From Solimonas sp. SE-A11 (GTDB lineage: Bacteria > Pseudomonadota > Gammaproteobacteria > Nevskiales > Nevskiaceae), in assembly GCF_030345715.1 (NCBI RefSeq), contig NZ_JAUASX010000024.1, positions 1 through 64,000 of the forward strand: a stretch of DNA of 64,000 bases, written 5' to 3'. Position 1 is the first letter of the stretch. Every line of letters starts with the position of its first letter. The translations under genes and the position numbers were made by a program. Shown here piece by piece: positions 1-64,000 of the stretch. Under the pieces are notes generated by a model. The model was not told where the DNA came from and searched no databases. It saw only the letters and a program-made list of their open reading frames with translations.

Positions 1-2
1 GA

Positions 3-89
3 CCCAAGAAAGCACTCGGCGGGCTGGCGCCCGCCGTCTACGCCAAGCAGCTTGCTGCAAAGGCTATTACCATCAACCCAGGGCTCTAA
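3..89 (+). pseudogene. IS3-family transposase OrfB, C-terminal end only
   Basis: The window opens inside a reading frame that ends with KKALGGLAPAVYAKQL and, a few residues on, INPGL before a TAA stop. This is the usual C-terminal tail of IS3-family DDE transposases (LGG-x-TP-x-x-YA). Only about 28 codons are visible; the rest lies left of the window. The sequence after the stop (about 105-123, GGGGTAACGTCG) looks like the right terminal repeat, because the same motif occurs inverted near 5315. The element appears to have inserted into an IS21 istA fragment. Confidence 0.65.
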
Positions 90-117
90 ACCAAACCGCT
101 ACTCAAGGCGGGGTAAC

Positions 118-185
118 GTCGCAATCTCGCTGATCGACAGGCCGTCCCGGAACCGCATTCGCCGCACTTTTGCGTACATCGCCAT
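118..185 (-). pseudogene. istA: IS21-family istA, N-terminal fragment
   Basis: Read on the minus strand from the ATG at 185, the frame gives MAMYAKVRRMRFRDGLSISE and then IAT. This is the classic start of IstA transposases of the IS21 family. Homology stops near 120, where the right end of the IS3 fragment begins, so the gene is broken after about 23 codons. The IS21-type terminal repeats lie just upstream (243-360), as expected for an IS21 left end. Confidence 0.7.
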
Positions 186-243
186 GGTATGCACCTCGTC
201 TTCCTGCTGGGCTTGGAACCCCGCAGGCTAGTGAAGAACACCC

Positions 244-360
244 TGGTCAATTTTCAGTGAGCAGAACCCCGTTTTGATGGTCAATTTTCAACGAGCGGCA
301 ACAGTCATCGGGGCAGTGTGTTGCCGCGCGTTGAAGATTGACCCAGGTGGTCAGTTTTCA
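244..360. repeat. IS21-type multiple terminal repeats
   Basis: Three direct copies of TGGTCAATTTTCA lie at 244-256, 278-290 and 348-360 (the last with one mismatch), and a degenerate inverted copy lies around 330-343. Several repeats per end are typical of IS21-family elements, and the istA fragment starts just inside them. From 361 to 573 no gene can be supported. Confidence 0.6.
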
Positions 361-573
361 ACGCGCGGCAACACCCTCTACCGTCTGGCCTCCAAAATCA
401 CGGTCGATGGCCTGCCCAATGTCCAGGCCGAGAGCCTGATCGCAGCCCTGAATGCCGTCCTGGTCGAGATCAAGGCCCGGGAGGACTGTCGAGAATGCCG
501 CACACGACATTGGCTTCGGGCAGCCCAGATGTAGCACTGCCCTAACCCATTGGAAGGATATTACTGAGCGGTT

Positions 574-3500
574 CTACCGCGCAGGCCCCATCCAGGCAGC
601 ACCGCCGGCATACTCGACCAAGCGCCACCCGCTATCCAAACTCTTCCATATGGACCCAAGTTCTTTGGAGTCCACAACATCAACAAGAGAAGCGTCGGGC
701 GAGGGCTGCGACCGCAGCGCGACCATCTCATCCGCTTGCGCGTCGCTGTCCTGCGCAATATCGACCAAGGATGCGCCTGGCACGGATGGCAATCGCAGAG
801 CGCCCTTTTCATCTATCGGCGCGCCGCTGGTCTCCGCTTCTTCCAAAGACGACGAGGTGGCGTGCCGCCAGATGCAAACAACATCAGTGTGCGCGGTCAA
901 ATCAAGGACGAGATCAGCCTGACGGCTAACTTTCGGAGGCCCACCCCGGGTCTGCCAACCCCAGCGGTCGAATATCACATCGCCACTTTGTCGGGGTGCT
1001 GTCAGTTGAACTTGTTGAGATTGGTTCTTGTCAAAAATGCGCAGCATAGCGGGGTTGATATAGCCTTCCCCGCGGCCCAGCATATCGGGCGGATCGCAGG
1101 CAATGGCTGCCCCAGGATTTGGCCCCTGAGCATAAATGCACACCACTGCTTGTGTATCGTCGGCAAGTGGCGCTTCGTACTCGACGAGAAACTCCAACCG
1201 AGTAATCCGCGGGGGCGCCCGGCGCCTGATGCCCTGGTTGTCATAGGCAACCCAGAGTCGCGTTTTTGACCATAGCGGCGGGTTCGAAAGTGCGCTGCGT
1301 GCTCGTTCGCGACGAACGCCTAGCGCTTCACCGCCTGCCGGCTGGCCGACAAGGAAGTCGAGGACTTCTGAATCAGCCACACTTGGAACGCTAGGCTTTA
1401 TTTCCCATCGGGGGCCGGTCGACTCCTTCTTTCTCCAGCATGACCAGCTCCAACTCGCACTGCGGTCGGAGCGGAAAAGAAACAATTGGGCTCCCTTACG
1501 AACAAGGCCCTCCGGAGCGACTTCAAGATAGAGCCGCATCGAGTAGTCGCTCAGGGCATCAGCTTCCTCGAAGTCGATATCCACCAACTCAATCTTTGCA
1601 AGCCGGGCCATGTGCTCTTCCGGCTTGATCATGCCACAAACCTGTGGGTCGATCTCGCCTTTCTGGCCTGCATTGATTGCCTCAAAAAGTTCCGCCACAC
1701 CACGGCCAGCCTTGGCGTGCAAATGCAACGGAATTTGTCGCTGTTGCACCTGCCCAGGGACGTAGTCAGAAATTAGCGTTTCGCGTATGCGTGCTAGGTT
1801 GGCTCGATAGGACTCCGCGAGCTGCATGGCAGCATCGCCGAAGCTTCCTGACGATTTAAGTAACTCACTCGCTTTTCTGGCGATATCGGTCAATCCCCAA
1901 TCGATACTACTTGGGCTGGTCAATAGCAGCGCCTCGTGGGCCTTCACCATCAGGTATAGCGAGCGCAGAAGTGATTCCTCGGCGCGGCGGCGGTTGACCC
2001 CAGCCAACGATCGCAGAACCGGACTTATTTCAGCTCCTGCCCCAATGACAGCGTGATCCACTCGAAACGCCAGCGCAGCCGAAGCCGTGATCGCCGAGCA
2101 GCAGTTACCAACCTGCTGCCCTAATTCTTGGATCTTGGTGAGGCATCGACTTTTTTCGTCTGTGAACTTCTTAATCTCACCGGAAAGCTTCTTCCATTCA
2201 TCACTCTGGGAAGCCAGTTTCTCAAGGTAACTGTCGAACTCACTCTGAGGAACCTGAAACTCGCGGATTGCATCCGCAAAGCCCTTTACAATCGGGGCGC
2301 CTGCCTTGGCGTACTTTGTTATGCTGTCGATCCCGTTGCCAGAAGAGCTATCGGCTTGGGCCTTCTTTATGACTTCATTAATTTGCGGCTTGAAGCGTTC
2401 TCTTCGTTCACGGTCTCTGGCCAGTAGCTGATCCTCTACTTTGTCACGGATGGGCTGGACGCGCTTTCGGCCCGCAAATTTTGGCTCAGGATCTTCATCC
2501 TCCTCCTCAATCGTGAACAATGAGGTCTCAGATGAAGCATCCGATAGGCTCTCTTTACCTTCCAAAATATATCCGCCTGCGTGGGCGATGCCGTCGCGTT
2601 CCTCTTTTTGTATGCCCCCCTCACTTTGCACTGCCATCTTCTCGGACTTCATGGCGGTTACGACACTGCAGAGATCGTCCGCCTTTTCAAAAATTTTCGC
2701 GATCGGCTCTATAAAGTCCACTTCGGAGTCGGCTCGCCCGATCTTGTCCGCAAGCAACGTGGACAGTTTTCCTCCCCAGCCTAGATAGGGCTGCGCTACG
2801 GGTATCGCTTGACAAAGGGCTCCAGCGATTTTGAAGAATCCTCGAATGTCATGCTCCCTCGAAAGATCACCTCGCGCTTTGTTGACGAGTGTGAGTCGCA
2901 GTGATGACATTTCAGCCTGGAGCTTTCGGATCTGGGGCTGGAGGACGTCTTCTATTCTTTTGCGCAACTCTGCGGAATCGCGCTCGGCCTTCTCGAGCAG
3001 TTGTGCATTGCGCGAAATCTCATCGTAAGTAAGTGACTTCAGATCCTGATTAATATTCAGGGTCGACTCCGACGATTCCTGCAGAGACTCTATCCGGCTA
3101 CATAGCAGAAGTGTGCGGGCGGCTGCATCAACTTCAGCTTGATGCATGCGAATCGTGGCGCCCAGCGAATAACTCGGCGAGTAGCCGGATGGCTTGCCAA
3201 AGTAGTCAAGGTTGAGCCTGAACCGGTTGCCAATATTGGCGGCTTCGGTCTTGGCCCAGATCAAAATGTCGGCATCTCCATGCTCGATTCCGGCTCCTTC
3301 TAGGCGTTCTTCATAAAGAGCGAGTAGCTTTTGCAGTTCATCCCCGTGGTTGGCAAGCAGGAGGTCGCGAAGATATTGCATCAAAGGGGGCAAAGACAGA
3401 GCAGAAAGCCAGGCAGACGGAGTAGCCACGTGCTCGAAGTGGCCATCTCGTCCTCTGGTCACTGCTGCTTCCCTGGCAAAGGCGTCTACGCCGGCCTTCG

Positions 3501-4497
3501 TCTCGCGAGTTTCCTTGGTTTCGTATCGTAGATCGGTCCCAGTATGCACGCCCCACCATGAATTGTAGAAACCCTGAACATGATACTTGCAGGACTTCAT
3601 CGGGGAGCCCGCGCGACCACCTTTGCAGTCATTCGCCTTGTTTCCTGAACGGCCACTTGGCGCGGAAAACAGCGATTTTAAATTGACATGATTGCTCAAC
3701 AAAACTCCGCCGTTCCCCGGATTCCCGGGGACCCCTGGGGAAACGGCATTGCCGCCATCGGTCGGCCACTCTCCCTCGCCACAGGTCCAGTCTGACCAAG
3801 TCCCGCCGCTCCAGTGAGCCGGCGATGTAAACCAGCGAAAGCTGAAGTACACCGCAGGAGGGTTGAAGTTAAAATCGACACCCGTAGTTCCTATCTTTGC
3901 ACTGAACTCCTCATGGTGATGATTCATCGCGCTAACCGAGCGGCCGTCGCTGCCATTGATACCCGCGCCAGCATGCTGCCCATCTCCACCCGCAGCATGA
4001 AATCGAGGACTCGAATCTGGAGCAAGGCAGTCGCTGACGAAAACTTCGATTCGTCCGCCATCCTGGCCGTGCTTTCCATTGCCGCCGGCGCTTCCTGACG
4101 AGTTTGCCGACACTGCGGTGGGAACCAGCCATTTCGCTGGAGAGACGGAGATTTCGGCTCGCTCTCGTCCATCTTTGAAAACGAGCTGCCTTGCGAAGAT
4201 GCGGATGGTGGCACAAGGCAGAAAGAACCTTGTTGTGATCTCGAGGACATCGCAATGGATGTCGATTTGGCCAACCGCATATCTGATGTGGTTTGAATCT
4301 ATCAGAGAATCACTATGAAGCTCCTTCCAAGGAGTTTTGAACCGATCTATCACGATATGGACGCCAGAAATTTGGCGACGCAAGGATCCATCATGCCAGC
4401 GGGTATCTCGGATGGATAAGTACCGATCGCTTTTGGGATCGGGCCGGGGAGCCTGAATCGCGAGAGTCTTGAAAGAGGGTTCAATAATGCTCGGCAT
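574..4497 (-). CDS. Giant glycine-rich / coiled-coil protein of unknown function (~1307 aa)
   Basis: The function is not recognised. I prefer the ATG at 4497 (MPSIIEPS) over the in-frame start at 4521 because AGGA lies six bases upstream of it. No signal peptide is seen. Residues ~130-300 contain glycine-rich stretches (AGGNGKHGQDGG, AAGGDGQHAGAGINGSDG, PGVPGNPGNGG) separated by aromatic segments, which suggests a repetitive beta or collagen-like fold. Residues ~450-760 are rich in charged heptad-like helices (LEKAERDSAELRKRIEDVL) around a more hydrophobic stretch near 580-610. The C-terminal third is mixed alpha/beta. The layout (beta-rich front, long coiled coil, one buried hydrophobic region) would fit a structural or pore-forming protein, but no motif proves it. 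The gene stands alone between IS scars and has lower GC than the right half of the window, which suggests transfer. Confidence 0.75.
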   Translation of the reverse strand: MPSIIEPSFKTLAIQAPRPDPKSDRYLSIRDTRWHDGSLRRQISGVHIVIDRFKTPWKELHSDSLIDSNHIRYAVGQIDIHCDVLEITTRFFLPCATIRIFARQLVFKDGRERAEISVSPAKWLVPTAVSANSSGSAGGNGKHGQDGGRIEVFVSDCLAPDSSPRFHAAGGDGQHAGAGINGSDGRSVSAMNHHHEEFSAKIGTTGVDFNFNPPAVYFSFRWFTSPAHWSGGTWSDWTCGEGEWPTDGGNAVSPGVPGNPGNGGVLLSNHVNLKSLFSAPSGRSGNKANDCKGGRAGSPMKSCKYHVQGFYNSWWGVHTGTDLRYETKETRETKAGVDAFAREAAVTRGRDGHFEHVATPSAWLSALSLPPLMQYLRDLLLANHGDELQKLLALYEERLEGAGIEHGDADILIWAKTEAANIGNRFRLNLDYFGKPSGYSPSYSLGATIRMHQAEVDAAARTLLLCSRIESLQESSESTLNINQDLKSLTYDEISRNAQLLEKAERDSAELRKRIEDVLQPQIRKLQAEMSSLRLTLVNKARGDLSREHDIRGFFKIAGALCQAIPVAQPYLGWGGKLSTLLADKIGRADSEVDFIEPIAKIFEKADDLCSVVTAMKSEKMAVQSEGGIQKEERDGIAHAGGYILEGKESLSDASSETSLFTIEEEDEDPEPKFAGRKRVQPIRDKVEDQLLARDRERRERFKPQINEVIKKAQADSSSGNGIDSITKYAKAGAPIVKGFADAIREFQVPQSEFDSYLEKLASQSDEWKKLSGEIKKFTDEKSRCLTKIQELGQQVGNCCSAITASAALAFRVDHAVIGAGAEISPVLRSLAGVNRRRAEESLLRSLYLMVKAHEALLLTSPSSIDWGLTDIARKASELLKSSGSFGDAAMQLAESYRANLARIRETLISDYVPGQVQQRQIPLHLHAKAGRGVAELFEAINAGQKGEIDPQVCGMIKPEEHMARLAKIELVDIDFEEADALSDYSMRLYLEVAPEGLVRKGAQLFLFRSDRSASWSWSCWRKKESTGPRWEIKPSVPSVADSEVLDFLVGQPAGGEALGVRRERARSALSNPPLWSKTRLWVAYDNQGIRRRAPPRITRLEFLVEYEAPLADDTQAVVCIYAQGPNPGAAIACDPPDMLGRGEGYINPAMLRIFDKNQSQQVQLTAPRQSGDVIFDRWGWQTRGGPPKVSRQADLVLDLTAHTDVVCIWRHATSSSLEEAETSGAPIDEKGALRLPSVPGASLVDIAQDSDAQADEMVALRSQPSPDASLVDVVDSKELGSIWKSLDSGWRLVEYAGGAAWMGPAR

Positions 4498-5223
4498 AAG
4501 AATTCCTGTGGGCAAAGACAAGAAGAGCGGTGGCTATGGTTAGTAGCGGCCTTTCGCTAAGACGGCCCGAGTGACCCGTACTCGGTCGCTCGCTCTGAAG
4601 CACCGTCAAACTTGGCAGATGTGCTGCCTATTTCACTTAACAAACGAACGTCTGGTCGTCTATAGGGCTTACGAAGTCCGCCAATGCTGTTCACGCACGG
4701 ACTTGGATCGGCGGAGGAGCGGTTTATGTTGTCTGTGCAAGGTGATGCCTTTTGGTTTTTCAATATGCCTCCTCAGGGGCCGCGCATGGGCCGATATCCG
4801 TCAAATGGTGCCGATATTCAGTACTAGGCAGCTTCAGTAGTTGGCCCCGCCAGTCGGAACCAGGATGAATGTCATAAGAACCTCACATGTGGTCCTGAGA
4901 TGCGCCCCCTGATCATACATGCGCCGGGTGTGCGCCCCCTACCTCGCGGGTCATCGGACGCACGGGCAGCGCACAGCCTGAGCGTTGTATTGACCGGCGC
5001 CGCGGACGGAAATATCGAGGTGATGAATCTCATGAGACGATACTCCCTGACACCAAGGGTCGGTTCGAATACCCGGCTAGGCCACGCGGGCTTGCAAGCA
5101 GAGACTCATGCCTCCCGAAGCTCTCTCAGTCGCGCAAGCGCTGTACAAAATGCCCTTGATGCTTATCCGGGTTCCCAGGCTGTTGGCGTCAGCGACCGGT
5201 AGCGGCGTGGGTGTGTTCTTCGA
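4498..5223. other. Non-coding or degraded stretch
   Basis: No reading frame here has convincing protein features. Short frames exist on both strands but lack a ribosome binding site or recognisable motifs. The stretch separates the giant orphan gene from the IS remnants and from the orphan promoter box at 5224-5270. Confidence 0.4.
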
Positions 5224-5270
5224 AGGCTAGGCCAGCCAGCCCCAGAAGAACGGAGGAAGTTCGGAGGAAC
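5224..5270 (-). promoter_or_regulatory. Orphan copy of the tandem CGGAGGAA regulator box with -10 hexamer
   Basis: The + strand at 5251-5270 carries CGGAGGAAGTTCGGAGGAA, two copies of CGGAGGAA 11 bp apart. A -10-like hexamer, TAGCCT on the minus strand (5224-5229), lies exactly 21 bp away, and the intervening GGCTGGCC resembles the copies at 47.2 and 49.3 kb. Unlike those copies, no gene follows: only a 10-codon frame starts downstream before the long gap. It is probably a promoter cut away from its gene by rearrangement. Confidence 0.6.
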
Positions 5271-5305
5271 TAAGCACGAATTTGGCCGGCCGGAGTTCCT
5301 CCATG

Positions 5306-5616
5306 CCCCCGACGTTACCCCGAGCTTGATCAGCGCCGATGTGCCTGGCGCAGCCCAGCCAGACGAAATCGAAGATATATTTATGATTTTAATGGAATTT
5401 AAGTATTATCAATCAAGCCCATTTGTCCGGTCCGCAAGAACAGACACGCGAGCCAACGTGAAAGCGCCTACTCAAATGCATCTGTTGCAATCCAAATTCT
5501 TGATATGTGCCGTCAGCGACTTAGCCTGCGTCTCGATCTGGGCGGGCTTCGTTTATCCAGCCCTCGTGATCGACGTCTTCGCGAGCCGGGTCCTCGGCTG
5601 GAAGGCGGCCCGCTGA
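5306..5616 (+). mobile_element. IS3-family remnant: left end plus OrfB fragment
   Basis: At about 5306-5335 the sequence GACGTTACCCCG followed by AGCTTGATC mirrors the right-end repeat seen inverted at ~105-123, so this is likely the left end of a related IS3-family element. Further on, a frame ending at 5616 reads CVSIWAGFVYPALVIDVF then ASRVLGWK, the catalytic-core segment of IS3 transposases around the second Asp. The intervening OrfA and most of OrfB are missing. Confidence 0.55.
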
Positions 5617-5639
5617 GTCCGATCGAATCTCGGGCTGGA

Positions 5640-6340
5640 TGCATTGGAGCAAGCTCAGTATGCGCGACGATCAGCCGCAAGCGGGTTGCGCGGCTGATGC
5701 GCAAAGCCGGCTCGCGTGGGATCAGCCGGCGGCGCGGCCATGTCGTGACCACCGGGTGGGATCGGCACCAGGGCTCGGCGCAGGACCTGGTGCGGAGGCG
5801 CTTCGCAGCCGATGGCCACAACCAGCTCTGGGTCGCCGACATGACCTACACCCCCTACCTGGGGCGGCTTCCTGTACCTGACGATGGTGCTGGACGTCTT
5901 CAGTCGCCGGGTGGTCGGCTGGGCAATGGGGAAGCAGATGACGGCCGATCTGGTCCTTGACGCGCTCAACATGGCCCTGGAGTGGCGTCGGCCCGCTAAC
6001 GTGATCCACCACAGCGACCCGGGCAGTACACCAGCATCGCCTTCGGGGAGCGTTGCCGGCAGATGGGCGTGCGCCCGTCCATGGGCATGGTCGGAGACGC
6101 CTACGATAACCCCATGGCCGAGAGCTTCTTCGCCAGCCTGGAGTGCGAACTGATTGACCACAGCAGTTTCCGCAGCAAGGCCGAGGCCCGCATCACCCCT
6201 TCACCTGGATCAAGGGCTGGTACAACCCGCGCCGTCGTCACTCGGCGCTAGGCTACCAGTCGCCCATCAACTACGAACGGAGAAACCCAACACCCGGCAA
6301 ACCACCCCTTGCAGAAGCTGCAGTCGCCGCTTGAGAATCA
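5640..6340 (+). pseudogene. IS3-family OrfB transposase, multiply frameshifted
   Basis: Pieces of one transposase lie in successive frames: KRVARLMRKAGSRGISRRRG and [12 protein letters not shown] near 5660-5860; [20 protein letters not shown] (from 5884) to [27 protein letters not shown] (from 6081); and WIKGWYNPRRRHSALGYQSP near 6205-6270. Together they cover the DDE core ([25 protein letters not shown]), but at least two or three frameshifts make it non-functional. It marks the left border of the RiPP cluster. Confidence 0.8.
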
Positions 6341-6524
6341 AGCGCACACCCGTCCGTCAGAGCGGGGCAACTCTACACACGCCTTATATGATGATTTTGG
6401 ACCCCTCGTTGCCCTGCCTCCATGTGAGGTCGCCGTTTGATCGCCGCTACCTGCGATTTCGTCAGAACTATTCGGCCGACCGTGCGCTAATTCAGTTACA
6501 GCATCCCGGTGTGACGATAGAAGA

Positions 6525-7706
6525 ATGACCATTCCTGTTGATACTCGGTATATAGGTGATGTCGAACTAGATCGCGCTAGACGATTGCTTGCGTTGCTGC
6601 TCCGAGCACGATGGACCGGGGAGCCGATCTCGGAGTCCGACACTTCCAACGTAAAGGCCGCGGCATTCTCTGCTCTATTGCGCATTCATGGCGTCGCCAG
6701 TGTGCTGGCTTTACGTCATAGTGACCAGATACATCAACTGCCGCCACAGTTGGCTGATCATGTGGTCCAAGCGCAGCGACGTGGTGTCAACGCTGCGTTA
6801 ATGCAGGCGCGTGCCTGCATTAACGTGACTCAAGCGCTTGAGCGAGCTGCTATACCGTGCCTTCCTCTCAAGGGACAAGCGCTATCCTGGCGTCTTTACG
6901 GCGCGATTGGCGCGCGCCACAGCAGTGATGTCGACCTGCTCATCGATCCCGACACGGTGCTTCCGGCCGTGGCATTCCTTTTGGATCTCGGATACTTTCC
7001 CTCAGCACCTCTTCCGCAGAATCCCCTGCATTGGCGTGAGTTGATGCGAACGCGGCATCACGCCAATTTCCGGAATGAGAGCGGCACCTATTTGGAACTT
7101 CACTGGCGGACTGAACCACTGCGCAGTACCTCGCTGCCATCATTAGCGCAATTACTCCCTGAAACTGGCATCATCGCTTCAGGTCCATTTCGCGGCCTGC
7201 GCGAACTGCCGCCGGAGCTTCTTCATAGATCCTTAGCTTGTCATGCAGCCCGTTCCCGCTGCGCCCGCTGGAAATGGGGCTACGATCTCTTAGAGATCTT
7301 TGGGGCTCAGGGCGATTCACCTTGGAATCCGCGCCTCATCGCAGCACAGCCCCCACAAATCCGCCAGGTCCTAAAAGTCATGGGGGCGCAACTTCAGGTG
7401 CCTGGCTGGCAGCGCTCGCCATCGGAAGATCTGATCTGTCGCGCTGCCGCTGTCGAGGGGCGTGAATTGCTGCGGGGTGGCGCAGGCATTGGCAGGACAT
7501 TTCGAGATGGTTTGCTTCTGCATCTCGCTGCTTGGGCGGCGCTTCAGAGCGGCGCGGCCCGCTTGGAGTATCTGGGCTGGATGCTGACGCGGATATCTTC
7601 GGACGTAGGCGATGACGCCTACTCTCTGGTGGCAAAGTGGCCTTGGCTGGCGCCGCTAGTTCGCGTCGTTGCCGCAATTCGCCGCAAGACACGCCGAAAC
7701 CGATGA
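6525..7706 (+). CDS. Nucleotidyltransferase-family protein of the RiPP cluster
   Basis: This 393-residue protein resembles the NTP_transf_5-type nucleotidyltransferases often found beside lasso-peptide, asparagine-synthetase-like and HPr-kinase-like genes. The polymerase-beta-like active site is seen at GARHSSDVDLLID (R131, paired D135 and D137), preceded by a conserved LKG (K116). The remainder is helical with no membrane segment, so it should be cytoplasmic. The substrate is unknown; nucleotidyl transfer to a peptide or a small donor is inference. The stop overlaps the start of the next gene (ATGA at 7703-7706), which indicates translational coupling. Confidence 0.8.
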   Translation: MTIPVDTRYIGDVELDRARRLLALLLRARWTGEPISESDTSNVKAAAFSALLRIHGVASVLALRHSDQIHQLPPQLADHVVQAQRRGVNAALMQARACINVTQALERAAIPCLPLKGQALSWRLYGAIGARHSSDVDLLIDPDTVLPAVAFLLDLGYFPSAPLPQNPLHWRELMRTRHHANFRNESGTYLELHWRTEPLRSTSLPSLAQLLPETGIIASGPFRGLRELPPELLHRSLACHAARSRCARWKWGYDLLEIFGAQGDSPWNPRLIAAQPPQIRQVLKVMGAQLQVPGWQRSPSEDLICRAAAVEGRELLRGGAGIGRTFRDGLLLHLAAWAALQSGAARLEYLGWMLTRISSDVGDDAYSLVAKWPWLAPLVRVVAAIRRKTRRNR

Positions 7707-9730
7707 GGCACGCCCTTAACCCCTCGCGTGATCATCAATCTCAAGGTCTCACTTACCGAAGGGAGATCGACGGCCTGCGGGCGTTGTCCATACTGGCGGT
7801 GGTGCTGTACCACGCCGGGCTTCCAGGCTTAAGCGGGGGGTTTAGGGGGGTCGACATCTTCTTCGTGATCAGTGGCTATCTGATCACGCGCATGTTGTTT
7901 GTAACCAGCTCGCAGAGGGGCATGGATCTGCGTGACTTCTATGAGCGGCGCGCGAGGCGCATCCTGCCTGCACTTGAGATGATGTTGCTCTGCAGCACGG
8001 TCGCCGCGGTGCTGCTGATGCAACCCGACGAGCTAAGGATTTTTTGCCGCGAATTGGGCGGAGCAGTACTCCTCAGCGCCAACTTCGTTTATTGGCAGAC
8101 CAGCGGCTATTTCAACCCACTGAGTGACTGGATGCCGCTGCTTCATACTTGGAGCCTGGCGGTGGAGGAGCAGTTTTACCTTCTCTGGCCGCTGCTACTG
8201 CTGCCGCTGCTGCGGATCTCCCCGCGTCGCGTGCCTGTGCTGCTGGTGGCGCTCGCTCTACTGGCGCTGATAGTGGCACAGTTACTGGATACACGTCTGC
8301 CCCGGTTGGCGTTCTACCTCCTCCCTGGTCGCGCCTGGGAGCTGCTTGCGGGTGCCTGCGTGGCAGGCATGGAGCGGCGGGGAGTGGCCCGGCCGGGGCC
8401 TCGGACTGCAATCGCCCTCAGTGGCCTCGGTTTGCTGGCGGTGTTTGCCAGCCTGCTTTGGCCGAATCCTCCTCACGGCGCTGGACTGGCTGCCCTTCCG
8501 GTAGTGCTTGGCACCGCCTTGCTGCTTCAGGCGCTCCCGGCGGCGCCGGCTTTTTCGCAATGCCTTGGCGCTGCGCCGCTCCGCTGGCTGGGGCTGTCCA
8601 GCTACAGCATATACCTCTGGCACCAGCCACTGGGAGCCTGGCTGCGCTACGCAGTTCGCGACGAGCCTCCGCTTGCTCTGCGTCTGACCGCAGCCGGACT
8701 GGCGGTGATTATCGGGCTGGCGAGCTGGCGCTGGCTGGAGCAGCCGCTGCGCGACCGTCGTCGTGTGCCACTGCGGCCCTTCCTCATCGGCATCACGGTA
8801 TCCACATTACTTCTCGCCGGATTCGCCGCAGCGGGCTTTTACACCAAGGGCTTCGAATCGCTCTTTCTGCGTTATGCCCCTACCTCGCACCAGGCAATCT
8901 ACCGAAGCCTTTCGCGAGAAGAGTATCCGCTGCTTGAAGGCCGCTGCCGCTTCATGCCACACGGTCTTGCCAATGCCACCGCAGAGCGCATCAGAGAGTG
9001 CTTCCACCTCCACGGCTCGGGACTGTTGGTGATGGGCGATTCTCGTGCTCAGGATCTCTACCGCGCCATGCTGCTAAGCAGTTCGCAGCCTTTCATCGTT
9101 GGCCTGGCTTATCCGGGATGCCAGGCCGAATGGCAGCACAAGAAATCTTGCGGCTATGATCGGCTGCTCGATCTCCTGCAGCAGCAGCCCGATAGCTTTG
9201 CCGTCGTCCTTTACACTCAGGCCGGATTTCATCTGATGAAGGACAGCAAAGATCAGCAGCCGTCTCGGAATGTGCTGGCCGATCCCCGCAGTGGTATGCG
9301 GGGCCTCAGAATCGATCCTATGCGCGTTAATGCCCAGCTCCCGCTGCTGAAGGAACTACAGCGCGCTGGCCCGCTGGTGTATTGGCTGGGTCCGCTCATG
9401 GAGCCACACCGTGACCCGCAGCAGCTGCGGAGGATGGCCCTAGATTGCTCGCCTTCCGGCAACGCCTTACGGCCGCATCTACAACAGGCATTCCAATCGC
9501 TAGATCAAAAGCTTGCCCTGCGACTCGCAAATCCGGAGGCCGCCGTTCGCTATCTGTCAGCTCAGCAGCGCATGCAGTTCGACCCGAATCGTGACGTCTT
9601 TGACTGCCGGCGACTGCTTTGGCGTGACGGAGACCACTGGAGCCCCGCTGGCGAGGTCGAATTCGGCCGCCGCCTTCTGCGGTCCCTGGCCGACGAACCG
9701 CCTCTGGCTGCGCTTCTGCCGTCCCGCTGA
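7703..9730 (+). CDS. Acyltransferase with C-terminal SGNH-like domain (OafA/YrhL type)
   Basis: I chose the ATG at 7703 because it overlaps the upstream stop as ATGA; a longer frame from 7637 would run inside the previous gene. The protein (~675 aa) starts with REIDGLRALSILAVVLYHAG, the hallmark of membrane acyltransferase family 3, and keeps FFVISGYLI, EEQFYLLWP and ~10 hydrophobic helices to residue ~370. The periplasmic C-terminal part has SGNH-like blocks: GDSRAQDLY (nucleophile Ser) and DGDHWSPAGE (catalytic Asp/His). Such proteins O-acetylate cell-surface glycans. Its role beside a RiPP cluster is unclear: it could acylate the product or be a neighbouring surface-sugar gene. Confidence 0.88.
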   Translation: MRHALNPSRDHQSQGLTYRREIDGLRALSILAVVLYHAGLPGLSGGFRGVDIFFVISGYLITRMLFVTSSQRGMDLRDFYERRARRILPALEMMLLCSTVAAVLLMQPDELRIFCRELGGAVLLSANFVYWQTSGYFNPLSDWMPLLHTWSLAVEEQFYLLWPLLLLPLLRISPRRVPVLLVALALLALIVAQLLDTRLPRLAFYLLPGRAWELLAGACVAGMERRGVARPGPRTAIALSGLGLLAVFASLLWPNPPHGAGLAALPVVLGTALLLQALPAAPAFSQCLGAAPLRWLGLSSYSIYLWHQPLGAWLRYAVRDEPPLALRLTAAGLAVIIGLASWRWLEQPLRDRRRVPLRPFLIGITVSTLLLAGFAAAGFYTKGFESLFLRYAPTSHQAIYRSLSREEYPLLEGRCRFMPHGLANATAERIRECFHLHGSGLLVMGDSRAQDLYRAMLLSSSQPFIVGLAYPGCQAEWQHKKSCGYDRLLDLLQQQPDSFAVVLYTQAGFHLMKDSKDQQPSRNVLADPRSGMRGLRIDPMRVNAQLPLLKELQRAGPLVYWLGPLMEPHRDPQQLRRMALDCSPSGNALRPHLQQAFQSLDQKLALRLANPEAAVRYLSAQQRMQFDPNRDVFDCRRLLWRDGDHWSPAGEVEFGRRLLRSLADEPPLAALLPSR

Positions 9731-9734
9731 GCGC

Positions 9735-10346
9735 TCAGGTCGGCGCAAGTTGCAAGGTGCGCAACCAAATGTTCAGCGCAAAGCGCCGCTGCTCAAAGCG
9801 ATCGTCGGTGCAGCGCACTGGAAGCACCTCGTGTGGCATCCAGGAGGCAAATGCCACGAGTCGGTCGTGGCGGCTGTCGATATCTTCGAAAGCTGCACCC
9901 ACTGGCGCATGGAAGCGAATCGCCCCGCCCTCGTAAGTCCGTGGACTCTGATGCAGGTAGTAGACCATACTCATCTGCCTGGCCCAGCGCGCGTCTTTCC
10001 CGGTGCTTGTATCAATGTGGCGGCGGTAGAAGCAGCCGTCGCCATAGGCCGTCAGTTCCAGCTCAGCGCGATAATCGGTGAAGCCAGGCATGCCCAGCGC
10101 CTGCTGCAAATCTGGAACACGTGCGGCAAAATGCTCGTAGAACAGAGTCGGCAACTCAGCGCCAATGTAGCGCAGCGCCGTGCGGGTGCCGGGAAGGAGG
10201 TGCCCACCTCCAAGAACCGCCGGCTCGAAAAGCGGCTGTCTTTTGATCGCCAGTGCGTGCAACGCGGCTGCGCGTTCGGCCCCAAGGAATCCATCGACCA
10301 CCACCTTGGAAGGAACACGCAGCAAGGCCTGTGACTGCGAGGTCAT
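9735..10346 (-). CDS. 2-oxoglutarate/Fe(II)-dependent oxygenase
   Basis: This is a cytoplasmic enzyme of ~203 aa when started at MTSQSQALL (10346); the longer frame upstream would run into the divergent B2 gene. The double-stranded beta-helix facial triad is visible: RRHIDTS (H110, D112) and MPHEVLPV (H172), followed by QRRFALNIW with the 2OG-binding Arg. It belongs to the prolyl-4-hydroxylase-like/PKHD group. It is divergent from the B2 gene with ~50 bp between starts and convergent with the acyltransferase. An iron/2OG enzyme (CanE) hydroxylates the lasso peptide canucin, so side-chain hydroxylation of the product here is a reasonable inference. Confidence 0.87.
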   Translation of the reverse strand: MTSQSQALLRVPSKVVVDGFLGAERAAALHALAIKRQPLFEPAVLGGGHLLPGTRTALRYIGAELPTLFYEHFAARVPDLQQALGMPGFTDYRAELELTAYGDGCFYRRHIDTSTGKDARWARQMSMVYYLHQSPRTYEGGAIRFHAPVGAAFEDIDSRHDRLVAFASWMPHEVLPVRCTDDRFEQRRFALNIWLRTLQLAPT

Positions 10347-10397
10347 TGGATAGCAGCTCCGAGCGAATCCGAATGACGCGCATGCTATCGTGGTGGT

Positions 10398-10847
10398 ATG
10401 CCCGACTCCAGCACCTCCCACCGTCGCCCCTGCTGGCGTAAACGATTACGAAGCCGCGTGCTGGCCGATGATCTGCTGGCCGTTGAGGCCTTAGCTGCAC
10501 TGGGTCTGGCTCGGCTGGCTCTGCTGCTGCCGTACCGGCACTACCGGCCGTGGCTCGAACTGCGGTCCGACAACCCCGGGACAGCACCCGAAATGGCGCT
10601 GCGCATCGCGCGCGCCGTGCGCCGTGCGGCTCGCGTCGCCCCTTGGTCGGCAGTCTGCCTGCCGCAAGCCATGGCGGGAAAGTTAATGCTGCAGCGGCGA
10701 AATATCGGTTGTTGCTTGGTTCTGGGGGTGGAAAACACCCAGCCCGGGATATTGCTGCATGCATGGCTGGAGGTCGACGGCAACATCATCATCGGCGCCG
10801 CAGGGGCAGATCGATGTGCTGTACTCAACCGCTATGGCAACGGATAG
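10398..10847 (+). CDS. Lasso-peptide biosynthesis B2-type protease (transglutaminase-like)
   Basis: This 149-residue protein matches the leader peptidase of lasso-peptide clusters (the C-terminal half of McjB). The cysteine-protease residues are apparent: C87 in WSAVCLPQAM, H121 in LLHAWLEVDG and an acidic residue shortly after. The N-terminus has the usual helical LADDLLAVEALAALGLARLAL segment. It should cleave the leader of the precursor encoded 121 bp downstream, guided by a PqqD-type B1 protein (two are present at 13.5 and 15.7 kb). It starts ~50 bp from the divergent oxygenase gene, so a shared bidirectional promoter region is likely. Confidence 0.88.
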   Translation: MPDSSTSHRRPCWRKRLRSRVLADDLLAVEALAALGLARLALLLPYRHYRPWLELRSDNPGTAPEMALRIARAVRRAARVAPWSAVCLPQAMAGKLMLQRRNIGCCLVLGVENTQPGILLHAWLEVDGNIIIGAAGADRCAVLNRYGNG

Positions 10848-10968
10848 CCCATTGCTATGCGGCAGTGCACAAAGTTGGGGGCTCGACGGTGAGTAATGTT
10901 TCAATTAACCTAGACTAGTTTTTGCTGCGCTACCAGATTTGTGTTTTCCGATAAGAGTAATTCAAGCC

Positions 10969-11145
10969 ATGACCCAGCAGGATCTCGATGCGGTTTCTCC
11001 GGCAGCCGCCCACGAAGAAGCAGGTACCCCCGTCCCGCAGCCACGCTGGACGACACCTAAGATCACCTCTTTCGCGCCGGTGCCTGTATCGGACGCACAG
11101 GGTGCCTCGGGCAATCCCGGTGATGGCGTTTCGAACCTCACCTGA
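10969..11145 (+). CDS. Candidate RiPP (lasso-like) precursor peptide, 58 aa
   Basis: The 58-codon gene lies between the B2 protease and the kinase. Its leader has WTTPKITSF, which fits the aromatic-x-x-P-x-aliphatic element that PqqD-type recognition proteins bind in lasso leaders. A plausible core is GASGNPGDGVSNLT (residues 45-58): Gly1 and Asp8 would allow an eight-residue macrolactam. Two things are unusual. The residue at -2 is Ala rather than the common Thr, and the six-residue tail (GVSNLT) has only Leu as a possible plug. The C-terminal Thr and the Ser residues could be targets for the kinase or sulfotransferase. Assignment rests on position, size and the leader motif; the mature structure is inference. 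Confidence 0.65.
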   Translation: MTQQDLDAVSPAAAHEEAGTPVPQPRWTTPKITSFAPVPVSDAQGASGNPGDGVSNLT

Positions 11146-11287
11146 TACTGCTCCCCCGCTGCCCCGGGAGCCGTATTGCGGGGGGCTGCGCGGCGTGGCA
11201 ATTTGGCCTCGCTAACCTGACAGCGTCTGGATTCCCTTCAGACGATTGACGGGCGGCTACTCGCTTTCTGAAGTAAATGCTTTCGTA

Positions 11288-12277
11288 ATGGCTGAGCTCT
11301 GGACCTTCGACTGCGGAGGGTTGTGCATCGAGAGTGCTTTGCCGATCCCGGGGCTACCGATGGCGGGGCCGGGCGCTGGGTCGACCGATGTTCGTATCCA
11401 CTGGCAGCTCGGAGGCGAGTGCAAACCTGGCCCCCTCGTGTTCCGTTGGGACATTAATGATGGCGCCAAGCTACATCGTGACGGCGAGGATTGGCTTTGG
11501 GCGCTCGGAAGCGGCGGCCATATCGGAGTGGACGCAACTGGCCACCGGCTGGTGTGTTACGCGGAATCACAGGAGGTCCAGGAGCGTCAAGCGGACTTCC
11601 TGGCGCGCAGCCTGCTGCCGCGCCTCTGCGCACTGAGAGGGTCGCTGGTTCTTCACGGCTCGGCGGCAGCGTATAGCGGCGCGGCGGCCGTAATCATAGG
11701 GCGTTCCGGCGCCGGCAAATCCACCCTTGCGGCGGCGCTGGCACAAGGCGGGTGGACTCTACTCAGCGACGACGCCGCCGTTCTGCTTCAGCGTCCGGGC
11801 GGGTACTTCTGCCATGTGTCTTCCGTCCAGTCTTGCCTGCTCACCGAATCTGTAACTGCCCTGAATCACGACCCGGCATCACTTAATGTGCGGCGCGCTG
11901 CCCGCGCCAAGCTATGCCTGCCGCATGCGAGTATGCCTGCGCTGCGTGAGGCGCCCGTGCGAGCGATCTGGTTCTTGGAGCAAGGGGACTCCACCATGCC
12001 GTGTCCCGAGTGGGTTCCGTTAGACCTTCCAGAAGCCCTGGCAGGGCTTTGGAACAAGCGTGCCCGTTTCAATCCCGCCGACCACGCCAATCACGCCGCT
12101 GAGTGGAAGCAAATGGCGAGTTTGCTGGCTTGTGCACCGGCATTTAGGCTCCGACTTCCACGGTCTCTCCCGCGTCTGCCGGAATCTGTCGCCTCGCTAA
12201 GCCGCGCATGGAAGGATCTGCAGCAGTCACACGATGAGAAATCCGCTTCAGAATCCTGCCTCCACCAGGGGCCATGA
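11288..12277 (+). CDS. HPr-kinase-like protein of the RiPP cluster
   Basis: The protein is ~329 aa when started at the ATG at 11288; a TTG at 11246 would add 14 residues, and neither has a strong ribosome site. It has the HprK-like P-loop GRSGAGKS (~138-145), the preceding conserved VLHGSAA (H123) and LLSDDAAVL (~158-166). The N-terminal ~100 residues are a beta-rich domain common in this subfamily. HprK homologues in lasso clusters (for example paeninodin's PadeK) phosphorylate the C-terminal Ser of the precursor. Here the candidate core ends in Thr. It sits directly downstream of the precursor and overlaps the next small frame by ATGA. Confidence 0.83.
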   Translation: MAELWTFDCGGLCIESALPIPGLPMAGPGAGSTDVRIHWQLGGECKPGPLVFRWDINDGAKLHRDGEDWLWALGSGGHIGVDATGHRLVCYAESQEVQERQADFLARSLLPRLCALRGSLVLHGSAAAYSGAAAVIIGRSGAGKSTLAAALAQGGWTLLSDDAAVLLQRPGGYFCHVSSVQSCLLTESVTALNHDPASLNVRRAARAKLCLPHASMPALREAPVRAIWFLEQGDSTMPCPEWVPLDLPEALAGLWNKRARFNPADHANHAAEWKQMASLLACAPAFRLRLPRSLPRLPESVASLSRAWKDLQQSHDEKSASESCLHQGP

Positions 12278-12399
12278 CGACTGCCAGCAGTTCGGGCCGC
12301 CGCCTGCTTTCCTGGTCCGGTGCCGTCAACGGCACGTGGAGCTCCCTAGATGGAGCCGCCCTTTCGCGCGCTGCCGGTTTTCAGCTGAGATCGGAGTGA
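12274..12399 (+). CDS. Possible small coupled ORF (41 aa) between kinase and sulfotransferase
   Basis: A 41-codon frame begins at an ATG that overlaps the kinase stop (ATGA at 12274-12277) and ends five bases before the sulfotransferase start. It would fill the only gap between those two genes. The peptide starts MTTASSSGRRLLSW and contains NGTWSSLDGAAL; no domain is recognised. It could be a second small precursor (a Gly-to-Asp spacing of seven exists at GTWSSLD) or a chance frame. The coupling at its start is the only positive evidence. Confidence 0.35.
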   Translation: MTTASSSGRRLLSWSGAVNGTWSSLDGAALSRAAGFQLRSE

Positions 12400-12403
12400 T
12401 GTC

Positions 12404-13234
12404 ATGACATCACATGAATACTCCTACGACATGGTTTCAGCCGGACATGACTACCCGGAATGGCAGGGCGCGCCGCGGCGCAGCCTGATCCTAATCTCCC
12501 ACCCTCGCTCCGGCAGCACACTGCTGGCGGAAGCTCTCCATGCAGCCGGGGGGCTTGGTAACCCTCTGGAATACCTCCATGCGGGATTCCGCCCAACGTT
12601 TGCTCGACGTTGGCAAGCGGAGTCGCTTCCGCAATATCTGACAAAGCTTCACCGCTTGCGTACGGACCCTGGGGGTACCTTGGGAATAAAACTATTCTGG
12701 CGCGACTTGCGTGAAACCGCAGTGGAGGCTGGCATCCGGTCCGACCAAGGCCCCAATCCGCCACCCGGGGGGGAGGACTACATGGCCCTGCACACACATT
12801 TGCAGCGGGTGCTACCGAATCCGGTTTTCGTCTATCTGTATCGCGAGGACCGCCTACGCGCCGCAATTTCAGCTTATATCGCGAGCAAGACGGGAGTATT
12901 CCGGGCGCTCACCCCGGAGCAGCTCCAGCGTACGCGCCGAGAGGTCGAATATGACTACGAGGGTATCCGGCAGGCGCTGGCCGCCTTCGATGCTGCCCAT
13001 GCTCATTGGCGGGCCTACTTTGCCGCGTCCGGCATCAGGCCGTTGCGCCTAAGCTACGAGGAGCTGCAGGCCGACTACCATGGCAGTGTCACCAATGTGA
13101 TTACATCCCTGGGCGGATCTGGCCAAAAATCGCTGCCCGCGCCACGGCTGACGCGTCAATCCTCGCGTCATTCGGAGACATTGCTGCTGAGGTTCCTGCG
13201 CGACCATGCGGAGAGGTGTCCTGCTTCCAACTGA
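12404..13234 (+). CDS. Stf0-type sulfotransferase
   Basis: This 276-residue cytoplasmic enzyme contains the PAPS 5'-phosphosulfate loop HPRSGSTLLAEALHAAGGLG (~33-52) followed by NPLEYLH, the pattern of Stf0-family sulfotransferases (trehalose sulfotransferase relatives). A later RLSYEELQADYHGSVTNVI resembles the conserved C-terminal block. GGAG seven bases before the ATG supports the start. It is the last gene of the rightward run and convergent with the PqqD/cyclase operon. Its acceptor may be the RiPP product, which would make a sulfated peptide, but a carbohydrate acceptor cannot be excluded. Confidence 0.85.
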   Translation: MTSHEYSYDMVSAGHDYPEWQGAPRRSLILISHPRSGSTLLAEALHAAGGLGNPLEYLHAGFRPTFARRWQAESLPQYLTKLHRLRTDPGGTLGIKLFWRDLRETAVEAGIRSDQGPNPPPGGEDYMALHTHLQRVLPNPVFVYLYREDRLRAAISAYIASKTGVFRALTPEQLQRTRREVEYDYEGIRQALAAFDAAHAHWRAYFAASGIRPLRLSYEELQADYHGSVTNVITSLGGSGQKSLPAPRLTRQSSRHSETLLLRFLRDHAERCPASN

Positions 13235-13468
13235 CGAGTGTCGGAGACCGGCTGACAACACCGCTATTCCCGGAGAATGTTCCGCCAGAAGTCCGATCTC
13301 ACCACGGCGAGCAGTGCTGGACCGGACGCTGTCGACCAGAATTTCACCTGGTCGGTTGATTGGATGATCCGGCGCGCCAAAATCTTCGGAGGCTGCGCCG
13401 GCCAGCTGGCTCCAGGATGAGTCGGCACGTCGAGGACCGGTAGTTGCTTGCAGGCGTGGGACGCCGGG
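13235..13468. other. Convergent intergenic gap
   Basis: This is the space between the ends of the sulfotransferase and of the second PqqD-like gene. I see no gene and no strong terminator hairpin. Confidence 0.4.
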
Positions 13469-13750
13469 TCAGTCAAGCTGCAAGATCAGGTCGCGCGAAA
13501 GCAAGGTCTGCAAGAAACTCTCTATCTCTTCGGTCGCAACGCTGTCGTCCATGGAGAACTGCTGTCGGGCCTCCGCGACCAGTTCTGAGACGCTTGCAGG
13601 CTGAAGCAGCCGCCGCCAGATCCAGTGGGCGCTGGCGTTGAGTTGAAACACCTCACCACTATCGCGATCCAGCACAGCGCCTCCATCCTGGATAGGAGCG
13701 TCGAGGTGCGCGTCACTACGGCGCACGTATCGCGAAATTCTTGCGGTCAT
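13469..13750 (-). CDS. PqqD-like peptide chaperone, copy 2
   Basis: This 93-residue protein has the PqqD/RRE fold signature: GGAVLDRDSGEVFQLNASAHWIW (beta strands then helix), then a helical tail VATEEIESFLQTLLSRDLI. Such domains (B1 in lasso systems) bind leader peptides and deliver them to the protease and cyclase. It starts 11 bp after the end of the cyclase gene on the same strand, so they form one operon. The cluster carries two distinct PqqD proteins, and this one differs clearly from the 15.7 kb copy. Confidence 0.85.
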   Translation of the reverse strand: MTARISRYVRRSDAHLDAPIQDGGAVLDRDSGEVFQLNASAHWIWRRLLQPASVSELVAEARQQFSMDDSVATEEIESFLQTLLSRDLILQLD

Positions 13751-13761
13751 TGAAGCGTACC

Positions 13762-15666
13762 TTATCCGCAGACAGCAGCCTGTTCAAGCCAAGTATCAAC
13801 GGCCACTACTGCCCATAGAGTTGATAGCCGCCCTGTGTCGAACGGGAAGGGGCGGCCTTTCCGTTGCCAAAGGCGATATTGCGCTACCAATGCCTCGAGG
13901 CTGTCACCCGAAACCCACCCACGCTGCACGGGCTGTAGGCGCCACGGATCGCGCTGCGCCATTCGGTCCAGCACCGCATCGGCGATCTTTGATGAGAAAT
14001 TGGCTTTGTCCTGACGATTACGGACAGGCTCCGGTAGTACATCGCGCGTGGCCTCTCGTAGTAGCCACTTGCTCACGGACTTGCCCCCAACGTGACGTCG
14101 CAGGAGGTGCCCCGGAATCTCGAACAAGTAGGCTGTTAGGCGCGGATCATGAAAGGGGTGGCGCAACTGAAGTCCTGCCTCGTCATAGAGTGCAAGAAGC
14201 GGTTCCCAGGCCATGCGGCGCCGGGCCATCACGAACGGGGCATACCGTGACTGGCCCCATAGAGTATCGGCTATAGCTGGGGTTTCTTGCGGTGCACGCT
14301 GCCAGCGTCCGGCCAGATCGACTCGGCGTGCCCAGTCCGGCTGCAGCAGCGTCGGCACTTGCAGTTGCGGGTTCAGATGTGGAAAGCACAGACGCAGGCG
14401 ATCATCGGCTTTCATCAAAGGCCTGATACCGTGTCTCCATAGGTAGAGCAGCCGGCGCGGCACGTCGTCGGCAATTCGGTCGCTGAACAGACCCTCCAAC
14501 AATTGGCCGAACTGCCCGTGTCGAAATTGACTGGCCAGGTAATTGTAGTGCCCCCCCAGCCAGTCGTCGCCGCCCTCGCCCGTTAGGACTACTCGCGGCT
14601 GTAGGGCCTTCCACTGCGGCGAAGCCGCCAGCGGGTGAGCTATGGCGGGCCGCATCGGCGGCAGCAGGAACCGGTGGGCCTCGGCTTCGGCGGTAGACCA
14701 GTCATAGGGCATAAGGCCATCAGCGATGATGGGTTCGATATGGGCCGCCTCGATGACCGCATCACTGTAGCGCGATTCGTCGCAGGCCTCGCCAGGGTAG
14801 CGCACGGTGGCCACGACCGGCATTTGGCCGCCGTCAACACGAATCAGTTGCGCTGCACGCATGACCACAGTGGATGAATCCAGCCCACCAGACAGGTGTG
14901 CGGCGACGGGGCCGGGACTATCGAGACAATCGCGCATGCCAGCATCGAAGAGGCTGCGAAAACGCTCGACATGGTCCTCTGTGCTAAGCCCGCCGAGGGA
15001 CTCTGTTTTCACGCGATGCCAATGACTCACGCGACGTCGCCCGCACACCCAATCCAGACGCGATCCGGCCGGCAAAGCATGGATGCCCTGCCAAAGCGAC
15101 CCAGTCTGAGTCACGAAGCGCATAACCATTAGCTCCGCGACGGCAGCCTCGTCGGCTCGGCGCTCCAGATTCAGGCCATTGAGCAACATACGAGCCTCGG
15201 TAGCGAATGCCAGGAGGCCCTGTGATTCGCACCAATACAGCGGTCTCCAGCCCATCGGAGAGCGCTGCAGGAGAAGGCGACGCTGGTGTCGATCCCAGAT
15301 CGCCAATGTGTAGTCGATTCCTTCCAGCTCGTGGGTCGCCATCTCGCCCCACTGCGCGAAGGCGGTTACGGCGAGCTCTGCGTCACTGCAGGCATCAGCC
15401 TTGACCTGTAGACGATGGGCAAGGTCTCGGCGATGCGAGAGGCGACCGTCGAACAAGGCCACCAGCCGTCCATCTCTCGACACAGAGACGGCGGGGGCAA
15501 CTGAATCTTCCCAAGGGCTACAGCAACGCAACAAAGCGACGGCGCCTTCGGTCCATAGTCGTGGCACGCGACCGGCCCGAACCGGTAGCCCTGAGCGAAA
15601 ACATCGCAAGGTCTCCTGATCCAGGTCACTGTAGTCTGTGCGCAGAATGCCGGCAAGGCCGGTCAT
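13762..15666 (-). CDS. Asparagine-synthetase-like macrolactam synthetase (lasso C protein)
   Basis: This protein is 634 aa. The N-terminal Ntn-like domain begins MTGLAGILR, with Thr in place of the catalytic Cys2 of glutamine-dependent asparagine synthetases, so it cannot hydrolyse glutamine. The ATP-pyrophosphatase domain carries SGGLDSS at ~259-265. This is the McjC pattern: adenylation of an Asp/Glu side chain and ring closure with the core's N-terminal amine. It is flanked by PqqD-like genes on both sides (ATGA overlap with the upstream one), an arrangement known from proteobacterial lasso clusters. Acting on Asp8 of the precursor at 10969-11145 is inference. Confidence 0.9.
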   Translation of the reverse strand: MTGLAGILRTDYSDLDQETLRCFRSGLPVRAGRVPRLWTEGAVALLRCCSPWEDSVAPAVSVSRDGRLVALFDGRLSHRRDLAHRLQVKADACSDAELAVTAFAQWGEMATHELEGIDYTLAIWDRHQRRLLLQRSPMGWRPLYWCESQGLLAFATEARMLLNGLNLERRADEAAVAELMVMRFVTQTGSLWQGIHALPAGSRLDWVCGRRRVSHWHRVKTESLGGLSTEDHVERFRSLFDAGMRDCLDSPGPVAAHLSGGLDSSTVVMRAAQLIRVDGGQMPVVATVRYPGEACDESRYSDAVIEAAHIEPIIADGLMPYDWSTAEAEAHRFLLPPMRPAIAHPLAASPQWKALQPRVVLTGEGGDDWLGGHYNYLASQFRHGQFGQLLEGLFSDRIADDVPRRLLYLWRHGIRPLMKADDRLRLCFPHLNPQLQVPTLLQPDWARRVDLAGRWQRAPQETPAIADTLWGQSRYAPFVMARRRMAWEPLLALYDEAGLQLRHPFHDPRLTAYLFEIPGHLLRRHVGGKSVSKWLLREATRDVLPEPVRNRQDKANFSSKIADAVLDRMAQRDPWRLQPVQRGWVSGDSLEALVAQYRLWQRKGRPFPFDTGRLSTLWAVVAVDTWLEQAAVCG

Positions 15667-15950
15667 GCCGAACTCTCGACTCCAGATACCAGAAGGCCGA
15701 GCTCAAGCGCCCGTGCAATGAACTGCTCTACCTCAATAGCGAGCTGCCCTCCTGACTCCGGAAAGCGGATTTGCAGGGCCGCTACCACCTGTGCTGGCTC
15801 ACCCCATTCGCCGATCAACTCCCATATCGCCGACCCGCTGGCATTCAGGGCGTGATAGCTGCCGTTGCGCGTATCGAACAGTACCAATTCGCTCCCGGCG
15901 GCATTCCAGTACACCCACGAAGCGGGGCGAAAAGACACTCGGGAGGTCAT
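15663..15950 (-). CDS. PqqD-like peptide chaperone, copy 1
   Basis: This 95-residue protein heads the leftward operon; its stop overlaps the cyclase start as ATGA. The sequence ELVLFDTRNGSYHALNASGSAIWELIGEWG is the standard PqqD/RRE beta-hairpin plus helix, followed by a helical C-terminus (LAIEVEQFIARALELGLLV). It is expected to bind the leader motif WTTPKI of the precursor. Having two PqqD proteins suggests separate partners, for example one for cleavage or cyclisation and one for tailoring, or two substrates. That division of labour is speculation. Confidence 0.85.
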   Translation of the reverse strand: MTSRVSFRPASWVYWNAAGSELVLFDTRNGSYHALNASGSAIWELIGEWGEPAQVVAALQIRFPESGGQLAIEVEQFIARALELGLLVSGVESSA

Positions 15951-16058
15951 GGCATTCAGATCTGGAAGTGACGGGGATGATCTGGCCCAACGAGGACGCT
16001 GCGCAGCTGCCGAAACCCTAGCATGTAAAAACTCGCGAATTGACGCGCCGATGTGTCA

Positions 16059-16355
16059 TCAGTTGAAAATTGCCTGGTAACGCATTTGTCCGGAGTGCGG
16101 CGCGGGTCCCAGCGGCACCACAAAAAGTACTTGAGGTGGCAGCTGTGCATGATGAAGGCGGAAATTCCCCTGAGGCCAATGCGGACGAACCGGGCTCTCG
16201 AAAACCAGACTGAACGGCTCACGGCTGCCAGGATACCCCCTCCCCTGCAAAAGAGCCACGCATTCCACCAGTACCAACGGCAGGAACAGGCCCTCGGCGG
16301 ACTCCAGTTCAAAGGCTTGCCCCACGCAAGGACTAAGCGTTTCGCGACTCAGCAT
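16059..16355 (-). CDS. DUF6916-like small protein
   Basis: The protein is ~98 aa with the ATG at 16355; GAGGAGG lies ten bases upstream and decides this start. The sequence (QAFELESAEGLFLPLVLVEC, then FSLVFESPVRPHWPQGNFRLHH, then a closing RYQAIFN) has the pattern of DUF6916 proteins, which are small, beta-rich and usually encoded next to MdpB-like tail-collar genes. The function is unknown. It is divergent from the three tail-collar genes that follow and sits ~100 bp from the PqqD operon, linking the two clusters physically. Confidence 0.75.
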   Translation of the reverse strand: MLSRETLSPCVGQAFELESAEGLFLPLVLVECVALLQGRGYPGSREPFSLVFESPVRPHWPQGNFRLHHAQLPPQVLFVVPLGPAPHSGQMRYQAIFN

Positions 16356-16412
16356 TTTAAACAAGCCTCCTCTATTCCTGTGACGGCAACCTAGTACTCG
16401 GCGGGGTAACAG

Positions 16413-16442
16413 TTGACAAATTACTTCGACTACTTGTCTATG
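16413..16442 (+). promoter_or_regulatory. Putative sigma70-like promoter of the tail-collar operon
   Basis: A perfect TTGACA lies at 16413-16418 in the only AT-rich gap of this area. An 18-bp spacer leads to TCTATG (16437-16442), a weak -10; TATGGTATAC overlaps it. The first tail-collar start codon follows at 16518. Confidence 0.4.
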
Positions 16443-16517
16443 GTATACAGTTGCGGTAGCACAAACAGGACACGCCTGTTAGTCAAAATTTGTAATCGAA
16501 AACGTACGGGGGTACTT

Positions 16518-17033
16518 ATGGATCCATTTTTGGGTGAGGTACGAATCTTTGGCTTTGACTTCCAACCTAGGGGTTGGGCCCTTTGCGATGGTCAGCTGAT
16601 GCCCGTCAAACAGAACCAAGCTCTATTTACTCTGCTAGGGAAAGCGTTTGGAGGAGATGGAGTCAACAATTTCGCACTGCCGGACTTGCGTGGCCGAGTA
16701 GCGGTGGGCGTGGCTGAGAATGCGCCGATGGGCAAAGCAGGTGGTTTCGAGACAATTGGCTTAACCTCATCCCAGATGCCGGCGCATAGTCATCCGGCGA
16801 AAGCCTTTAATCAGGATGCCAATCAAGGATCCCCAGGCAATGGTACTTTCGCCGCTACCCAGGAGTCGGAGGCCTTCCCAATCTATGCAACTGAAGGCAG
16901 TCTGACCGCGGTCGATCCCGGAACGGTCGCGCCGAACTTTCCCGGTACTGTCGCGCCGCACTCGAACATGCAGCCCTACCTCGTCACCAGCTACGCCATC
17001 GCGCTAACCGGCGCGTTTCCGCTGCGGTCGTAA
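16518..17033 (+). CDS. Tail-collar (MdpB-like) protein 1
   Basis: The protein is 171 aa from the ATG at 16518, preceded by a GGGGG ribosome site. It opens MDPFLGEVRIFGFDFQPRGW then ALCDGQLMPV, and keeps LFTLLGKAFGGDGVNNFALP then DLRGRVAVG, the signature of the phage tail-collar domain found in stand-alone microcystin-dependent-protein (MdpB) homologues. There is no signal peptide. Such triplets occur widely in proteobacterial chromosomes outside prophages; their real function is not established. It is first of three tandem paralogues. Confidence 0.85.
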   Translation: MDPFLGEVRIFGFDFQPRGWALCDGQLMPVKQNQALFTLLGKAFGGDGVNNFALPDLRGRVAVGVAENAPMGKAGGFETIGLTSSQMPAHSHPAKAFNQDANQGSPGNGTFAATQESEAFPIYATEGSLTAVDPGTVAPNFPGTVAPHSNMQPYLVTSYAIALTGAFPLRS

Positions 17034-17069
17034 GCCACCAGACTCGCTTCTTGGGGGGAGAATAACAAA

Positions 17070-17621
17070 ATGTCGGACCCTTATATCGGTGAAATTCGCT
17101 TATTTGGCGGTGACTATGCACCTCCTAATTGGGCATTGTGTCAGGGGCAACTGCTGCCAATTTCGGATTACGACGTCCTGTATAACCTAATCGGCACCCG
17201 TTATGGTGGCGATGGCGTTACCAACTTTGCTTTACCCGACCTTCGAGGACGAGCTCCAGTGCACCAGGGCGCCGGCCCCGGCTTGACTCTGCGAGTGATG
17301 GGTGAGCAAGGAGGTCTTGAGGATGTAACCTTGACGCACAATCAGATTCCGTCGCATCAGCATGCGTTCATGGCATCGACATCAGTAGCGTCTGACCGGC
17401 AACCATCCAAGACTCGGTTACTAGGAGCGGTAAGCAATACGACAGACGGCAGGCGGCGAGTGCTGTACCTGCCGAATACGGTAACTGGCCGTACCGACCT
17501 CGAGATCAGTCCGTTGGCTCTCGCACCGGTCGGAGGTGGGCAGCCGCATGCGAACCTCATGCCCTCCCTAGTGGTGAGTTTCATCATTTGCGTGAATGGC
17601 CTCTATCCTTCGCATTTCTGA
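17070..17621 (+). CDS. Tail-collar (MdpB-like) protein 2
   Basis: This 183-residue paralogue has a strong GGGGGGAG ribosome site eight bases before the ATG. The collar-domain blocks are PYIGEIRLFGGDYAPPNWAL, LYNLIGTRYGGDGVTNFALP and DLRGRAPVHQG, ending in a hydrophobic LMPSLVVSFIICVNGLYPSHF. The middle (residues ~115-150) differs from its neighbours, so the three proteins share a scaffold but have distinct variable loops, as expected for subunits of one assembly. Confidence 0.85.
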   Translation: MSDPYIGEIRLFGGDYAPPNWALCQGQLLPISDYDVLYNLIGTRYGGDGVTNFALPDLRGRAPVHQGAGPGLTLRVMGEQGGLEDVTLTHNQIPSHQHAFMASTSVASDRQPSKTRLLGAVSNTTDGRRRVLYLPNTVTGRTDLEISPLALAPVGGGQPHANLMPSLVVSFIICVNGLYPSHF

Positions 17622-17638
17622 TTTCGGAGCATGTGAAT

Positions 17639-18208
17639 ATGGATCCTTTTGTTGGCGAAATCCGGGCGTTTAGCTTCAACTTTCCGCCCACCGACTGGGC
17701 GCTGTGCAACGGGCAATTGCTTGCCATCAACCAAAATACGTCGTTGTTTACAATCCTAGGAACAACCTTCGGTGGCGACGGTAAGTCGACGTTCGGGCTG
17801 CCGAACTTTTCCGGCCGGACACCCGTAGGAGTTGGCGCCGGTCCCGGGCTGACAAAGCGCATATTGGGCGAGCAGTTTGGCAAGCAAGCTGAGACACTAA
17901 CCGAGGCGCAGATTCCGCCGCATAGCCATCGGGTCATCGCCTCGACCGTTACCACGCCAAGCGTCCCCAATATGGTGGCCGCCCCGGCCAGCAACGTACG
18001 CCTGTCACGCGCATTCACGCTGCCCGCGACCACGGGCGGTAGCCCAACTTCGACGCGGAACTACTCGTCTGTCGGAACCGTGGATACCGAACTTGCACCT
18101 TCGGCCATCGGCTTAACCGGCAGCGATCAGCCACATGAAAATCAGCAGCCGTTCCTTGTATTGAACTACTGCATTGCCCTGAAGGGTATCTGGCCACTAC
18201 GTCAGTAA
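17639..18208 (+). CDS. Tail-collar (MdpB-like) protein 3
   Basis: This 189-residue third paralogue starts MDPFVGEIRAFSFNFPPTDW (ATG 17639, CGGAG upstream); a longer in-frame start would overlap the previous gene. It contains ALCNGQLLAINQNTSLFTIL, GTTFGGDGKSTFGLPNFSGR and the C-terminal QPFLVLNYCIALKGIWPLRQ. The spacing of 17 bp from gene 2 and 9 bp to the GNAT gene supports one operon. Confidence 0.85.
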   Translation: MDPFVGEIRAFSFNFPPTDWALCNGQLLAINQNTSLFTILGTTFGGDGKSTFGLPNFSGRTPVGVGAGPGLTKRILGEQFGKQAETLTEAQIPPHSHRVIASTVTTPSVPNMVAAPASNVRLSRAFTLPATTGGSPTSTRNYSSVGTVDTELAPSAIGLTGSDQPHENQQPFLVLNYCIALKGIWPLRQ

Positions 18209-18217
18209 CGACTGATC

Positions 18218-18793
18218 GTGCCAGGCCTGAATTACCCCCGACCTTTGACCGAAGCCTGCCTTGAGGCCCTGGCCTTGGCCTGGCGTCCGGAGGTCGGGGG
18301 GGACTATCCGTTTCTTGAAAGCTTGTACATCGACACGCGCTGGGACGAGTTTGCAGCACTTGGTTGGCCGGAGGCGCCACTACGGGCCTTTCTCGCCAGC
18401 CAGTTCGCGGCTCAGTGCCGTCACTACGCACAAGCCTACAGGGACGTTTCGGCGTTTCGAATTCTGCTGCACGATGGACGACCGATAGGCCGTCTTTACC
18501 TCTATGATGCCCCCATGGACAGTCGCATTATAGACATCACCCTAGTCGCGTCATGTCGCGGCAAGGGCATTGGAAGGACACTGCTTTGCGCTCTGATTGC
18601 CGACGCGAGGGCGACCAGTAGGACTGTTAGCATCCACGTAGAGAGCAACAATCCGGCACGCCGCCTTTACGACCGGCTAGGGTTTCAAGAGGCAGCGGAG
18701 GCACATCCGCCTTACTTACTTATGCAAACGCAGCTGGCGAAGTCCGTGATCGAGGCAAGCATCAGTCAGGCGCGAGGACCGACGGGTTGCTGA
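18218..18793 (+). CDS. GNAT-family N-acetyltransferase
   Basis: The protein is 191 aa from a GTG at 18218, nine bases after the third collar gene. The acetyl-CoA loop is RGKGIGRTLLCALIADAR, preceded by the beta strand IIDITLVAS and followed by VSIHVESNNPARRLYDRLGF, all canonical for GNAT. GNAT genes recur at the end of MdpB-like triplets, so modification of the collar proteins is plausible but unproven. An IS remnant lies just downstream. Confidence 0.85.
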   Translation: MPGLNYPRPLTEACLEALALAWRPEVGGDYPFLESLYIDTRWDEFAALGWPEAPLRAFLASQFAAQCRHYAQAYRDVSAFRILLHDGRPIGRLYLYDAPMDSRIIDITLVASCRGKGIGRTLLCALIADARATSRTVSIHVESNNPARRLYDRLGFQEAAEAHPPYLLMQTQLAKSVIEASISQARGPTGC

Positions 18794-18801
18794 AGTTCCT
18801 G

Positions 18802-18834
18802 GGAGTACCGTAGGAACCTAGCGACTGCTGCTCA
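18802..18834 (+). mobile_element. 33-bp footprint of an IS3-type transposase 3' end
   Basis: This stretch matches the 3' end of the transposase gene at ~28722-28754 at about 28 of 33 bases. It encodes EYRRNLATAA where the intact element encodes EHRRNLAIAA. It looks like a small remnant of a related insertion at the right edge of the tail-collar operon. Confidence 0.5.
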
Positions 18835-19869
18835 GGTGACGAGCTCCAGCCGCTCCAGCCGCAGATCCCCGCGTGAATTTTGCCGCAACTCCACTCGGTG
18901 CTCCGCGGTGTGCCAGTACAAGCGCAGGCTGCGTCCATCTTGCTCGAGCCGGAACTGCGTCAGGCGCCCACTTCCGACCAAGTTGTTGCTAGTGGTGATG
19001 TACTGATTGACAATTCTATTGCACGATTCACCGCGTTCGCCGCGATAGTCGGTGTTGCAAATGATTTCTCTAAAACCCTGAGACAGGCCCGAGAACCCTA
19101 GCAGCTTCCCTCTGGCCAACCAATCGCGAATGATGTGCTCTATAGCCATCGGACTTGCCAGCTCGGTGACTGTCGGCCCTTCCAGAGCGTGAAGGAGAAA
19201 TGACCCGACTGCGGAAATCGCAGCTGCGACTTGATCCTGACGCTGCTTCGGTTCAGTGGCCTCCTGACCGATGCGTGCCGCCAGCGCGAGATAGCAGTGC
19301 ATATAGTCAGCGAACTCTATAGGGGTACGCGCTTGGCGGCGGCTGAAATCCGCAGCTTCCGAGAGCCACTGGTCGGGTGGGTTCGCCATTATTGGCGATT
19401 GCTGGAAGGAGTGCAGTGCCAGCAAATCCTCCGTTGCCAGACTAATGAACAGTGGGTCCGCTGCGACCCCAAGACTGGACAGAAAAATCGGCACCTTCGC
19501 CAACTCGTTCTGGAGGATCAACTGCCTTTTCTTTAGGAGGTTGCCGATCACCAATCGGGCGTCCGCGGAATCGTCCCCGGCCTCAACCCTCGTGAGAGCG
19601 CGCAATTCTTCGAGGCTGCTGGCCATCAGACAGGCCACGCCCAGCTTCAGTCCGGTGCGGGGCAGATGCACCCAATCAGAGCCATGCAGGCGCCGCTGGA
19701 TATCTATCAGAAGCGAGGTCTCGTCAGGCGACTCAAAGGCTTGTGAGATCGACGACATGGCCCAACTCAGCCACTCCATTCCCCCGTCAATGGTTGCCAG
19801 CGCCAATCTGGCATGAGCGGTCAATCCGTCGGGTCGAGTAAGGCTTCGGCCGGCTACGATAACAGTCAT
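18832..19869 (-). CDS. Protein of unknown function (345 aa)
   Basis: Not recognised. The start at 19869 (MTVIVAGRSLTRPDG) has GGAG ten bases upstream. The protein is soluble-looking, with alternating helices (DGLTAHARLALATIDGGMEW, LLIDIQRRLHGSDW, LEELRALTRVEA) and a C-terminal beta part (GRLTQFRLEQDGRSLRLYWH then TAEHRVELRQ). There is no signal peptide or membrane segment. It is convergent with the GNAT gene and flanked on its 5' side by IS scars, so its association with the RiPP/collar genes is only positional. Confidence 0.65.
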   Translation of the reverse strand: MTVIVAGRSLTRPDGLTAHARLALATIDGGMEWLSWAMSSISQAFESPDETSLLIDIQRRLHGSDWVHLPRTGLKLGVACLMASSLEELRALTRVEAGDDSADARLVIGNLLKKRQLILQNELAKVPIFLSSLGVAADPLFISLATEDLLALHSFQQSPIMANPPDQWLSEAADFSRRQARTPIEFADYMHCYLALAARIGQEATEPKQRQDQVAAAISAVGSFLLHALEGPTVTELASPMAIEHIIRDWLARGKLLGFSGLSQGFREIICNTDYRGERGESCNRIVNQYITTSNNLVGSGRLTQFRLEQDGRSLRLYWHTAEHRVELRQNSRGDLRLERLELVT

Positions 19870-20204
19870 TAGATGAAGACTCCGATGGTCAGGCCCGCCA
19901 CTTACGGGGACTTCCCGCAACATGCTGACCGTGGGCGCAAACTTGACATGGTTTCTGTGGAAGAGTCTAGTGGGTCAGAGTTGGCTAACCAAGGCAATAA
20001 TCGCCCTATAACTACTGGCGTTGTTGAGGCGTTGGTGCCAATTACTTAAATGCCAGCCCAAGCGTGAGTTCTACTTATCGCGCCGGATCGATGTAAGCGA
20101 TGACCACGTTTACCTCCACAGTGGCCCCCTCTGGGTAGAAGACCTCAACGAGCCTGCCGGTGCAGGGACTGCCAATCTTGGTACGGCCAGAGTTTCCTAG
20201 ACAC
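19870..20204. other. Intergenic stretch without recognised gene
   Basis: This region lies upstream of the unknown 345-aa gene and runs to an IS3 fragment. It probably contains that gene's promoter, but no clear -35/-10 pair is visible. Confidence 0.35.
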
Positions 20205-20498
20205 TCAGTTGCTGCTTAGCGCGTAGCGCTTTTCAAACTCTACCGGTGATACGCCGCCAGCGGAACCATGCCGGCGGATCGGGTTGTAGAACATCTCGAT
20301 GTAGTCAAACAGGTCCGACGTCGCAGCAACCCGTGTCGGGTAGATCCGTCGCTTGATCCGCTCCTTCTTCAATGCGCTGAAGAAGCTCTCGGCCACGGCG
20401 TTGTCGTGACAGTTCCCGCGACGACTCATGCTTGACTGCATCCGGTGCGCCTTCAGGAACGATTGCCAGTCGCTGCTGGTGAACTGCTTGGTGTTCAA
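20205..20498 (-). pseudogene. IS3-family OrfB C-terminal fragment
   Basis: The ~97-codon frame reads TSSDWQSFLKAHRMQSSMSR, then RGNCHDNAVAESFFSALKKE and MFYNPIRRHGSAGGVSP before its stop. This is the last third of an IS3-family DDE transposase, including the catalytic Glu region (NAVAESFF). The N-terminal two thirds and the terminal repeats are missing. Confidence 0.85.
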
Positions 20499-20856
20499 GC
20501 TGGAGCTACGCGGATACCTCGAGGTTCAGAACTCCCGGGACACCCCGCTTTTGCTTAAGCAGTTCTTTCGCCAACGGGTTGGTCCCGTAGATTCGAATCT
20601 GGACGAGACGGTGCACTGGGTTATTGCCTGGCACGAGCCCCGGCTGGAGTAGCAACCCGGGGGACATCAAGCAATAACCGTGCGTAGGTGAGCGCCCCTA
20701 TCAACAACAGCGGCCTGCGTTTCTCGCATCGAACATAACGAGAATGAATTTTTGCCGTCCTCTGCGGCTGGCGGTATTGCATGTGGTAGGTCCGTCGCAA
20801 ACCGCAGACTACCATTCACGTCCCAAGCTTCTCTCCGCAATCGTTCGCTTGACGGC
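20499..20856. other. Non-coding stretch between IS fragment and porin
   Basis: No frame here shows family features. It is downstream of the porin gene on the minus strand, and I see no clear terminator. Confidence 0.35.
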
Positions 20857-21930
20857 CTAGAAATTTAATATCGAACCGAGATCAGCCTCAAAATCGTAGG
20901 CCAGTCCCAGCGCGATGGTCGTGCTGTCACCCGGCACATCCAGCATGACCTGGCGCGCGGCCAGATAGCCACTGAAGCCCATGCCGATCTTGTGTATCAC
21001 GCCCAGGCTGTAGCCGTCGCCTGAAAGCGCCGGGCTGCCGGCTTCGAAATCGAGTTTGCCGTAAGTCGCCGCCAGCTGCGTGCTGGCGTTGAGCGAATAG
21101 CTGCCGGAAACCAGCAGGTAGTGACGCGGCTCGGGTTCCGCCGCCACGTCCACGTTCTCGAAGGACACGCCGACGCTGTAACGCGGCGTTCGGAAGGAGC
21201 CATGCACTCGAACGCTCTCGGACTTGCCAGGCGAGCCGCTGACGGTGAGCAGCGAATTGCGGTCCACGTTGCCCGCCGCAAACGAGGCCGGATTCTCGAT
21301 CTTGATGTACTGCACGCCCGCGCTCGCCAGGTATTGATCGTCGGGGCCGGTGATCACGTAGTCCGCACCGGCCGCGTAGTCGGTCTCATCATTCGGCGCG
21401 TCCTCCCGGCCGAAATAGCCCGCGGCATTCAGGCGCAGTCCGCCGAGAATCGACGGCGTGGTGTAGGCCACGGTGTTGGTGGTGAACCCGTTGGTGAGGT
21501 TGGAAAGACCGAAGCTCGCGCCTTCGCGCGCCTCGCGGCCGTTGAAGCCGGTCACAGAGGTGTCGTAGAACGGGTCGAGGCGCTCACCCGAGAGACGGTA
21601 GTCGTTGGCCTTGCGGCCGATCAGCAGCTGCCCGAGCGGGGTATCGACGCCGGCATAGAGCTGGCGCAGGCTCTCGATGCCGGCCTTCTCGTTCTTCTCG
21701 CCGGCATCCACGCGCGCGAACCAGTGCAGGGCGTCGTGCTTGACGCTCAGGGCCAGCCCGGCTTTGGAGGCATTGTTGACGGTGTCGTATTCATCGCCGA
21801 CCGCCTCGAAATCGCTGTCGAGATGGCGCACGGAGCCGGCCAGGTGTGCATCGAAGCTTAGGTCGGTTTCAACGGCGAAGGCGGACTGGGCGACCAGAGC
21901 CAAAGCGGTGGCGGCAAGCATGCGTTGCAT
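20857..21930 (-). CDS. Gram-negative porin
   Basis: The protein is 357 aa from the ATG at 21930 (AGGGGA six bases upstream). It has a signal peptide MQRMLAATALALVAQSAFA, then alternating strands typical of 16-stranded trimeric porins (FARVDAGEKN, LRQLYAGVDTPLGQLLIGRK, RLDPFYDTSVTGFNGREARE), and ends in the C-terminal Phe required by the BAM machinery (LGSILNF). It should form a diffusion channel in the outer membrane. It is the last gene of a leftward series starting with the DUF4331 gene, 88 bp after the HupE-like gene, so it may have its own promoter. Confidence 0.85.
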   Translation of the reverse strand: MQRMLAATALALVAQSAFAVETDLSFDAHLAGSVRHLDSDFEAVGDEYDTVNNASKAGLALSVKHDALHWFARVDAGEKNEKAGIESLRQLYAGVDTPLGQLLIGRKANDYRLSGERLDPFYDTSVTGFNGREAREGASFGLSNLTNGFTTNTVAYTTPSILGGLRLNAAGYFGREDAPNDETDYAAGADYVITGPDDQYLASAGVQYIKIENPASFAAGNVDRNSLLTVSGSPGKSESVRVHGSFRTPRYSVGVSFENVDVAAEPEPRHYLLVSGSYSLNASTQLAATYGKLDFEAGSPALSGDGYSLGVIHKIGMGFSGYLAARQVMLDVPGDSTTIALGLAYDFEADLGSILNF

Positions 21931-22018
21931 CTTTAATCCCCTGAATTTATTGAATTCCCTGCTGCCGTTACGCGCCAAGCTACAAAGTGGATGCAAACTG
22001 GGCCCTTTCGCCCGGGCG

Positions 22019-23137
22019 TCAGAGGGACGTGAGCCTCTCGATCATCCACCAGGCTGCCGCCGCCCCTACCAGCACGGAGCCCGCCTGCAACACCAGCAGG
22101 CGGTAGAGTCGCCGTTGCCGCAGCAGAAATATCACCGGCAGCAGGATGGCTACGATGGCAAGCTGCCCCAGCTCCACTCCGGCGTTGAAGGCCAGCAGGG
22201 AAAGCAGGCGCGCCTCATCCGGCAGGCCGAGTTCGCTGAGAGCCGACGCGAAGCCGAAGCCGTGGATCAGGCCGAAGCCGAAGGCCAGCAGCCAGCGGCG
22301 GCCGATGACCACCGGCCACAGGTTGTTGAGCGCTGCCAGCAGCACCGAGGCCGCGATGACCGCTTCTACCGGTGCGATCGACAAGCGCAGGATATCCAGC
22401 GCTGCCAGCGAGAGGGTGATGGAGTGGGCCACGGTAAAGGCGGTCACCACACCGACCACGTCCAGCAGGGCGGTGCGCAGGCGCGGCACGCCCACCCATT
22501 GGGTGCCAACCCGCACCAGCACGCAGGGCAGGAGCAGCGTGACCAGGAACAGGATGTGATCGGTACCGATCCAGATGTGATGCATACCTTCGCGGAGGTA
22601 GTCCGCAAATTGTGTCCAGCGCGATGCGCTGCGCAGCGAAAGCGAGCGCTGCGCCTGCGCCGGACTGAACACGGCGGTTTGCGTCAGCGCGCCGGCATGC
22701 AGAACCAGGATGCCGCGGTGCGTGGGGTCGATGTCAAACAGCAGGCGATAGTCCAGCGCCAGCGTCCCGGGTGGCTGAGCACAATGGCCCGCAAGCGTGA
22801 ACCAGGCATACCGCCCGTCGAGGCGGTCGTTGACGAGCAGATCCTCGATCCGCAACGGGCAGGCGCCACGGTCTGTGGACACCTGCAGTGACGACTTCAG
22901 CAGTTGCTCCAGCGCCGGCTGTGCATCGCGCAGTTCGGCCCAGGTGATGGCACCATCGCCGTTGGCATCCACGCCCACGGCGGCTTCGAGATCGCGCAAT
23001 GCGATCTCCCACTGGCCGTGGAGCTGTGCCTGTTCCACGGTAAGCGTGAGATAGGCGTCGCTGGGGCGGTGCCCCTGCGCGGCACCTCCGCACAGCATCA
23101 GCAGGAGGACGCAACAAAGACGGCCGGTGCGGCTCAT
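22019..23137 (-). CDS. HupE/UreJ-like membrane protein with EF-hand in the periplasmic domain
   Basis: This 372-residue protein starts with a signal peptide (LCCVLLLMLCGGAAQG). Its N-terminal extracytoplasmic domain (~25-190) contains DANGDGAITWAEL, a textbook EF-hand calcium loop. The C-terminal half has about six membrane helices with GTDHILFLVTLLLPC and LIHGFGFASALSELGLP, typical of HupE/UreJ_2 proteins proposed as metal permeases. The start overlaps the upstream TPR gene stop (ATGA). Calcium sensing coupled to metal transport is inference from the domain order. Confidence 0.85.
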   Translation of the reverse strand: MSRTGRLCCVLLLMLCGGAAQGHRPSDAYLTLTVEQAQLHGQWEIALRDLEAAVGVDANGDGAITWAELRDAQPALEQLLKSSLQVSTDRGACPLRIEDLLVNDRLDGRYAWFTLAGHCAQPPGTLALDYRLLFDIDPTHRGILVLHAGALTQTAVFSPAQAQRSLSLRSASRWTQFADYLREGMHHIWIGTDHILFLVTLLLPCVLVRVGTQWVGVPRLRTALLDVVGVVTAFTVAHSITLSLAALDILRLSIAPVEAVIAASVLLAALNNLWPVVIGRRWLLAFGFGLIHGFGFASALSELGLPDEARLLSLLAFNAGVELGQLAIVAILLPVIFLLRQRRLYRLLVLQAGSVLVGAAAAWWMIERLTSL

Positions 23138-24297
23138 GGTGCGGCGTCCAGGTAAGGCCTGAGACGCGCATCCTCGTAGCCTGTGGCCGCAATCCAGTCG
23201 CGGACCGTCTTGGCAGCTGCCGGCTGGCCCGCGGCCTTGGCGGCGGCGAGCAGCAAGCGTGCATCCCAGGGCTCGTGTTGCACCCGCCAGTTCTGTCTCG
23301 CCAGCGATAGAGCCTGTGCGGCGTCGCCACGAACCTGCAATACATAGCGCGCCTCCTCGCGCAGATGCGGAGAATCGCCGCGCTGCCGCGCAGCGGCGAA
23401 GCCGTCGGCAACGGCTGCCTGAAGGCTGGCATCGACGCGGCCCAATTGCTGTTGCGCCAGCAGCTGACGCAGGCGCAGAGCGTCCACACGGGCATCGCCG
23501 TCATCGCGTGTCACTACCACCAATGCTTCGGCAGACTTGCCGTGGTCCAGCAGGAAATCCGCATAGGCGGCGCGCAGCCCCAAGTCATCCGGCGCTACCG
23601 CCAATGCCCGCGGGTAGGCGGCCGCGGCCTCTTCAACGGCGCCGCTGCGCTCCAGCATCTCGGTGTATTCGGCCCAGTACCAGGCACTCAGCGACGGCGG
23701 GCGTGCGCGGCCAGGCGCTTCAAGCGCCTGAATCTGCACCAAGGCAGCGGACAACTCGCCACTAAGACCACGAACCGCTGCCACGCATAGCGCCGGCACG
23801 AAGTCATCCGTGAGTCCGATCAGCCTGGCGCAGGCTGCGCGCGCCTCTGGATAGCGGCCCAGTACACGCAGCACGGTAGCGCGCGTCAGCCACGCTTGCG
23901 CATCACGCGGGTTGTCCTTTAGCAGCAGGCCGAGATCATCCAGCGCGGCGTCGAAGTCATGCTGCGATTGCCTCAGAGTCGCGCGCAGCAAAAGCACCGG
24001 CGCGGGCGGGAGCGCTAGGTTCCACCACGGGCGCAGCATGCTCTGCGCATAACCCAGCCAGCGCGGATCACCTTCGCTACGCGCGCGCTCAATGTAGGAC
24101 TGAGCCAAAGCCGCCGCCGCCTCCGGCGTAGCGGGCGCCTTCTGCGCGATGCGCGCCACCTTGCCGGCCGGGACATGCTCCAGCACCTGCCCATCATCGG
24201 TGGGCCGGAACGGGGTGGCAGCTGACGACAGTGGCAAGACCAGCAGTACGGCCGAGAGAATCCCCCGCGATGCGCGGGGGGAATTGACGGTCAGCAA
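23134..24297 (-). CDS. TPR-repeat exported protein
   Basis: The protein is 387 aa with a hydrophobic leader (ILSAVLLVLPLSSA) suggesting export. It contains several tetratricopeptide-like units (DFDAALDDLGLLLKDNPRDA then QAWLTRATVLRVLGRYPEAR; AVEEAAAAYPRALAVAPDDL). The start is probably a TTG at 24297, 12 bases after the lipoprotein stop. It sits in a tight operon with the DUF4331, lipoprotein and HupE-like genes and is translationally coupled to the last. It is likely an assembly or interaction partner for that envelope system. Confidence 0.75.
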   Translation of the reverse strand: MLTVNSPRASRGILSAVLLVLPLSSAATPFRPTDDGQVLEHVPAGKVARIAQKAPATPEAAAALAQSYIERARSEGDPRWLGYAQSMLRPWWNLALPPAPVLLLRATLRQSQHDFDAALDDLGLLLKDNPRDAQAWLTRATVLRVLGRYPEARAACARLIGLTDDFVPALCVAAVRGLSGELSAALVQIQALEAPGRARPPSLSAWYWAEYTEMLERSGAVEEAAAAYPRALAVAPDDLGLRAAYADFLLDHGKSAEALVVVTRDDGDARVDALRLRQLLAQQQLGRVDASLQAAVADGFAAARQRGDSPHLREEARYVLQVRGDAAQALSLARQNWRVQHEPWDARLLLAAAKAAGQPAAAKTVRDWIAATGYEDARLRPYLDAAP

Positions 24298-24309
24298 CGC
24301 TCTATCTGC

Positions 24310-24540
24310 TCAGATGGGACGCGGCGGTGCCGTGTCGTTCGTGTCTTCGTCGCTGATGTTCAACTGGTTGAGCGGCAGCGGTGCCGACACCTCGGTGGTG
24401 TTGTCGGCAATCTCCTGATCCACTAACTCAGATGTGGTCTGCGCAGCTTGCGGTCCCGCCGCGTTATCGTCGTGGCAGGCCGTGACGAACATCGCGGAGG
24501 ACAGCGCCAGCAGAAGGCTGAAGCATTTCAGTCGGGTCAT
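24310..24540 (-). CDS. Small lipoprotein
   Basis: This 76-residue protein has a lipobox: leader MTRLKCFSLLLALSSAMFVT followed by A-C, so Cys22 would be lipidated. The mature part is short, acidic and disordered-looking, ending TAPPRPI. GGAGGG five bases before the ATG supports the start. It is sandwiched in the DUF4331-to-HupE operon, 11 bp after the DUF4331 gene. The function is unknown. Confidence 0.75.
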   Translation of the reverse strand: MTRLKCFSLLLALSSAMFVTACHDDNAAGPQAAQTTSELVDQEIADNTTEVSAPLPLNQLNISDEDTNDTAPPRPI

Positions 24541-24551
24541 GGCACCCTCCG

Positions 24552-26108
24552 TTACGGCGAGCCGGGAACCGGCGTATTGAGGTACGGGAAGGCGGTGAGA
24601 TACGCCGCGGGATTGGGACGAGCACCGTCGTTTACCACCGCACCCGGATTGACGACCATCGGCGTCGCGCCGGAGACGTTGCAGGTCTGCAGACCGTTAG
24701 TGCCAGTGAGCGCGCCTTCAGCGACGGTAAGCGCGATATCGACGACGTCATCGACCGGGCGGCGGCCGTTGGGGAAGCCCGCCAGATCGCAGCCCAGGAA
24801 GCCCAGATCGTTCTGGTTGCCGATGGCGGCCGGCGCAATAGCGGTGTTGAGGCGCAGCATTTCGCCCGGCACGGTGAGGTTGGTGGGTGCGGTGTACTTG
24901 AACGGCGCGCCGTTGACGGTGGCGGTGACGCCGGTGACGAAGGCCGCCAGCAGATCATTGCGCGGCGTGGCAGGGGGCGGCACGTTGAACAGGACGTTCA
25001 CCAGCACCGGCAGGGTCGGATACAGCACGTAGGCGCCGAAGTTGGCAACGTCGTTCTTCGGCTCGCTGGTGTTGAACTTGTCCTTGTCGGTGATGCCGAT
25101 CACCACTTCGTTCACCAGCGGGCTGCCGAGACGCGAAACCTGCGTCCACGCGCCACCATCCCGGCTCGGGCCCCGGCCGCCACCGTTCGCCACGGGGCCT
25201 GCGGGGTTCGGATTGAGCAGGCGCGCCTGGCGCTTGCTGGCCGTGGTCCAGGCGCCGATCACAGGGTCGGCACCGTTGGTGAGGCAGGCGATGGGCAGTT
25301 CCAGCGCGAGGGTGGTGACATTTTTGTTGCCGATGGTGTTGCCCGCCGAATTGCGAGCGCCCAGCGGGTTGAGATTGACCTGATCGAACACCTGGCCGAG
25401 ATTGACCACGAAACCTTCGCGGCGCTGGCCGACGAACATGCGGGCACCGGTGGCCGCACAGCCCGGCACGTTGATGTTCTGCACGAAGCCTGCCGCGTAG
25501 CCGGCGTAGTCCGGGATCGATTTGCTGCCGATATTGTCGACCGGCTTGGTGAAGCTGCTGGCGCCGCCGCTGGCGGCGGTGACCGCTGCCACCGAGCCCG
25601 TGCGGCGGTTGCCGCGCACCAATTTCACGGTATAGCTCTCGGTGACGTTGAGCGCGCCTGTGGCCGCGCCCATGCCTGGTCCGATGTTGGCTAGTGGCAC
25701 CTGCACGCCGCCTGCCGGGCCACCGGTTACCGGCACTTTGCCGCCTGTGACGTTCAGCGAAGGGATATTGGCTTGACCGTAGGCATTGGTGAAGCGAAAC
25801 TGGAAGGTGAGGTCTTCGGCGCTGTCGCCGCTGTTGTCCACGTGGATCTCGTAGAGCGCATCCGGATCCATGGTGAAGTAGTTCGGCCCGCCGTAGGCAT
25901 CCTGCAGCGGCTGGTAGTTGGCGAGGATGGTGACGAAACCCTCGCGGCCGGGCTCGTAGCTGCGGAACATGTAGAAATCGGTGCCATCCACCTTAGGCAG
26001 GCCGGCGACGAAAGGCGCCTCGCGGTGGCTGGAAGCAATGGCGGCACTGCCCATCGCAAGGCTAGTGGCGGCAAGCACAGCAGCCATTGCAATCTTGTTT
26101 CTAGTCAC
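24552..26108 (-). CDS. DUF4331-family exported protein
   Basis: The protein is ~518 aa, first gene of the envelope operon. I place the start at the GTG at 26108 (AGGAG six bases upstream). The signal peptide ends ...AAIASS, followed by HREAPFVAGLPKVDGTDFYM and FRSYEPGREGFVTILANYQP, the diagnostic opening of DUF4331. The family is secreted and beta-rich, of unknown biochemical role, and often co-occurs with HupE-like and TPR genes exactly as here. A metal- or cofactor-related envelope role is only a guess. Confidence 0.88.
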   Translation of the reverse strand: MTRNKIAMAAVLAATSLAMGSAAIASSHREAPFVAGLPKVDGTDFYMFRSYEPGREGFVTILANYQPLQDAYGGPNYFTMDPDALYEIHVDNSGDSAEDLTFQFRFTNAYGQANIPSLNVTGGKVPVTGGPAGGVQVPLANIGPGMGAATGALNVTESYTVKLVRGNRRTGSVAAVTAASGGASSFTKPVDNIGSKSIPDYAGYAAGFVQNINVPGCAATGARMFVGQRREGFVVNLGQVFDQVNLNPLGARNSAGNTIGNKNVTTLALELPIACLTNGADPVIGAWTTASKRQARLLNPNPAGPVANGGGRGPSRDGGAWTQVSRLGSPLVNEVVIGITDKDKFNTSEPKNDVANFGAYVLYPTLPVLVNVLFNVPPPATPRNDLLAAFVTGVTATVNGAPFKYTAPTNLTVPGEMLRLNTAIAPAAIGNQNDLGFLGCDLAGFPNGRRPVDDVVDIALTVAEGALTGTNGLQTCNVSGATPMVVNPGAVVNDGARPNPAAYLTAFPYLNTPVPGSP

Positions 26109-26111
26109 CAA

Positions 26112-27153
26112 TCTCTCCTGGTTACGGTAGGGTGATCACCCGAACTGGAGGGTCTTACGCAGCTTGCCGACAATTGGATTCACGCAATCTCGGCCTGTGC
26201 ACATAATTTCTTATTGCAGGCCGCTGGGCGAGCGCGGCAGGCTGCTGATCCGGATCAGCCTCGGCTTGAGATTGGATGACCGTACGTGCGTGGACTCCTC
26301 TCACACTTCCGCCATCCAGATGAGGTCGCGGCCTACATCGAACCCGTCGAACGCCGATGCACCTAGATCCAGCTGATCGCCTAGGACCAGGGCCAGATTC
26401 CTACACATTCAGGCAACCCACAGGCAATGCCAACTGGACTGACAGCCCAGCTCGCTCGCAAAGCCGTCCGCCAAGAATCGATGCTTCCATTACCAATCCC
26501 CAAAACACCTGACATGCGCTTCCTACGTAAGCGCCTCATATGTCGGATGCGTGGCATGCCTCATGGGGCTTCATATCGATTCCAGTGCGTCGCCGGTTCA
26601 GTTTAGCGCGTCGGATACGACCGGCGGACATCATCCGCATTCAAGCGCTGCTCCAGGAGCGCATCCAAATGCCGATTTTGATCATAACAACACCAACGGA
26701 GGTGCGGACCGACCTTGGTCGATATGCGTGCAAACGTCACCCTCCGAGTCGTGGATTTCCAGAATGCGATTCAACAAGACTGCCAGCGAGTTCTTTCGGG
26801 ATGAACGCTTGAATGACCATCAGAATCGGCATTCTGAGGCCCTCGGCACATTCGCCTTCTTGTCTGACATCGAGAGGGAGGGCGCAGCGAGGGTGCAGTC
26901 GAAAATTGGACAGGCGGGCTGGGAGCTTGCCATTTGCCAGGCGGAGCGGCTCGGCGTCCATCTGATCGGCGTTAAGCCGCAAAGTCCCTAACCTCCATAT
27001 GGACGGTCACATGAGCGAAGTACAAAGTCGCCCCCGGTGGGCTTGCTCGATCACCTCTGCATTGTGCCGGGAGGTAAATGCGGGCATCCGGGTCGATCTG
27101 AAATTGCATCACATAATCCAGAACGAGAGTTCCTGTGACTGACGACCGATGCG
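26112..27153. other. Degraded/non-coding stretch left of the IS element
   Basis: Short frames occur on both strands but none has a ribosome site, recognisable motif or consistent composition. The region should hold the promoter of the DUF4331 operon near its left edge. Nothing on the left flank of the IS continues the ABC-transporter frame seen on its right flank, so a deletion probably accompanied the insertion. Confidence 0.4.
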
Positions 27154-28808
27154 TGTTGGCACGCAGCGAGAGTTGACCCAGGGGGGGTGCGGACAAAATC
27201 TTGGACTATCTGAAGGGGTAGTTCATGTATTCACACGAGGATCGGCTACGCGCCGTGCAGTTGTACATCAAGCTGGGCAAACGAGTCGGTCTGACCATCC
27301 GGCAGCTCGGTTATCCAACCAAGAACGACCTCAAGGCTTGGTTTCGGCAGTATGAGCAGCACATCGATATGCCGGCCGGCTACACGCGCCAGGCGAAGTA
27401 CACGCAGGCGCAGCGAGAACGGGCGGTCAACCACTATCTGGAGAATGGTCGCTGTATCTCGGCGACGATCAGGACGCTGGGCTATCCTTGCAGACCATTG
27501 CTGTCCGCCTGGGTTCAAGAATGGCGCCCGGAGGGATGCCCGCGCATCGTGGGGCGATCTCGGGAGCGGTCCCCGGCGGAGAAGCAATCCGCAGTCATCG
27601 CGCTGTGCTTGCGGCAAGGTAGCGCGCGGTCTGTGGCGGATGAGTTGGGCTTGTCGCGCCCCACGCTGTACAACTGGAAGCATCAGCTGCTCGGCAGCGA
27701 CATCTCCGTCCCCATGACACGCAAACGTGAGCCCTCCCCAAGCCCTGAGCGCGATGAGCTGGAGCGGCAGGTCGAGTCGCTTCGACGAGACATCCGACGC
27801 CTGCAGCTCGAGCAAGACATTCTTAAAAAGGCGAACGAACTTCTAGAAAAAGATCTGGGCATCTACCAGCAGCTCCTGACGAACCGGGAGAAGACACAGC
27901 TGGTTGATGCCCTGAGACCAACCTACGCTCTGGCGGAACTGCTCCGAGCCGTCGGCCTGCCACGCAGCTCCTTCTTCTACCATTTGGCCCGGCTTGAGGT
28001 CGGAGACAAGTACGTCGAGGTGCGCCGCGCCATGGCCGACATCTTCGAGCGCAACTACCGGTGCTACGGCTACCGCCGGATGCGCGCGTCCCTCACCGGG
28101 CAATCCATGAATATCTCCGAGAAGGTCGTTCGGCGACTGATGAAACAGGAGTCCCTGATCCCCGTCAAGCGCAAACGCCGTCGATACGGCTCGTACATGG
28201 GCGAGATCAGTCCAGCGCCTGACAACCTCTTAAATCGGGACTTTAGCGCGGCGGGACCCAACCAGAAGTGGCTCACGGATATCACGGAATTCCAGATTCC
28301 GGCCGGCAAGGTGTACCTGTCCCCGATTATCGCTTGCTACGACGGCCTGGTCGTCAGCTGGCCGATCAGCACCCGTCCAGACGCTGAGCTCGTCAACACG
28401 ATGCTGGATACGGCTATCGAGACGGTTGCTGGCTGCATCAACCGACCTGTGGTGCATTCGGATCGAGGCGGCCACTATCGGTGGCCTGGCTGGTTGTCCC
28501 GCATTGAGGAGGCGAAGCTTGTTCGCTCCATGTCACGCAAGGCGTGCTCGCCGGACAACGCGGCATGCGAAGGTTTCTTTGGTCGCCTCAAGAACGAGCT
28601 TTTTTACCCGCGCGATTGGCTGTCCACAACTATCGAAGAGTTTGTCGCAGCTTTGGACGCCTATATCCGCTGGTACAACGAGGTACGGATTAAGATCTCG
28701 CTGGGCTACCGCAGTCCCATGGAGCACCGCAGGAACCTAGCGATCGCTGCTTAACCGGTCCAAGATTTCTGCCGCACCCCCTGGGTCAACTTTCGCTGCG
28801 CGCCAACA
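27154..28808. mobile_element. IS3-family insertion sequence, apparently complete
   Basis: Long imperfect inverted repeats bound the transposase. The left end reads TGTTGGC then CGCAGCGA and GTTGACCCAGGGGG (from 27154). The same series occurs inverted at the right end, finishing in GCCAACA at 28808. The ends are TG...CA. The element is about 1655 bp. I cannot see a matching target duplication (GCG on the left, CAT on the right), so the flanks have probably rearranged. Confidence 0.75.
27225..28754 (+). CDS. IS3-family transposase (single-frame OrfA-OrfB)
   Basis: This 509-residue protein in one continuous frame has helix-turn-helix units at ~1-60, ~60-110 and ~120-165 (SARSVADELGLSRPTLYNWK), a coiled-coil ERQVESLRRDIRRLQLEQDI (~180-215), and an rve-type DDE core: WLTDITEF (first Asp), VVHSDRGGHY (second Asp) and NAACEGFFGRLKNELF (catalytic Glu), ending in YNEVRIKISLGYRSPMEHR. 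IS3 elements normally use a -1 frameshift between OrfA and OrfB, but here both are fused, as in the IS150-like/ISLL6 types. It looks intact. Confidence 0.9.
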   Translation: MYSHEDRLRAVQLYIKLGKRVGLTIRQLGYPTKNDLKAWFRQYEQHIDMPAGYTRQAKYTQAQRERAVNHYLENGRCISATIRTLGYPCRPLLSAWVQEWRPEGCPRIVGRSRERSPAEKQSAVIALCLRQGSARSVADELGLSRPTLYNWKHQLLGSDISVPMTRKREPSPSPERDELERQVESLRRDIRRLQLEQDILKKANELLEKDLGIYQQLLTNREKTQLVDALRPTYALAELLRAVGLPRSSFFYHLARLEVGDKYVEVRRAMADIFERNYRCYGYRRMRASLTGQSMNISEKVVRRLMKQESLIPVKRKRRRYGSYMGEISPAPDNLLNRDFSAAGPNQKWLTDITEFQIPAGKVYLSPIIACYDGLVVSWPISTRPDAELVNTMLDTAIETVAGCINRPVVHSDRGGHYRWPGWLSRIEEAKLVRSMSRKACSPDNAACEGFFGRLKNELFYPRDWLSTTIEEFVAALDAYIRWYNEVRIKISLGYRSPMEHRRNLAIAA

Positions 28809-28809
28809 C

Positions 28810-28905
28810 ATAGGCGACGCATTCGCGCCAAGCGTGGCGATCGGCCAGATTGACGCCGTCGACCAGGATGCGACCGGCACTGGGTGTGAGCAGCCCCGCG
28901 ACTGT
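28810..28905 (-). pseudogene. ABC-transporter ATPase remnant next to the IS
   Basis: On the minus strand the frame reads TVAGLLTPSAGRILVDGVNL and then ADRHAWRECVAYV, the segment after Walker A up to the Q-loop of export-type ABC ATPases (GLL-PSAGRILVDG-L---W---VAYV). The frame runs straight into the IS inverted repeat, where PQ would be expected, so the gene was cut there. About 32 codons remain. It may be a relic of a peptide exporter, which is the missing component of the RiPP cluster, but the distance of 13 kb makes that a guess. Confidence 0.65.
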
Positions 28906-29012
28906 TGGGACGGAATTTGCATGTGGAAGTTCTAGCCCACGCTGTGCTGCAGCCGCGATTTTCTAGAGCAGCAGCTCGATTCGGAGCTAATCTCCAATGG
29001 GGTATTGCGTCA

Positions 29013-32006
29013 TCATCCGGATTCCGCGCAGCCAGGCACAGGAGTCGCCCCCAATACCGTTGGATAAAGCACAAGCATCGCCAGCGTCCATACAAAGGCT
29101 TCTAAAGGCAGCCTGTTGCCCCCCGCTTCCTCGTTTCCGTATCGAGGGCGGACGAAGATACGCTTGGCTCCAAGGGCGCGCGCTTCTGCTACGCTGCTGA
29201 CCTTGATTACAACACGGCGAGCATTTGTCTTCGATACTCGCACCCGGCGCTCAATCGAAAGCTCAAACTTTAGGCCCGCCACTGAGGAAAGCGAGTCCAT
29301 CAAGGAAAGTACTCGACTGGCCTTGTCGACTGAAAGCACGAGTTGTCCACCGCCCTGCGTTTCAAACGCTTCGAGCAATAGCTGAGCGAACGCCGGAATT
29401 TTCTTGTTTCGAGCCCCCACACGGCTGGACCAAAGATGCATCGCCTTGCACAGGGCTCGCTCGTCATCCGATTCTGGAGCGATGTCTGCGAGGCATGAAA
29501 TTCCATGCGGCCCGAGCTTGGACCTCGATATAGCCTTCTTCTCGTTGATCAGATCGACGATCTTCGTATGAAGCTCCAGCGTGACTGCCGGAACCTCCAC
29601 TGCGCCGGAGCTGATACGCTTGCACAGGATCATCCAGTCGCGCGGCGTTGCCAGCGCTTTTGAATGGCGACTCCCCTCGCCTGCCCTCGGCTCCGGATTG
29701 CGGGGATTATCATTTCTAGCGATTCGGCTGGGATACTGCCGTTCGACACTGAGCATGACCGCCCGCAGCGAGGCGTCCCGCGGCCTGGCACCGCCGGCAG
29801 CGATACAAACCGCCTGCACCCCAGAAATCTCGGCTTCCCGGCCAAGAGTCACGGCGGCATGTCGCAGCCAGTCTTGCGCGTGCAAGTAGTGAAGCAAGGT
29901 CATACCTTCGTGACGATGGCCGAGGAGGCCGCGCACGGCGTGAAGGCGATGCATGGAGCCGCGCTTGCCCATCAACACCCCATTCGCCTGAGCACAATGA
30001 GGTATCAACTCGCGAAGAAAGGGCCAGTCGTCCGAGAACCGGTCCAACTTGAGATCATCTGCGTAAAGCGTAACCAGAAGCCAACTCGCCGCTGAGTGCC
30101 TCAGTGTCTGGATGCTAACCCCTTCATCCCCGGTGACTTCAGTCAACTTCTTGCTCAGCCGCCTTTGAAGGGTATCTTCGGAAACTGTCGCCCCGTAACC
30201 ATGAACCAGGACTTCGCTCGGATCTCCTTCCATGATGTGAGATCGAATGTCGTCGTCCATGCCCCAATGATCATTCAACGCGATGGGGATACGCCGCTGC
30301 GACGAATCCGTCTTCAATGCTCGGTGAGAATTGTGGACAACATCAATCGTTGACCCCGTGTCGAGATTGATCTCGCCGCGCCGCTGCCCGCCAACCTCCC
30401 CTCGGCGCATCGAATAGGCGAACCCAAATCGGGCGATCACTCCCTGATATTCTCGATCACTCACACTCTCCGTGGACGCCTCGTCGCTGAGCATTTCGAG
30501 AAGGCTCTTGAATTCGAGCGGAGCGATCAGGTTGGCGTTAACCACACCCTCTAGCTGTTGGCCTTGAATCGACGGGGGGAGTTGATCGATCTTCCCAGAT
30601 CTGTACGCCCAGCTCACAAAGTGCGAGTAAGACTTCCTGATCGTGGCGTTCCAGGAGCTCGATAACTCCGGATCAAGCAACTGCTCCTGAGCCAAATGCC
30701 AGTCATCATCGGCGAGCCCTCGTATGGGGGTTTCCAGAAGTGCTGCCATCAGACGGGGGCCAAGTGCATTGAGCATTGTCCGGACACTGCTCAGCCTGCG
30801 CGGAACACCCGTTGTGAGCTTTTCGCCCAGCAGATGTATCGTCCACTCCAGCAAAAGCTGGTCAATTTCCGACACAGGCGGCCGGGATTCACACAAGGCA
30901 CGGAGCTGTTCGATAGCAGCCGCGGACTCCTTTACTGCCCTAAGTATGCTTCGGGAGCTGGTCAGGTATCCCCGATCTTCACGGCGCAGATCAGTACCTG
31001 TCGCCCCGTCGCCTTCCTGGGACTCAGGTTCCCTCGAGGGCCGATCCAACGGAGCTTGTTCGACCCATGGCGCCAACCCCGTTAACCTGCGCCAGACCGA
31101 CTCCGGAACGGCATAACTTACGACGCGGCCCTCCGCGTAATCGACCACGAATTGGGGAACTCTCGGCGTCAGCCGCAATCGAGTGGCTACACCGCGCATG
31201 AGAGAAGCCAAACTTGGAATTTCGGCACTGCGCATGCCCATCTTCGCGCAGAACCTCTTTATCGCCTCGTCTGGTCGAGGAAATTCCGATCCATTGGCCT
31301 TCAGCGCCATGGCCGCCGCAGCGGTTCTGGGCGTCAAATAGAGACGGCGCGCACCAACGCCATCATGCTTGGGCCCGCGAATCGCGGGCAACCAAACATA
31401 GTAACTGTTGTGACAGACGCGGACGCTCTTCGATTCTGTCAGGGCCTCAAGCGCCGAGGCGAGCTCGTAGCGATTGAGAACGCCGTTGTCCATAACCAGA
31501 AGCAGCGCGATCAAGCCCATTACCTCAACTGGGTCCAACGGCGCGCGCTCTTTGCCGCCCCTCGCTTTATCAAGAAATATTTCGAGTAGAGCATCGATCC
31601 TTGATGCCGCCTCCATATCCGTTCCAACCATTTCCCCGATCGTCTGCCTCGGCTTCGGGAACTGGCAAATGACGATTCCCGGAATCGGCCTACCGACTAT
31701 GGTTTCGAGGATCGCCTTCGCTCGCTCGATCTCGCCCTGCAGAGTACTGACGGGAGTGCTCGAGCCTTTGGTCGACCTCGACAGATGCTTCAGCAAGATT
31801 TCCCTGGCACCTTCGACGGTGAGGGAAGCCGAATCCCAGACGTAATCACCCGATGGGGCCACACATAGAAGGTGGAGTCGGCTCCACGTGAGTTCCCACT
31901 GTTGTAATTCATCGGGCGGGACCGATGAAATCAAGCGCCCAAGTTCTGGCGCAGCGCTATCCGGGAAATGCTCCCAAGAGGGCGACAAGGTCGTCACGAC
32001 GTCCAC
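29013..32006 (-). CDS. Giant tyrosine recombinase (997 aa), third gene of a trio
   Basis: The integrase catalytic domain lies around residues 500-720. First Arg is in MRRGEVGGQRR (533-543), Lys is at K565 (RALKTDSSQRR), the second Arg is in QTLRHSAASW (R636, with Gln in place of the usual His of HxxR), His is in LLGHRHEGM (H697) and the nucleophile is Y707 in LLHYLHA. Before it come ~500 residues of helical DNA-binding-like sequence, and after it ~270 more, far longer than phage integrases (~350-400 aa). A GTG start at 32006 overlaps the stop of the preceding gene by 13 bases. It probably performs strand exchange for the element ending at the tRNA fragment. Confidence 0.85.
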   Translation of the reverse strand: MDVVTTLSPSWEHFPDSAAPELGRLISSVPPDELQQWELTWSRLHLLCVAPSGDYVWDSASLTVEGAREILLKHLSRSTKGSSTPVSTLQGEIERAKAILETIVGRPIPGIVICQFPKPRQTIGEMVGTDMEAASRIDALLEIFLDKARGGKERAPLDPVEVMGLIALLLVMDNGVLNRYELASALEALTESKSVRVCHNSYYVWLPAIRGPKHDGVGARRLYLTPRTAAAAMALKANGSEFPRPDEAIKRFCAKMGMRSAEIPSLASLMRGVATRLRLTPRVPQFVVDYAEGRVVSYAVPESVWRRLTGLAPWVEQAPLDRPSREPESQEGDGATGTDLRREDRGYLTSSRSILRAVKESAAAIEQLRALCESRPPVSEIDQLLLEWTIHLLGEKLTTGVPRRLSSVRTMLNALGPRLMAALLETPIRGLADDDWHLAQEQLLDPELSSSWNATIRKSYSHFVSWAYRSGKIDQLPPSIQGQQLEGVVNANLIAPLEFKSLLEMLSDEASTESVSDREYQGVIARFGFAYSMRRGEVGGQRRGEINLDTGSTIDVVHNSHRALKTDSSQRRIPIALNDHWGMDDDIRSHIMEGDPSEVLVHGYGATVSEDTLQRRLSKKLTEVTGDEGVSIQTLRHSAASWLLVTLYADDLKLDRFSDDWPFLRELIPHCAQANGVLMGKRGSMHRLHAVRGLLGHRHEGMTLLHYLHAQDWLRHAAVTLGREAEISGVQAVCIAAGGARPRDASLRAVMLSVERQYPSRIARNDNPRNPEPRAGEGSRHSKALATPRDWMILCKRISSGAVEVPAVTLELHTKIVDLINEKKAISRSKLGPHGISCLADIAPESDDERALCKAMHLWSSRVGARNKKIPAFAQLLLEAFETQGGGQLVLSVDKASRVLSLMDSLSSVAGLKFELSIERRVRVSKTNARRVVIKVSSVAEARALGAKRIFVRPRYGNEEAGGNRLPLEAFVWTLAMLVLYPTVLGATPVPGCAESG

Positions 32007-34507
32007 GCCAGCCCGTCAACCAGGATGGACGGTATCGCTACCCATCCGTCTTCAATGAGTATCGGTTCGACATGCGCTGCGACCAAGTCGTGCAGCTCGC
32101 CGACCTGAAAGCCGGAGCCCTCCATCCAGGGGCAGGCGCCAAGGTTCCAGTGGCCCATCCATACGTCCACAGGCAGCCCTGGCGCGCCGCGTTCGAACAG
32201 GCGCGTTCTCATGCGCCGTCGCAAGGCATTGATTCTGTAGGGCCACAAGTCACCAGCGTCACGTTCGGCGCGCAAAGGCTCAAATACCCTCGCCTTGCCA
32301 GCATCGATCCAGAAGAGGTTGGATCCCTGCATCCGCGCGAGCGAACGCAGCAACGAGGCCATCAGCCGCCGATGATTTTTTAGGTGGTGCAGGTGATCAA
32401 CAAAGACCCCGGGCACTGGAACAATTCGCCGATGGAAGCCTTCGGAGTCCTTGTCGCTGAATAGGGCGATAGTGCGTCCGCCGACCTCAACGTACTCTTG
32501 CTGTGGATCTATGGCTGCACGATAGGCAAGAGCTGCCGTCATCATGAACGCCGAGTACGCAATGTAGCTGTTCGAGTAAGCCCATACAGAAGCCATCGAT
32601 CCATCCGGCACGACCGAGAGCCGCTCCCTGTAGGAGGCGCACAGGTCCTGCACTTCAGTGCGTGATGGCAACTTCGGTGCACCTATACGCCGTCCATCGA
32701 GGCGCGCACGGACGTCGTCTGCCGGCTTCATTAGGTCCTGGGACCTCCCATGCGATTTTTTCGCGCGATGGATCAATGTCAGCAGTGCTGCGTCGATTGC
32801 CTTTTCGATGCCCCCTGACATCGGCCCAAGGTAATGGCGAATCGTTCGAGTGTGCACCGGCTCCCAATCACCCCAAAGGGCGATTGATGCAAGGTCGCCC
32901 GTTTGGTCGAGCACTGCCCTTGGCAGCGCCTGTGCTATCTGGGCCGGCAGTATTCCAGCCGCCCTCAGCTCAAGGTCGATTTCTGACTCACGAAGCATCG
33001 ACTGCTGCAGACTGGGATCGGCTTCAGCAATGCTCGCTCGATTCCCCCCCTGGCGGCGAAACCATTCCTCTGCCAGGTGGTGAAAGCCGATGCGATCCGG
33101 AATGCAAAGGAAGTCCTCGATTTTCTTGGGACCGCCCAAGATCTCGCCCGCCACCAGTTCGGGGCGTTTGGCCGAAACGCGAAATTGCCTGTCCTGCAAC
33201 CGGTACTCGATGCGACTGGATATCGTGGTCCGCTTTGAATCATCGATCCAGAGACTTTCCTGAACGGTTTTCCGATCGTGCCCTGTTGCAAAGCTTGCCG
33301 CGTTGATCATCCTGGATCGCAGAATTTCGACACTATCACTTGCAAGGTCGATTTCAGGACCGAGGACCGTGTGTAGCAGTTGCGCCAATTTCTGACCGGT
33401 CAGTGCCTTGAGGGTCCACCGCGGCAACTGGTTTATGGACTGGGCAAGTTGATAGTGCCACTTCGTCCGCACCACCAAGGCGGGTGAAAGGAGACTCGAC
33501 TCTTCGGCCGTCGCTGTATACGCGACGGTTCCGGATGGCTCTACAATTTCTTCGAGCGAATAGTCCTGGGAGAGTCGTCCAACTGCCCCTTTCTGATCGA
33601 TTTCACTGAGCAGAGTCAGACCTGACTCTTCTGCGGCCAATTCGGCCGCCTCGAAGATCCACTTCAGTTGGTAGACAAATCGACCACGACCGATCTCGTG
33701 CAACTTCGAGCTTCGAAGCAATCGATTGAAACGCCTCCCACCTCGGGTCGCGTCCAAATCTAGGCGTTCTAGGAGGTTCGACAGTTCGACCAGGAGCTCG
33801 TGGGTGTCGGCACCGATTCCATAAGCCTCTGACGGGCTACCCAGAACCGCGTCAGCACTTAGACCTGCCACCTCCAAGCGCTCCCATGCCAAGTCGTGCT
33901 CAGGCCGGGACAGCAATCGGAGAGTATGTTCAATCGAGCTGAAGGCAGACAGGCGGGGGCCGTATGGATGAGTCGGGCGTATCACCTCAGTCCGACCCTT
34001 GGTCTCCCGGCGCTCCTGCCATTCGTTAACAAATTGCTTGTGCGCCTCGGGAGTCACCAACTTGCACGAGGCCGAGACCATATCCCCGATCACCTCGGAA
34101 CACAGGTCATTGAAGAAATTCTTTCCCAGTGAGTCGATTTCGACGAGCATCGCCGACCAGATTGGGAATTCACTAATGCAGTATCTGTTGAGGGGACTGC
34201 TTCGTACCCCAGCATCACGCCCCGGAGCTTGAAACCACTCCTTTTGGTAGGAGGGGTCTATTGAACCGGCGGTCGAAGCGGCCCATACCAATGCGTCGGT
34301 AAAGGAGGAAGCGCTAGAGGCTGGATCTGGCAAATCGCGCCAGGATGGTCCAATCGACGAGAGCAGACGACCCCGTTCTAGGATGGCGCCCAGGTAGCGA
34401 AGATTAGGCGGAGCAAACAAAATCTGGAGCAGCGACGCAAGGGGTTTTCCCCCTCCCCTGGCCCCAAGCTCCACAATCAGAGCTGCCCTGTGGTCGCGCC
34501 ATTTCAC
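31994..34507 (-). CDS. Recombinase-like partner (837 aa), probably inactive, second gene of the trio
   Basis: The N-terminal two thirds are not recognised. The C-terminal ~230 residues resemble a tyrosine-recombinase fold: MMTAALAYRAAIDPQQEYVE, then INALRRRMRTRLFERG (Arg region) and VDVWMGHWNLG (the GH of the fourth motif). No convincing nucleophilic Tyr follows at the expected distance, so it is likely a catalytically dead partner or an accessory DNA-binding subunit. The GTG start overlaps the upstream stop (GTGA), and its end overlaps the next gene. This tight overlap implies stoichiometric expression. Confidence 0.75.
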   Translation of the reverse strand: MKWRDHRAALIVELGARGGGKPLASLLQILFAPPNLRYLGAILERGRLLSSIGPSWRDLPDPASSASSFTDALVWAASTAGSIDPSYQKEWFQAPGRDAGVRSSPLNRYCISEFPIWSAMLVEIDSLGKNFFNDLCSEVIGDMVSASCKLVTPEAHKQFVNEWQERRETKGRTEVIRPTHPYGPRLSAFSSIEHTLRLLSRPEHDLAWERLEVAGLSADAVLGSPSEAYGIGADTHELLVELSNLLERLDLDATRGGRRFNRLLRSSKLHEIGRGRFVYQLKWIFEAAELAAEESGLTLLSEIDQKGAVGRLSQDYSLEEIVEPSGTVAYTATAEESSLLSPALVVRTKWHYQLAQSINQLPRWTLKALTGQKLAQLLHTVLGPEIDLASDSVEILRSRMINAASFATGHDRKTVQESLWIDDSKRTTISSRIEYRLQDRQFRVSAKRPELVAGEILGGPKKIEDFLCIPDRIGFHHLAEEWFRRQGGNRASIAEADPSLQQSMLRESEIDLELRAAGILPAQIAQALPRAVLDQTGDLASIALWGDWEPVHTRTIRHYLGPMSGGIEKAIDAALLTLIHRAKKSHGRSQDLMKPADDVRARLDGRRIGAPKLPSRTEVQDLCASYRERLSVVPDGSMASVWAYSNSYIAYSAFMMTAALAYRAAIDPQQEYVEVGGRTIALFSDKDSEGFHRRIVPVPGVFVDHLHHLKNHRRLMASLLRSLARMQGSNLFWIDAGKARVFEPLRAERDAGDLWPYRINALRRRMRTRLFERGAPGLPVDVWMGHWNLGACPWMEGSGFQVGELHDLVAAHVEPILIEDGWVAIPSILVDGLAWTS

Positions 34508-35172
34508 GCCTTGTCCCCTGCCGCCCCGGGGTCGTCGGCGTCGACCTTGACTTCGTCTGCCTCGGCTTTGACGTTGTTGGCGTCGACCTTGACGTTGTCG
34601 GCATCAGCTTTGGCATTGTCGGCGTTGGCGTTTTCGGCGTCGGTGTCGGCCGGCTCTCCTTTGGCGCTGCGGAGCAAGTCTGCAGCTCTATTCCGGCCCA
34701 AATCGAAGAACTCCGCCACGGAAACAGCAGTGGGCTTTTTCCAGTGCCACCACTCCCAAATCTCCGTTTGGGTCGCCCACTTCACCAACTCATCTATGGT
34801 GCAAGCCTTATACATGAGGGTTCCAAGCATTGCCGGATCGACTGAAGGGGCCGCCCTATCCACGACGAGGCATCGGATGGTCGACTCGGGCCGGCAGGCA
34901 GCAATTAACTTTCGAGTCAGGGAGACACATCCGGCTAGGGAGTAACCGCCTGCTTCGGTGTCGCCCCGGTACGCCACTTGGGGAGGCACCAATTGAAGAA
35001 GCGCCAATGCACCTTCTTCGGTACGGACGGGGCTCTCCGGCCGGTACGCGATATGCAGTCTGAAAAGTTCTTCGGGCTGAACTCGGGCGATCACCTGCAG
35101 CTGCCCTGCAGTGAGCTCGATGCAGCCCACCGCTGCGTCCCTTGAATCTCGCCCTTTCGGGGAACGTGCCAT
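34504..35172 (-). CDS. Small accessory protein (222 aa), first gene of the recombinase trio
   Basis: The start at 35172 (MARSPKGRDSRD) is preceded by CGGAG. Residues 1-160 are globular and unrecognised (ELTAGQLQVIARVQPEELFR, IDELVKWATQTEIWEWWHWK). The C-terminal ~50 residues are a low-complexity acidic repeat of A/D/N/V/K units (NADNAKADADNVKVDANNVK), probably disordered or an extended helix. Its place before two recombinase-like genes recalls the small third proteins of Tn554-like and other recombinase-trio elements. A role in target choice or regulation is inference. Confidence 0.7.
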   Translation of the reverse strand: MARSPKGRDSRDAAVGCIELTAGQLQVIARVQPEELFRLHIAYRPESPVRTEEGALALLQLVPPQVAYRGDTEAGGYSLAGCVSLTRKLIAACRPESTIRCLVVDRAAPSVDPAMLGTLMYKACTIDELVKWATQTEIWEWWHWKKPTAVSVAEFFDLGRNRAADLLRSAKGEPADTDAENANADNAKADADNVKVDANNVKAEADEVKVDADDPGAAGDKA

Positions 35173-35639
35173 GTCCCGACTCCGACCTGTAGAAAACCCC
35201 CAACTCGGGGGCCAGCACGTACCCCACGCCTGGTCGTCTGAGCAGGCGATTTGGGACCATCCCCTAAGCACAATTCCCGCCCGTCGGCGGATGCCGTCCC
35301 GCAGCCTCGAATCGCGACAGCTGCAGCACCTTCACGAGCCTCGAGAACCACCTCATGTTGTCACTGGCACGTCCGCCAAATCGGCGGTCGACGCGTGCCG
35401 GAAGAGGCGCCAAAGCAAGGCATGCCCCATACCCATATTGCTGGCAAAGAGTCTTCCCAAGCGGCGGTTAAGCTGGTGTCTGCCCTCAGATCCCTGCGGG
35501 AGCCACAAATCGGAGACAGCTCGGTCTCCTCCCGGATGCCCCCAAGCACCCCAACTTGGTGACGCGGATCTATACCGCTCAGTCACCCGAGCCGCACCGG
35601 CTTTGTATACTGGAAAAGCGCAGAAACAGTCAACTTTAT
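35173..35639. other. Region upstream of the recombinase trio
   Basis: No convincing gene is found. Frames on the plus strand are arginine/proline-rich and lack ribosome sites. The promoter of the trio should lie here or in the AT-rich segment just right of it. Confidence 0.35.
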
Positions 35640-35784
35640 CGACCGATTTCGTAGTGCGGTAATCTACCTAGTTCTACATTGTGCTATATTATTGCATGAA
35701 AATGCGACGCTGCTTTTTGATTTAACATATTGTTTTTAATAGATTAAAGTGAAATATCGTCGCTTGTAGCGTTACACACTTATA
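35640..35784. other. AT-rich segment between recombinase trio and tRNA fragment
   Basis: About 145 bp with a marked drop in GC (long runs such as TTTTTGATTTAACATATTG) lie directly against the tRNA-Arg fragment. In integrated elements this position holds the recombinase arm sites or att core. No gene is present. Confidence 0.5.
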
Positions 35785-35831
35785 GCTTCCGAAGCCGAGG
35801 GTCGGGGGTTCGAATCCCTCCGGGCGCACCA
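35785..35831 (+). tRNA. 3' half of a tRNA-Arg(CCG): probable attachment-site remnant
   Basis: The sequence gives an anticodon loop TTCCGAA (35787-35793, anticodon CCG) with its 3' stem GCCGA, the T-arm GGGGGTTCGAATCCCTC, and an acceptor end closing in GGGCGCACCA. The D-arm, 5' acceptor strand and 5' anticodon stem are absent; AT-rich DNA takes their place. The break within the anticodon stem is the usual crossover zone of tRNA-targeting integrases. It therefore marks the distal end (attR-like) of an element lying to the left; the intact tRNA is not in the window. Confidence 0.8.
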
Positions 35832-35844
35832 AATCAAAGACTTA

Positions 35845-35866
35845 GTGCCGGCTCGGCAGCCGGCAC
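35845..35866. terminator. Hairpin behind the tRNA fragment
   Basis: GTGCCGGCT and AGCCGGCAC form a perfect 9-bp stem with a CGGC loop, 13 bases after the CCA end. No T-run follows. It is most likely the former transcription terminator of the tRNA gene, carried with its 3' end. Confidence 0.5.
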
Positions 35867-36125
35867 CCTGCTCTCGAAAAACTTCGGCCAATCTCCGCTC
35901 TTCACGGATTGACCCGATCCCAATTCCAGGCACAAAACGTAGTTGGGCATGAATGCCCATCTTGTGCCCAGGTTAGGCCCACGCCTCTCGGGGGTCATGT
36001 GCATTCACCCAATCGCTCTGTGCCCGTCCCTTGGCATCCCTGCTTCAGCGATCGGCATGGCCACGCAGCCCTTCTGCCACCTTTAAGCCTGCGAATGCCT
36101 TCCATGCGGATTCCGTGTCACTCTT

Positions 36126-37424
36126 TCAGCTCGATATGCTGATAGCAGACAGATAGGGACGGCGTGCTGCCCATAACGCCACGCCTCCGAGAATCTGTGA
36201 CCCGCCACAGACCAGCAGCAATGGCATTGCCAATGACCCGTCGCCTTTGAAAAAGGCATGGCTGAGCCAGCCGACGAGTGTCGGCCCCAGGCCGAGTCCG
36301 GCCAGTGTCATGATCATCAGGCACAACGCCGTCGCTCGTCCGATCATCACCACAGGCACCAACTGCCGCAGGCCGGCCGCCCAGAGTCCACCGGTCATCG
36401 CGATCGTGAAAGTAGAAGGTGCGATAAAAGCGGCAGCAACGCGCCCATCGATCGGCAACAGGAACCAGAGCCCGAACACCACGCTGCCCGCTGACGCCAG
36501 CAGCCCCACTCGAAGCACGGCATCCCTGTGCCCGGCGGCAGTCCAGCGGTCCGCCAGCCAGCCACCAAAAAGCACCCCCGCGCCTCCAAAGACCGAGATG
36601 ATGATGCCGTAGGTCATGCCGAAGGTAGCCACGGACCAACCGTGCGTTCGCACGAAGTAGCTGGGCAGCCAGGCCGAGGACGCGTAGCCGGACATGCCCA
36701 TCAGCGCGAATCCGCTGGCCAGAAGCAGGATCACGCTCCAGCGCCCGCGCAGGAGCGTCCATTGGGCCGATCCAGCCTGGGATGCCGGCACGGTGCGCGG
36801 TGGCTCCCGCACAGCGAGCAACAGCAGTGCCAGCGCGGGTCCGGCACTGGCAAGTAGCAGCAGTACCGCCTGCCATGGCTGCACGGCGCCGATTACCGGG
36901 AGCGTCCAGTAGGCACCGCTTTCGATCATTTGTAGCAGCACCCCGCCGATCAGCACCGCGGCGCCAGCGCCCAGATAGACACCCAGCGAATATACGCTGG
37001 TCGCGCGTGCAGCCTGATGAGGCGGAGCATATGCAGCGATCAACGAATAAGCCGCGGGCGCCAGCGCCGCCTCACCGATCGCGAGCGCCGCGCGCGCCAG
37101 CAGCAGATCTCCGAAGCTTCGCGACAGTGCGGTCGCTGCTGTTGCCAGGCTCCAGAACAATAGCCCGGCGATGATCAGGTTGCGGCGATGGCCGCGATCC
37201 GCCACGTAGGACAAAGGCAGGCCGGCCAGGACGTACGCCAGTCCGAACACCCCGCCCAATAGCAGCCCAACTTGCGCATCGCCGATCTGGAACTCCGCCT
37301 GGAGTGGGGCCACCAGCAGGCTGAGGACCTGGCGATCCAGGAAGGACAGCATCGACGTCAGAAGCAGCACGCCCACGACGAACCAGAGATACAAGGGTCG
37401 GGCGACGGGACGCTCAGGGCTCAC
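36126..37424 (-). CDS. MFS transporter (spinster-like)
   Basis: The protein is 432 aa from a GTG at 37424. Twelve membrane helices are apparent, with LSFLDRQVLSLLVAPLQAEF in helix 1 and LSYVADRGHRRNLIIAGLLF, the MFS cytoplasmic loop A motif (D-R-G-x-R-R), after helix 2. The helix 4-5 stretch ARAALAIGEAALAPAAYSLI fits the spinster-like/phthalate-permease branch common in aerobic proteobacteria that degrade complex organics. The substrate is unknown. It is the first clear resident gene right of the tRNA fragment; the small gene at 37.5-37.7 kb lies upstream on the same strand, 86 bp away. Confidence 0.87.
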   Translation of the reverse strand: MSPERPVARPLYLWFVVGVLLLTSMLSFLDRQVLSLLVAPLQAEFQIGDAQVGLLLGGVFGLAYVLAGLPLSYVADRGHRRNLIIAGLLFWSLATAATALSRSFGDLLLARAALAIGEAALAPAAYSLIAAYAPPHQAARATSVYSLGVYLGAGAAVLIGGVLLQMIESGAYWTLPVIGAVQPWQAVLLLLASAGPALALLLLAVREPPRTVPASQAGSAQWTLLRGRWSVILLLASGFALMGMSGYASSAWLPSYFVRTHGWSVATFGMTYGIIISVFGGAGVLFGGWLADRWTAAGHRDAVLRVGLLASAGSVVFGLWFLLPIDGRVAAAFIAPSTFTIAMTGGLWAAGLRQLVPVVMIGRATALCLMIMTLAGLGLGPTLVGWLSHAFFKGDGSLAMPLLLVCGGSQILGGVALWAARRPYLSAISISS

Positions 37425-37510
37425 GGGTTAATTTCCAGGAAGGCAGGGCAGCAGTATGAAGCCTGCCGACGCAGCAGGATGCGCCAATATCGTCCAGCAT
37501 GCGCCTTGGA

Positions 37511-37720
37511 TCAGCCGCCGGCTCCGGCCGTGCGGCGCATGAATTCCCCGAGTTCCTGCATCGTGTAGAAGTACGCGACCTCGCCCGAGGCCACATTCTC
37601 GACCCTGCCGATGGCCTGGGCGGGGGTGGGATCAGCGGGGTCGCACAGCTGCACGACGAAGGAACGTGCTGCCGCCTGGAGGGCTTGAGCGAGTGCGGCG
37701 GGCAGAACAGTGCGTTCCAT
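37511..37720 (-). CDS. Small conserved protein, paralogue of the 53.5 kb gene
   Basis: This 69-residue protein starts at 37720 with CGGAG six bases upstream. It shares AAARSFVVQL, GRVENVASGE and QELGEFMRR with the 70-residue product at 53537-53749, so both belong to one small family (a beta hairpin followed by a terminal helix). The function is unknown. The two genes bracket the surface-protein region, one next to the SH3/outer-membrane gene and one next to the regulator. This copy lacks the tandem promoter box. Confidence 0.7.
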   Translation of the reverse strand: MERTVLPAALAQALQAAARSFVVQLCDPADPTPAQAIGRVENVASGEVAYFYTMQELGEFMRRTAGAGG

Positions 37721-37788
37721 GAGTCTCCGATCCTGCCGGTGAATCTCACCACCCCTCTCGACCGGTGGGCTTTCCATACGGCTGCGGC

Positions 37789-38796
37789 TCAGTTGCCCCA
37801 TCGCAAGCTCACCGCCACCAGCCCTGCCAGTTCGTTCAGGTCCATGACTTGCAGGTCCAGCCCGTACCAGATTCCAGAATCGCCGGCTGTCTCCCAGGAA
37901 ACGCCCGCCAGCCAGCTGTGCGTCTGGTAGTCCACATCCAACGGACGGCCGTTTAGGCGGACCTGCGTCTCGTTGCCGAGCGAGAAGTATCCACCGGCCC
38001 GCAGGGTCATGGCGCTGCCAGGCCAGTTCCAGCCGTAGCCCAGCGTCGGCGCCAATCCGAAGCCACTGGCCGGCGCATGGTCTTCCACCGACTGCGCCAA
38101 GGTGATCGGCGTCAGGGCCGTTGAGCTCAGGTACACATCAAAGTCATCGATGTAGCTCAGTGCCACCTCGACCTTCCAGGGCGCACTCAACCCATAGCCG
38201 ACACGCAGGAATCCACCAGGGACTGCGCGATCGAGCTTATCGACCTCTCCTGCGTAACCCTCCCTGGCCAGGTCCCGCCGCAGGCCTTCCCGACTTTGAC
38301 TACTGAATGCCGATCCCACACCTGCCGTGAACTGGATTCCGGCACCGGCACCGGTGGTCAGGAAAGTCATCGGCGGGGGCGGCACGCTGGAGACCGGCGA
38401 CCGCGTCGGGGTTCCCGCCAGAGGCACGGCCGGATAGGGTGAGCGGTAGATCTCTACCGGCGGCGTTGCCGGAGCGGCTACAGGCGGCGGAGCAACCGGT
38501 GCTGGCCGCGGGCCTGCGTAGTTCAGCAGATACTTGTGCTTGAGGTACCCCTCGGTACCCCCTGGGGTTCGCAGGCGCACGAACTCGCCATGCTCCGCCA
38601 GCACGGTAACCGCTTCGCCCTGATTCAATACGCCGAGGATGCCGCTGCCCAGGTCAGGCTGCGCGCGGACGTTGATCATCAGCTTGGCCCGAGTGGGTGC
38701 CGCTGTCTGTGCCGGCGCCGGCGGCGCCCAGGGTAGCGCTGCCAGGGCCAAGGCCCAGACGGTTCGCTTGAATCGCCACTTAACCGGCCGTGTCAT
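37789..38796 (-). CDS. SH3-domain outer-membrane protein
   Basis: The protein is 335 aa from the ATG at 38796 (GGAG upstream). It has a signal peptide (TVWALALAALPWAPPAPAQT), then a bacterial SH3 domain (~residues 35-92: LMINVRAQPDLGSGILGVLN then EAVTVLAEHGEFVRLRT), a Pro/Ala-rich linker, and a C-terminal ~190-residue beta-barrel-like part (FLRVGYGLSAPWKVEVALSY, SWLAGVSWETAGDSGIWYGL). The SH3 part would contact peptidoglycan or surface polymer and the barrel the outer membrane. It follows the giant surface-protein gene but is separated from it by a terminator hairpin. Confidence 0.8.
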   Translation of the reverse strand: MTRPVKWRFKRTVWALALAALPWAPPAPAQTAAPTRAKLMINVRAQPDLGSGILGVLNQGEAVTVLAEHGEFVRLRTPGGTEGYLKHKYLLNYAGPRPAPVAPPPVAAPATPPVEIYRSPYPAVPLAGTPTRSPVSSVPPPPMTFLTTGAGAGIQFTAGVGSAFSSQSREGLRRDLAREGYAGEVDKLDRAVPGGFLRVGYGLSAPWKVEVALSYIDDFDVYLSSTALTPITLAQSVEDHAPASGFGLAPTLGYGWNWPGSAMTLRAGGYFSLGNETQVRLNGRPLDVDYQTHSWLAGVSWETAGDSGIWYGLDLQVMDLNELAGLVAVSLRWGN

Positions 38797-38818
38797 TGCA
38801 GATCGCTCCAATAGAAAG

Positions 38819-38847
38819 CCCTCTGCCACTTTGGTACTGGCAGAGGG
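38819..38847 (-). terminator. Intrinsic terminator between surface-protein and SH3 genes
   Basis: CCCTCTGCCA and TGGCAGAGGG form a 10-bp stem with a 9-base loop, followed on the minus strand by CTTTCT. It ends 23 bases before the SH3-gene start, so it could act either as the terminator of the giant gene or as an attenuator in the SH3-gene leader. Confidence 0.65.
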
Positions 38848-39059
38848 AAAGGCCCCGGCGCTTGATGGACACCGTGGACTGGGCCTGAACTCGTGCTCGC
38901 TGGGAGTCGTCAGGCACGGGTTCATAGAGTTCAGCTCACCGTCGCTCTAGTACCGTGGCCTTTGCTCGGATTCGAATTCCCTTTCAACAAAACTGGCTTT
39001 CAGCCCGAGACTGCGCTCATCGGGGACAATGGCGCAGTCCCGGACCGGAGCCGCCTGGC

Positions 39060-42000
39060 TTATCGGCCGCTGCGGACCAGACTGCTCTGGTTGCCGATGG
39101 CGGTGGCATTGAGGTTGTTGCCGCTGGTGACGGCCCCGCCCGTGTAGCTGCCCGGCGTGGTCAGGCCGGCCGTGCTGAAGCCGACATTCACACTGCTGAT
39201 CGTCGCCGTCACCGTAGTGTTCAGCAGGCTCTGGCCGGCGCTCAGGCTGGTCAGCGGGCCGCCCATGGTGCTCACGCCATTCAGCTGCACCTGCTGATTG
39301 CTGCTGTTGGCGATCGTCTGGGCCACCACGACGTTGCCATTGACCGACAGCGCCGTCGGGATCGACGAGTCGGAGAACAGGCTGCTGCCGATGCTGCTGT
39401 CCGCCACCCGTGCCACCAGCACCGCAGCGTCGGTGGTCTGCGTGTCGTTGGCCGTCACCGCCGTGGTCGCAGCGTTGAAGTTGCCGCTCAGGTTGTTCAG
39501 CAGACGGCTGGAGTCGTTGCCCACCGTGGTGGCCTGCAGCCGGTTGCCGCTGACCGCCGCTGCCGGCAGAACGCTGCCATCCCCGCCGATGACGCCCACC
39601 ATAGTGTTGGTCACCTCCGAGAACAGGTCGCCACTGGTGGCCGCAGCGTTGCCCGTCAGGGCCTGCGTCGCAGTCAGCGCGATCGTGCCGGTGGCGCTGG
39701 AGAAGGCCGCGCCGTCCAGGTTGTTCAGCACGCGGTTACCTGCCACTGCGGAGCGGACCGTATTGTCGGCCACACTGACACTAGTATTGGCACCCAGCGT
39801 GGCGGCCTGTACGCCGATCACATTGTCCGTGGTGCCGCTGGTTGCACTGATGCCGCCGCTGGAACCGCTGATGACCTGCGTGGCGCTCAGGGCAATCTGC
39901 CCGGTCAGCGTGCCCGACACCGTGCCCGTGGTTTCGCTGTTGTTGCCGGTGGCGCTGGTGACGGCCTGGTTGCTGTCCACCGTCAGTGCCGCGAGTCCTT
40001 CGGTACCCAGCTCACCGATACCGACCGCGCCGATCCGAAGGCCGCCGTTGCTGGCCGCCAGCGAAGCGTTGCTGTTGAGCGTTTGCGTGGCGGTGGCGCC
40101 GAGCGTGCCGTCGATGTTGGCGGCGGAATCACCCAGGTCCACCACGCGGCTGTCATTGCCGCTGGCGACCGTGGTGACGCCATTGGCCGAGACGCTCAGG
40201 CTGGTGGCACCTGCCCCCGCAACGTTACCGATGTTGGCGTCGGTAATTCCGGCGTTGATGCTGTTGCTGCTGGCCGTGACCAGGCTGTCCAGCGTCTGGG
40301 TGGTATCGATGCCCGCCGTTCCGCCGGCCGCGATGCTGCCGAAGATCCCACCCAGGCTTGCCGTGCTGTTGTTGGCTGCCGACACGGCGACCAGGCTGTT
40401 GTCGGCGACGCTCACGCTGGTGCTGCCGGTGCCGTTTCCGACGGTGCCGCCGTTGAGCAGGTTCGCGCCGAGGTTGACGCTGTTGTTGGTGGCATCCACC
40501 GTCGCTCCCGCGCTGGCCTGGGTAACCGTGGCGCCGACGCGTGCGCTGGCCCCCACGGTACCGTTGACGCCGGCACCCACGATAGTGGACAGGTTGTCGG
40601 CCGCATCGGCGCGCACGCTATTGCCGGTGACCGTCAGGCCGGTGCCCGCGCGGGCGTTGCCCAGGCCGAGATCGGCGGCCGTGGTGGCGGCGGTGACGCC
40701 AACATAGACGCCGCTGTTCTGAGCCAGCGAGGCACCGATGCCGCCGGTCTGGCTGACCAGGCTGCCCACGTCGCCCTGATTGATCTGGCCGGACACCGCG
40801 CCGAACACGATTCCCGCATTGTTGCGCCGCGAAAGCGCCTGCAGCGTGTTGCCGTTGACGTTGAGCGAGACGTTATCAGTGTTGCTGCCGAACAGTGCTG
40901 CCGTCGGGCTGGACTCGACCAGGCCAAGGCCGGTGTCAAGATTCTGCGCCCGCGTGTCCACGTCATCCGCGACCTGCGTGAGGCTGACTCCGAGACGGTC
41001 GGTCGCGCTGGGCAGATTGACCACGCCGCTGACCGCGCCGATCTGTGCCTGCGCCTGGTTGGCCTGCGCCTGCGCAGCAAGCTTGTTGTCGCTGATCGTC
41101 AGGTTGAAGCGGCCATCGACGATGTCGATGGGCTCGGTGGCGCCGTACAGGCCGGCGCCGGCGCGGGTCAGGCCAGCCACTACGTCCGATACGCCGCCAG
41201 CGGCGGTGTTGGCGGTCTGGGTAGCACTGAGTACGACCGTGCCTTCAAAATTGCCGCTGGCGCTGTCGAGCGTCTGCACCGAGCGGTTCAGCTCGGTCTG
41301 CGCGTCCACGGTATTGCCGGAGACCGTGATCTCCGCCGCGGCGCGGCCCGGGTCCGCGCTGATCGTGGTGCCCGCGTCAATCACGCCCAGACGCAGGTCG
41401 GTGACGTTGGCGCCGGTGCTGATACTGTCTGCCGCCTGGGTGGCGCTGACCGCGGTGGTGCCGGTGGCATTGCTGCCGCCGCTCTGCGCGCCCAGGCTCT
41501 GGCTGTTGCGGTTGACCGTGATCAGGCTTGCGGCACGGTTGCCGGAAACGGTCAGCTGCGGGGCCGCCAGCGTGGTGGCGCTGGAGCCGATTCCCAGCCC
41601 GTTGACGTCGGCGGCCAGGGTCAGGAGCTGTGTCGATGATCCGATCGCCTGCTGGTCCTGCATCACACCCAGATTGGCTTCACGCGCGCCGGCGAACGCG
41701 GCCACGCTCTGCTGGGCGTTGTTGCCGATCACCTGGCCGATGGCGGTATTGTCCGAGACCGTGGTCTGCGACAGGGCGTCGGTGGTAGCGACGGTGCCGA
41801 TACGAGAATTGCTGATGTTGGCGCTCAGTGTGAGGTCGCCAGCGACCACGCCCAGGGTCTGGTTGCCACCGATGCTGGCCGTACCGGCCTGCACGCCCGC
41901 GCCGAGGTCGGCCACGGTGCTCTGGTCGTTGCCGGTGGCGATGGCCGTGAGGAGGTTGCCGGCAACGTTGCTGCTGACGCTGGTGGCCGTATCCACGCCG

Positions 42001-43487
42001 CTCAGGCCGATCAGGTTATCGGCGGCGATGGACTCGATGTTCACATCGAGCGTCTCCGCGCGCACAAACTGCTCGACGTCCGCGACCAGGCTGTCGTCGG
42101 CGCCATTCGGGCGTGCGCTAACGCTGGCAGTCGCACGGTTGCCGGTGGCCGCGGATTGCGTGCGGTTGCCGTCCACGACCAGCGCGCTGCTGGTGACCGT
42201 GGTGACGTCCACGCCGACCGTGGCGCTGGCGGCGGCACTGATGCTGGTGTCGTTGACCGTCTGCAGTCCGTAGGCAACGCTGTCCACGTCGCTACCGCTG
42301 AGGGCATCGGTCAGCTCCAGCACCAGGCGATTGCCGTCGGCCACCGATGCTGCGCGATTGCCGCTCACCGATATGCCGCCTGCGATGGTATCCACGGTAC
42401 CGGCGCCCGCCTCGTCCGTCAGGCCCAGGACCGAGGTGTTGATGCTGGCACTGACGTTGGACTGCTGGTCCAGGCCCTGGACGCCGACAGCCTGCAGGTC
42501 GCCGAGGATGGTCAGCGTGCCCGGTGCGGGATAGGTGTTGTCCTGCGCTGCGCTGGTGGCATCGTTGCCGCCTGCGCCCGAGTTGGCCCCACTGGCGATC
42601 AGCCGGCTGGTGCTGTCGTTGGCGCGCGCGGTGGCCGTCAGCGCGTTGCTGTCCACGGTCACGCTGGTGGCTCCAGACAGTGTGCCATCGTTGGTGATCC
42701 GCACGCCGGCTCCCGACTGCTCGATGGTCGCGGTGCTGGTGGTCTGGTCGGTGGTCGTCGCCAGCGCAGCGACAGCCAGGCTGTTCTCGCCGGTGGCAAT
42801 AGTCTGCGAGGCGAGCTGGCTGATGACCGTGGCATTGGATGCCAGCGTGTTGCCCGAGGTGGCCAGCGCCGCATCCACGGCGTTCTCAACAGCGGTACCG
42901 ACCTGCGCGCTCTGGACCTGCGCCTGGATCTGGCTCGGGTCGGCGAAGCTGGTGAGGATGACGGAGTTGCTGAGTTCGTTGGTGGCGGCCACGAGGCGCG
43001 ATGGGCCTCCGGCGCTGGGCTCGCCTACAGCGAAGTACTTGTCAGTCGACACGAGAACCTGTCCATCCGGAATCTTGATGTCCGATACGCCAGTGACCGT
43101 GGTACCGGGATTCTTGTTGTTGATCGCGGTCAGGAAGTCGGCATAGGCCGCGGCAAACTTCGCCTCCGCATCGGCGCGGTCCACAGCCTCGATGGTGAAC
43201 CCCCCCGTCTGCGTTCCGTCACCCGGAATCTCGATCTCAAAGGTAAAGGTGATGTCCGCCGCTTCGTCGGTGAACACCAGATACTTCGTCTCGGGGCTGT
43301 CGCCGTCGATCACCTTCAAGGGGGTTCCTTCGATACTCACGGCGCCCGACGGCGGCTTGACCACCCCACCGGTCTGGGTGATCTCGATGTTGAGTGCGGG
43401 CCCCGACTGCTGGGCGAAGGCCGGCTGATGGATCGCCAGACTGATAAGGCCGAGGGCGGATAGGGCAAACGGTAGCTTGTTGTTCAT
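39060..43487 (-). CDS. Giant repetitive surface protein, HfaD-like (1475 aa)
   Basis: A signal peptide (MNNKLPFALSALGLISLAI, ending PAFA-QQ) is followed by ~200 residues of unique sequence and then ~15 units of 60-100 residues. Each carries a motif close to V-x-G-N-x3-A-x-A-x-G-N (SVSGNRAASVADGN, VAGNLLTAIATGN, VSGNRLQATTVGN). The chain is rich in A, S, T, N and Q and almost free of Cys and aromatics, as expected of a beta-solenoid or curli-like fibre. Caulobacter HfaD, the holdfast anchor, is the nearest functional analogue by gene order, but is several times shorter. An AAGGGGA ribosome site is present. It probably crosses the outer membrane through the CsgG/HfaB-type protein encoded 153 bp upstream. 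Confidence 0.78.
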   Translation of the reverse strand: MNNKLPFALSALGLISLAIHQPAFAQQSGPALNIEITQTGGVVKPPSGAVSIEGTPLKVIDGDSPETKYLVFTDEAADITFTFEIEIPGDGTQTGGFTIEAVDRADAEAKFAAAYADFLTAINNKNPGTTVTGVSDIKIPDGQVLVSTDKYFAVGEPSAGGPSRLVAATNELSNSVILTSFADPSQIQAQVQSAQVGTAVENAVDAALATSGNTLASNATVISQLASQTIATGENSLAVAALATTTDQTTSTATIEQSGAGVRITNDGTLSGATSVTVDSNALTATARANDSTSRLIASGANSGAGGNDATSAAQDNTYPAPGTLTILGDLQAVGVQGLDQQSNVSASINTSVLGLTDEAGAGTVDTIAGGISVSGNRAASVADGNRLVLELTDALSGSDVDSVAYGLQTVNDTSISAAASATVGVDVTTVTSSALVVDGNRTQSAATGNRATASVSARPNGADDSLVADVEQFVRAETLDVNIESIAADNLIGLSGVDTATSVSSNVAGNLLTAIATGNDQSTVADLGAGVQAGTASIGGNQTLGVVAGDLTLSANISNSRIGTVATTDALSQTTVSDNTAIGQVIGNNAQQSVAAFAGAREANLGVMQDQQAIGSSTQLLTLAADVNGLGIGSSATTLAAPQLTVSGNRAASLITVNRNSQSLGAQSGGSNATGTTAVSATQAADSISTGANVTDLRLGVIDAGTTISADPGRAAAEITVSGNTVDAQTELNRSVQTLDSASGNFEGTVVLSATQTANTAAGGVSDVVAGLTRAGAGLYGATEPIDIVDGRFNLTISDNKLAAQAQANQAQAQIGAVSGVVNLPSATDRLGVSLTQVADDVDTRAQNLDTGLGLVESSPTAALFGSNTDNVSLNVNGNTLQALSRRNNAGIVFGAVSGQINQGDVGSLVSQTGGIGASLAQNSGVYVGVTAATTAADLGLGNARAGTGLTVTGNSVRADAADNLSTIVGAGVNGTVGASARVGATVTQASAGATVDATNNSVNLGANLLNGGTVGNGTGSTSVSVADNSLVAVSAANNSTASLGGIFGSIAAGGTAGIDTTQTLDSLVTASSNSINAGITDANIGNVAGAGATSLSVSANGVTTVASGNDSRVVDLGDSAANIDGTLGATATQTLNSNASLAASNGGLRIGAVGIGELGTEGLAALTVDSNQAVTSATGNNSETTGTVSGTLTGQIALSATQVISGSSGGISATSGTTDNVIGVQAATLGANTSVSVADNTVRSAVAGNRVLNNLDGAAFSSATGTIALTATQALTGNAAATSGDLFSEVTNTMVGVIGGDGSVLPAAAVSGNRLQATTVGNDSSRLLNNLSGNFNAATTAVTANDTQTTDAAVLVARVADSSIGSSLFSDSSIPTALSVNGNVVVAQTIANSSNQQVQLNGVSTMGGPLTSLSAGQSLLNTTVTATISSVNVGFSTAGLTTPGSYTGGAVTSGNNLNATAIGNQSSLVRSGR

Positions 43488-43640
43488 GGAAGCGGTCCCC
43501 TTGAATATTTAGGTATGACGTTCGGTGCATCGAATGGGTTGCGGTGCGGCGTTCAATCGCCGCGAGGTTCGCCGGTCATGGCGGACCTCCGTGCCGTCGT
43601 GGCGGGTCGCCGGTCGGTGCCGGCTTCATCGGGCGCGGAC

Positions 43641-44783
43641 TCATGGGGCGCTTCCGTCGCGCGGTCGGCGCGAAGCCTCAGGCCCGATGCCTCGCGGTCC
43701 AAACTGTCCCTCGCCCCCGCCAATGTCGGGGCGGCCGGTCTGCGGCAGCAGCGGTGCAACGGGCGTGGAAACCGCTGGCGCCGAAGCTGCTGGTGCGGGC
43801 GCCACGGCCGTGTCGGCCGATTCAGGCCGCGACGCGGCTCCTGCTCCGCCGGCGGTGCCGGCCTTCGGCGCCGCCAGGATCGACGCGGCCCCATCCAGCT
43901 TCAGAGAACTGCCCGGTGCCAGCTTCAGGTTCTCGGGCCGGTACTCGATACACTGCTGCGGATCGACACCCGCCATGGGGCTCAGCAGCTCCAGCACGGC
44001 CTGCTCAAGCGTGGTGCGCACGGCCAGCTGCAAGGGCTCCAGGTGCTTGCCGCCCACCTCGACGTCCACCAGCACGTCGCTGAAGAACTCGAACACCGAC
44101 AGGCTGACCTCGCGCCCCACCACCTGCTTCTGCAGCGACACGGTCTCCAACACCTCCAGGCTCTTGGAGTCCACCAGGCGCAGGTCCACGGCAACGTTGG
44201 CGATGAAGCTGCGCGCCGAGGGGCCCATCTGGTTGATCTCGGCCCGCACGCCGCCGCTGGTGATGGTGTAGTTGAGTTCCGTGATGCCGCCGACGATGAA
44301 GTAGTCGGTCTCCACCACCGTGCCGCCGGTGTAGGGCTTCCAGGGCACCTGCTGCACGTCGCCGTTGTTGTTGACGGCGTGCACCTTCTCATCGCCCAGG
44401 TAACGCTTGCCCAGCAGACCCAACTCCCACTCCGGCACGGTGGTGTCGAAGCGCTCGAACACACGAACCGCGCCGCGCAGCTTGCCCAGCGCGGACATGG
44501 TCATCAGCGAGCCGCCCTGGGTGATGGCGGAACCACCGTCCAGTTCGGAGAACTTGCCGGTGTAGTCGCGCACCTGGCCCACGCCGATCTTGGGCTTGGC
44601 GGGAATGCGCTGGCGCAGGGCGGCGCCCATGCACTGGAAGGCCGGCTCCAGCGGGGTAGTGTTGCGGGTGACGCTGGGGCCGACGATCTGCGGGGCTTGG
44701 TCCGGGGCGCGCTGCACGCCGCCGCCGACTCCGGCGCAGCCGCCCAGAAGAGCGGCTGTGAGAAGGACGAGACCGTGCCGCAT
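43641..44783 (-). CDS. hfaB: CsgG/HfaB-family outer-membrane secretion lipoprotein
   Basis: The protein is ~380 aa with a lipobox (LLTAALLGGC). CsgG-family blocks follow: KPKIGVGQVRDYTGKFSELD, GGSAITQGGSLMTMSALGKL, VRVFERFDTT, DYFIVGGITELNYTI and ANVAVDLRLVDSKSLEVLET. CsgG forms a nonameric channel that exports curli subunits; HfaB does so for holdfast anchor proteins. The C-terminal ~90 residues are a Pro/Ala-rich tail not found in CsgG. Its ATG shares one base with the upstream stop (TGATG), coupling it to the HfaA-like gene. The order HfaA-like, HfaB, HfaD-like matches Caulobacter hfaABD. Confidence 0.85.
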   Translation of the reverse strand: MRHGLVLLTAALLGGCAGVGGGVQRAPDQAPQIVGPSVTRNTTPLEPAFQCMGAALRQRIPAKPKIGVGQVRDYTGKFSELDGGSAITQGGSLMTMSALGKLRGAVRVFERFDTTVPEWELGLLGKRYLGDEKVHAVNNNGDVQQVPWKPYTGGTVVETDYFIVGGITELNYTITSGGVRAEINQMGPSARSFIANVAVDLRLVDSKSLEVLETVSLQKQVVGREVSLSVFEFFSDVLVDVEVGGKHLEPLQLAVRTTLEQAVLELLSPMAGVDPQQCIEYRPENLKLAPGSSLKLDGAASILAAPKAGTAGGAGAASRPESADTAVAPAPAASAPAVSTPVAPLLPQTGRPDIGGGEGQFGPRGIGPEASRRPRDGSAP

Positions 44784-45487
44784 CACGGGCTGGTCTCCAC
44801 GAAGTCGCAGGCGCGCGAGTCTTCCACGTTGGCATGGACCTGGGAGTCGTTCATCGACTGCGTGGTATCCACGGTATTGAGAATCTGGGCGCCGTCAGCG
44901 GAGATGCTGCCCAGCGAGACCGTGGTCGGGCTGTTGCTGATTCCGGAGGTCAGGGTGCTGCCAGTGTTGGACTGGCCGACCTGATTGACGTTGGTACCGT
45001 TGGCGGCGTGGCTGCCGCTGTTGAGCTGGCTGTTGCCGTCGAGCTGAAGGGAGCTGCCGACGTTGTTGTTGGCATTGAGCGCCGGGTAGGTGTTGGACCC
45101 GCTGACACTGCTGTTGACCCCTGAGGCGCTGTTGTCGGCCACGGAATGGTTGCCGGTGGTGGTCGCATTGAGCCCGGAGCCTTGCATGCCGACGGGAGCA
45201 ATACCCGAGCCGGAATGCGTCGGCGAGGCCGCGTTGCCCGTGGCGCTGACGCTGAGGTTGCAGTTGATCTGTCGCTCGATGTTGTTGGTGGTGTTGAAGA
45301 CGTAGCCCCCCGCCTTCTTGCGCTCGCGCAAATCCAACGTACTGAGCTTGACCGAACGCGCATTGGGATCGGACAGCCGGTAGGCCTGCTGGCCACCCAG
45401 ATCATTGGCCTCGGCCGAGGCAAGAGCACTGCCAAGTACGATCCCGATCAAGCCATTCCGCAACCACTGAGGGAATCTGGCAGTCAT
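44783..45487 (-). CDS. HfaA-like / curli-like secreted subunit (234 aa)
   Basis: The start at 45487 gives a signal peptide (GLIGIVLGSALASAEA). The mature protein has a conserved-looking front (RKKAGGYVFNTTNNIERQIN then CNLSVSATGN) and then short Asn/Ser/Gly-rich units (ATTTGNHSVADNSASGVNSS, LNANNNVGSSLQLDGNSQLN), the composition of amyloid-type or CsgG-exported subunits. It precedes the CsgG/HfaB gene with a TGATG overlap, the place of hfaA in Caulobacter. The HfaA assignment rests on position, signal peptide and composition, not on clear homology. Confidence 0.68.
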   Translation of the reverse strand: MTARFPQWLRNGLIGIVLGSALASAEANDLGGQQAYRLSDPNARSVKLSTLDLRERKKAGGYVFNTTNNIERQINCNLSVSATGNAASPTHSGSGIAPVGMQGSGLNATTTGNHSVADNSASGVNSSVSGSNTYPALNANNNVGSSLQLDGNSQLNSGSHAANGTNVNQVGQSNTGSTLTSGISNSPTTVSLGSISADGAQILNTVDTTQSMNDSQVHANVEDSRACDFVETSP

Positions 45488-45628
45488 TTTATTTATCTCG
45501 CCGGGTACATCAGAGGCTCCCATCGCGCCGGTCCCCATCAAGGACTCGGTGGATGCCGGAAGGCAAAGGAGCGGCGCCTGTAGGAATGCAGTCTCTGCCA
45601 ACTTCCCCAGGCGCCGCCGTGCCTGTCC

Positions 45629-47095
45629 TCAATTCATCTTCACGATCGTGAGATTGCTTCCGCCATCGGTCGCGAGCGGCTGTGGCGCCGTGCTGCTGTT
45701 TGCTCCAATGCAGTAGAGCTTGACGCTGTCTCCGGCTGCCAGCGGGACAAAGCCAATCACTTCACCCTTGCCCTTGGTTCCGGCGATAGTGTTCGTTTGC
45801 TGCACGGGATACGGACCGTAGATGTTGGAGTCGCTGTACGGGCTGTAGGGCGTGTTGTTGGTCGATATGGTCAGCTGTAGCCCAACGGTATTCGTAGCCG
45901 GTGATGCATCCGGCGTATGGACGCGCGCCTGCACCATGTATAGCCCCCCCTGGCCCGGACCCACCGTGAAAACGCTGCCGTTCCAGCTACTGCCGTTGCT
46001 GGGCGACGTTAAAACGTTGTTGAAGGCGATGGTGGAGGGAGTGGTACTGATGGCAGTGGGGCATGTCTCGCCGCTACCGCCCAACTTGTTGGCCCGCAGC
46101 TGGACGCTGGCGCCGCCCCCGGCGCCCGCCGTCGGCGTGGTCCACTGAGTGTTGTAGTCGGTGCCATCCACCTTGGCCAGCACCTGCCCCGCGGAGCCGC
46201 CCACCGGCACACCCGGACCCGTCTCTCCCGTCACGCCCGTGGCGCCGGTCGCGCCCGTGGGGCCGATAGGGCCCTGGATGCCCTGCGCACCTTGGATTCC
46301 CTGCGTACCGGGGGCACCCATCGGGCCCACCGCACCCTGCGCACCCGTGGCGCCGGTCACGCCCTGGATGCCCTGGACGCCCTGCGCGCCGGTGGCTCCG
46401 GTCGCACCGCTCATGCCGGTTGCACCGGTGGCGCCCGCCACACCCTGGATACCCTGCGCGCCGGTGGCCCCCGTCGCACCCTTGGCTCCAGCCGCGCCGG
46501 TCGCGCCGGTCGCACCCTTGGCGCCGGTGGCACCGGTTGCACCCGTACCGCCCTTGGCGCCGGCAGCACCGGTGGCCCCCGTAGCGCCTTTGACGCCCGC
46601 GGCACCCGCAGCGCCCGTGGCCCCCTTCGCGCCCGCCAGGCCGGCAGCACCCGTGGCACCCGTCGCACCCTTGGCTCCAGCCGCGCCGGTCGCGCCGGTC
46701 GCACCCTTGGCGCCGGTGGCGCCCGTCGGCGCTACCAGGGCCAGGCTGGAGGAGTGCTTGGACAGATCCTTGCCCGTGGTCAGGCTGCCAAAGCGGTTGG
46801 GGTCACCCAGGGAGGAGACGTACAGCTGGTAGCTCACCCCGGGCGCCAGCTGGAAGCCGGTGGGTACGCGCGCCTCCAGGTGGCCGTCGCTGGTCTGCAG
46901 TACCTGCAGCGTGGTGCCGTTGAGCTGGATCAGCGGCTCGATCGAGGATGACGGCGGGGTGAATTCCTGGCCGTCGATGTACAGCGTGTTCGACAGGATG
47001 CTGGCGCTGTGAATCTGCAGGTCTGCCGCCGCCGGTACCGCGTACCACGCGGCGATCAGCATCGAGGCGGTGCACAGCTTACGTTGGAAGTTCAT
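45629..47095 (-). CDS. Collagen-like surface protein 1 with C1q/TNF-like C-terminus
   Basis: The protein is 488 aa. The signal peptide ends ...AVPAAA. Residues ~25-115 form an IPT/TIG-like beta sandwich ([40 protein letters not shown]). About 70 Gly-x-y triplets, mostly [15 protein letters not shown], follow to ~residue 320. The last ~160 residues look like a jelly-roll head ([24 protein letters not shown]). Bacterial collagens with such heads form triple-helical stalks. AGGGGA precedes the ATG, and a CGGAGGAA tandem box with a -10 element lies 54-100 bp upstream. The Thr-rich triplets could be glycosylated by the GT encoded in the same regulon. Confidence 0.88.
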
Positions 47096-47195
47096 CCGGA
47101 TCCCCTGTTGGTGGCAATGGCGGTGACGGTCACCGCAGCGTTCACCAAATCCTAGGCAAGCCGCGCCACGAAGAACGGAGGAAGTTCGGAGGAAT
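46700..47195. repeat. Direct repeat of promoter and 5' gene end (copy 1; copy 2 at about 48850-49333)
   Basis: The tandem box, leader and first ~130 codons of the two collagen-like genes are nearly identical at the nucleotide level, with scattered third-position changes. This is a recent segmental duplication of ~490 bp. It could allow recombination that deletes or fuses the two genes. Confidence 0.8.
47149..47195 (-). promoter_or_regulatory. Tandem CGGAGGAA box plus -10, promoter of collagen-like gene 1
   Basis: CGGAGGAAGTTCGGAGGAA begins at 47176 on the + strand. A minus-strand hexamer TAGGAT occupies 47149-47154, with 21 bp between. The box therefore covers the -35 region, the geometry used by activators of the OmpR/PhoB winged-helix type that bind 11-bp direct repeats. 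Confidence 0.75.
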
Positions 47196-47248
47196 TTCGG
47201 CCGGGGGCTCCCAAAGCGTGAAGTCCGGTTTGCCGAACGCGGCCGGCG

Positions 47249-49231
47249 TCAATCAAGCTTGATGACGCGGATGAAGGTGCTGCCGTCCTCGGCAAGCGGG
47301 ATGGCAACAGCGGTGGTTGTACTCCCCATCCGCACCTTGAAGTAATCGCCGGCGTTCAGGTAGACCGTCGTCGACACCCAGCCGCGACCCTTGTGCGGGG
47401 CCTGTGCGGTGTTGTTGTTGAATAAGCCGTCCCCGTAAAGGTCGTCGCCGTCGTTCCAGACGTTGCCGACCTGGATGCTCGGTATCGGACCGCCACTGGT
47501 GGCGGAGGCGGTGGCCTGCACGACGATCTGGTAGAGCCCCGCCTTGGCCACCGTGAAGGTGTCGGGATTGCCGGAGCCGGTATTCAGCTCGGCGCCGCCG
47601 GTGCCGCCGACGTTCGCGGGGAGAGGGCTGGCCGAGCCGGTCTCGTTGGACGCGTTGGTCCAGGTGCCGACCGACGCCTCGGGGGCCGTGACTGTGGTAT
47701 CCCAGTTCAGCACCTGCGGTGGCGCCACCGAGGAGCCAATGTTGACGGAGGCGCCGGCTACCTTGACCTGGGCAAACAGCTGCAACTTGGGTGTACTGCC
47801 GCCGCCACTGCCGCCGCCGAGCGCGATGCCACTCGCCGGCCAGGCGCCGCCGGCCTTGGGGCCGTAGAGCTGCTTGTTGGTGGTGTCGACATAGAAGTCG
47901 CCGTTGTTGCCCAGGCTATCGCTCGGCGCGCCGCTGCCGCTGAGGGTGGCGTTGCCGCTGGTGCCGGTGGCACCCGTGGGACCGGTGGCGCCGGTGGGGC
48001 CGGCAGGGCCCTGGACGCCCTGCATACCCTGCACACCCATCGCGCCCTGCGGGCCTTGTGCGCCGGTGGCCCCCGTGGCGCCCTGCGGGCCGCTGGAGCC
48101 GGCGGGGCCGGTCGCGCCGGTGTCGCCGGTCATCCCGCTGATGCCGGCCGGGCCGGTGACACCGATGGGGCCGGCAGGGCCCGCGGCGCCGGTGGCGCCA
48201 GTTGCCCCCGGCAGGCCGTTGGCGCCGGTCGCACCGGTCGGGCCCACGGTGCCGGTCGCACCGGTCGCACCCGCCGGACCGGGCACGGTGCTGGCCGCGC
48301 CGGTGGCGCCGGCCGCACCCGTGGCCCCCTTCTGCACCACCAGCGTCCAGGCCGCATCGGTCCCGGGGATGGCACCGCAGCTGCCGTTGATCGCGCAGAC
48401 CCAGGCCGAGCCGTCGTGGCTCACCACGTCACCCAGGGCATAGCTGCTCGCGGCGCTGAAGGCGCCGCGGTAGCTGTTGGAGAAGGAGCCTGTGGCACCC
48501 GTGGGGCCGGCATTGCCCGCCGCACCGGTCGGTCCCGTGGCGCCCGTCATGCCGGTCGCGCCAGTGGCCCCTGTGGCTCCCTTCACGCCCTGGATGCCTT
48601 GAATGCCCTGGATGCCTTGAGCACCCGTCGCGCCGGTGGCGCCCTTGGCGCCCACGGCACCCGCTGCACCGGTGGCACCGGTGCCGCCCTTGGCTCCCGC
48701 AGCACCGGTGGCGCCGGTGGCGCCCTTGGCGCCGGCGGCACCCGTGGCACCGGTCGTGCCTTTGGCGCCGGCCGTGCCAACCGCACCCGTGGCACCCGTC
48801 GCACCCTTGGCTCCAGCCGCGCCGGTCGCGCCGGTCGCACCCTTGGCGCCGGTGGCGCCCGTCGGCGCCACCAGGGCCAGGCTGGAGGAGTGCTTGGACA
48901 GGTCCTTGCCCGTGGTCAGGCTCCCGAAGCGGTTGGGGTCGCCCAGGGAGGAGACGTACAGCTGGTAGCTCACCCCGGGCGCCAGCTGGAAGCCGGTGGG
49001 TACGCGCGCTTCCAGGTGGCCGTCACTGGTCTGCAGTACCTGCAGGGTGGTGCCGTTGAGCTGGATCAGCGGTTCGATCGTGGATGACGGCGGGGTGAAT
49101 TCGCTGCCGTCGATGTACAGGGTGTTCGACAGGATGCTGGCGCTGTGGATCTGCAGGTCCGCCGCCGCCGGTACCGCGTACCACGCGGCGATCAGCATCG
49201 AGGCGGTGCACAGCTTGCGTTGGAAGTTCAT
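47249..49231 (-). CDS. Collagen-like surface protein 2 with carbohydrate-binding insert
   Basis: The protein is 660 aa from the ATG at 49231. Its first ~120 residues are nearly identical to collagen-like protein 1 (signal peptide plus IPT/TIG-like domain), so the genes arose by duplication. The Gly-x-y tract is interrupted by [20 protein letters not shown] then WVCAING and TDAAWTLV, a small CBM5/12-like chitin/glycan-binding module. A second triplet tract with more Pro ([15 protein letters not shown]) follows, then a C1q/TNF-like head ([33 protein letters not shown]). It should be a surface fibre that binds carbohydrate. It has its own tandem box at 49.29-49.33 kb. Confidence 0.88.
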
Positions 49232-49286
49232 CCGGGTCCCCTGGTGGTGGCAAGGGCGGTAACGGCGCCGCCCGCCTCTCCCCAGG

Positions 49287-49333
49287 ATGCTAGGCAAGCC
49301 AACACCAGAAGAACGGAGGAAGTTCGGAGGAAT
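49287..49333 (-). promoter_or_regulatory. Tandem CGGAGGAA box plus -10, promoter of collagen-like gene 2
   Basis: The box at 49314-49332 is identical to the 47.2 kb copy. The minus-strand hexamer TAGCAT is at 49287-49292, again 21 bp away, and the start codon follows at 49231. Confidence 0.75.
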
Positions 49334-49357
49334 TCAGGACCCGGCTATCGCGGGTTC

Positions 49358-50464
49358 CTACCGGCCTGCCGGGCCCAGGCCGCGCAGTGCGTCCAGTGCG
49401 AACCGGTGATTGGCCTCGACCCGTGGCCGCTCGGCTGCCGGCAGGTGCGGACTGGCCAGCAGTTGCTCGCAGGCCCGGCGGGAGTCTTCATGATCGCCGG
49501 TCCAGTAGCTGGAGACCGCGTACTCGTCGGCGGCACGCCAGAGGTAGTCGGCGCGGTCGACGAACAGGATGTCGTCGGTCATCGGGGTGTTCATGGCGCG
49601 CTCGGCAAACAGGCGGCCAAGGGCGTAGCGACCCAACAAGCGCTGATAGCGGGCCAACGCACTGAGCGTTTCGGCTCGCTCGGGCCGACACTGGTAGGCC
49701 CTCAGGTAGCGCTCGGTGACTTCCGCGGCGCCGTGGCCCAGGGCCTCGGCGAGCCGCGCTGCGGAGTAGAGCGAGTACCAGGTTTCCTCGATCCAGTCGC
49801 CCATGGCCGCGCGGCGTTCGTAGGCCGCCAGCGCCTTCTGGGGCTGATCGCTGTCGCGGTAGCTCTGGGCCAGGTAGAAGACATAGCGGGCGTTGTCGGG
49901 CTCGTCGCGCAGGGCGGCCTCGAGGACCTCGGCGTCGCGGGCGTACTTGGTGACGGTGTCGATCTGGCTGCGGCCGCCGTCGGTATGGACCTGCACGGTC
50001 GGGCCCGGCAGCAGTGGCCTTTCAACGGGATGTCCGCAATCCGGATACTCATGCAGCACGCCGACGTAGCGCCAGGGAAGCCGGGCCCGTAGCAGGCAGA
50101 CCCGGCCGTAGTCGACGCCGCCGAAGTGGACGTCGAGCGTATAGGCGTCGGCCCGGAGCGGCGGCCGGCGGTAGTCCGGCGGCAGTTGAAGGACTTCATC
50201 GGCGTCGATCACGAAGAGATAGTCGGCACGGCCGCGAGCCAGTTCCAGCGCCTCGGACCGGTTATGGCCGAAGTTCTTCCAGGGCCGCTCGAACAGCTCG
50301 CCGGGCAGATCGCGCAGGTGCTCCCGGATCAGGTCCTGGGTGCCGTCGGTGGAGCCGGTATCGACGATCACCCAGTGATCGATGAACGGGCGCACGGAGT
50401 CCAGGCAGCGCCGGATGATGTGGGCTTCGTTCTTGACGATCATGCAGAGGCAGATGGTGGACAT
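49358..50464 (-). CDS. GT2 glycosyltransferase with TPR-like tail
   Basis: The protein is 368 aa from the ATG at 50464 (an in-frame ATG at 50473 would add three residues; neither has a strong ribosome site). The GT-A fold is clear: ICLCMIVKNEAHIIRRCLDS, WVIVDTGSTDGTQDLI and the DxD-type FVIDADEV. After ~residue 190 the chain becomes helical repeats (AEVLEAALRDEPDNARYVFY then LAQSYRDSDQPQKALAAYER). GT2-TPR fusions of this type glycosylate proteins such as SunS-modified peptides or surface proteins. Its promoter carries the same box as the two collagen-like genes, so modification of their Thr-rich triplets is a natural inference. Confidence 0.87.
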   Translation of the reverse strand: MSTICLCMIVKNEAHIIRRCLDSVRPFIDHWVIVDTGSTDGTQDLIREHLRDLPGELFERPWKNFGHNRSEALELARGRADYLFVIDADEVLQLPPDYRRPPLRADAYTLDVHFGGVDYGRVCLLRARLPWRYVGVLHEYPDCGHPVERPLLPGPTVQVHTDGGRSQIDTVTKYARDAEVLEAALRDEPDNARYVFYLAQSYRDSDQPQKALAAYERRAAMGDWIEETWYSLYSAARLAEALGHGAAEVTERYLRAYQCRPERAETLSALARYQRLLGRYALGRLFAERAMNTPMTDDILFVDRADYLWRAADEYAVSSYWTGDHEDSRRACEQLLASPHLPAAERPRVEANHRFALDALRGLGPAGR

Positions 50465-50524
50465 CAGTAGCATCCAGATAACGAGGAGTACGGGCCCGGA
50501 GCTTGCTTTGGCCGCGCGTTGACC

Positions 50525-50571
50525 ATGATTGGCCGGGTTTCGCCGGAAGAAAGGAGGAAATTCGGAGGGAT
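50525..50571 (-). promoter_or_regulatory. Tandem box plus -10, promoter of the glycosyltransferase
   Basis: A slightly diverged box, AGGAGGAAATTCGGAGGGA, starts at 50552. The minus-strand hexamer AATCAT occupies 50525-50530, with the same 21-bp spacing as in the other copies. The start codon follows ~61 bp further on. Confidence 0.65.
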
Positions 50572-50603
50572 GAAAGCCGGAGGCTATCGAGGGCGGGCGA
50601 CGA

Positions 50604-53465
50604 TCAGTCCCAGATCGAAGCGATCAGCGCCCGGGCTTCCACCTGATCGGAGAGCGCATGCCCTTCGGAGAAGCGCGCCAGCACCGGCTCCAGCTGAGCC
50701 CGCGCCTCTTCCGAACGGCCCTGGTCGCGCAGCAGCCGCGCCAGGCTGGTGGCGGCACGCAGTTCCAGCGACAGCGCCTTGCGGCTGCGCGCCAGCTCCA
50801 GTGCCTCCCAGATCGGTACGGTGGCCGCTGCAAGGGAACGAGGACGAGCGCGCCTTTGCAGCTCGCCGATGGTCCGCAGGGCCTCGGGCTCCAAGGGGCG
50901 ATGACCTCGCCGGCGGATCAGCTGCAGCGCCTGCTCGGCGGCCTCCATGGCCCTCGGCAGATCACCCAGGGCCGCCCAGGCCTGAGCGAGGTTGATCAGG
51001 CCGATGGGCGCGGAGATCACAAGGCCCAGGCGCCGCATTTCTTCGAGCATCGGTTGCAAGGTCCGCACGCCGGCCGCCGGGTCGCCGTTGCGGAATTGCG
51101 CGACGCCGAGCAGTATCGATGCCCAACGCCGCCCCTCAGTTTGGCCATAGCGCTGGGCCAATTCCAGCATTTCTTCGGCCAATATCAGCAGTCCGCGATA
51201 GTCGCCGGTAAAGTCGAGTACCAGTCCGCGCGACGCGCAGACCGCAACACAGTGAGTGTAGGGATTGCCTAATCGCTCCGATGCCGCGCAAGCCTGGTCA
51301 GCGAGGGCCAGCGCCTGCTCGGGATATCCGAGAAACCAGCGGGTCAAGGCATGTATACCCAATACGGCGATCTGACCCTCCGGAGCGATCTTGGTCGTTT
51401 CAGTGGTTGCATGGATCAGCCGCAGGCCTTCCGAGGCATATTGATCCGCACGCTCGTGGAGACCCATGTTGTGCAAGCTATGACTGGCCCAGCCCAGCCC
51501 TCCACACTCCAGGCCGACGTTACGCACGGCTCGGCCTATATCGCGCAAGCGCTCTCCCAGGGCGACGGCGCGCTCCAGGTCGAGGCTGAAATGCCGGGAA
51601 ACCCATTGGACCTGCACGGCCGGAATCAGCAGCGGATGGTCGCCGACCAGATCGATCAGTGCGTCGATCCGGTCACGATGCTCGAAGGCGGCATCGGCAC
51701 CGAATCCATGCTCGATCTGAAGGCTGCGACTGGCGACGATGCGCAAGCCCAGCTCGATGGCATGCCGCGCAGCATCGGGCGCGAGGGGTGCCAGGAGCGC
51801 CAGACCCCGCGCAACCTGCTCTCGGACTTCGTGTGTGGCGAGTCGGTCCAGCGCGGTCTGCGCGGTCTGCACGCACCATTCGGCCGCCTTGGCGGCAGCG
51901 CCTCCGGCTTCGTAATGGTGGGCCAGGTCGGTGGCAATCTCGGCACCGCGTCCGGAGTAGGCCGTTTCCAGCCGCTCGGCCAGCCGGCGGTGCAGACGCG
52001 CAAGGCGAGAGCCGCTCAGACGCTGGCGCAGCGCCTGCCCGTACAGGGTATGCCGGAACTGGAAGCGGCCGCTCACGGTGCCGTCCGGCCAGATCGCCAG
52101 GCCACGCTCGGCAATGAAGAGCTGGCGCCGGACCAATGCTTCGAGCGCCTCCTCGACCGCCTCCACAGGAATGCCGCTGCCAGCTGCCGCGGCGGCGGCG
52201 GCGAACTCCTGGCCACTGACCGCGCCGATTTCCAGCAGCAGTTGCTCGCTGGCCGTCAACTGTGACAGCTGCAACTCGATCAGCTCGCGCAGCCGCGGCG
52301 GCACCACGCCTTCAAGGCCCGACGTGCCAGCCGGCGCAGGGATGCCTTCGCGCAGGTAGTCGGTCAGGTGGATCAGGAACAAGGGGTGCCCGCCGCTGCG
52401 GCGCAGGATCTCCTCGCTCTGCTCGGGGCTGCTTTCAGCCAGCCGGCGATGGATGAGGAGCCGCACGTCGTCCGGCTGCAGCGGCGCCAGGTGCAGGGTC
52501 TGTGCCCGCCCCCGCGTGGCCAGGTTGAGCTGGAGCGCACGAGCAGGGTGCTGGGTCAGTATGGTTTCAATCGGACGGCAAGAGCAGATCACCAGCAATC
52601 GCGCAGGCGACTCGCGCTGAGCCAGCAAGCCAAGCAACGCAACCGTCGAAGCATCGCTCCAATGCAAATCCTCGATGACCATCACCAGGGGACGGCTGGC
52701 GGTGTAGGCTTCCAGGGCCTCAACAAGCTCGCGGCGCAGCCCTTCCGGAGGAGCCCCGGCCGTGATACGCCGCAATTGCTCGATCTCCCCCGGAGGCAGG
52801 AATTGAGCTAGCTGCCGCAGCCAGGAAGGCGCGCTTCGACGTAACTGATCGAGCAATTCCTCGCCTTGGGCGCCACGCGCCCCTCCGTCCAATGCGTCAT
52901 AAACAGGCTGGTAGGGCTCGCTCTCGCCGGTCGTTTCCAGGCAGCGGCCAAACCACAGGACCGTGTTCGGCGCGTCATGCCGTAGCCGCTGGAGAAAATC
53001 GTCGACCAATGCAGTCTTGCCGATGCCAGCTTCGCCGCAAATGAAGGCAACCTGGCGCTGACCCTGCCTGGCGCGCTCGTGGAGATCGCGCAGGAACTGC
53101 AGCTCAGCTTCGCGCCCGACCAGGGCGCTGTCCTGGGGAGAGGGAGGAGTCGCGCTGGGGACGACAAGGCGAAACCCAATGCGGTGGGCGGTAAGGATGT
53201 ACTGCGGATTTCTGGGATCGTCCTCGATCGCCTGCCGCAGGGCCTTGATCTGGTAGCTCAGCACGTCGTCGACGACGATGGCGCCGGACCATACGGCGTC
53301 CATCAAGGCGGAGCGCGTCACTGCCTCCCCCGGATGGCAAGCCAGCGTCCAGAGGACGGCGAGCGCCTTGCGTTGGAGCTTGATTTCCCGATTTTCGCGC
53401 AATAAGGGGCCGTGTCTGCCCATCAGGCAGAACGGTCCGAAGCGGATCGCGGAGGTCTCGCTCAT
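50604..53465 (-). CDS. Winged-helix / NTPase / TPR transcriptional regulator (953 aa)
   Basis: Residues ~1-105 are an OmpR/CadC-type winged helix (KALAVLWTLACHPGEAVTRS, VLSYQIKALRQAIEDDPRNP, ILTAHRIGFRLV). An AAA/STAND ATPase follows with Walker A GEAGIGKT (144-151) and Walker B LVMVIEDLHWSD (~245-256). The remaining ~500 residues are TPR-like helices (ALRTIGELQRRARPRSLAAA). There is no membrane segment. This is the AfsR/MalT-like architecture in which ligand binding by the TPR part and ATP control DNA binding. It is encoded inside the region whose promoters carry the 11-bp-spaced tandem boxes and is the best candidate to bind them; that link is inference. Confidence 0.87.
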   Translation of the reverse strand: MSETSAIRFGPFCLMGRHGPLLRENREIKLQRKALAVLWTLACHPGEAVTRSALMDAVWSGAIVVDDVLSYQIKALRQAIEDDPRNPQYILTAHRIGFRLVVPSATPPSPQDSALVGREAELQFLRDLHERARQGQRQVAFICGEAGIGKTALVDDFLQRLRHDAPNTVLWFGRCLETTGESEPYQPVYDALDGGARGAQGEELLDQLRRSAPSWLRQLAQFLPPGEIEQLRRITAGAPPEGLRRELVEALEAYTASRPLVMVIEDLHWSDASTVALLGLLAQRESPARLLVICSCRPIETILTQHPARALQLNLATRGRAQTLHLAPLQPDDVRLLIHRRLAESSPEQSEEILRRSGGHPLFLIHLTDYLREGIPAPAGTSGLEGVVPPRLRELIELQLSQLTASEQLLLEIGAVSGQEFAAAAAAAGSGIPVEAVEEALEALVRRQLFIAERGLAIWPDGTVSGRFQFRHTLYGQALRQRLSGSRLARLHRRLAERLETAYSGRGAEIATDLAHHYEAGGAAAKAAEWCVQTAQTALDRLATHEVREQVARGLALLAPLAPDAARHAIELGLRIVASRSLQIEHGFGADAAFEHRDRIDALIDLVGDHPLLIPAVQVQWVSRHFSLDLERAVALGERLRDIGRAVRNVGLECGGLGWASHSLHNMGLHERADQYASEGLRLIHATTETTKIAPEGQIAVLGIHALTRWFLGYPEQALALADQACAASERLGNPYTHCVAVCASRGLVLDFTGDYRGLLILAEEMLELAQRYGQTEGRRWASILLGVAQFRNGDPAAGVRTLQPMLEEMRRLGLVISAPIGLINLAQAWAALGDLPRAMEAAEQALQLIRRRGHRPLEPEALRTIGELQRRARPRSLAAATVPIWEALELARSRKALSLELRAATSLARLLRDQGRSEEARAQLEPVLARFSEGHALSDQVEARALIASIWD

Positions 53466-53536
53466 TGGCGGCTATGTGGGATTCATCGGCGTCGCCGAGT
53501 TTACTCCGCGCCATGCCCAAAACGGCGCCCCTCTGC

Positions 53537-53749
53537 TCAAATCTCCCGAGCAGCGCTGCGCCGCATGAATTCGTCCAGCTCCTGCAGGGAACCGAACTGG
53601 GCCTGCTCACCGGTGGCGACATTTTCGACACGGCCACTGACGGGCTTGCTGGCCTGTTTAGGCGGGTCTTCATGCAGCTGAACGACGAAAGAACGGGCAG
53701 CGGCGAGGCGGCCGCCGAAGGCAGCCGTCTTGGAGCGTGGGGAGTTCAT
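53537..53749 (-). CDS. Small conserved protein, paralogue of the 37.5 kb gene, box-controlled
   Basis: This 70-residue protein starts at 53749. It shares LAAARSFVVQL, GRVENVATGE and QELDEFMRR with the 69-residue product at 37511-37720. Function unknown; the size and a short beta hairpin plus helix would suit an adaptor or regulator. It lies 71 bp upstream of the large regulator gene on the same strand, so both could be transcribed from the tandem-box promoter at 53784-53830, which would place the regulator under its own box. Confidence 0.7.
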   Translation of the reverse strand: MNSPRSKTAAFGGRLAAARSFVVQLHEDPPKQASKPVSGRVENVATGEQAQFGSLQELDEFMRRSAAREI

Positions 53750-53783
53750 AAGGCGGGCTCACCTCTGGCGGAGTCGTTCCTCC

Positions 53784-53830
53784 ATTGTCTGCTGGCCGCT
53801 CGCCGAAGAACGGAGGAAATTCGGAGGCGA
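53784..53830 (-). promoter_or_regulatory. Tandem box plus -10, promoter of small gene and perhaps the regulator
   Basis: CGGAGGAAATTCGGAGG begins at 53811. The minus-strand hexamer GACAAT occupies 53784-53789 with the 21-bp spacing of the other copies. The first gene start downstream is 53749, then the regulator at 53465, which suggests autoregulation. Confidence 0.65.
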
Positions 53831-53926
53831 GGGGTCGCCCGGCGCGAACGGCGAGCATAATGGCGGCTCAGTACCGGAGAAGGCGTGCTTAGGCTCCATC
53901 ACGGCCTGTGTGCCGCTCCCGGCCAC

Positions 53927-56125
53927 TCAATATCGGTACTGAACCTGCACCCCGAAACTGCGCGGTTGGCCGTAGCGCCCGTAGATGGTCCCCAGGGTTC
54001 CTCGATTGATGGTCTCCAGATAGCGTTCGTCGAGCAAGTTGTCTGCATAGAGACCCAGGTCCAGACGCCCGCCGGCGTCCAGCAGCGCTAGTCGCGCTCC
54101 CAGCAAGCGACGGACGTCGGCCTCGAACACGGCCAGGTTGGATGGCTGGGTATAGAAGCGGCTGCGCCAGGAGTAGCTGATGGCACCGGCTGCAGCGGAG
54201 CCGCCGCGAAGATTCCAGATATATCCCAGCTCCGTGTTCACCACCCAACGCGGGGCGAACTCGGTGCGGTTTCCGGAGAAGTCCACTCCGGCACCGCCGC
54301 CGTCGCGAAAATCCACGTACTTGGACGACAACCAGGCCGTGGAATTGCGCAGCGTCAGGCCGCCCAGTGGGCGCAGCCTCCATTCCAGCTCGGGGCCGTA
54401 GCTGCGGACCTTGCCGGCGTTGCTCATCACCGGGGCGACCAGGTTGTTGCCCACGGGGCGGAACTGCGAGACCTGATAGTCCCGGTATTGCGCCAGGAAC
54501 AGCGCCAGCCCCACTTGAAGACGCTGCTCGAACCAACTGCCTTTCACACCGACTTCATAGCTGTCCGCAGTCTCCTCGGCGAAAGCCGAAGGATCGGTGC
54601 GGCCGAAACCGAGCACGTCAGCATCGAAGCCCCCGCTCTTGGAGCCCCGGGCATAGCGGGTGTAGATCATTGTCGCTGGTGTTACATCCCAGCTCAGCGA
54701 TAAATCCGGCAGCAGGGCCCGATCAGTGTCGCTGCGCCGGGCATCGTCCACCGGCAGCGCCCCGATCGACTGATAGCCCGCAGAAGACTGCTGTGTATAT
54801 CGCAGCTTCTGCCGCACGTTTAGCAGTCGCAGCCCTGCATCCGCCCTCAGACCAGGCCGCAACGCATAGCTCACGCTGCCGAAAAGAGCGTAGGAGGTGG
54901 TTTCGATGTCGGGGGCGACAATCAGGCTGTCGCCTGGATCAAGAGGCGGCACGAACATCTTGATGTCCTGGCCGGCCAGGAGCGGGCGATAAGAGTCCGC
55001 GATCTGACGGAACGCGTACAACCCGCCGAGCCAGTGCAGCGGGCCCTTGCCCTGCGGGCTGGCGAGGCGAAATTCCTGGCTGAGGCGGCGGTACTGGTCT
55101 ACGAAGTCCAGCGTGAGTCCATCTGCCGGGGAGTAATCCACGTCCACCGCCCAGCGTCGTTGTGCCGAACGCCATGCGCTGATCGAGGTCACCTCTCCCA
55201 ACGGGCTATCCCAATGCACGGTGCCGCTCAGGCCGCTGCTGCGCAGGTCGTCCCGCTGTGGCGCGTCCAGGGCTACGCTAAACGCGCCGGGATTCGCATC
55301 GGGACCGTTGCCCAGCGTGTTGCTGAGCGCTTCGCCGGTCGGGAAATCATCGCCGTGATAGGACGTGTCCGCTGCGAAGTCTGCGCGCAGGCCGGGCGCA
55401 ATGCGCCATTGCAGGCGCATGCGGCCGCCGGCCTCGCGATAAGCATCCGGGCGATCGCCTGTGAGCAGATTGGTGGTCTCGCCTCGCGCGCGAGCAAGGC
55501 TACCGCTCACACGAAACAGAAGCGTATCGTCCACAAGCGGCGCATCCATCGCCATGCTCAACCGGCGCTCACCGCTGGCATCCACCCGGGTCAAACCCTG
55601 GAGGGAGAATTCCTCGCCCGGCTCGCGGGTGACGAGGCTTACCGCGCCGGAAACGGAGTTCTGTCCGAACAGGCTACCCTGAGGCCCACGCAGCACTTCG
55701 ACGCGGTCCAGATCCAGCAATAGCGCATCCGTGAGCGGCGGCGCGTTCATGAACACGCCATCGACATAAATGCCCGTGCGCGGCTCGAAGGCAACTTGAC
55801 GCCCGCCACCACCGACCCCCCGCACGAACAAGGCGGGCGTGCCATTCAGATCACCCAGTTGCAGATTGGCGATACGGCTGTCCAGCCGCCCCAGAGTGAA
55901 GCGCCCCTCCGACGCCAAAGCATCACCCCCCACCGCAACCAGCGAAATCGGTACCTTCGCGGCAGTCTCCGGCCGCAGGCGCGCCGACACCGTAACCGGG
56001 GCCAACTGCACCACATCCGCTTCGCTTGAAGTGCCGTGGTCATCTTCAGCGAGTGCATGGCACGAAACCAGCGCCGCGGCCGTTGCTGCCGCCACCCGCC
56101 TCCAAGGCCTCACGAACCACATCAT
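53927..56125 (-). CDS. TonB-dependent receptor 1
   Basis: The protein is 732 aa from the ATG at 56125, preceded by AAGGGA. A signal peptide (AAATAAALVSCHALA) and a plug domain (PVTVSARLRPETAAKVPISL, RGVGGGGRQVAFEPRTGIYV, DRVEVLRGPQGSLFGQNSVS then GAVSLVTREP) are followed by a 22-strand barrel with the closing YGRYGQPRSFGVQVQYRY. No FecA-type N-terminal signalling extension is seen. The plug style is that of the large proteobacterial family used for complex organic substrates, so the ligand cannot be named. A second receptor lies 1.8 kb to the right beyond an IS30 scar and a GGDEF gene. Confidence 0.9.
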   Translation of the reverse strand: MMWFVRPWRRVAAATAAALVSCHALAEDDHGTSSEADVVQLAPVTVSARLRPETAAKVPISLVAVGGDALASEGRFTLGRLDSRIANLQLGDLNGTPALFVRGVGGGGRQVAFEPRTGIYVDGVFMNAPPLTDALLLDLDRVEVLRGPQGSLFGQNSVSGAVSLVTREPGEEFSLQGLTRVDASGERRLSMAMDAPLVDDTLLFRVSGSLARARGETTNLLTGDRPDAYREAGGRMRLQWRIAPGLRADFAADTSYHGDDFPTGEALSNTLGNGPDANPGAFSVALDAPQRDDLRSSGLSGTVHWDSPLGEVTSISAWRSAQRRWAVDVDYSPADGLTLDFVDQYRRLSQEFRLASPQGKGPLHWLGGLYAFRQIADSYRPLLAGQDIKMFVPPLDPGDSLIVAPDIETTSYALFGSVSYALRPGLRADAGLRLLNVRQKLRYTQQSSAGYQSIGALPVDDARRSDTDRALLPDLSLSWDVTPATMIYTRYARGSKSGGFDADVLGFGRTDPSAFAEETADSYEVGVKGSWFEQRLQVGLALFLAQYRDYQVSQFRPVGNNLVAPVMSNAGKVRSYGPELEWRLRPLGGLTLRNSTAWLSSKYVDFRDGGGAGVDFSGNRTEFAPRWVVNTELGYIWNLRGGSAAAGAISYSWRSRFYTQPSNLAVFEADVRRLLGARLALLDAGGRLDLGLYADNLLDERYLETINRGTLGTIYGRYGQPRSFGVQVQYRY

Positions 56126-56239
56126 GATTTCCCTTATTTTCCTGAACTGCCAAATCCGCCACTCGTTCCTACCCGATAGGCTTGCCCGCACGTGCCGCTC
56201 CGAGAAAACGACACGCCAAGCAAAGGACCATCACGAGAA

Positions 56240-56610
56240 TGGCCATTCATTGCGACAGAATAGTGGGAGATCCCACGCGCCTGCAAAGCAGTCTTGAATG
56301 CGGAAGATCGGACAGTTCCAGGCCACTGGGAAGGCGATCTGCCCTGCGGGAGCAGGAACAGCTTTGTAGCAATGCTGGCGGAACGATCCACCCGTTATTT
56401 GATGCTGGCGAAGCTCGGGAACAGGAACTCCGAAACCGTCATCGATGCTCCGATCAAGGTAGCCCGGAGGCTGCCCCGCGATCTGGACAAGTCCCCAACC
56501 TGGGCCCGAGGCTCCGAGATGGCCAAGCGATTTGTCTGGCGACTGACATCCGGATCTACCTCTGTGACCCACAGATTGCGTGGCAGCGCGGACCCGCGGC
56601 TACGGACAGG
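56240..56610 (+). pseudogene. IS30-family transposase remnant
   Basis: The frame from ~56294 reads NAEDRTVPGHWEGDLPCGSR then NSFVAMLAERSTRYLM, the core of IS30 transposases (ED-VPGHWEGDL, GS-NSF-A-L-ER--RY). It continues to TWARGSEMAKRF, then shifts frame to ATDIRIYLCDPQIAWQRG, where the usual text is DIDVYFCDP-SPWQRG. Both ends are missing. It lies between the first TonB receptor and the GGDEF gene; the frame runs on into that gene by chance. Confidence 0.8.
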
Positions 56611-56737
56611 CCCCGAGCCGTCGCGGCCGATGGCCCCCCCGGGAAGTCCGCAGGCTGACGTCCCACAGGGCGACGGGGTGCGGATTCATCGGGCCCGGGC
56701 TTTCCGATATCCTGCCGGATATCCTCAGGCCAACGCC

Positions 56738-57934
56738 ATGAAGCTGGATCTCATTACGCTGCTCCTGGTCGTGGTTGCTTCCTATCTCGCCTTTGGACTG
56801 CTCCAGTGGCGGGTTTGGCTGCGCCGGCCCCAGGAGTCCGCCGTCGCCTTCTGGGCGGCTTCCAACCTGGCCTGCGCGGGCGGTAGTCTGATGCTGGGCC
56901 TGCAAACCGTGCTGTTGCCGGCCTTGATGATTGGAATCGGCAATGCACTGCTGGCCATGGGCTACATCCTGATGTGGTTTGGGCTGCGCCGATTTGCCAA
57001 ACAGCGGGTCGATTGGCTCTGGCTCGCCCTACTCCCCCTGATGATGGCCCTGCTGTTCTCCGCCGTCCCATGGTTTGCCGATCATCCGGCCCACCGGGTT
57101 CAAGTGAGCTCCCTGCTAATTGCCGGATTCTCCCTGGCTTGCTTTTTCCAAGGTCGCTCAGCGCAGAGGGCCGAGCATCTGGATATGCGCCGCGTCGCGA
57201 TGGGCGCCCAGCTCGCGATGTGCGGCGCCCTGGCGCTGCGGGTCTACGGCGTCTGGCAAGGCGAACTCCAGGCCGCCAACTTCGTCGGAGGCGGCAGCAA
57301 GCTGGCGCTGGCGACCCTGCTGATGCTGATCATTGGCCTGATCTGGAACATCTCCGTACTGCTGATGGTCGGTGAGCGCCTGGCCAATCGCCTGGCCGAT
57401 GCCGCGGACTTCGATGCGCTGACCGGCGTGCTGAACCGGTCAGGCCTGCGCCACCGCGCAGACAGGTACCTGTCTGCGGCCCGCCAGGAGCACGCCAGAT
57501 GCTTTGTCATCCTCATCGACATGGACCGTTTCAAGTCCGTCAACGATACCCACGGCCACAGCACGGGCGACCGCCTGCTGCAGCGCTTTGCCGAGGCGCT
57601 CCGCTTCGCGGTGCGCCAGGGCGACCTGGTGGCGCGTCATGGCGGCGAAGAGTTCGTCTGCCTGTTCTCCTCATCGTCCCCAGCCGCAGGCCTGGAGGCC
57701 GCCGAACGGATCCGCGAGGCCTGCGCGAGCACCTTCGTCGATACAGGAGGTCAACGCATCGGCAGGACCGCCAGCATTGGGGTGTCGGATGTACAGGCTG
57801 ACGAGAAGAACATCGATGCCGCCCTCGACCGGGCCGACGAGGCCATGTATCGCGCGAAGCAGGCCGGTGGCAACCGCGTGGAAGCAGCGCTCTCGCCGGT
57901 GTCCGTGGACCTCAGAACTGCCACTGCGCCGTGA
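56738..57934 (+). CDS. Membrane diguanylate cyclase (GGDEF)
   Basis: The protein is 398 aa from the ATG at 56738 (MKLDLITLLLVVVASYLAFG); an upstream continuation of the frame is IS30 debris. Six or seven membrane helices span residues ~1-210. The GGDEF domain (~225-385) has DMDRFKSVNDTHGHSTGDRL and an intact active site GGEEF at 302-306. An inhibitory-site RxxD (R293-D296) lies exactly five residues before it, so feedback by c-di-GMP is expected. It should make c-di-GMP in response to a membrane signal. Its end overlaps the convergent TonB receptor gene by 23 bp. Confidence 0.9.
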   Translation: MKLDLITLLLVVVASYLAFGLLQWRVWLRRPQESAVAFWAASNLACAGGSLMLGLQTVLLPALMIGIGNALLAMGYILMWFGLRRFAKQRVDWLWLALLPLMMALLFSAVPWFADHPAHRVQVSSLLIAGFSLACFFQGRSAQRAEHLDMRRVAMGAQLAMCGALALRVYGVWQGELQAANFVGGGSKLALATLLMLIIGLIWNISVLLMVGERLANRLADAADFDALTGVLNRSGLRHRADRYLSAARQEHARCFVILIDMDRFKSVNDTHGHSTGDRLLQRFAEALRFAVRQGDLVARHGGEEFVCLFSSSSPAAGLEAAERIREACASTFVDTGGQRIGRTASIGVSDVQADEKNIDAALDRADEAMYRAKQAGGNRVEAALSPVSVDLRTATAP

Positions 57935-60368
57935 CCCCCCAGACACGGGGATCACCGGCGACCGCTCCGTAGTCTCCCACTCCATAGATGGGTTGCGTGG
58001 CCGTGACGTACTCCACGTCCAACAGGTTGCGGATCCATAGCGCGAATTCCCAGCCCTGCGCCGCATCGCCGATGGCGGCGCGTGCCCCCGTAATGCCGTA
58101 TCCGTCAATGTAGCTGGCACGGCCGTGCTCGACCGTCCCGAAGGTGGCGCTCCGCAGGTAGTGATCGATGCCCCCCCGGAACTCCAGCGAGCCCGACAGG
58201 GGCCGGCGGTACATCAGGTTGGCCGCCAGGGTCCAGCGCGGGGCGTTGTAGAGCTGCCGGCCGCTGAGGTCGCGCGTGTTGCTGCGCGTGTCTTCGTCAG
58301 GGGCATTGGTGAAGTCCTCGGTGATTGCGCGGTTGTAGGCCGCCGCCAGTCGCAGGAACCAGGACGCACTGAGGTCCATGCCCGCCTCCGCCTCCACGCC
58401 TTGCAGGCGAACACGGCCGATGTTGAGCAGGTTGTTCATGCGCGGATTGGGAATGAAGGTCGTGTCCTCGTCGAAGGTCAGGGCCTGGTAGTCCCTCACG
58501 CGGGTGTCATACACGGCCGCCGCCAGCGACAGCCCCCGGTGCGGAAGGCGGCCCCGGACGCCGGCTTCGAATGAGGTCGCCCGTTCGGGCCTGAAGGTCG
58601 GCTTCACCGTTTCACCGGTTACGCCCAGGTTGACGCCTCCACCCTTGACGCCCCGCTGCGCGGAGACATAGGCCATCCAGCCCTCTGCCAGCCGATAGCT
58701 CGCGCTGAGCCCGCCGGAAATATCGCCCTCTTCGTAGCGGTCGCTGCGCTGGAACTCACCACCGGCGACCTGGTCCAGCAGCCCCTGGAAGGTAAGCCCC
58801 CGGAAATCCACGCCCAGCAGCTCACCCAGCGGTGTGAGCGCGTCGAGCGCAGACAGCGGGCTGGCCTGAGGATTGCCTCCTTGCCGCGAGCGGCTGACGC
58901 TCGCCGTCTTGCGCTCGTGGGTGTAGCGCAGCCCCGCCTGGGTCTCGATCCGGTCGGTCCACTTCCAGGCGATCGATCCGTACGCCGAGGCACTGTCGGC
59001 ACGCTGGCGGTAGGGTGTACGCACGGTCATCCCCGCCAGTGTCTGCGGCGGGATCAGCGCGTCCAGCAGCAGGCCGCTGTTGCTGCGCGTGGCAAAGGGC
59101 AGCTGCTCACGCAGCAAGCCGCCGAACACCCAGGCCGCGAGATCCTCCCCCAGCAACGCGTCCTCGCGTCCGGCCAGGTGCTGGCGCAGCAGCAGCAGGC
59201 CGGCGGTGGCGCCAGACCGCACGCCGCGCCGCTGGATTCGCACCTCCTGGCTGAGCTGATCGTGCTCATTGCGCAGGCCACCCGTGACCAGGCGCAGGGA
59301 GGTCGCGTCGTCATTCATCGGCGCGAAGTGCCAGTCGCGCCAGGCCGAGATGCTGCTGATCGTCACCTCCGGCGACCAGCGGTGGTCCAGCCGGGCGGTC
59401 AACGCATTCTGGCCAAGCCGGGTATAGATGTCCGCGTCGATGTCGGCCACGTAGTCCGACGGGTTCGAGGATGCCCGCCGGTATTCCATGTACTCATCGC
59501 GGGCGGTGACCGCGGGGCGTATCGGCGCGGCGAAGGCGAAGTAGCAGCAAACCTCGTCGACCTCGGCCGTCTCGGCAATCAGGCGCCCGGACCAGTCAGG
59601 ATCGGGCGTCCAGAGCAGTTGCGCCCGCGCGCCCTGGCGGTGACGATCATTGAGCTTGCGCCCGTCGTGGAGATTATCGACCAGCCCCTCTCGCCGGCTG
59701 ACATAACCTGCAATCCGTCCCGCCAGCCGATCCTCGACCAGGGCGCCACCGGCATGGCCCCTCAGTTGGCGATCGCCGAAGCGGCCATAGGAGGCCTCGA
59801 TGCCGCCGTCGGGCGAGAAGGATGGCGCCCGGGTCAGGATGTGCACGGCGCCGGCCGTGGTGTTCTTGCCGAACACGACCCCCTGGGGACCCCGCAGCAC
59901 CTCGACGCGATCGATATCGACGAAATCGAAGATGGCGTAGCTCTGGCGGGCCACGTAGACGTCGTCGATGAAGATCCCGACGCTGCTCTCGATGCCATCG
60001 TTGAAGGCGTTGGATCCCAGCCCCCGGATCGAAACCGAGGTCAGCCGCGGATTGGCGGCCATGGCACTCATGCCCGGCGCCAGCGAGGGCAACTGCAGCA
60101 CGCTGGATACGCCGGCGTCCTCCAGCTGGCTGCCCTCGATGCTCGATATGGACGCGGCCGCCATGAAGCCATCCGGCCCGGCATCCCGAGCACGCACCTC
60201 GACGGGAGCCAACCTGACCGGATCAGCGCCATCCTGACGCCCTTGCGCCGCCGCGATCGTCATGGCCGCCTGGGCCAGGAACAAGAATCCGCACAGTTTC
60301 GCCCATGCCCCGCGGCCGAGGACAGGAGGCGAACCCCTTCGGCGCGGCCGCCCGATCAGGCCGTGCAT
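57912..60368 (-). CDS. TonB-dependent receptor 2
   Basis: The protein is 818 aa from the ATG at 60368; a much longer upstream frame has no ribosome site. A leader (LCGFLFLAQAAMTIAAAQ) is followed by the plug (PVEVRARDAGPDGFMAAASI, VSIRGLGSNAFNDGIESSVG, DRVEVLRGPQGVVFGKNTTA then GAVHILTRAP) and a barrel that ends RVWGVTAQWQF with the terminal Phe. It is of the same general class as receptor 1 but not a close copy. The ligand is unknown. It is divergent from a small gene at 60432. Confidence 0.9.
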   Translation of the reverse strand: MHGLIGRPRRRGSPPVLGRGAWAKLCGFLFLAQAAMTIAAAQGRQDGADPVRLAPVEVRARDAGPDGFMAAASISSIEGSQLEDAGVSSVLQLPSLAPGMSAMAANPRLTSVSIRGLGSNAFNDGIESSVGIFIDDVYVARQSYAIFDFVDIDRVEVLRGPQGVVFGKNTTAGAVHILTRAPSFSPDGGIEASYGRFGDRQLRGHAGGALVEDRLAGRIAGYVSRREGLVDNLHDGRKLNDRHRQGARAQLLWTPDPDWSGRLIAETAEVDEVCCYFAFAAPIRPAVTARDEYMEYRRASSNPSDYVADIDADIYTRLGQNALTARLDHRWSPEVTISSISAWRDWHFAPMNDDATSLRLVTGGLRNEHDQLSQEVRIQRRGVRSGATAGLLLLRQHLAGREDALLGEDLAAWVFGGLLREQLPFATRSNSGLLLDALIPPQTLAGMTVRTPYRQRADSASAYGSIAWKWTDRIETQAGLRYTHERKTASVSRSRQGGNPQASPLSALDALTPLGELLGVDFRGLTFQGLLDQVAGGEFQRSDRYEEGDISGGLSASYRLAEGWMAYVSAQRGVKGGGVNLGVTGETVKPTFRPERATSFEAGVRGRLPHRGLSLAAAVYDTRVRDYQALTFDEDTTFIPNPRMNNLLNIGRVRLQGVEAEAGMDLSASWFLRLAAAYNRAITEDFTNAPDEDTRSNTRDLSGRQLYNAPRWTLAANLMYRRPLSGSLEFRGGIDHYLRSATFGTVEHGRASYIDGYGITGARAAIGDAAQGWEFALWIRNLLDVEYVTATQPIYGVGDYGAVAGDPRVWGVTAQWQF

Positions 60369-60431
60369 CCGGCCCGCTTCGCCGGCCGTAACCAAGGCCA
60401 GCAACCGGATGGAAAACCGGGGGGAGTATCC

Positions 60432-60776
60432 ATGGGAGGCTTGGATGGTAATGCGGGCTTCAGTTATCGCGAGCGGCTGGAGTTCGGGCAGTCCTTTGCG
60501 CGAATCGCGGAAGGCCTGCCGTTGATGTTCAGGCCATTCTGGCACCGCTGGCAAGAAACGCCGGGCCCCCTGGCGACATTGACGGTCTTTGATTGCCACG
60601 GCAGCGTGTCCTTGCGGCTGACGCGGGTAGGCCCAGACAGAATCCGGGTGGAAGTGGCCGGCCGTGAGCGCATGATGGTTTGCGCCGAGGCGGCCCGAAG
60701 CATCGCCGAGGCCATCGACGCCAGCGGACTGGCTCCGTTCGACCGGATCCCGGCCAGGCCCCGTCTTCCCGTGTGA
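60432..60776 (+). CDS. Small hypothetical protein divergent from receptor 2
   Basis: This 114-residue protein starts at an ATG with GGGGAG five bases upstream. The sequence (YRERLEFGQSFARIAEGLPL then MFRPFWHRWQE, TLTVFDCHGSVSLRLTRVGP, RERMMVCAEAARSIAEAIDA) looks like a small alpha-beta-alpha domain without signal peptide. No family is recognised. It starts 63 bp from the receptor start, so both may share a control region. Confidence 0.55.
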   Translation: MGGLDGNAGFSYRERLEFGQSFARIAEGLPLMFRPFWHRWQETPGPLATLTVFDCHGSVSLRLTRVGPDRIRVEVAGRERMMVCAEAARSIAEAIDASGLAPFDRIPARPRLPV

Positions 60777-61291
60777 AGGTGGGCCGGCGCAAGGCCGGAC
60801 CACCGCCCACGAGCTGGCTGCTGGATCCTGATCGCAGGCGGCGCTAGGGCGACGAGCCGCGGCTGGAACCGACCAGCTTGTTGCTGGCGGTCCGCGCCAC
60901 GATCTCGCGGCGGGTTTGGCGGGTGGGCAATGCCGCAACACCCAGTCGGCGCTGGCCGAGGCGGTCAGCACGAAGGAATCGCCCGGAGTGACCCCCCGCG
61001 CTCGGATCCGTCTCCATCATTGCAGCCTGAGAATCCGGCCAAGCCGGCTTCCGGCCGGACCGTATGCCTCGATTTTCCGTACGCCTGCATCATCCGCTCG
61101 TTGATTCGCTGCCTGACGGGACTGCCCTGCCGCAGACGGAGAAGGACTTTGGGCCAGGCTTGGTACGGCCGGCCGCGCGGTACGGATGCAGCGTCGGGGT
61201 GAGGGCGCCACGGACCGACGAACGGTCCCAAGTTCTGCCCAGGCCTGCCGATGCAGGGTCGAAGGATCGGCGGGCGCTGCGGGAGAATTGA
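60777..61291. other. Intergenic stretch before the EAL gene
   Basis: Frames here are arginine/proline-rich and lack ribosome sites or motifs. I see no gene. It presumably contains the promoter of the EAL gene. Confidence 0.4.
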
Positions 61292-62857
61292 GTGGTCTAT
61301 TCGCTGTCGGAGGTGGTCAATGGCATGCGCCACGGGCAGTTGCGGCTGGCCCTGGAACCCCAGGTCCACCTGGAAACCGGGCAGATCATCGGCTTCGAGT
61401 GTCTCAGCCGCTGGGCGCACCCCCAGGATGGGCTGGTCTCGCCAGCACTCTTCCTGCCCCAGTTGGAGCGTCATGGACTGATCGGTCAATTGACACTGGT
61501 CATCATCGAACGCGCCCTGTCGATCCGCGGCCGCCTGCGCGAGCGGGGCTTGGACGTCGCGATTTCCGTGAACATCTCGTCCCAATCGCTACTCGACTGG
61601 AATTTCCCGGCCGACCTGCTGCGCCTGTCGCGCGCGGCGGGCAGTGACCTGCGGGGCCTTACGCTGGAAATCACCGAGTCGGCCGAACTGTCGGACGATT
61701 CGCTGAGCGGCGAATGCATCCGCGCCCTGAAATCGCTGGGACTGCGCTTGAGCCTGGACGATTTCTGGACCGGATACTCCTCGCTCAGCAAACCCCATCT
61801 GGACGCCTTCGACGAGGTGAAGATCGACTATCAGCTGACCCGTCATATCGAGGACGACAAGATCGCCCTCGCCGGCGTGTCGTCGATCCACACGTTCGCC
61901 CGCATGCTGGGCTGGCGCTGCGTGGTGGAGGGAATCGAGAACCTGCAATCGGTGTCGCTGCTGCGCGCCCTCGGCTGCAGCGTGGGGCAGGGATACCTGT
62001 TCGCCCATCCCATCGACGAGGACGATCTCGAAGCCTGGCTGGACGCCCGCGCACCAAGGGGATACCTGGAATTCCTGCACCAGCGGAGCGCCACCGCGGA
62101 CCACGCGCTGCCGCTGCTGGACGAGCTGCAGATCGGATCCCACTCGCGGTCTTCAGTGCCGATCTGGCTGTTCGACGTCGATCGCATGAAGATGCACTGG
62201 GCCAATCCCGCGGCCCTGCGCCTGTGGATGGCGGATGACGTGGCCGAACTCGCTGCCAGGGACTTCGCCACCGACATGAGCGATGCGGTTCACCAGCGGC
62301 TGCTGTCGCTGCGCGAGCTGCTGCGCTCGGGAAGCACGATTGCCGAGCAATGGACCATCTACCCGCAGGACACGCCCAAGCAGGTGTACTCCGTGATGAG
62401 GGCCAGCCTGTCCAAGGATGGACACTTCCTGCTCGAGGTGCGCGGCTACGAGGGGATCGGGCCCGCCGCGGCCACGCCCTCGGGGACGCCGACGGCGGAC
62501 ACGCTGCCGAACCCGTCGCTGGCCGTCCACGAGGACGGCTGCATCTATTGGAGGAACGCGGCAACCTCGCGGACCTTTGCCCTGCTCGGCGACAACCTGT
62601 TCGATGCCTGCACCTCCCCGGCGGACGCGGCCGGGTTCGTTTCCGACGTCCTCCGGCATGGCTCCGGGACGACCGACCTGCGCATGCGCAACCAGCGCTG
62701 CTCGATTCCCTGCAGGGTGGAGGGCCTGCGCGTTCGCGATCCCTCGACCGGCAGGAAAGCCGTGGTGCTGACCCTGACACAGGTCTGCGACATCTACGGC
62801 TGCTCGCACAAGACCTTCCAGACGGCGCCGGAAGTCACTTCCCTCGCAGGGCCGTGA
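61292..62857 (+). CDS. EAL-domain protein with variant ECL motif and extra C-terminal domain
   Basis: The protein is 521 aa from a GTG with GGGAG eight bases upstream. The N-terminal EAL domain (~1-255) has ECL at 36-38 in place of EAL, VNISSQ, LEITES, SLDDFWTGYSSL (DDFGTG with Gly to Trp), EVKIDY, VVEGIEN and QGYLFAHPI. Metal ligands are thus kept but two signature positions are changed; activity against c-di-GMP is uncertain. The C-terminal ~265 residues (WLFDVDRMKMHWANPAALRL, LAVHEDGCIYWRNAATS) look like one or two PAS-like sensor domains. Together with the GGDEF protein it suggests local c-di-GMP control. Confidence 0.85.
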   Translation: MVYSLSEVVNGMRHGQLRLALEPQVHLETGQIIGFECLSRWAHPQDGLVSPALFLPQLERHGLIGQLTLVIIERALSIRGRLRERGLDVAISVNISSQSLLDWNFPADLLRLSRAAGSDLRGLTLEITESAELSDDSLSGECIRALKSLGLRLSLDDFWTGYSSLSKPHLDAFDEVKIDYQLTRHIEDDKIALAGVSSIHTFARMLGWRCVVEGIENLQSVSLLRALGCSVGQGYLFAHPIDEDDLEAWLDARAPRGYLEFLHQRSATADHALPLLDELQIGSHSRSSVPIWLFDVDRMKMHWANPAALRLWMADDVAELAARDFATDMSDAVHQRLLSLRELLRSGSTIAEQWTIYPQDTPKQVYSVMRASLSKDGHFLLEVRGYEGIGPAAATPSGTPTADTLPNPSLAVHEDGCIYWRNAATSRTFALLGDNLFDACTSPADAAGFVSDVLRHGSGTTDLRMRNQRCSIPCRVEGLRVRDPSTGRKAVVLTLTQVCDIYGCSHKTFQTAPEVTSLAGP

Positions 62858-62865
62858 CCGGCGGT

Positions 62866-63561
62866 TCAGGTTTTCCCGCAGGCCAGGTTGGCCGGGATCG
62901 CAATGTCCATCATCCTCGGGTCCGGTAACCGCAGGCCCCGCATGAGGGCGATGTACTCGTCTCGGCTCCTGCCGGCGAGGCGCGGATTGAAGCGCCGCTC
63001 CTCGCCGATGGTCGAGACGGTCCAGCCGCGATAGTCATGGGCGGGATAGACCAGGGTATCGTCGTCCAGGCTCAGCAGCCTGTCGTGGATGGAGTCCCAG
63101 GAGCGGCCTGGATCACCTCCCTGGAAATCCGTGCGGCCCGTACCGCGGATCAGGAGCACGTCACCGGTGAACACGGCACCGGGGCCACCTGCCTCGATCA
63201 GGAAGCTGAAGGATTCATCCGTATGGCCGGGGGTGTACAGAGACCTCAGCTGCAGCTGCTCGATCCGGACGGTGTCACCATCACGGACCTGTTGCGAGAC
63301 GCAGGACGCCTTGCTCTGCTCCCCCATGAGCGTGACGCAGGAAGTCGCATCCCGCAGATCCCCCAGGCCGGTCACATGATCCGCATGCGTATGCGTGTCG
63401 ATCGCGCGGACGAGCCTGAGATCCAGTTGCTCGATTGCCTGGAGATACTGCGCAACATTCTCCTTCACCGGGTCGATGATGACCGCCTCGCGGCCTCGGC
63501 CGCTGGCCAGCAGGTAGGTGTAGGTGCTGGAAGCCGTATCGAAGAATTGCCGGAACAGCAT
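62866..63561 (-). CDS. ETHE1-like metallo-beta-lactamase-fold protein (persulfide dioxygenase type)
   Basis: The protein is 231 aa from the ATG at 63561 with AAGGAGG five bases upstream. It opens LFRQFFDTASSTYTYLLASG and has the metal site THTHADHVTG, then TPGHTDESFSF, GDVLLIRGTGRTDFQGGDPG and YPAHDYRGWTVSTIGEERRF NPRL, the pattern of persulfide dioxygenases (glutathione persulfide plus O2 to sulfite). It is convergent with the EAL gene (8 bp apart) and follows the TauE/SafE gene by 10 bp, so sulfite made here could be exported by that permease. Confidence 0.88.
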   Translation of the reverse strand: MLFRQFFDTASSTYTYLLASGRGREAVIIDPVKENVAQYLQAIEQLDLRLVRAIDTHTHADHVTGLGDLRDATSCVTLMGEQSKASCVSQQVRDGDTVRIEQLQLRSLYTPGHTDESFSFLIEAGGPGAVFTGDVLLIRGTGRTDFQGGDPGRSWDSIHDRLLSLDDDTLVYPAHDYRGWTVSTIGEERRFNPRLAGRSRDEYIALMRGLRLPDPRMMDIAIPANLACGKT

Positions 63562-63571
63562 GTTGCCTCCT

Positions 63572-64000
63572 TCAGGCGGCACGCCAGGTCATGAGGCCGG
63601 CGAGCAGCAGCATGGACACCGCAAAGAGCTGTTGGAGCATCGCGCCGGCGAATCTCGGCGCCAGGCGCCGTCCGGCGTACATGCCCGCGAGACTGCCGAT
63701 GACGAAGGGAGCGCCGGCCCGCCAGTCGATGGCGTGTCCTGCAGCAGTGCCGATCAGCAGGGTGGCAGCGCTGGTCAGGGAGATCGCGAGCAAGGAGGTC
63801 GCCACGGCCGAGTGGATCGATAGCGGGGTCGCCGTACGCAGCGCCGGCACGATGACGAATCCCCCACCCACGCCGAACATGCCCGACAGCATGCCGCTGG
63901 CGCCCCCCACGGCGGCCAGGAGCAGGGCGCAGGGACAGGACCAGGCGATCCTGCGGGTGACCGGATCCAGGCGGCACAGTGTCCCCCCTTGGGATTGCCC
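63572..64000 (-). CDS. TauE/SafE-family permease, C-terminal half (continues beyond window)
   Basis: The frame is open to the window edge. It contains GGASGMLSGMFGVGGGFVIV and PALRTATPLSIHSAVATSLL, then LAPRFAGAMLQQLFAVSMLL, the repeat unit of TauE/SafE sulfite/organic-anion exporters. Only ~142 residues with about four helices are visible; the family is usually ~250 aa with two such units, so this is most likely the second half and the start lies right of 64000. Its pairing with the ETHE1-like gene points to sulfur metabolism. Confidence 0.8.
   Translation of the reverse strand, partial: GQSQGGTLCRLDPVTRRIAWSCPCALLLAAVGGASGMLSGMFGVGGGFVIVPALRTATPLSIHSAVATSLLAISLTSAATLLIGTAAGHAIDWRAGAPFVIGSLAGMYAGRRLAPRFAGAMLQQLFAVSMLLLAGLMTWRAA

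Follow-up and report, generated by a model that had tools for sequence, protein, structure and literature searches.

Core genes and precursors of the locus

The window, a 64,000-nucleotide stretch of the Solimonas sp. SE-A11 genome, was examined for the marks of a lasso-peptide locus, namely a B2 peptidase with its Cys/His residues, an asparagine-synthetase-like cyclase, a PqqD-like RRE and a precursor pattern. The leader peptidase B2 (10398..10847, plus strand) scores 86 bits against NF033537, above the cut-off of 33, and 76 bits against Transglut_core3, and alignment showed its Cys/His residues to be intact. The macrolactam cyclase C (13762..15666, minus strand) has an Asn_synthase domain (97 bits) and a GATase_7 domain, with intact ATP motifs SGGLDSS and GEGGDD; its best NCBIfam match is lass_lactam_cya at 194 bits, under the strict cut-off of 525. 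Its nearest relative is a broken cyclase on contig 13 of the same genome (35%), and searches of the genus, family, order, class, plasmids, named genomes and viral contigs revealed no close relative outside the genome, one match in the class reaching 30%. Two PqqD/RRE proteins, B1b (13469..13750; PF05402, 57 bits) and B1a (15663..15950; PF05402, 51 bits), are encoded on the minus strand; both exceed the Pfam cut-off and they are divergent (25% identical). Counting two PqqD proteins as the core lasso set, as the initial annotation did, was inaccurate, as most loci seen here have one RRE per cyclase.

Next to this core lies an HprK-like peptide kinase gene (11288..12277, plus strand; alternative TTG start at 11246). 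Its product stays under the family cut-offs (HprK_rel_A, TIGR04352, 40.5 bits against 200), and the catalytic residues are conserved: the alignment (LVLHGS...GRSGAGKST...SDD) contains the H, GxxGxGKS and DD that BsfK needs (PMC10368454). A 41-aa ORF (12274..12399, plus strand) overlaps the kinase stop codon; it is a reading frame only and has no Pfam match. Further upstream, an NTP_transf_5 protein of the PsmN-like family (6525..7706, plus strand; PF14907, 103 bits) has intact motifs and matches, at 65%, a homologue in the congener G049 that adjoins B2, ABC and GT2 genes. PsmN glycosylates the phosphorylated Ser of a lasso peptide (PMC9266682). Together, B2, cyclase, RRE, HprK-like kinase and NTP_transf_5 protein make up the kinase-type lasso arrangement already known from paeninodin, SyanA, pseudomycoidin and Bsf.

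Precursors were sought by the pattern [Y/W]xxPx[L/V/I], usually with Thr at −2, G/A/S/C at position 1 and D/E at positions 7–9. Precursor A1 (58 aa; 10969..11145, plus strand; ...PRWTTPKITSFAPVPVSDAQ|GASGNPGDGVSNLT) is placed between B2 and the kinase and has a WxxPxI leader and a predicted G1–D8 ring. Its core GASGNPGD-GVSNLT, with Ser3, a single proline (Pro6), no Tyr and a terminal Thr, is close to GTSGNEVD of BsfA, for which phosphorylation at Ser3 was shown (PMC10368454). The cleavage frame of A1 is shared by the contig-13 sister precursor (...TQTQ|GNGGAGFD...) and other precursors of the genus. Two features of A1 depart from the pattern, however: Ala occupies −2, a position that usually holds Thr and rarely Ile/Val, and the leader Trp stands at −18 rather than in the range of about −17 to −15. 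Only this 58-aa precursor had been recognized initially, and it is indeed present, but the locus probably encodes two. The probable second precursor A2 (68 aa; 4557..4763, minus strand; ...KPYRRPDVRLLSEIGSTS|AKFDGASERATEYGSLGPS) fits the strict pattern in every part (YxxPxV, Thr at −2, A1–E8), with 0.22 such matches expected per 64 kb; it holds one Tyr, ends in Ser and is preceded by a GAGGAGG Shine–Dalgarno sequence. Nevertheless, it starts with TTG and its homology is weak: a match with the contig-13 precursor (E 4.6e-4) did not appear in a larger search, and no relatives were found among 100 genomes. Another possible peptide (13264-13476, minus strand) was rejected as a precursor, having no proper motif.

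The Y-type leader of A2 and the W-type leader of A1 may explain the presence of two RREs. In Bacillota, W/Y precursor pairing with two RREs marks loci that combine a lasso peptide with a linear polyphosphorylated-type peptide (LPP) (PMC13381572), and the two divergent RREs and two leader types seen here could likewise belong to two RiPP systems, each with its own precursor and RRE. We regard this as improbable: a signal-peptidase-I-like (LppS) gene was not recognized among the annotated genes of the cluster, there is a single kinase and a single nucleotidyltransferase, and the Thr at −2 and Ala/Glu pair of A2 suit a lasso ring. An LPP system is also defined by the lack of cyclase and B2, both of which are present, and neither profile scores nor a tree in which both RRE branches are very long separate B1a and B1b into W and Y types.

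Candidate tailoring genes and their occurrence in other genomes

Three further genes accompany the kinase-type set. An Stf0-family sulfotransferase (12404..13234, plus strand; PF09037, 99 bits) keeps the PRSGST motif, and the nearest structure is the Stf0 sulfotransferase 1TEX (E 2.6e-15). Its score against the trehalose 2-sulfotransferase model NF047724 (91 bits against a cut-off of 400) does not reach equivalog level, suggesting a member of the same superfamily with another substrate. Stf0 belongs to a family of carbohydrate sulfotransferases, and it is no less likely to act on a phosphate-linked sugar than on the peptide itself. The 2OG-Fe(II) oxygenase (9735..10346, minus strand; PF13640, 2OG-FeII_Oxy_3, 70 bits) has an intact HxD...H...R motif, and its best PDB matches are prolyl hydroxylases (4iw3, 1.7e-7; EGLN1; P4H). 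A membrane O-acyltransferase with AT3 and SGNH domains (7703..9730, plus strand; PF01757, Acyl_transf_3, 119 bits; PF19040, 38 bits) overlaps the nucleotidyltransferase gene by ATGA, in agreement with the coupling proposed for this pair. All genes named in the initial annotation (B2, cyclase, two PqqD proteins, kinase, Stf0, oxygenase, nucleotidyltransferase and acyltransferase) were thus recovered at its coordinates, with better starts at 10346 for the oxygenase and 11288 for the kinase, and catalytic motifs are conserved wherever they were aligned. It had overlooked the probable A2, the loss of GT2 and exporter, the relict sister cluster on contig 13 and the prolyl-hydroxylase affinity of the oxygenase.

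Co-occurrence in related genomes, which had been proposed as a test, held for the kinase and nucleotidyltransferase, and for the sulfotransferase and oxygenase at the level of enzyme class, but not for Stf0 itself. One or both of the kinase and NTP_transf_5 genes occur in 17 of 60 Sphingomonadaceae B2 loci, the first 20 of which were not chosen randomly, while plasmid searches with the two proteins gave distant matches only. A sphingomonad genome (G1007) has an untruncated lasso operon, K-ST1-B1-C-B2, that contains a sulfotransferase, and the congener G049 has the order K2-B1-ST1-precursor-AspH-ST3, with lasso-type C, B2, nucleotidyltransferase, GT2 and ABC genes nearby. A 45% homologue of the oxygenase lies in a lasso locus of G922 (L116), and the enzyme class recurs in G876 and G1007; MBOAT O-acyltransferases adjoin nucleotidyltransferase or B2 genes in three loci. 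The sphingomonad clusters with a sulfotransferase or 2OG oxygenase are without the nucleotidyltransferase, so that no genus but this one was seen to have all of these genes together, a point against reading the locus as one pathway. For Stf0, the class, plasmids and 84,980 named genomes yielded 2 + 23 relatives, the best of which sit in non-lasso loci; among these, G117 and 11 of the 23 loci were gone through gene by gene and showed no lasso neighbour. Sulfotransfer_3 was considered as a lasso-specific family and rejected, because relatives of the G049 enzyme in Asticcacaulis, Diaphorobacter, Eleftheria, G096 and G519 show no lasso genes.

The placement of Stf0 relatives outside lasso loci raises the possibility that sulfotransferase, oxygenase and acyltransferase are mere neighbours acting on a surface polysaccharide or small molecule, the peptide being just phosphorylated and glycosylated. 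AspH/sulfotransferase pairs do occur away from lasso genes, beside the Mdp collar-protein module or TonB receptors, and the AT3-SGNH protein could serve an envelope polysaccharide. However, Stf0 lies on the kinase strand with just the 41-aa ORF between them, two other genomes have sulfotransferases of other families within kinase/RRE operons, in one case together with a precursor, and the oxygenase homologue was found again at a lasso locus, making independence of the three genes from the peptide rather unlikely. Separately, Mdp/DUF6916/GNAT genes recur next to kinase/nucleotidyltransferase-type lasso loci; they were rejected as part of the cluster, the DUF6916 set being usually free-standing.

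The truncated left edge and the contig-13 sister cluster

To the left, the cluster reaches a truncated GT2 glycosyltransferase gene, of which a 43-aa C-terminal remnant is left (6394..6528, plus strand; 64% to the G049 GT2, E 4e-14; 56% to the contig-13 GT2). It adjoins a degenerate IS3-type transposase remnant (5480..6260, plus strand) made up of fragmentary DDE-transposase-like frames, judged by eye; the genome has no full second copy of this transposase. No exporter (ABC) gene was found within the cluster. With no ABC gene and only a fragment of GT2 present, export would have to be provided from elsewhere; the obvious candidates, acting in trans, would be the ABC and GT2 genes that survive in the relict paralogous cluster on contig 13. 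That cluster has no B2, and its cyclase is broken by an internal stop, large deletions and a change of SGGxDS to SDGRNS.

An IS-linked deletion that took exporter and glycosyltransferase might have left a decaying cluster yielding no finished product, or a cell-bound one only, as the two remnants, the absent ABC gene and the state of the paralogue would suggest. Such decay appears unlikely, because all remaining genes of the window cluster have open frames and conserved motifs, the nucleotidyltransferase and AT3 genes are still translationally coupled, and each locus could make up for what the other has lost. On balance, we favour a lasso-peptide cluster of the kinase type that carries additional tailoring genes, its core intact and one edge truncated.

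Proposed pathway and comparison with known systems

From this gene set we infer the chemistry of the product and the sequence of its steps. An RRE would bind the A1 leader through W/YxxPx[I/V]. The kinase would phosphorylate a core Ser/Thr on the linear precursor; the analogy with BsfA points to Ser3, that with SyanK/PadeK to the C-terminal Thr14. The oxygenase may hydroxylate Pro6 of linear A1, as suggested by its prolyl-hydroxylase matches and the single proline of A1. B2 would then remove the leader and C link G1 to D8, after which the NTP_transf_5 protein, ancestrally with GT2, may place a sugar on the phosphate in a PsmN-like manner. Stf0 and the acyltransferase could decorate this phosphate-linked sugar; alternatively, Stf0 could sulfate a core hydroxyl directly. 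A2 would use the same cyclase, with two RREs possibly sorting A1 and A2. Of these modifications, phosphorylation has good support, whereas hydroxylation, sulfation, glycosylation and acylation are suggested by the accompanying genes; the peptide probably bears hydroxyl and sulfate groups as well as phosphate and sugar. More tentatively, sulfated, prolyl-hydroxylated, phosphate-linked lasso peptides might exist, at least three sulfotransferase families (Stf0, Sulfotransfer_1 and Sulfotransfer_3) might have been independently recruited into kinase-type RiPP operons, and one cyclase might here serve W- and Y-leader precursors sorted by two RREs.

No sulfated lasso peptide was found in the open-access papers that were searched; in PMC8498205, citing Zhu 2016, a sulfotransferase gene adjoining a Bacillota lasso cluster is noted, not studied. 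Because operons with sulfotransferase, kinase and RRE recur, the question can be put to the test on substrates whose sites and masses are defined. For lasso A1 the calculated [M+H]+ is 1227.560, rising to 1243.555 with a hydroxyl, 1307.526 with phosphate, 1307.517 with sulfate (9.5 mDa from the phospho form), 1469.579 as phospho-hexosyl and 1549.536 as phospho-hexosyl-sulfo product; for lasso A2 it is 1924.904. The layout of two precursors, two RREs and one cyclase allows a test of whether the Bacillota RRE W/Y leader code also sorts within one lasso pathway.

Core and kinase are of a familiar type, whereas the genes presumed to add sulfate and hydroxyl groups, the probable second precursor and the damaged left edge are unusual. 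Bsf of Bradymonas sediminis (BsfA/B1/B2/K; PMC10368454) shares separate B1 and B2, the HprK-like kinase, an N gene in the type cluster, the core G-x-S-G-N-x-x-D-G and a non-Thr residue at −2. It differs in its Ile at −2, YxxPxL leader and one RRE, in place of the Ala, WxxPxI and two RREs of this locus, and a sulfotransferase, 2OG oxygenase and acyltransferase are not described there. Paeninodin and SyanA have the kinase, split B1/B2 and cyclase, paeninodin also a W-type leader, but they carry phosphate on a C-terminal Ser and have no hydroxylase; A1 ends in Thr and A2 in Ser. Pseudomycoidin combines a kinase (PsmK) with a nucleotidyltransferase-family protein (PsmN), yielding phospho-hexosyl Ser, without Stf0, oxygenase or acyltransferase; here GT2 ancestrally adjoined the nucleotidyltransferase gene. 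The G1007 (L114/L192) and G049 (L053/L060) loci resemble the present one in that a single operon encodes kinase, RRE and sulfotransferase and also includes, or lies close to, the cyclase and B2 genes, and both have an ATP-grasp_ST relative nearby, but they use Sulfotransfer_1/3 instead of Stf0 and oxygenases of the TPR-2OG or Asp/Asn hydroxylase families. RaxX/RaxST (sulfatyrotide) likewise pairs a RiPP with a dedicated sulfotransferase, though this RiPP is non-lasso and sulfated on Tyr, which A1 lacks and A2 has once. Finally, the canucin lasso cluster includes a 2OG hydroxylase, CanE, which targets a C-terminal Asp, whereas the oxygenase described here resembles prolyl hydroxylases.

Gene content and precursors of the cluster

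The kinase, Stf0, oxygenase and nucleotidyltransferase/acyltransferase genes that the initial annotation grouped with a lasso core are all present where it placed them, and profile searches agree. The plus strand carries, in order, the leader peptidase B2 (10398-10847) and kinase (11288-12277), both identified by profile search, with precursor A1 (10969-11145) between them directly after B2, then a 41-aa reading frame and Stf0 (12404-13234, profile search). The PqqD/RRE protein B1a, cyclase C and second RRE protein B1b form a tight minus-strand operon in that order (15950 to 13469), and the oxygenase gene (9735-10346, minus) is divergent from B2. An ATGA overlap joins the NTP_transf_5 gene (NTase) to the AT3-SGNH acyltransferase gene. 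In alignments the kinase, B2, cyclase, oxygenase, Stf0 and NTase all retain motifs of known or expected importance.

A1 consists of leader MTQQDLDAVSPAAAHEEAGTPVPQPRWTTPKITSFAPVPVSDAQ, with the putative RRE-binding motif WTTPKI, and core GASGNPGDGVSNLT. The frame set by the Bradymonas sediminis lasso precursor BsfA (core GTSGNEVDGSTPADRGNNPGD; PMC10368454) and the paralogous contig-13 precursor (TQTQ, then GNGGAGFD...) points to a G1-D8 ring that includes Ser3 and Pro6. Position -2 is Ala instead of the usual Thr, and differs also from the rarer Ile/Val (PMC10368454).

The initial annotation counted one 58-aa precursor, but a second candidate, A2, lies at 4557-4763 (minus), where the contig-13 precursor matched in tblastn (E 4.6e-4 for a 7-kb target, not significant in a larger one). 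Its reading frame has a TTG start with GAGGAGG upstream and gives ...KPYRRPDVRLLSEIGSTS (leader) and AKFDGASERATEYGSLGPS (core), with a YxxP motif, Thr at -2, Ala1/Glu8 and a C-terminal GPS, likewise found in the same genome's contig-1 precursors and in that of the congener G049. In Markov sequence a strict precursor pattern matched at a rate of 0.22 ORFs per 64 kb, and over 1.9 Mb of fetched DNA the majority of matches were precursors at lasso loci. No relatives of A2 were found among 100 genomes; we consider A2 quite probably a real precursor. Downstream of A2, at a distance of 36 bases and in the same orientation, starts a 1315-aa ORF without a Pfam match (574-4521, minus).

The truncated left edge and other lasso loci

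Positions 6394-6522 encode the last 43 residues of a GT2 glycosyltransferase (56-64% to those of contig 13 and G049). Both of those clusters run ABC exporter, GT2, NTase; the exporter and remaining GT2 are missing from the window cluster's left edge, and a degenerate transposase adjoins the cut. The contig-13 cluster (same genome, L006 8008-16378) retains kinase, RRE, W-type precursor (core GNGGAGFDFASESSV), FAD-binding protein, ABC, GT2 and NTP_transf_5, its cyclase is broken (internal stop, destroyed SGGxDS motif, large gaps) and no B2 lies nearby. This paralogous cluster is a relict; it and the window cluster might each supply what the other lacks.

Contigs 1 and 29 of the source genome carry further lasso loci. 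The first (L059 7145-14765) has at least three YxxPxL precursors, two being near-tandem copies (79% identical); the second (L057) is kept in three species of the genus (also L056, L058), with precursor MKSYIKPVLVKLGTLALIKSNSTGPSSDGKQYAGFFK, apparently with Ile at -2. In genome G219, a lasso-type locus (L013 8321-17216) runs B2-C-kinase-radical-SAM-like protein-RRE-ABC-NTase; the position of the radical-SAM-like gene, identified by sequence only, is unusual.

Recurrence of tailoring genes

Kinase and/or NTP_transf_5 genes occur at 17 of 60 Sphingomonadaceae B2 loci, a survey whose rates are not unbiased, its first 20 loci having been picked for short B2 proteins and detection resting on similarity to a set of reference proteins, with two P-loop pattern matches left out. 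Sulfotransferase (one) and oxygenase (three) matches fell only within these 17, with none in the approximately 40 loci lacking kinase/NTP_transf_5. The proposed association with lasso genes is borne out for the oxygenase, since a 45% homologue stands next to RRE, B2, kinase and cyclase genes in genome G922 (L116), and not for Stf0, none of whose relatives at the loci examined is lasso-associated.

Other sulfotransferases do occur in such settings. The Sphingomonadaceae genome G1007 has a tight operon, K-ST1-B1-C-B2, in which the gene for a Sulfotransfer_1 enzyme (ST1) is flanked by those for the kinase and the RRE; at L218 9991-10634 of this genome, three W-type precursor-like ORFs follow ABC-NTase-B2 in series. 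A G049 operon, K2-B1-ST1-precursor-AspH-ST3 (AspH, Asp/Asn hydroxylase; ST3, Sulfotransfer_3), has genes for a lasso-type cyclase, B2, NTase (65% to the window's), GT2 and ABC nearby; as the core of its precursor has no Asp/Glu at 7-9, the product may be something other than a lasso. A published Pontixanthobacter/Allopontixanthobacter list gives B2, nucleotidyltransferase, sulfotransferase, aspartyl beta-hydroxylase, sulfotransferase, PqqD, Asn synthase and glycosyltransferase consecutive family numbers (PMC10040529), which suggests adjacency.

Four genomes have phage-tail-collar (Mdp) genes, accompanied by GNAT and/or DUF6916, immediately next to a kinase/NTase-type lasso cluster (window 16059-18793; G049, L053 3545-6180; G922, L116 3676-5770; G1007, L218 2013-6493). 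Since Mdp genes with DUF6916 are mainly free-standing in Sphingomonadaceae, their presence at 2 of the 17 kinase/NTase-type loci looks above chance (rough expectation ~0.02). Aspartyl/asparaginyl hydroxylase and sulfotransferase pairs also stand beside Mdp or TonB-receptor genes at L167, L171, L180 and L074 9869-14819, with no lasso genes there, as a putative hydroxylation/sulfation module; the third sulfotransferase and second hydroxylase of G049 are of the kinds accompanying Mdp elsewhere.

Predicted chemistry and known systems

The closest solved structures to the oxygenase are the prolyl hydroxylases 4iw3, EGLN1 and P4H, and A1 contains just one proline. For Stf0 the closest is 1TEX, itself a member of the carbohydrate sulfotransferase family Stf0, and glycans are the usual acylation targets of AT3/SGNH enzymes. 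Since the pseudomycoidin nucleotidyltransferase-family protein PsmN glycosylates a phosphorylated lasso Ser (PMC9266682), the simplest coherent picture predicts that phosphate would be added first, a sugar would follow it as with PsmN, and sulfate and acyl would then be placed on the sugar, with Pro6 of A1 hydroxylated. Alternatively, sulfate might be set directly on Ser/Thr, or on Tyr13 of A2. The window cluster yields a testable prediction.

No description of a sulfated lasso peptide was found in the literature searched, with subscription journals mostly outside it. Each class of tailoring enzyme has a precedent at lasso clusters, alone or in partial sets: kinase, nucleotidyltransferase and hydroxylase, and a sulfotransferase gene near a Bacillota cluster (PMC8498205). 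Among RiPPs, RaxX is known to be sulfated (PMC9484694).
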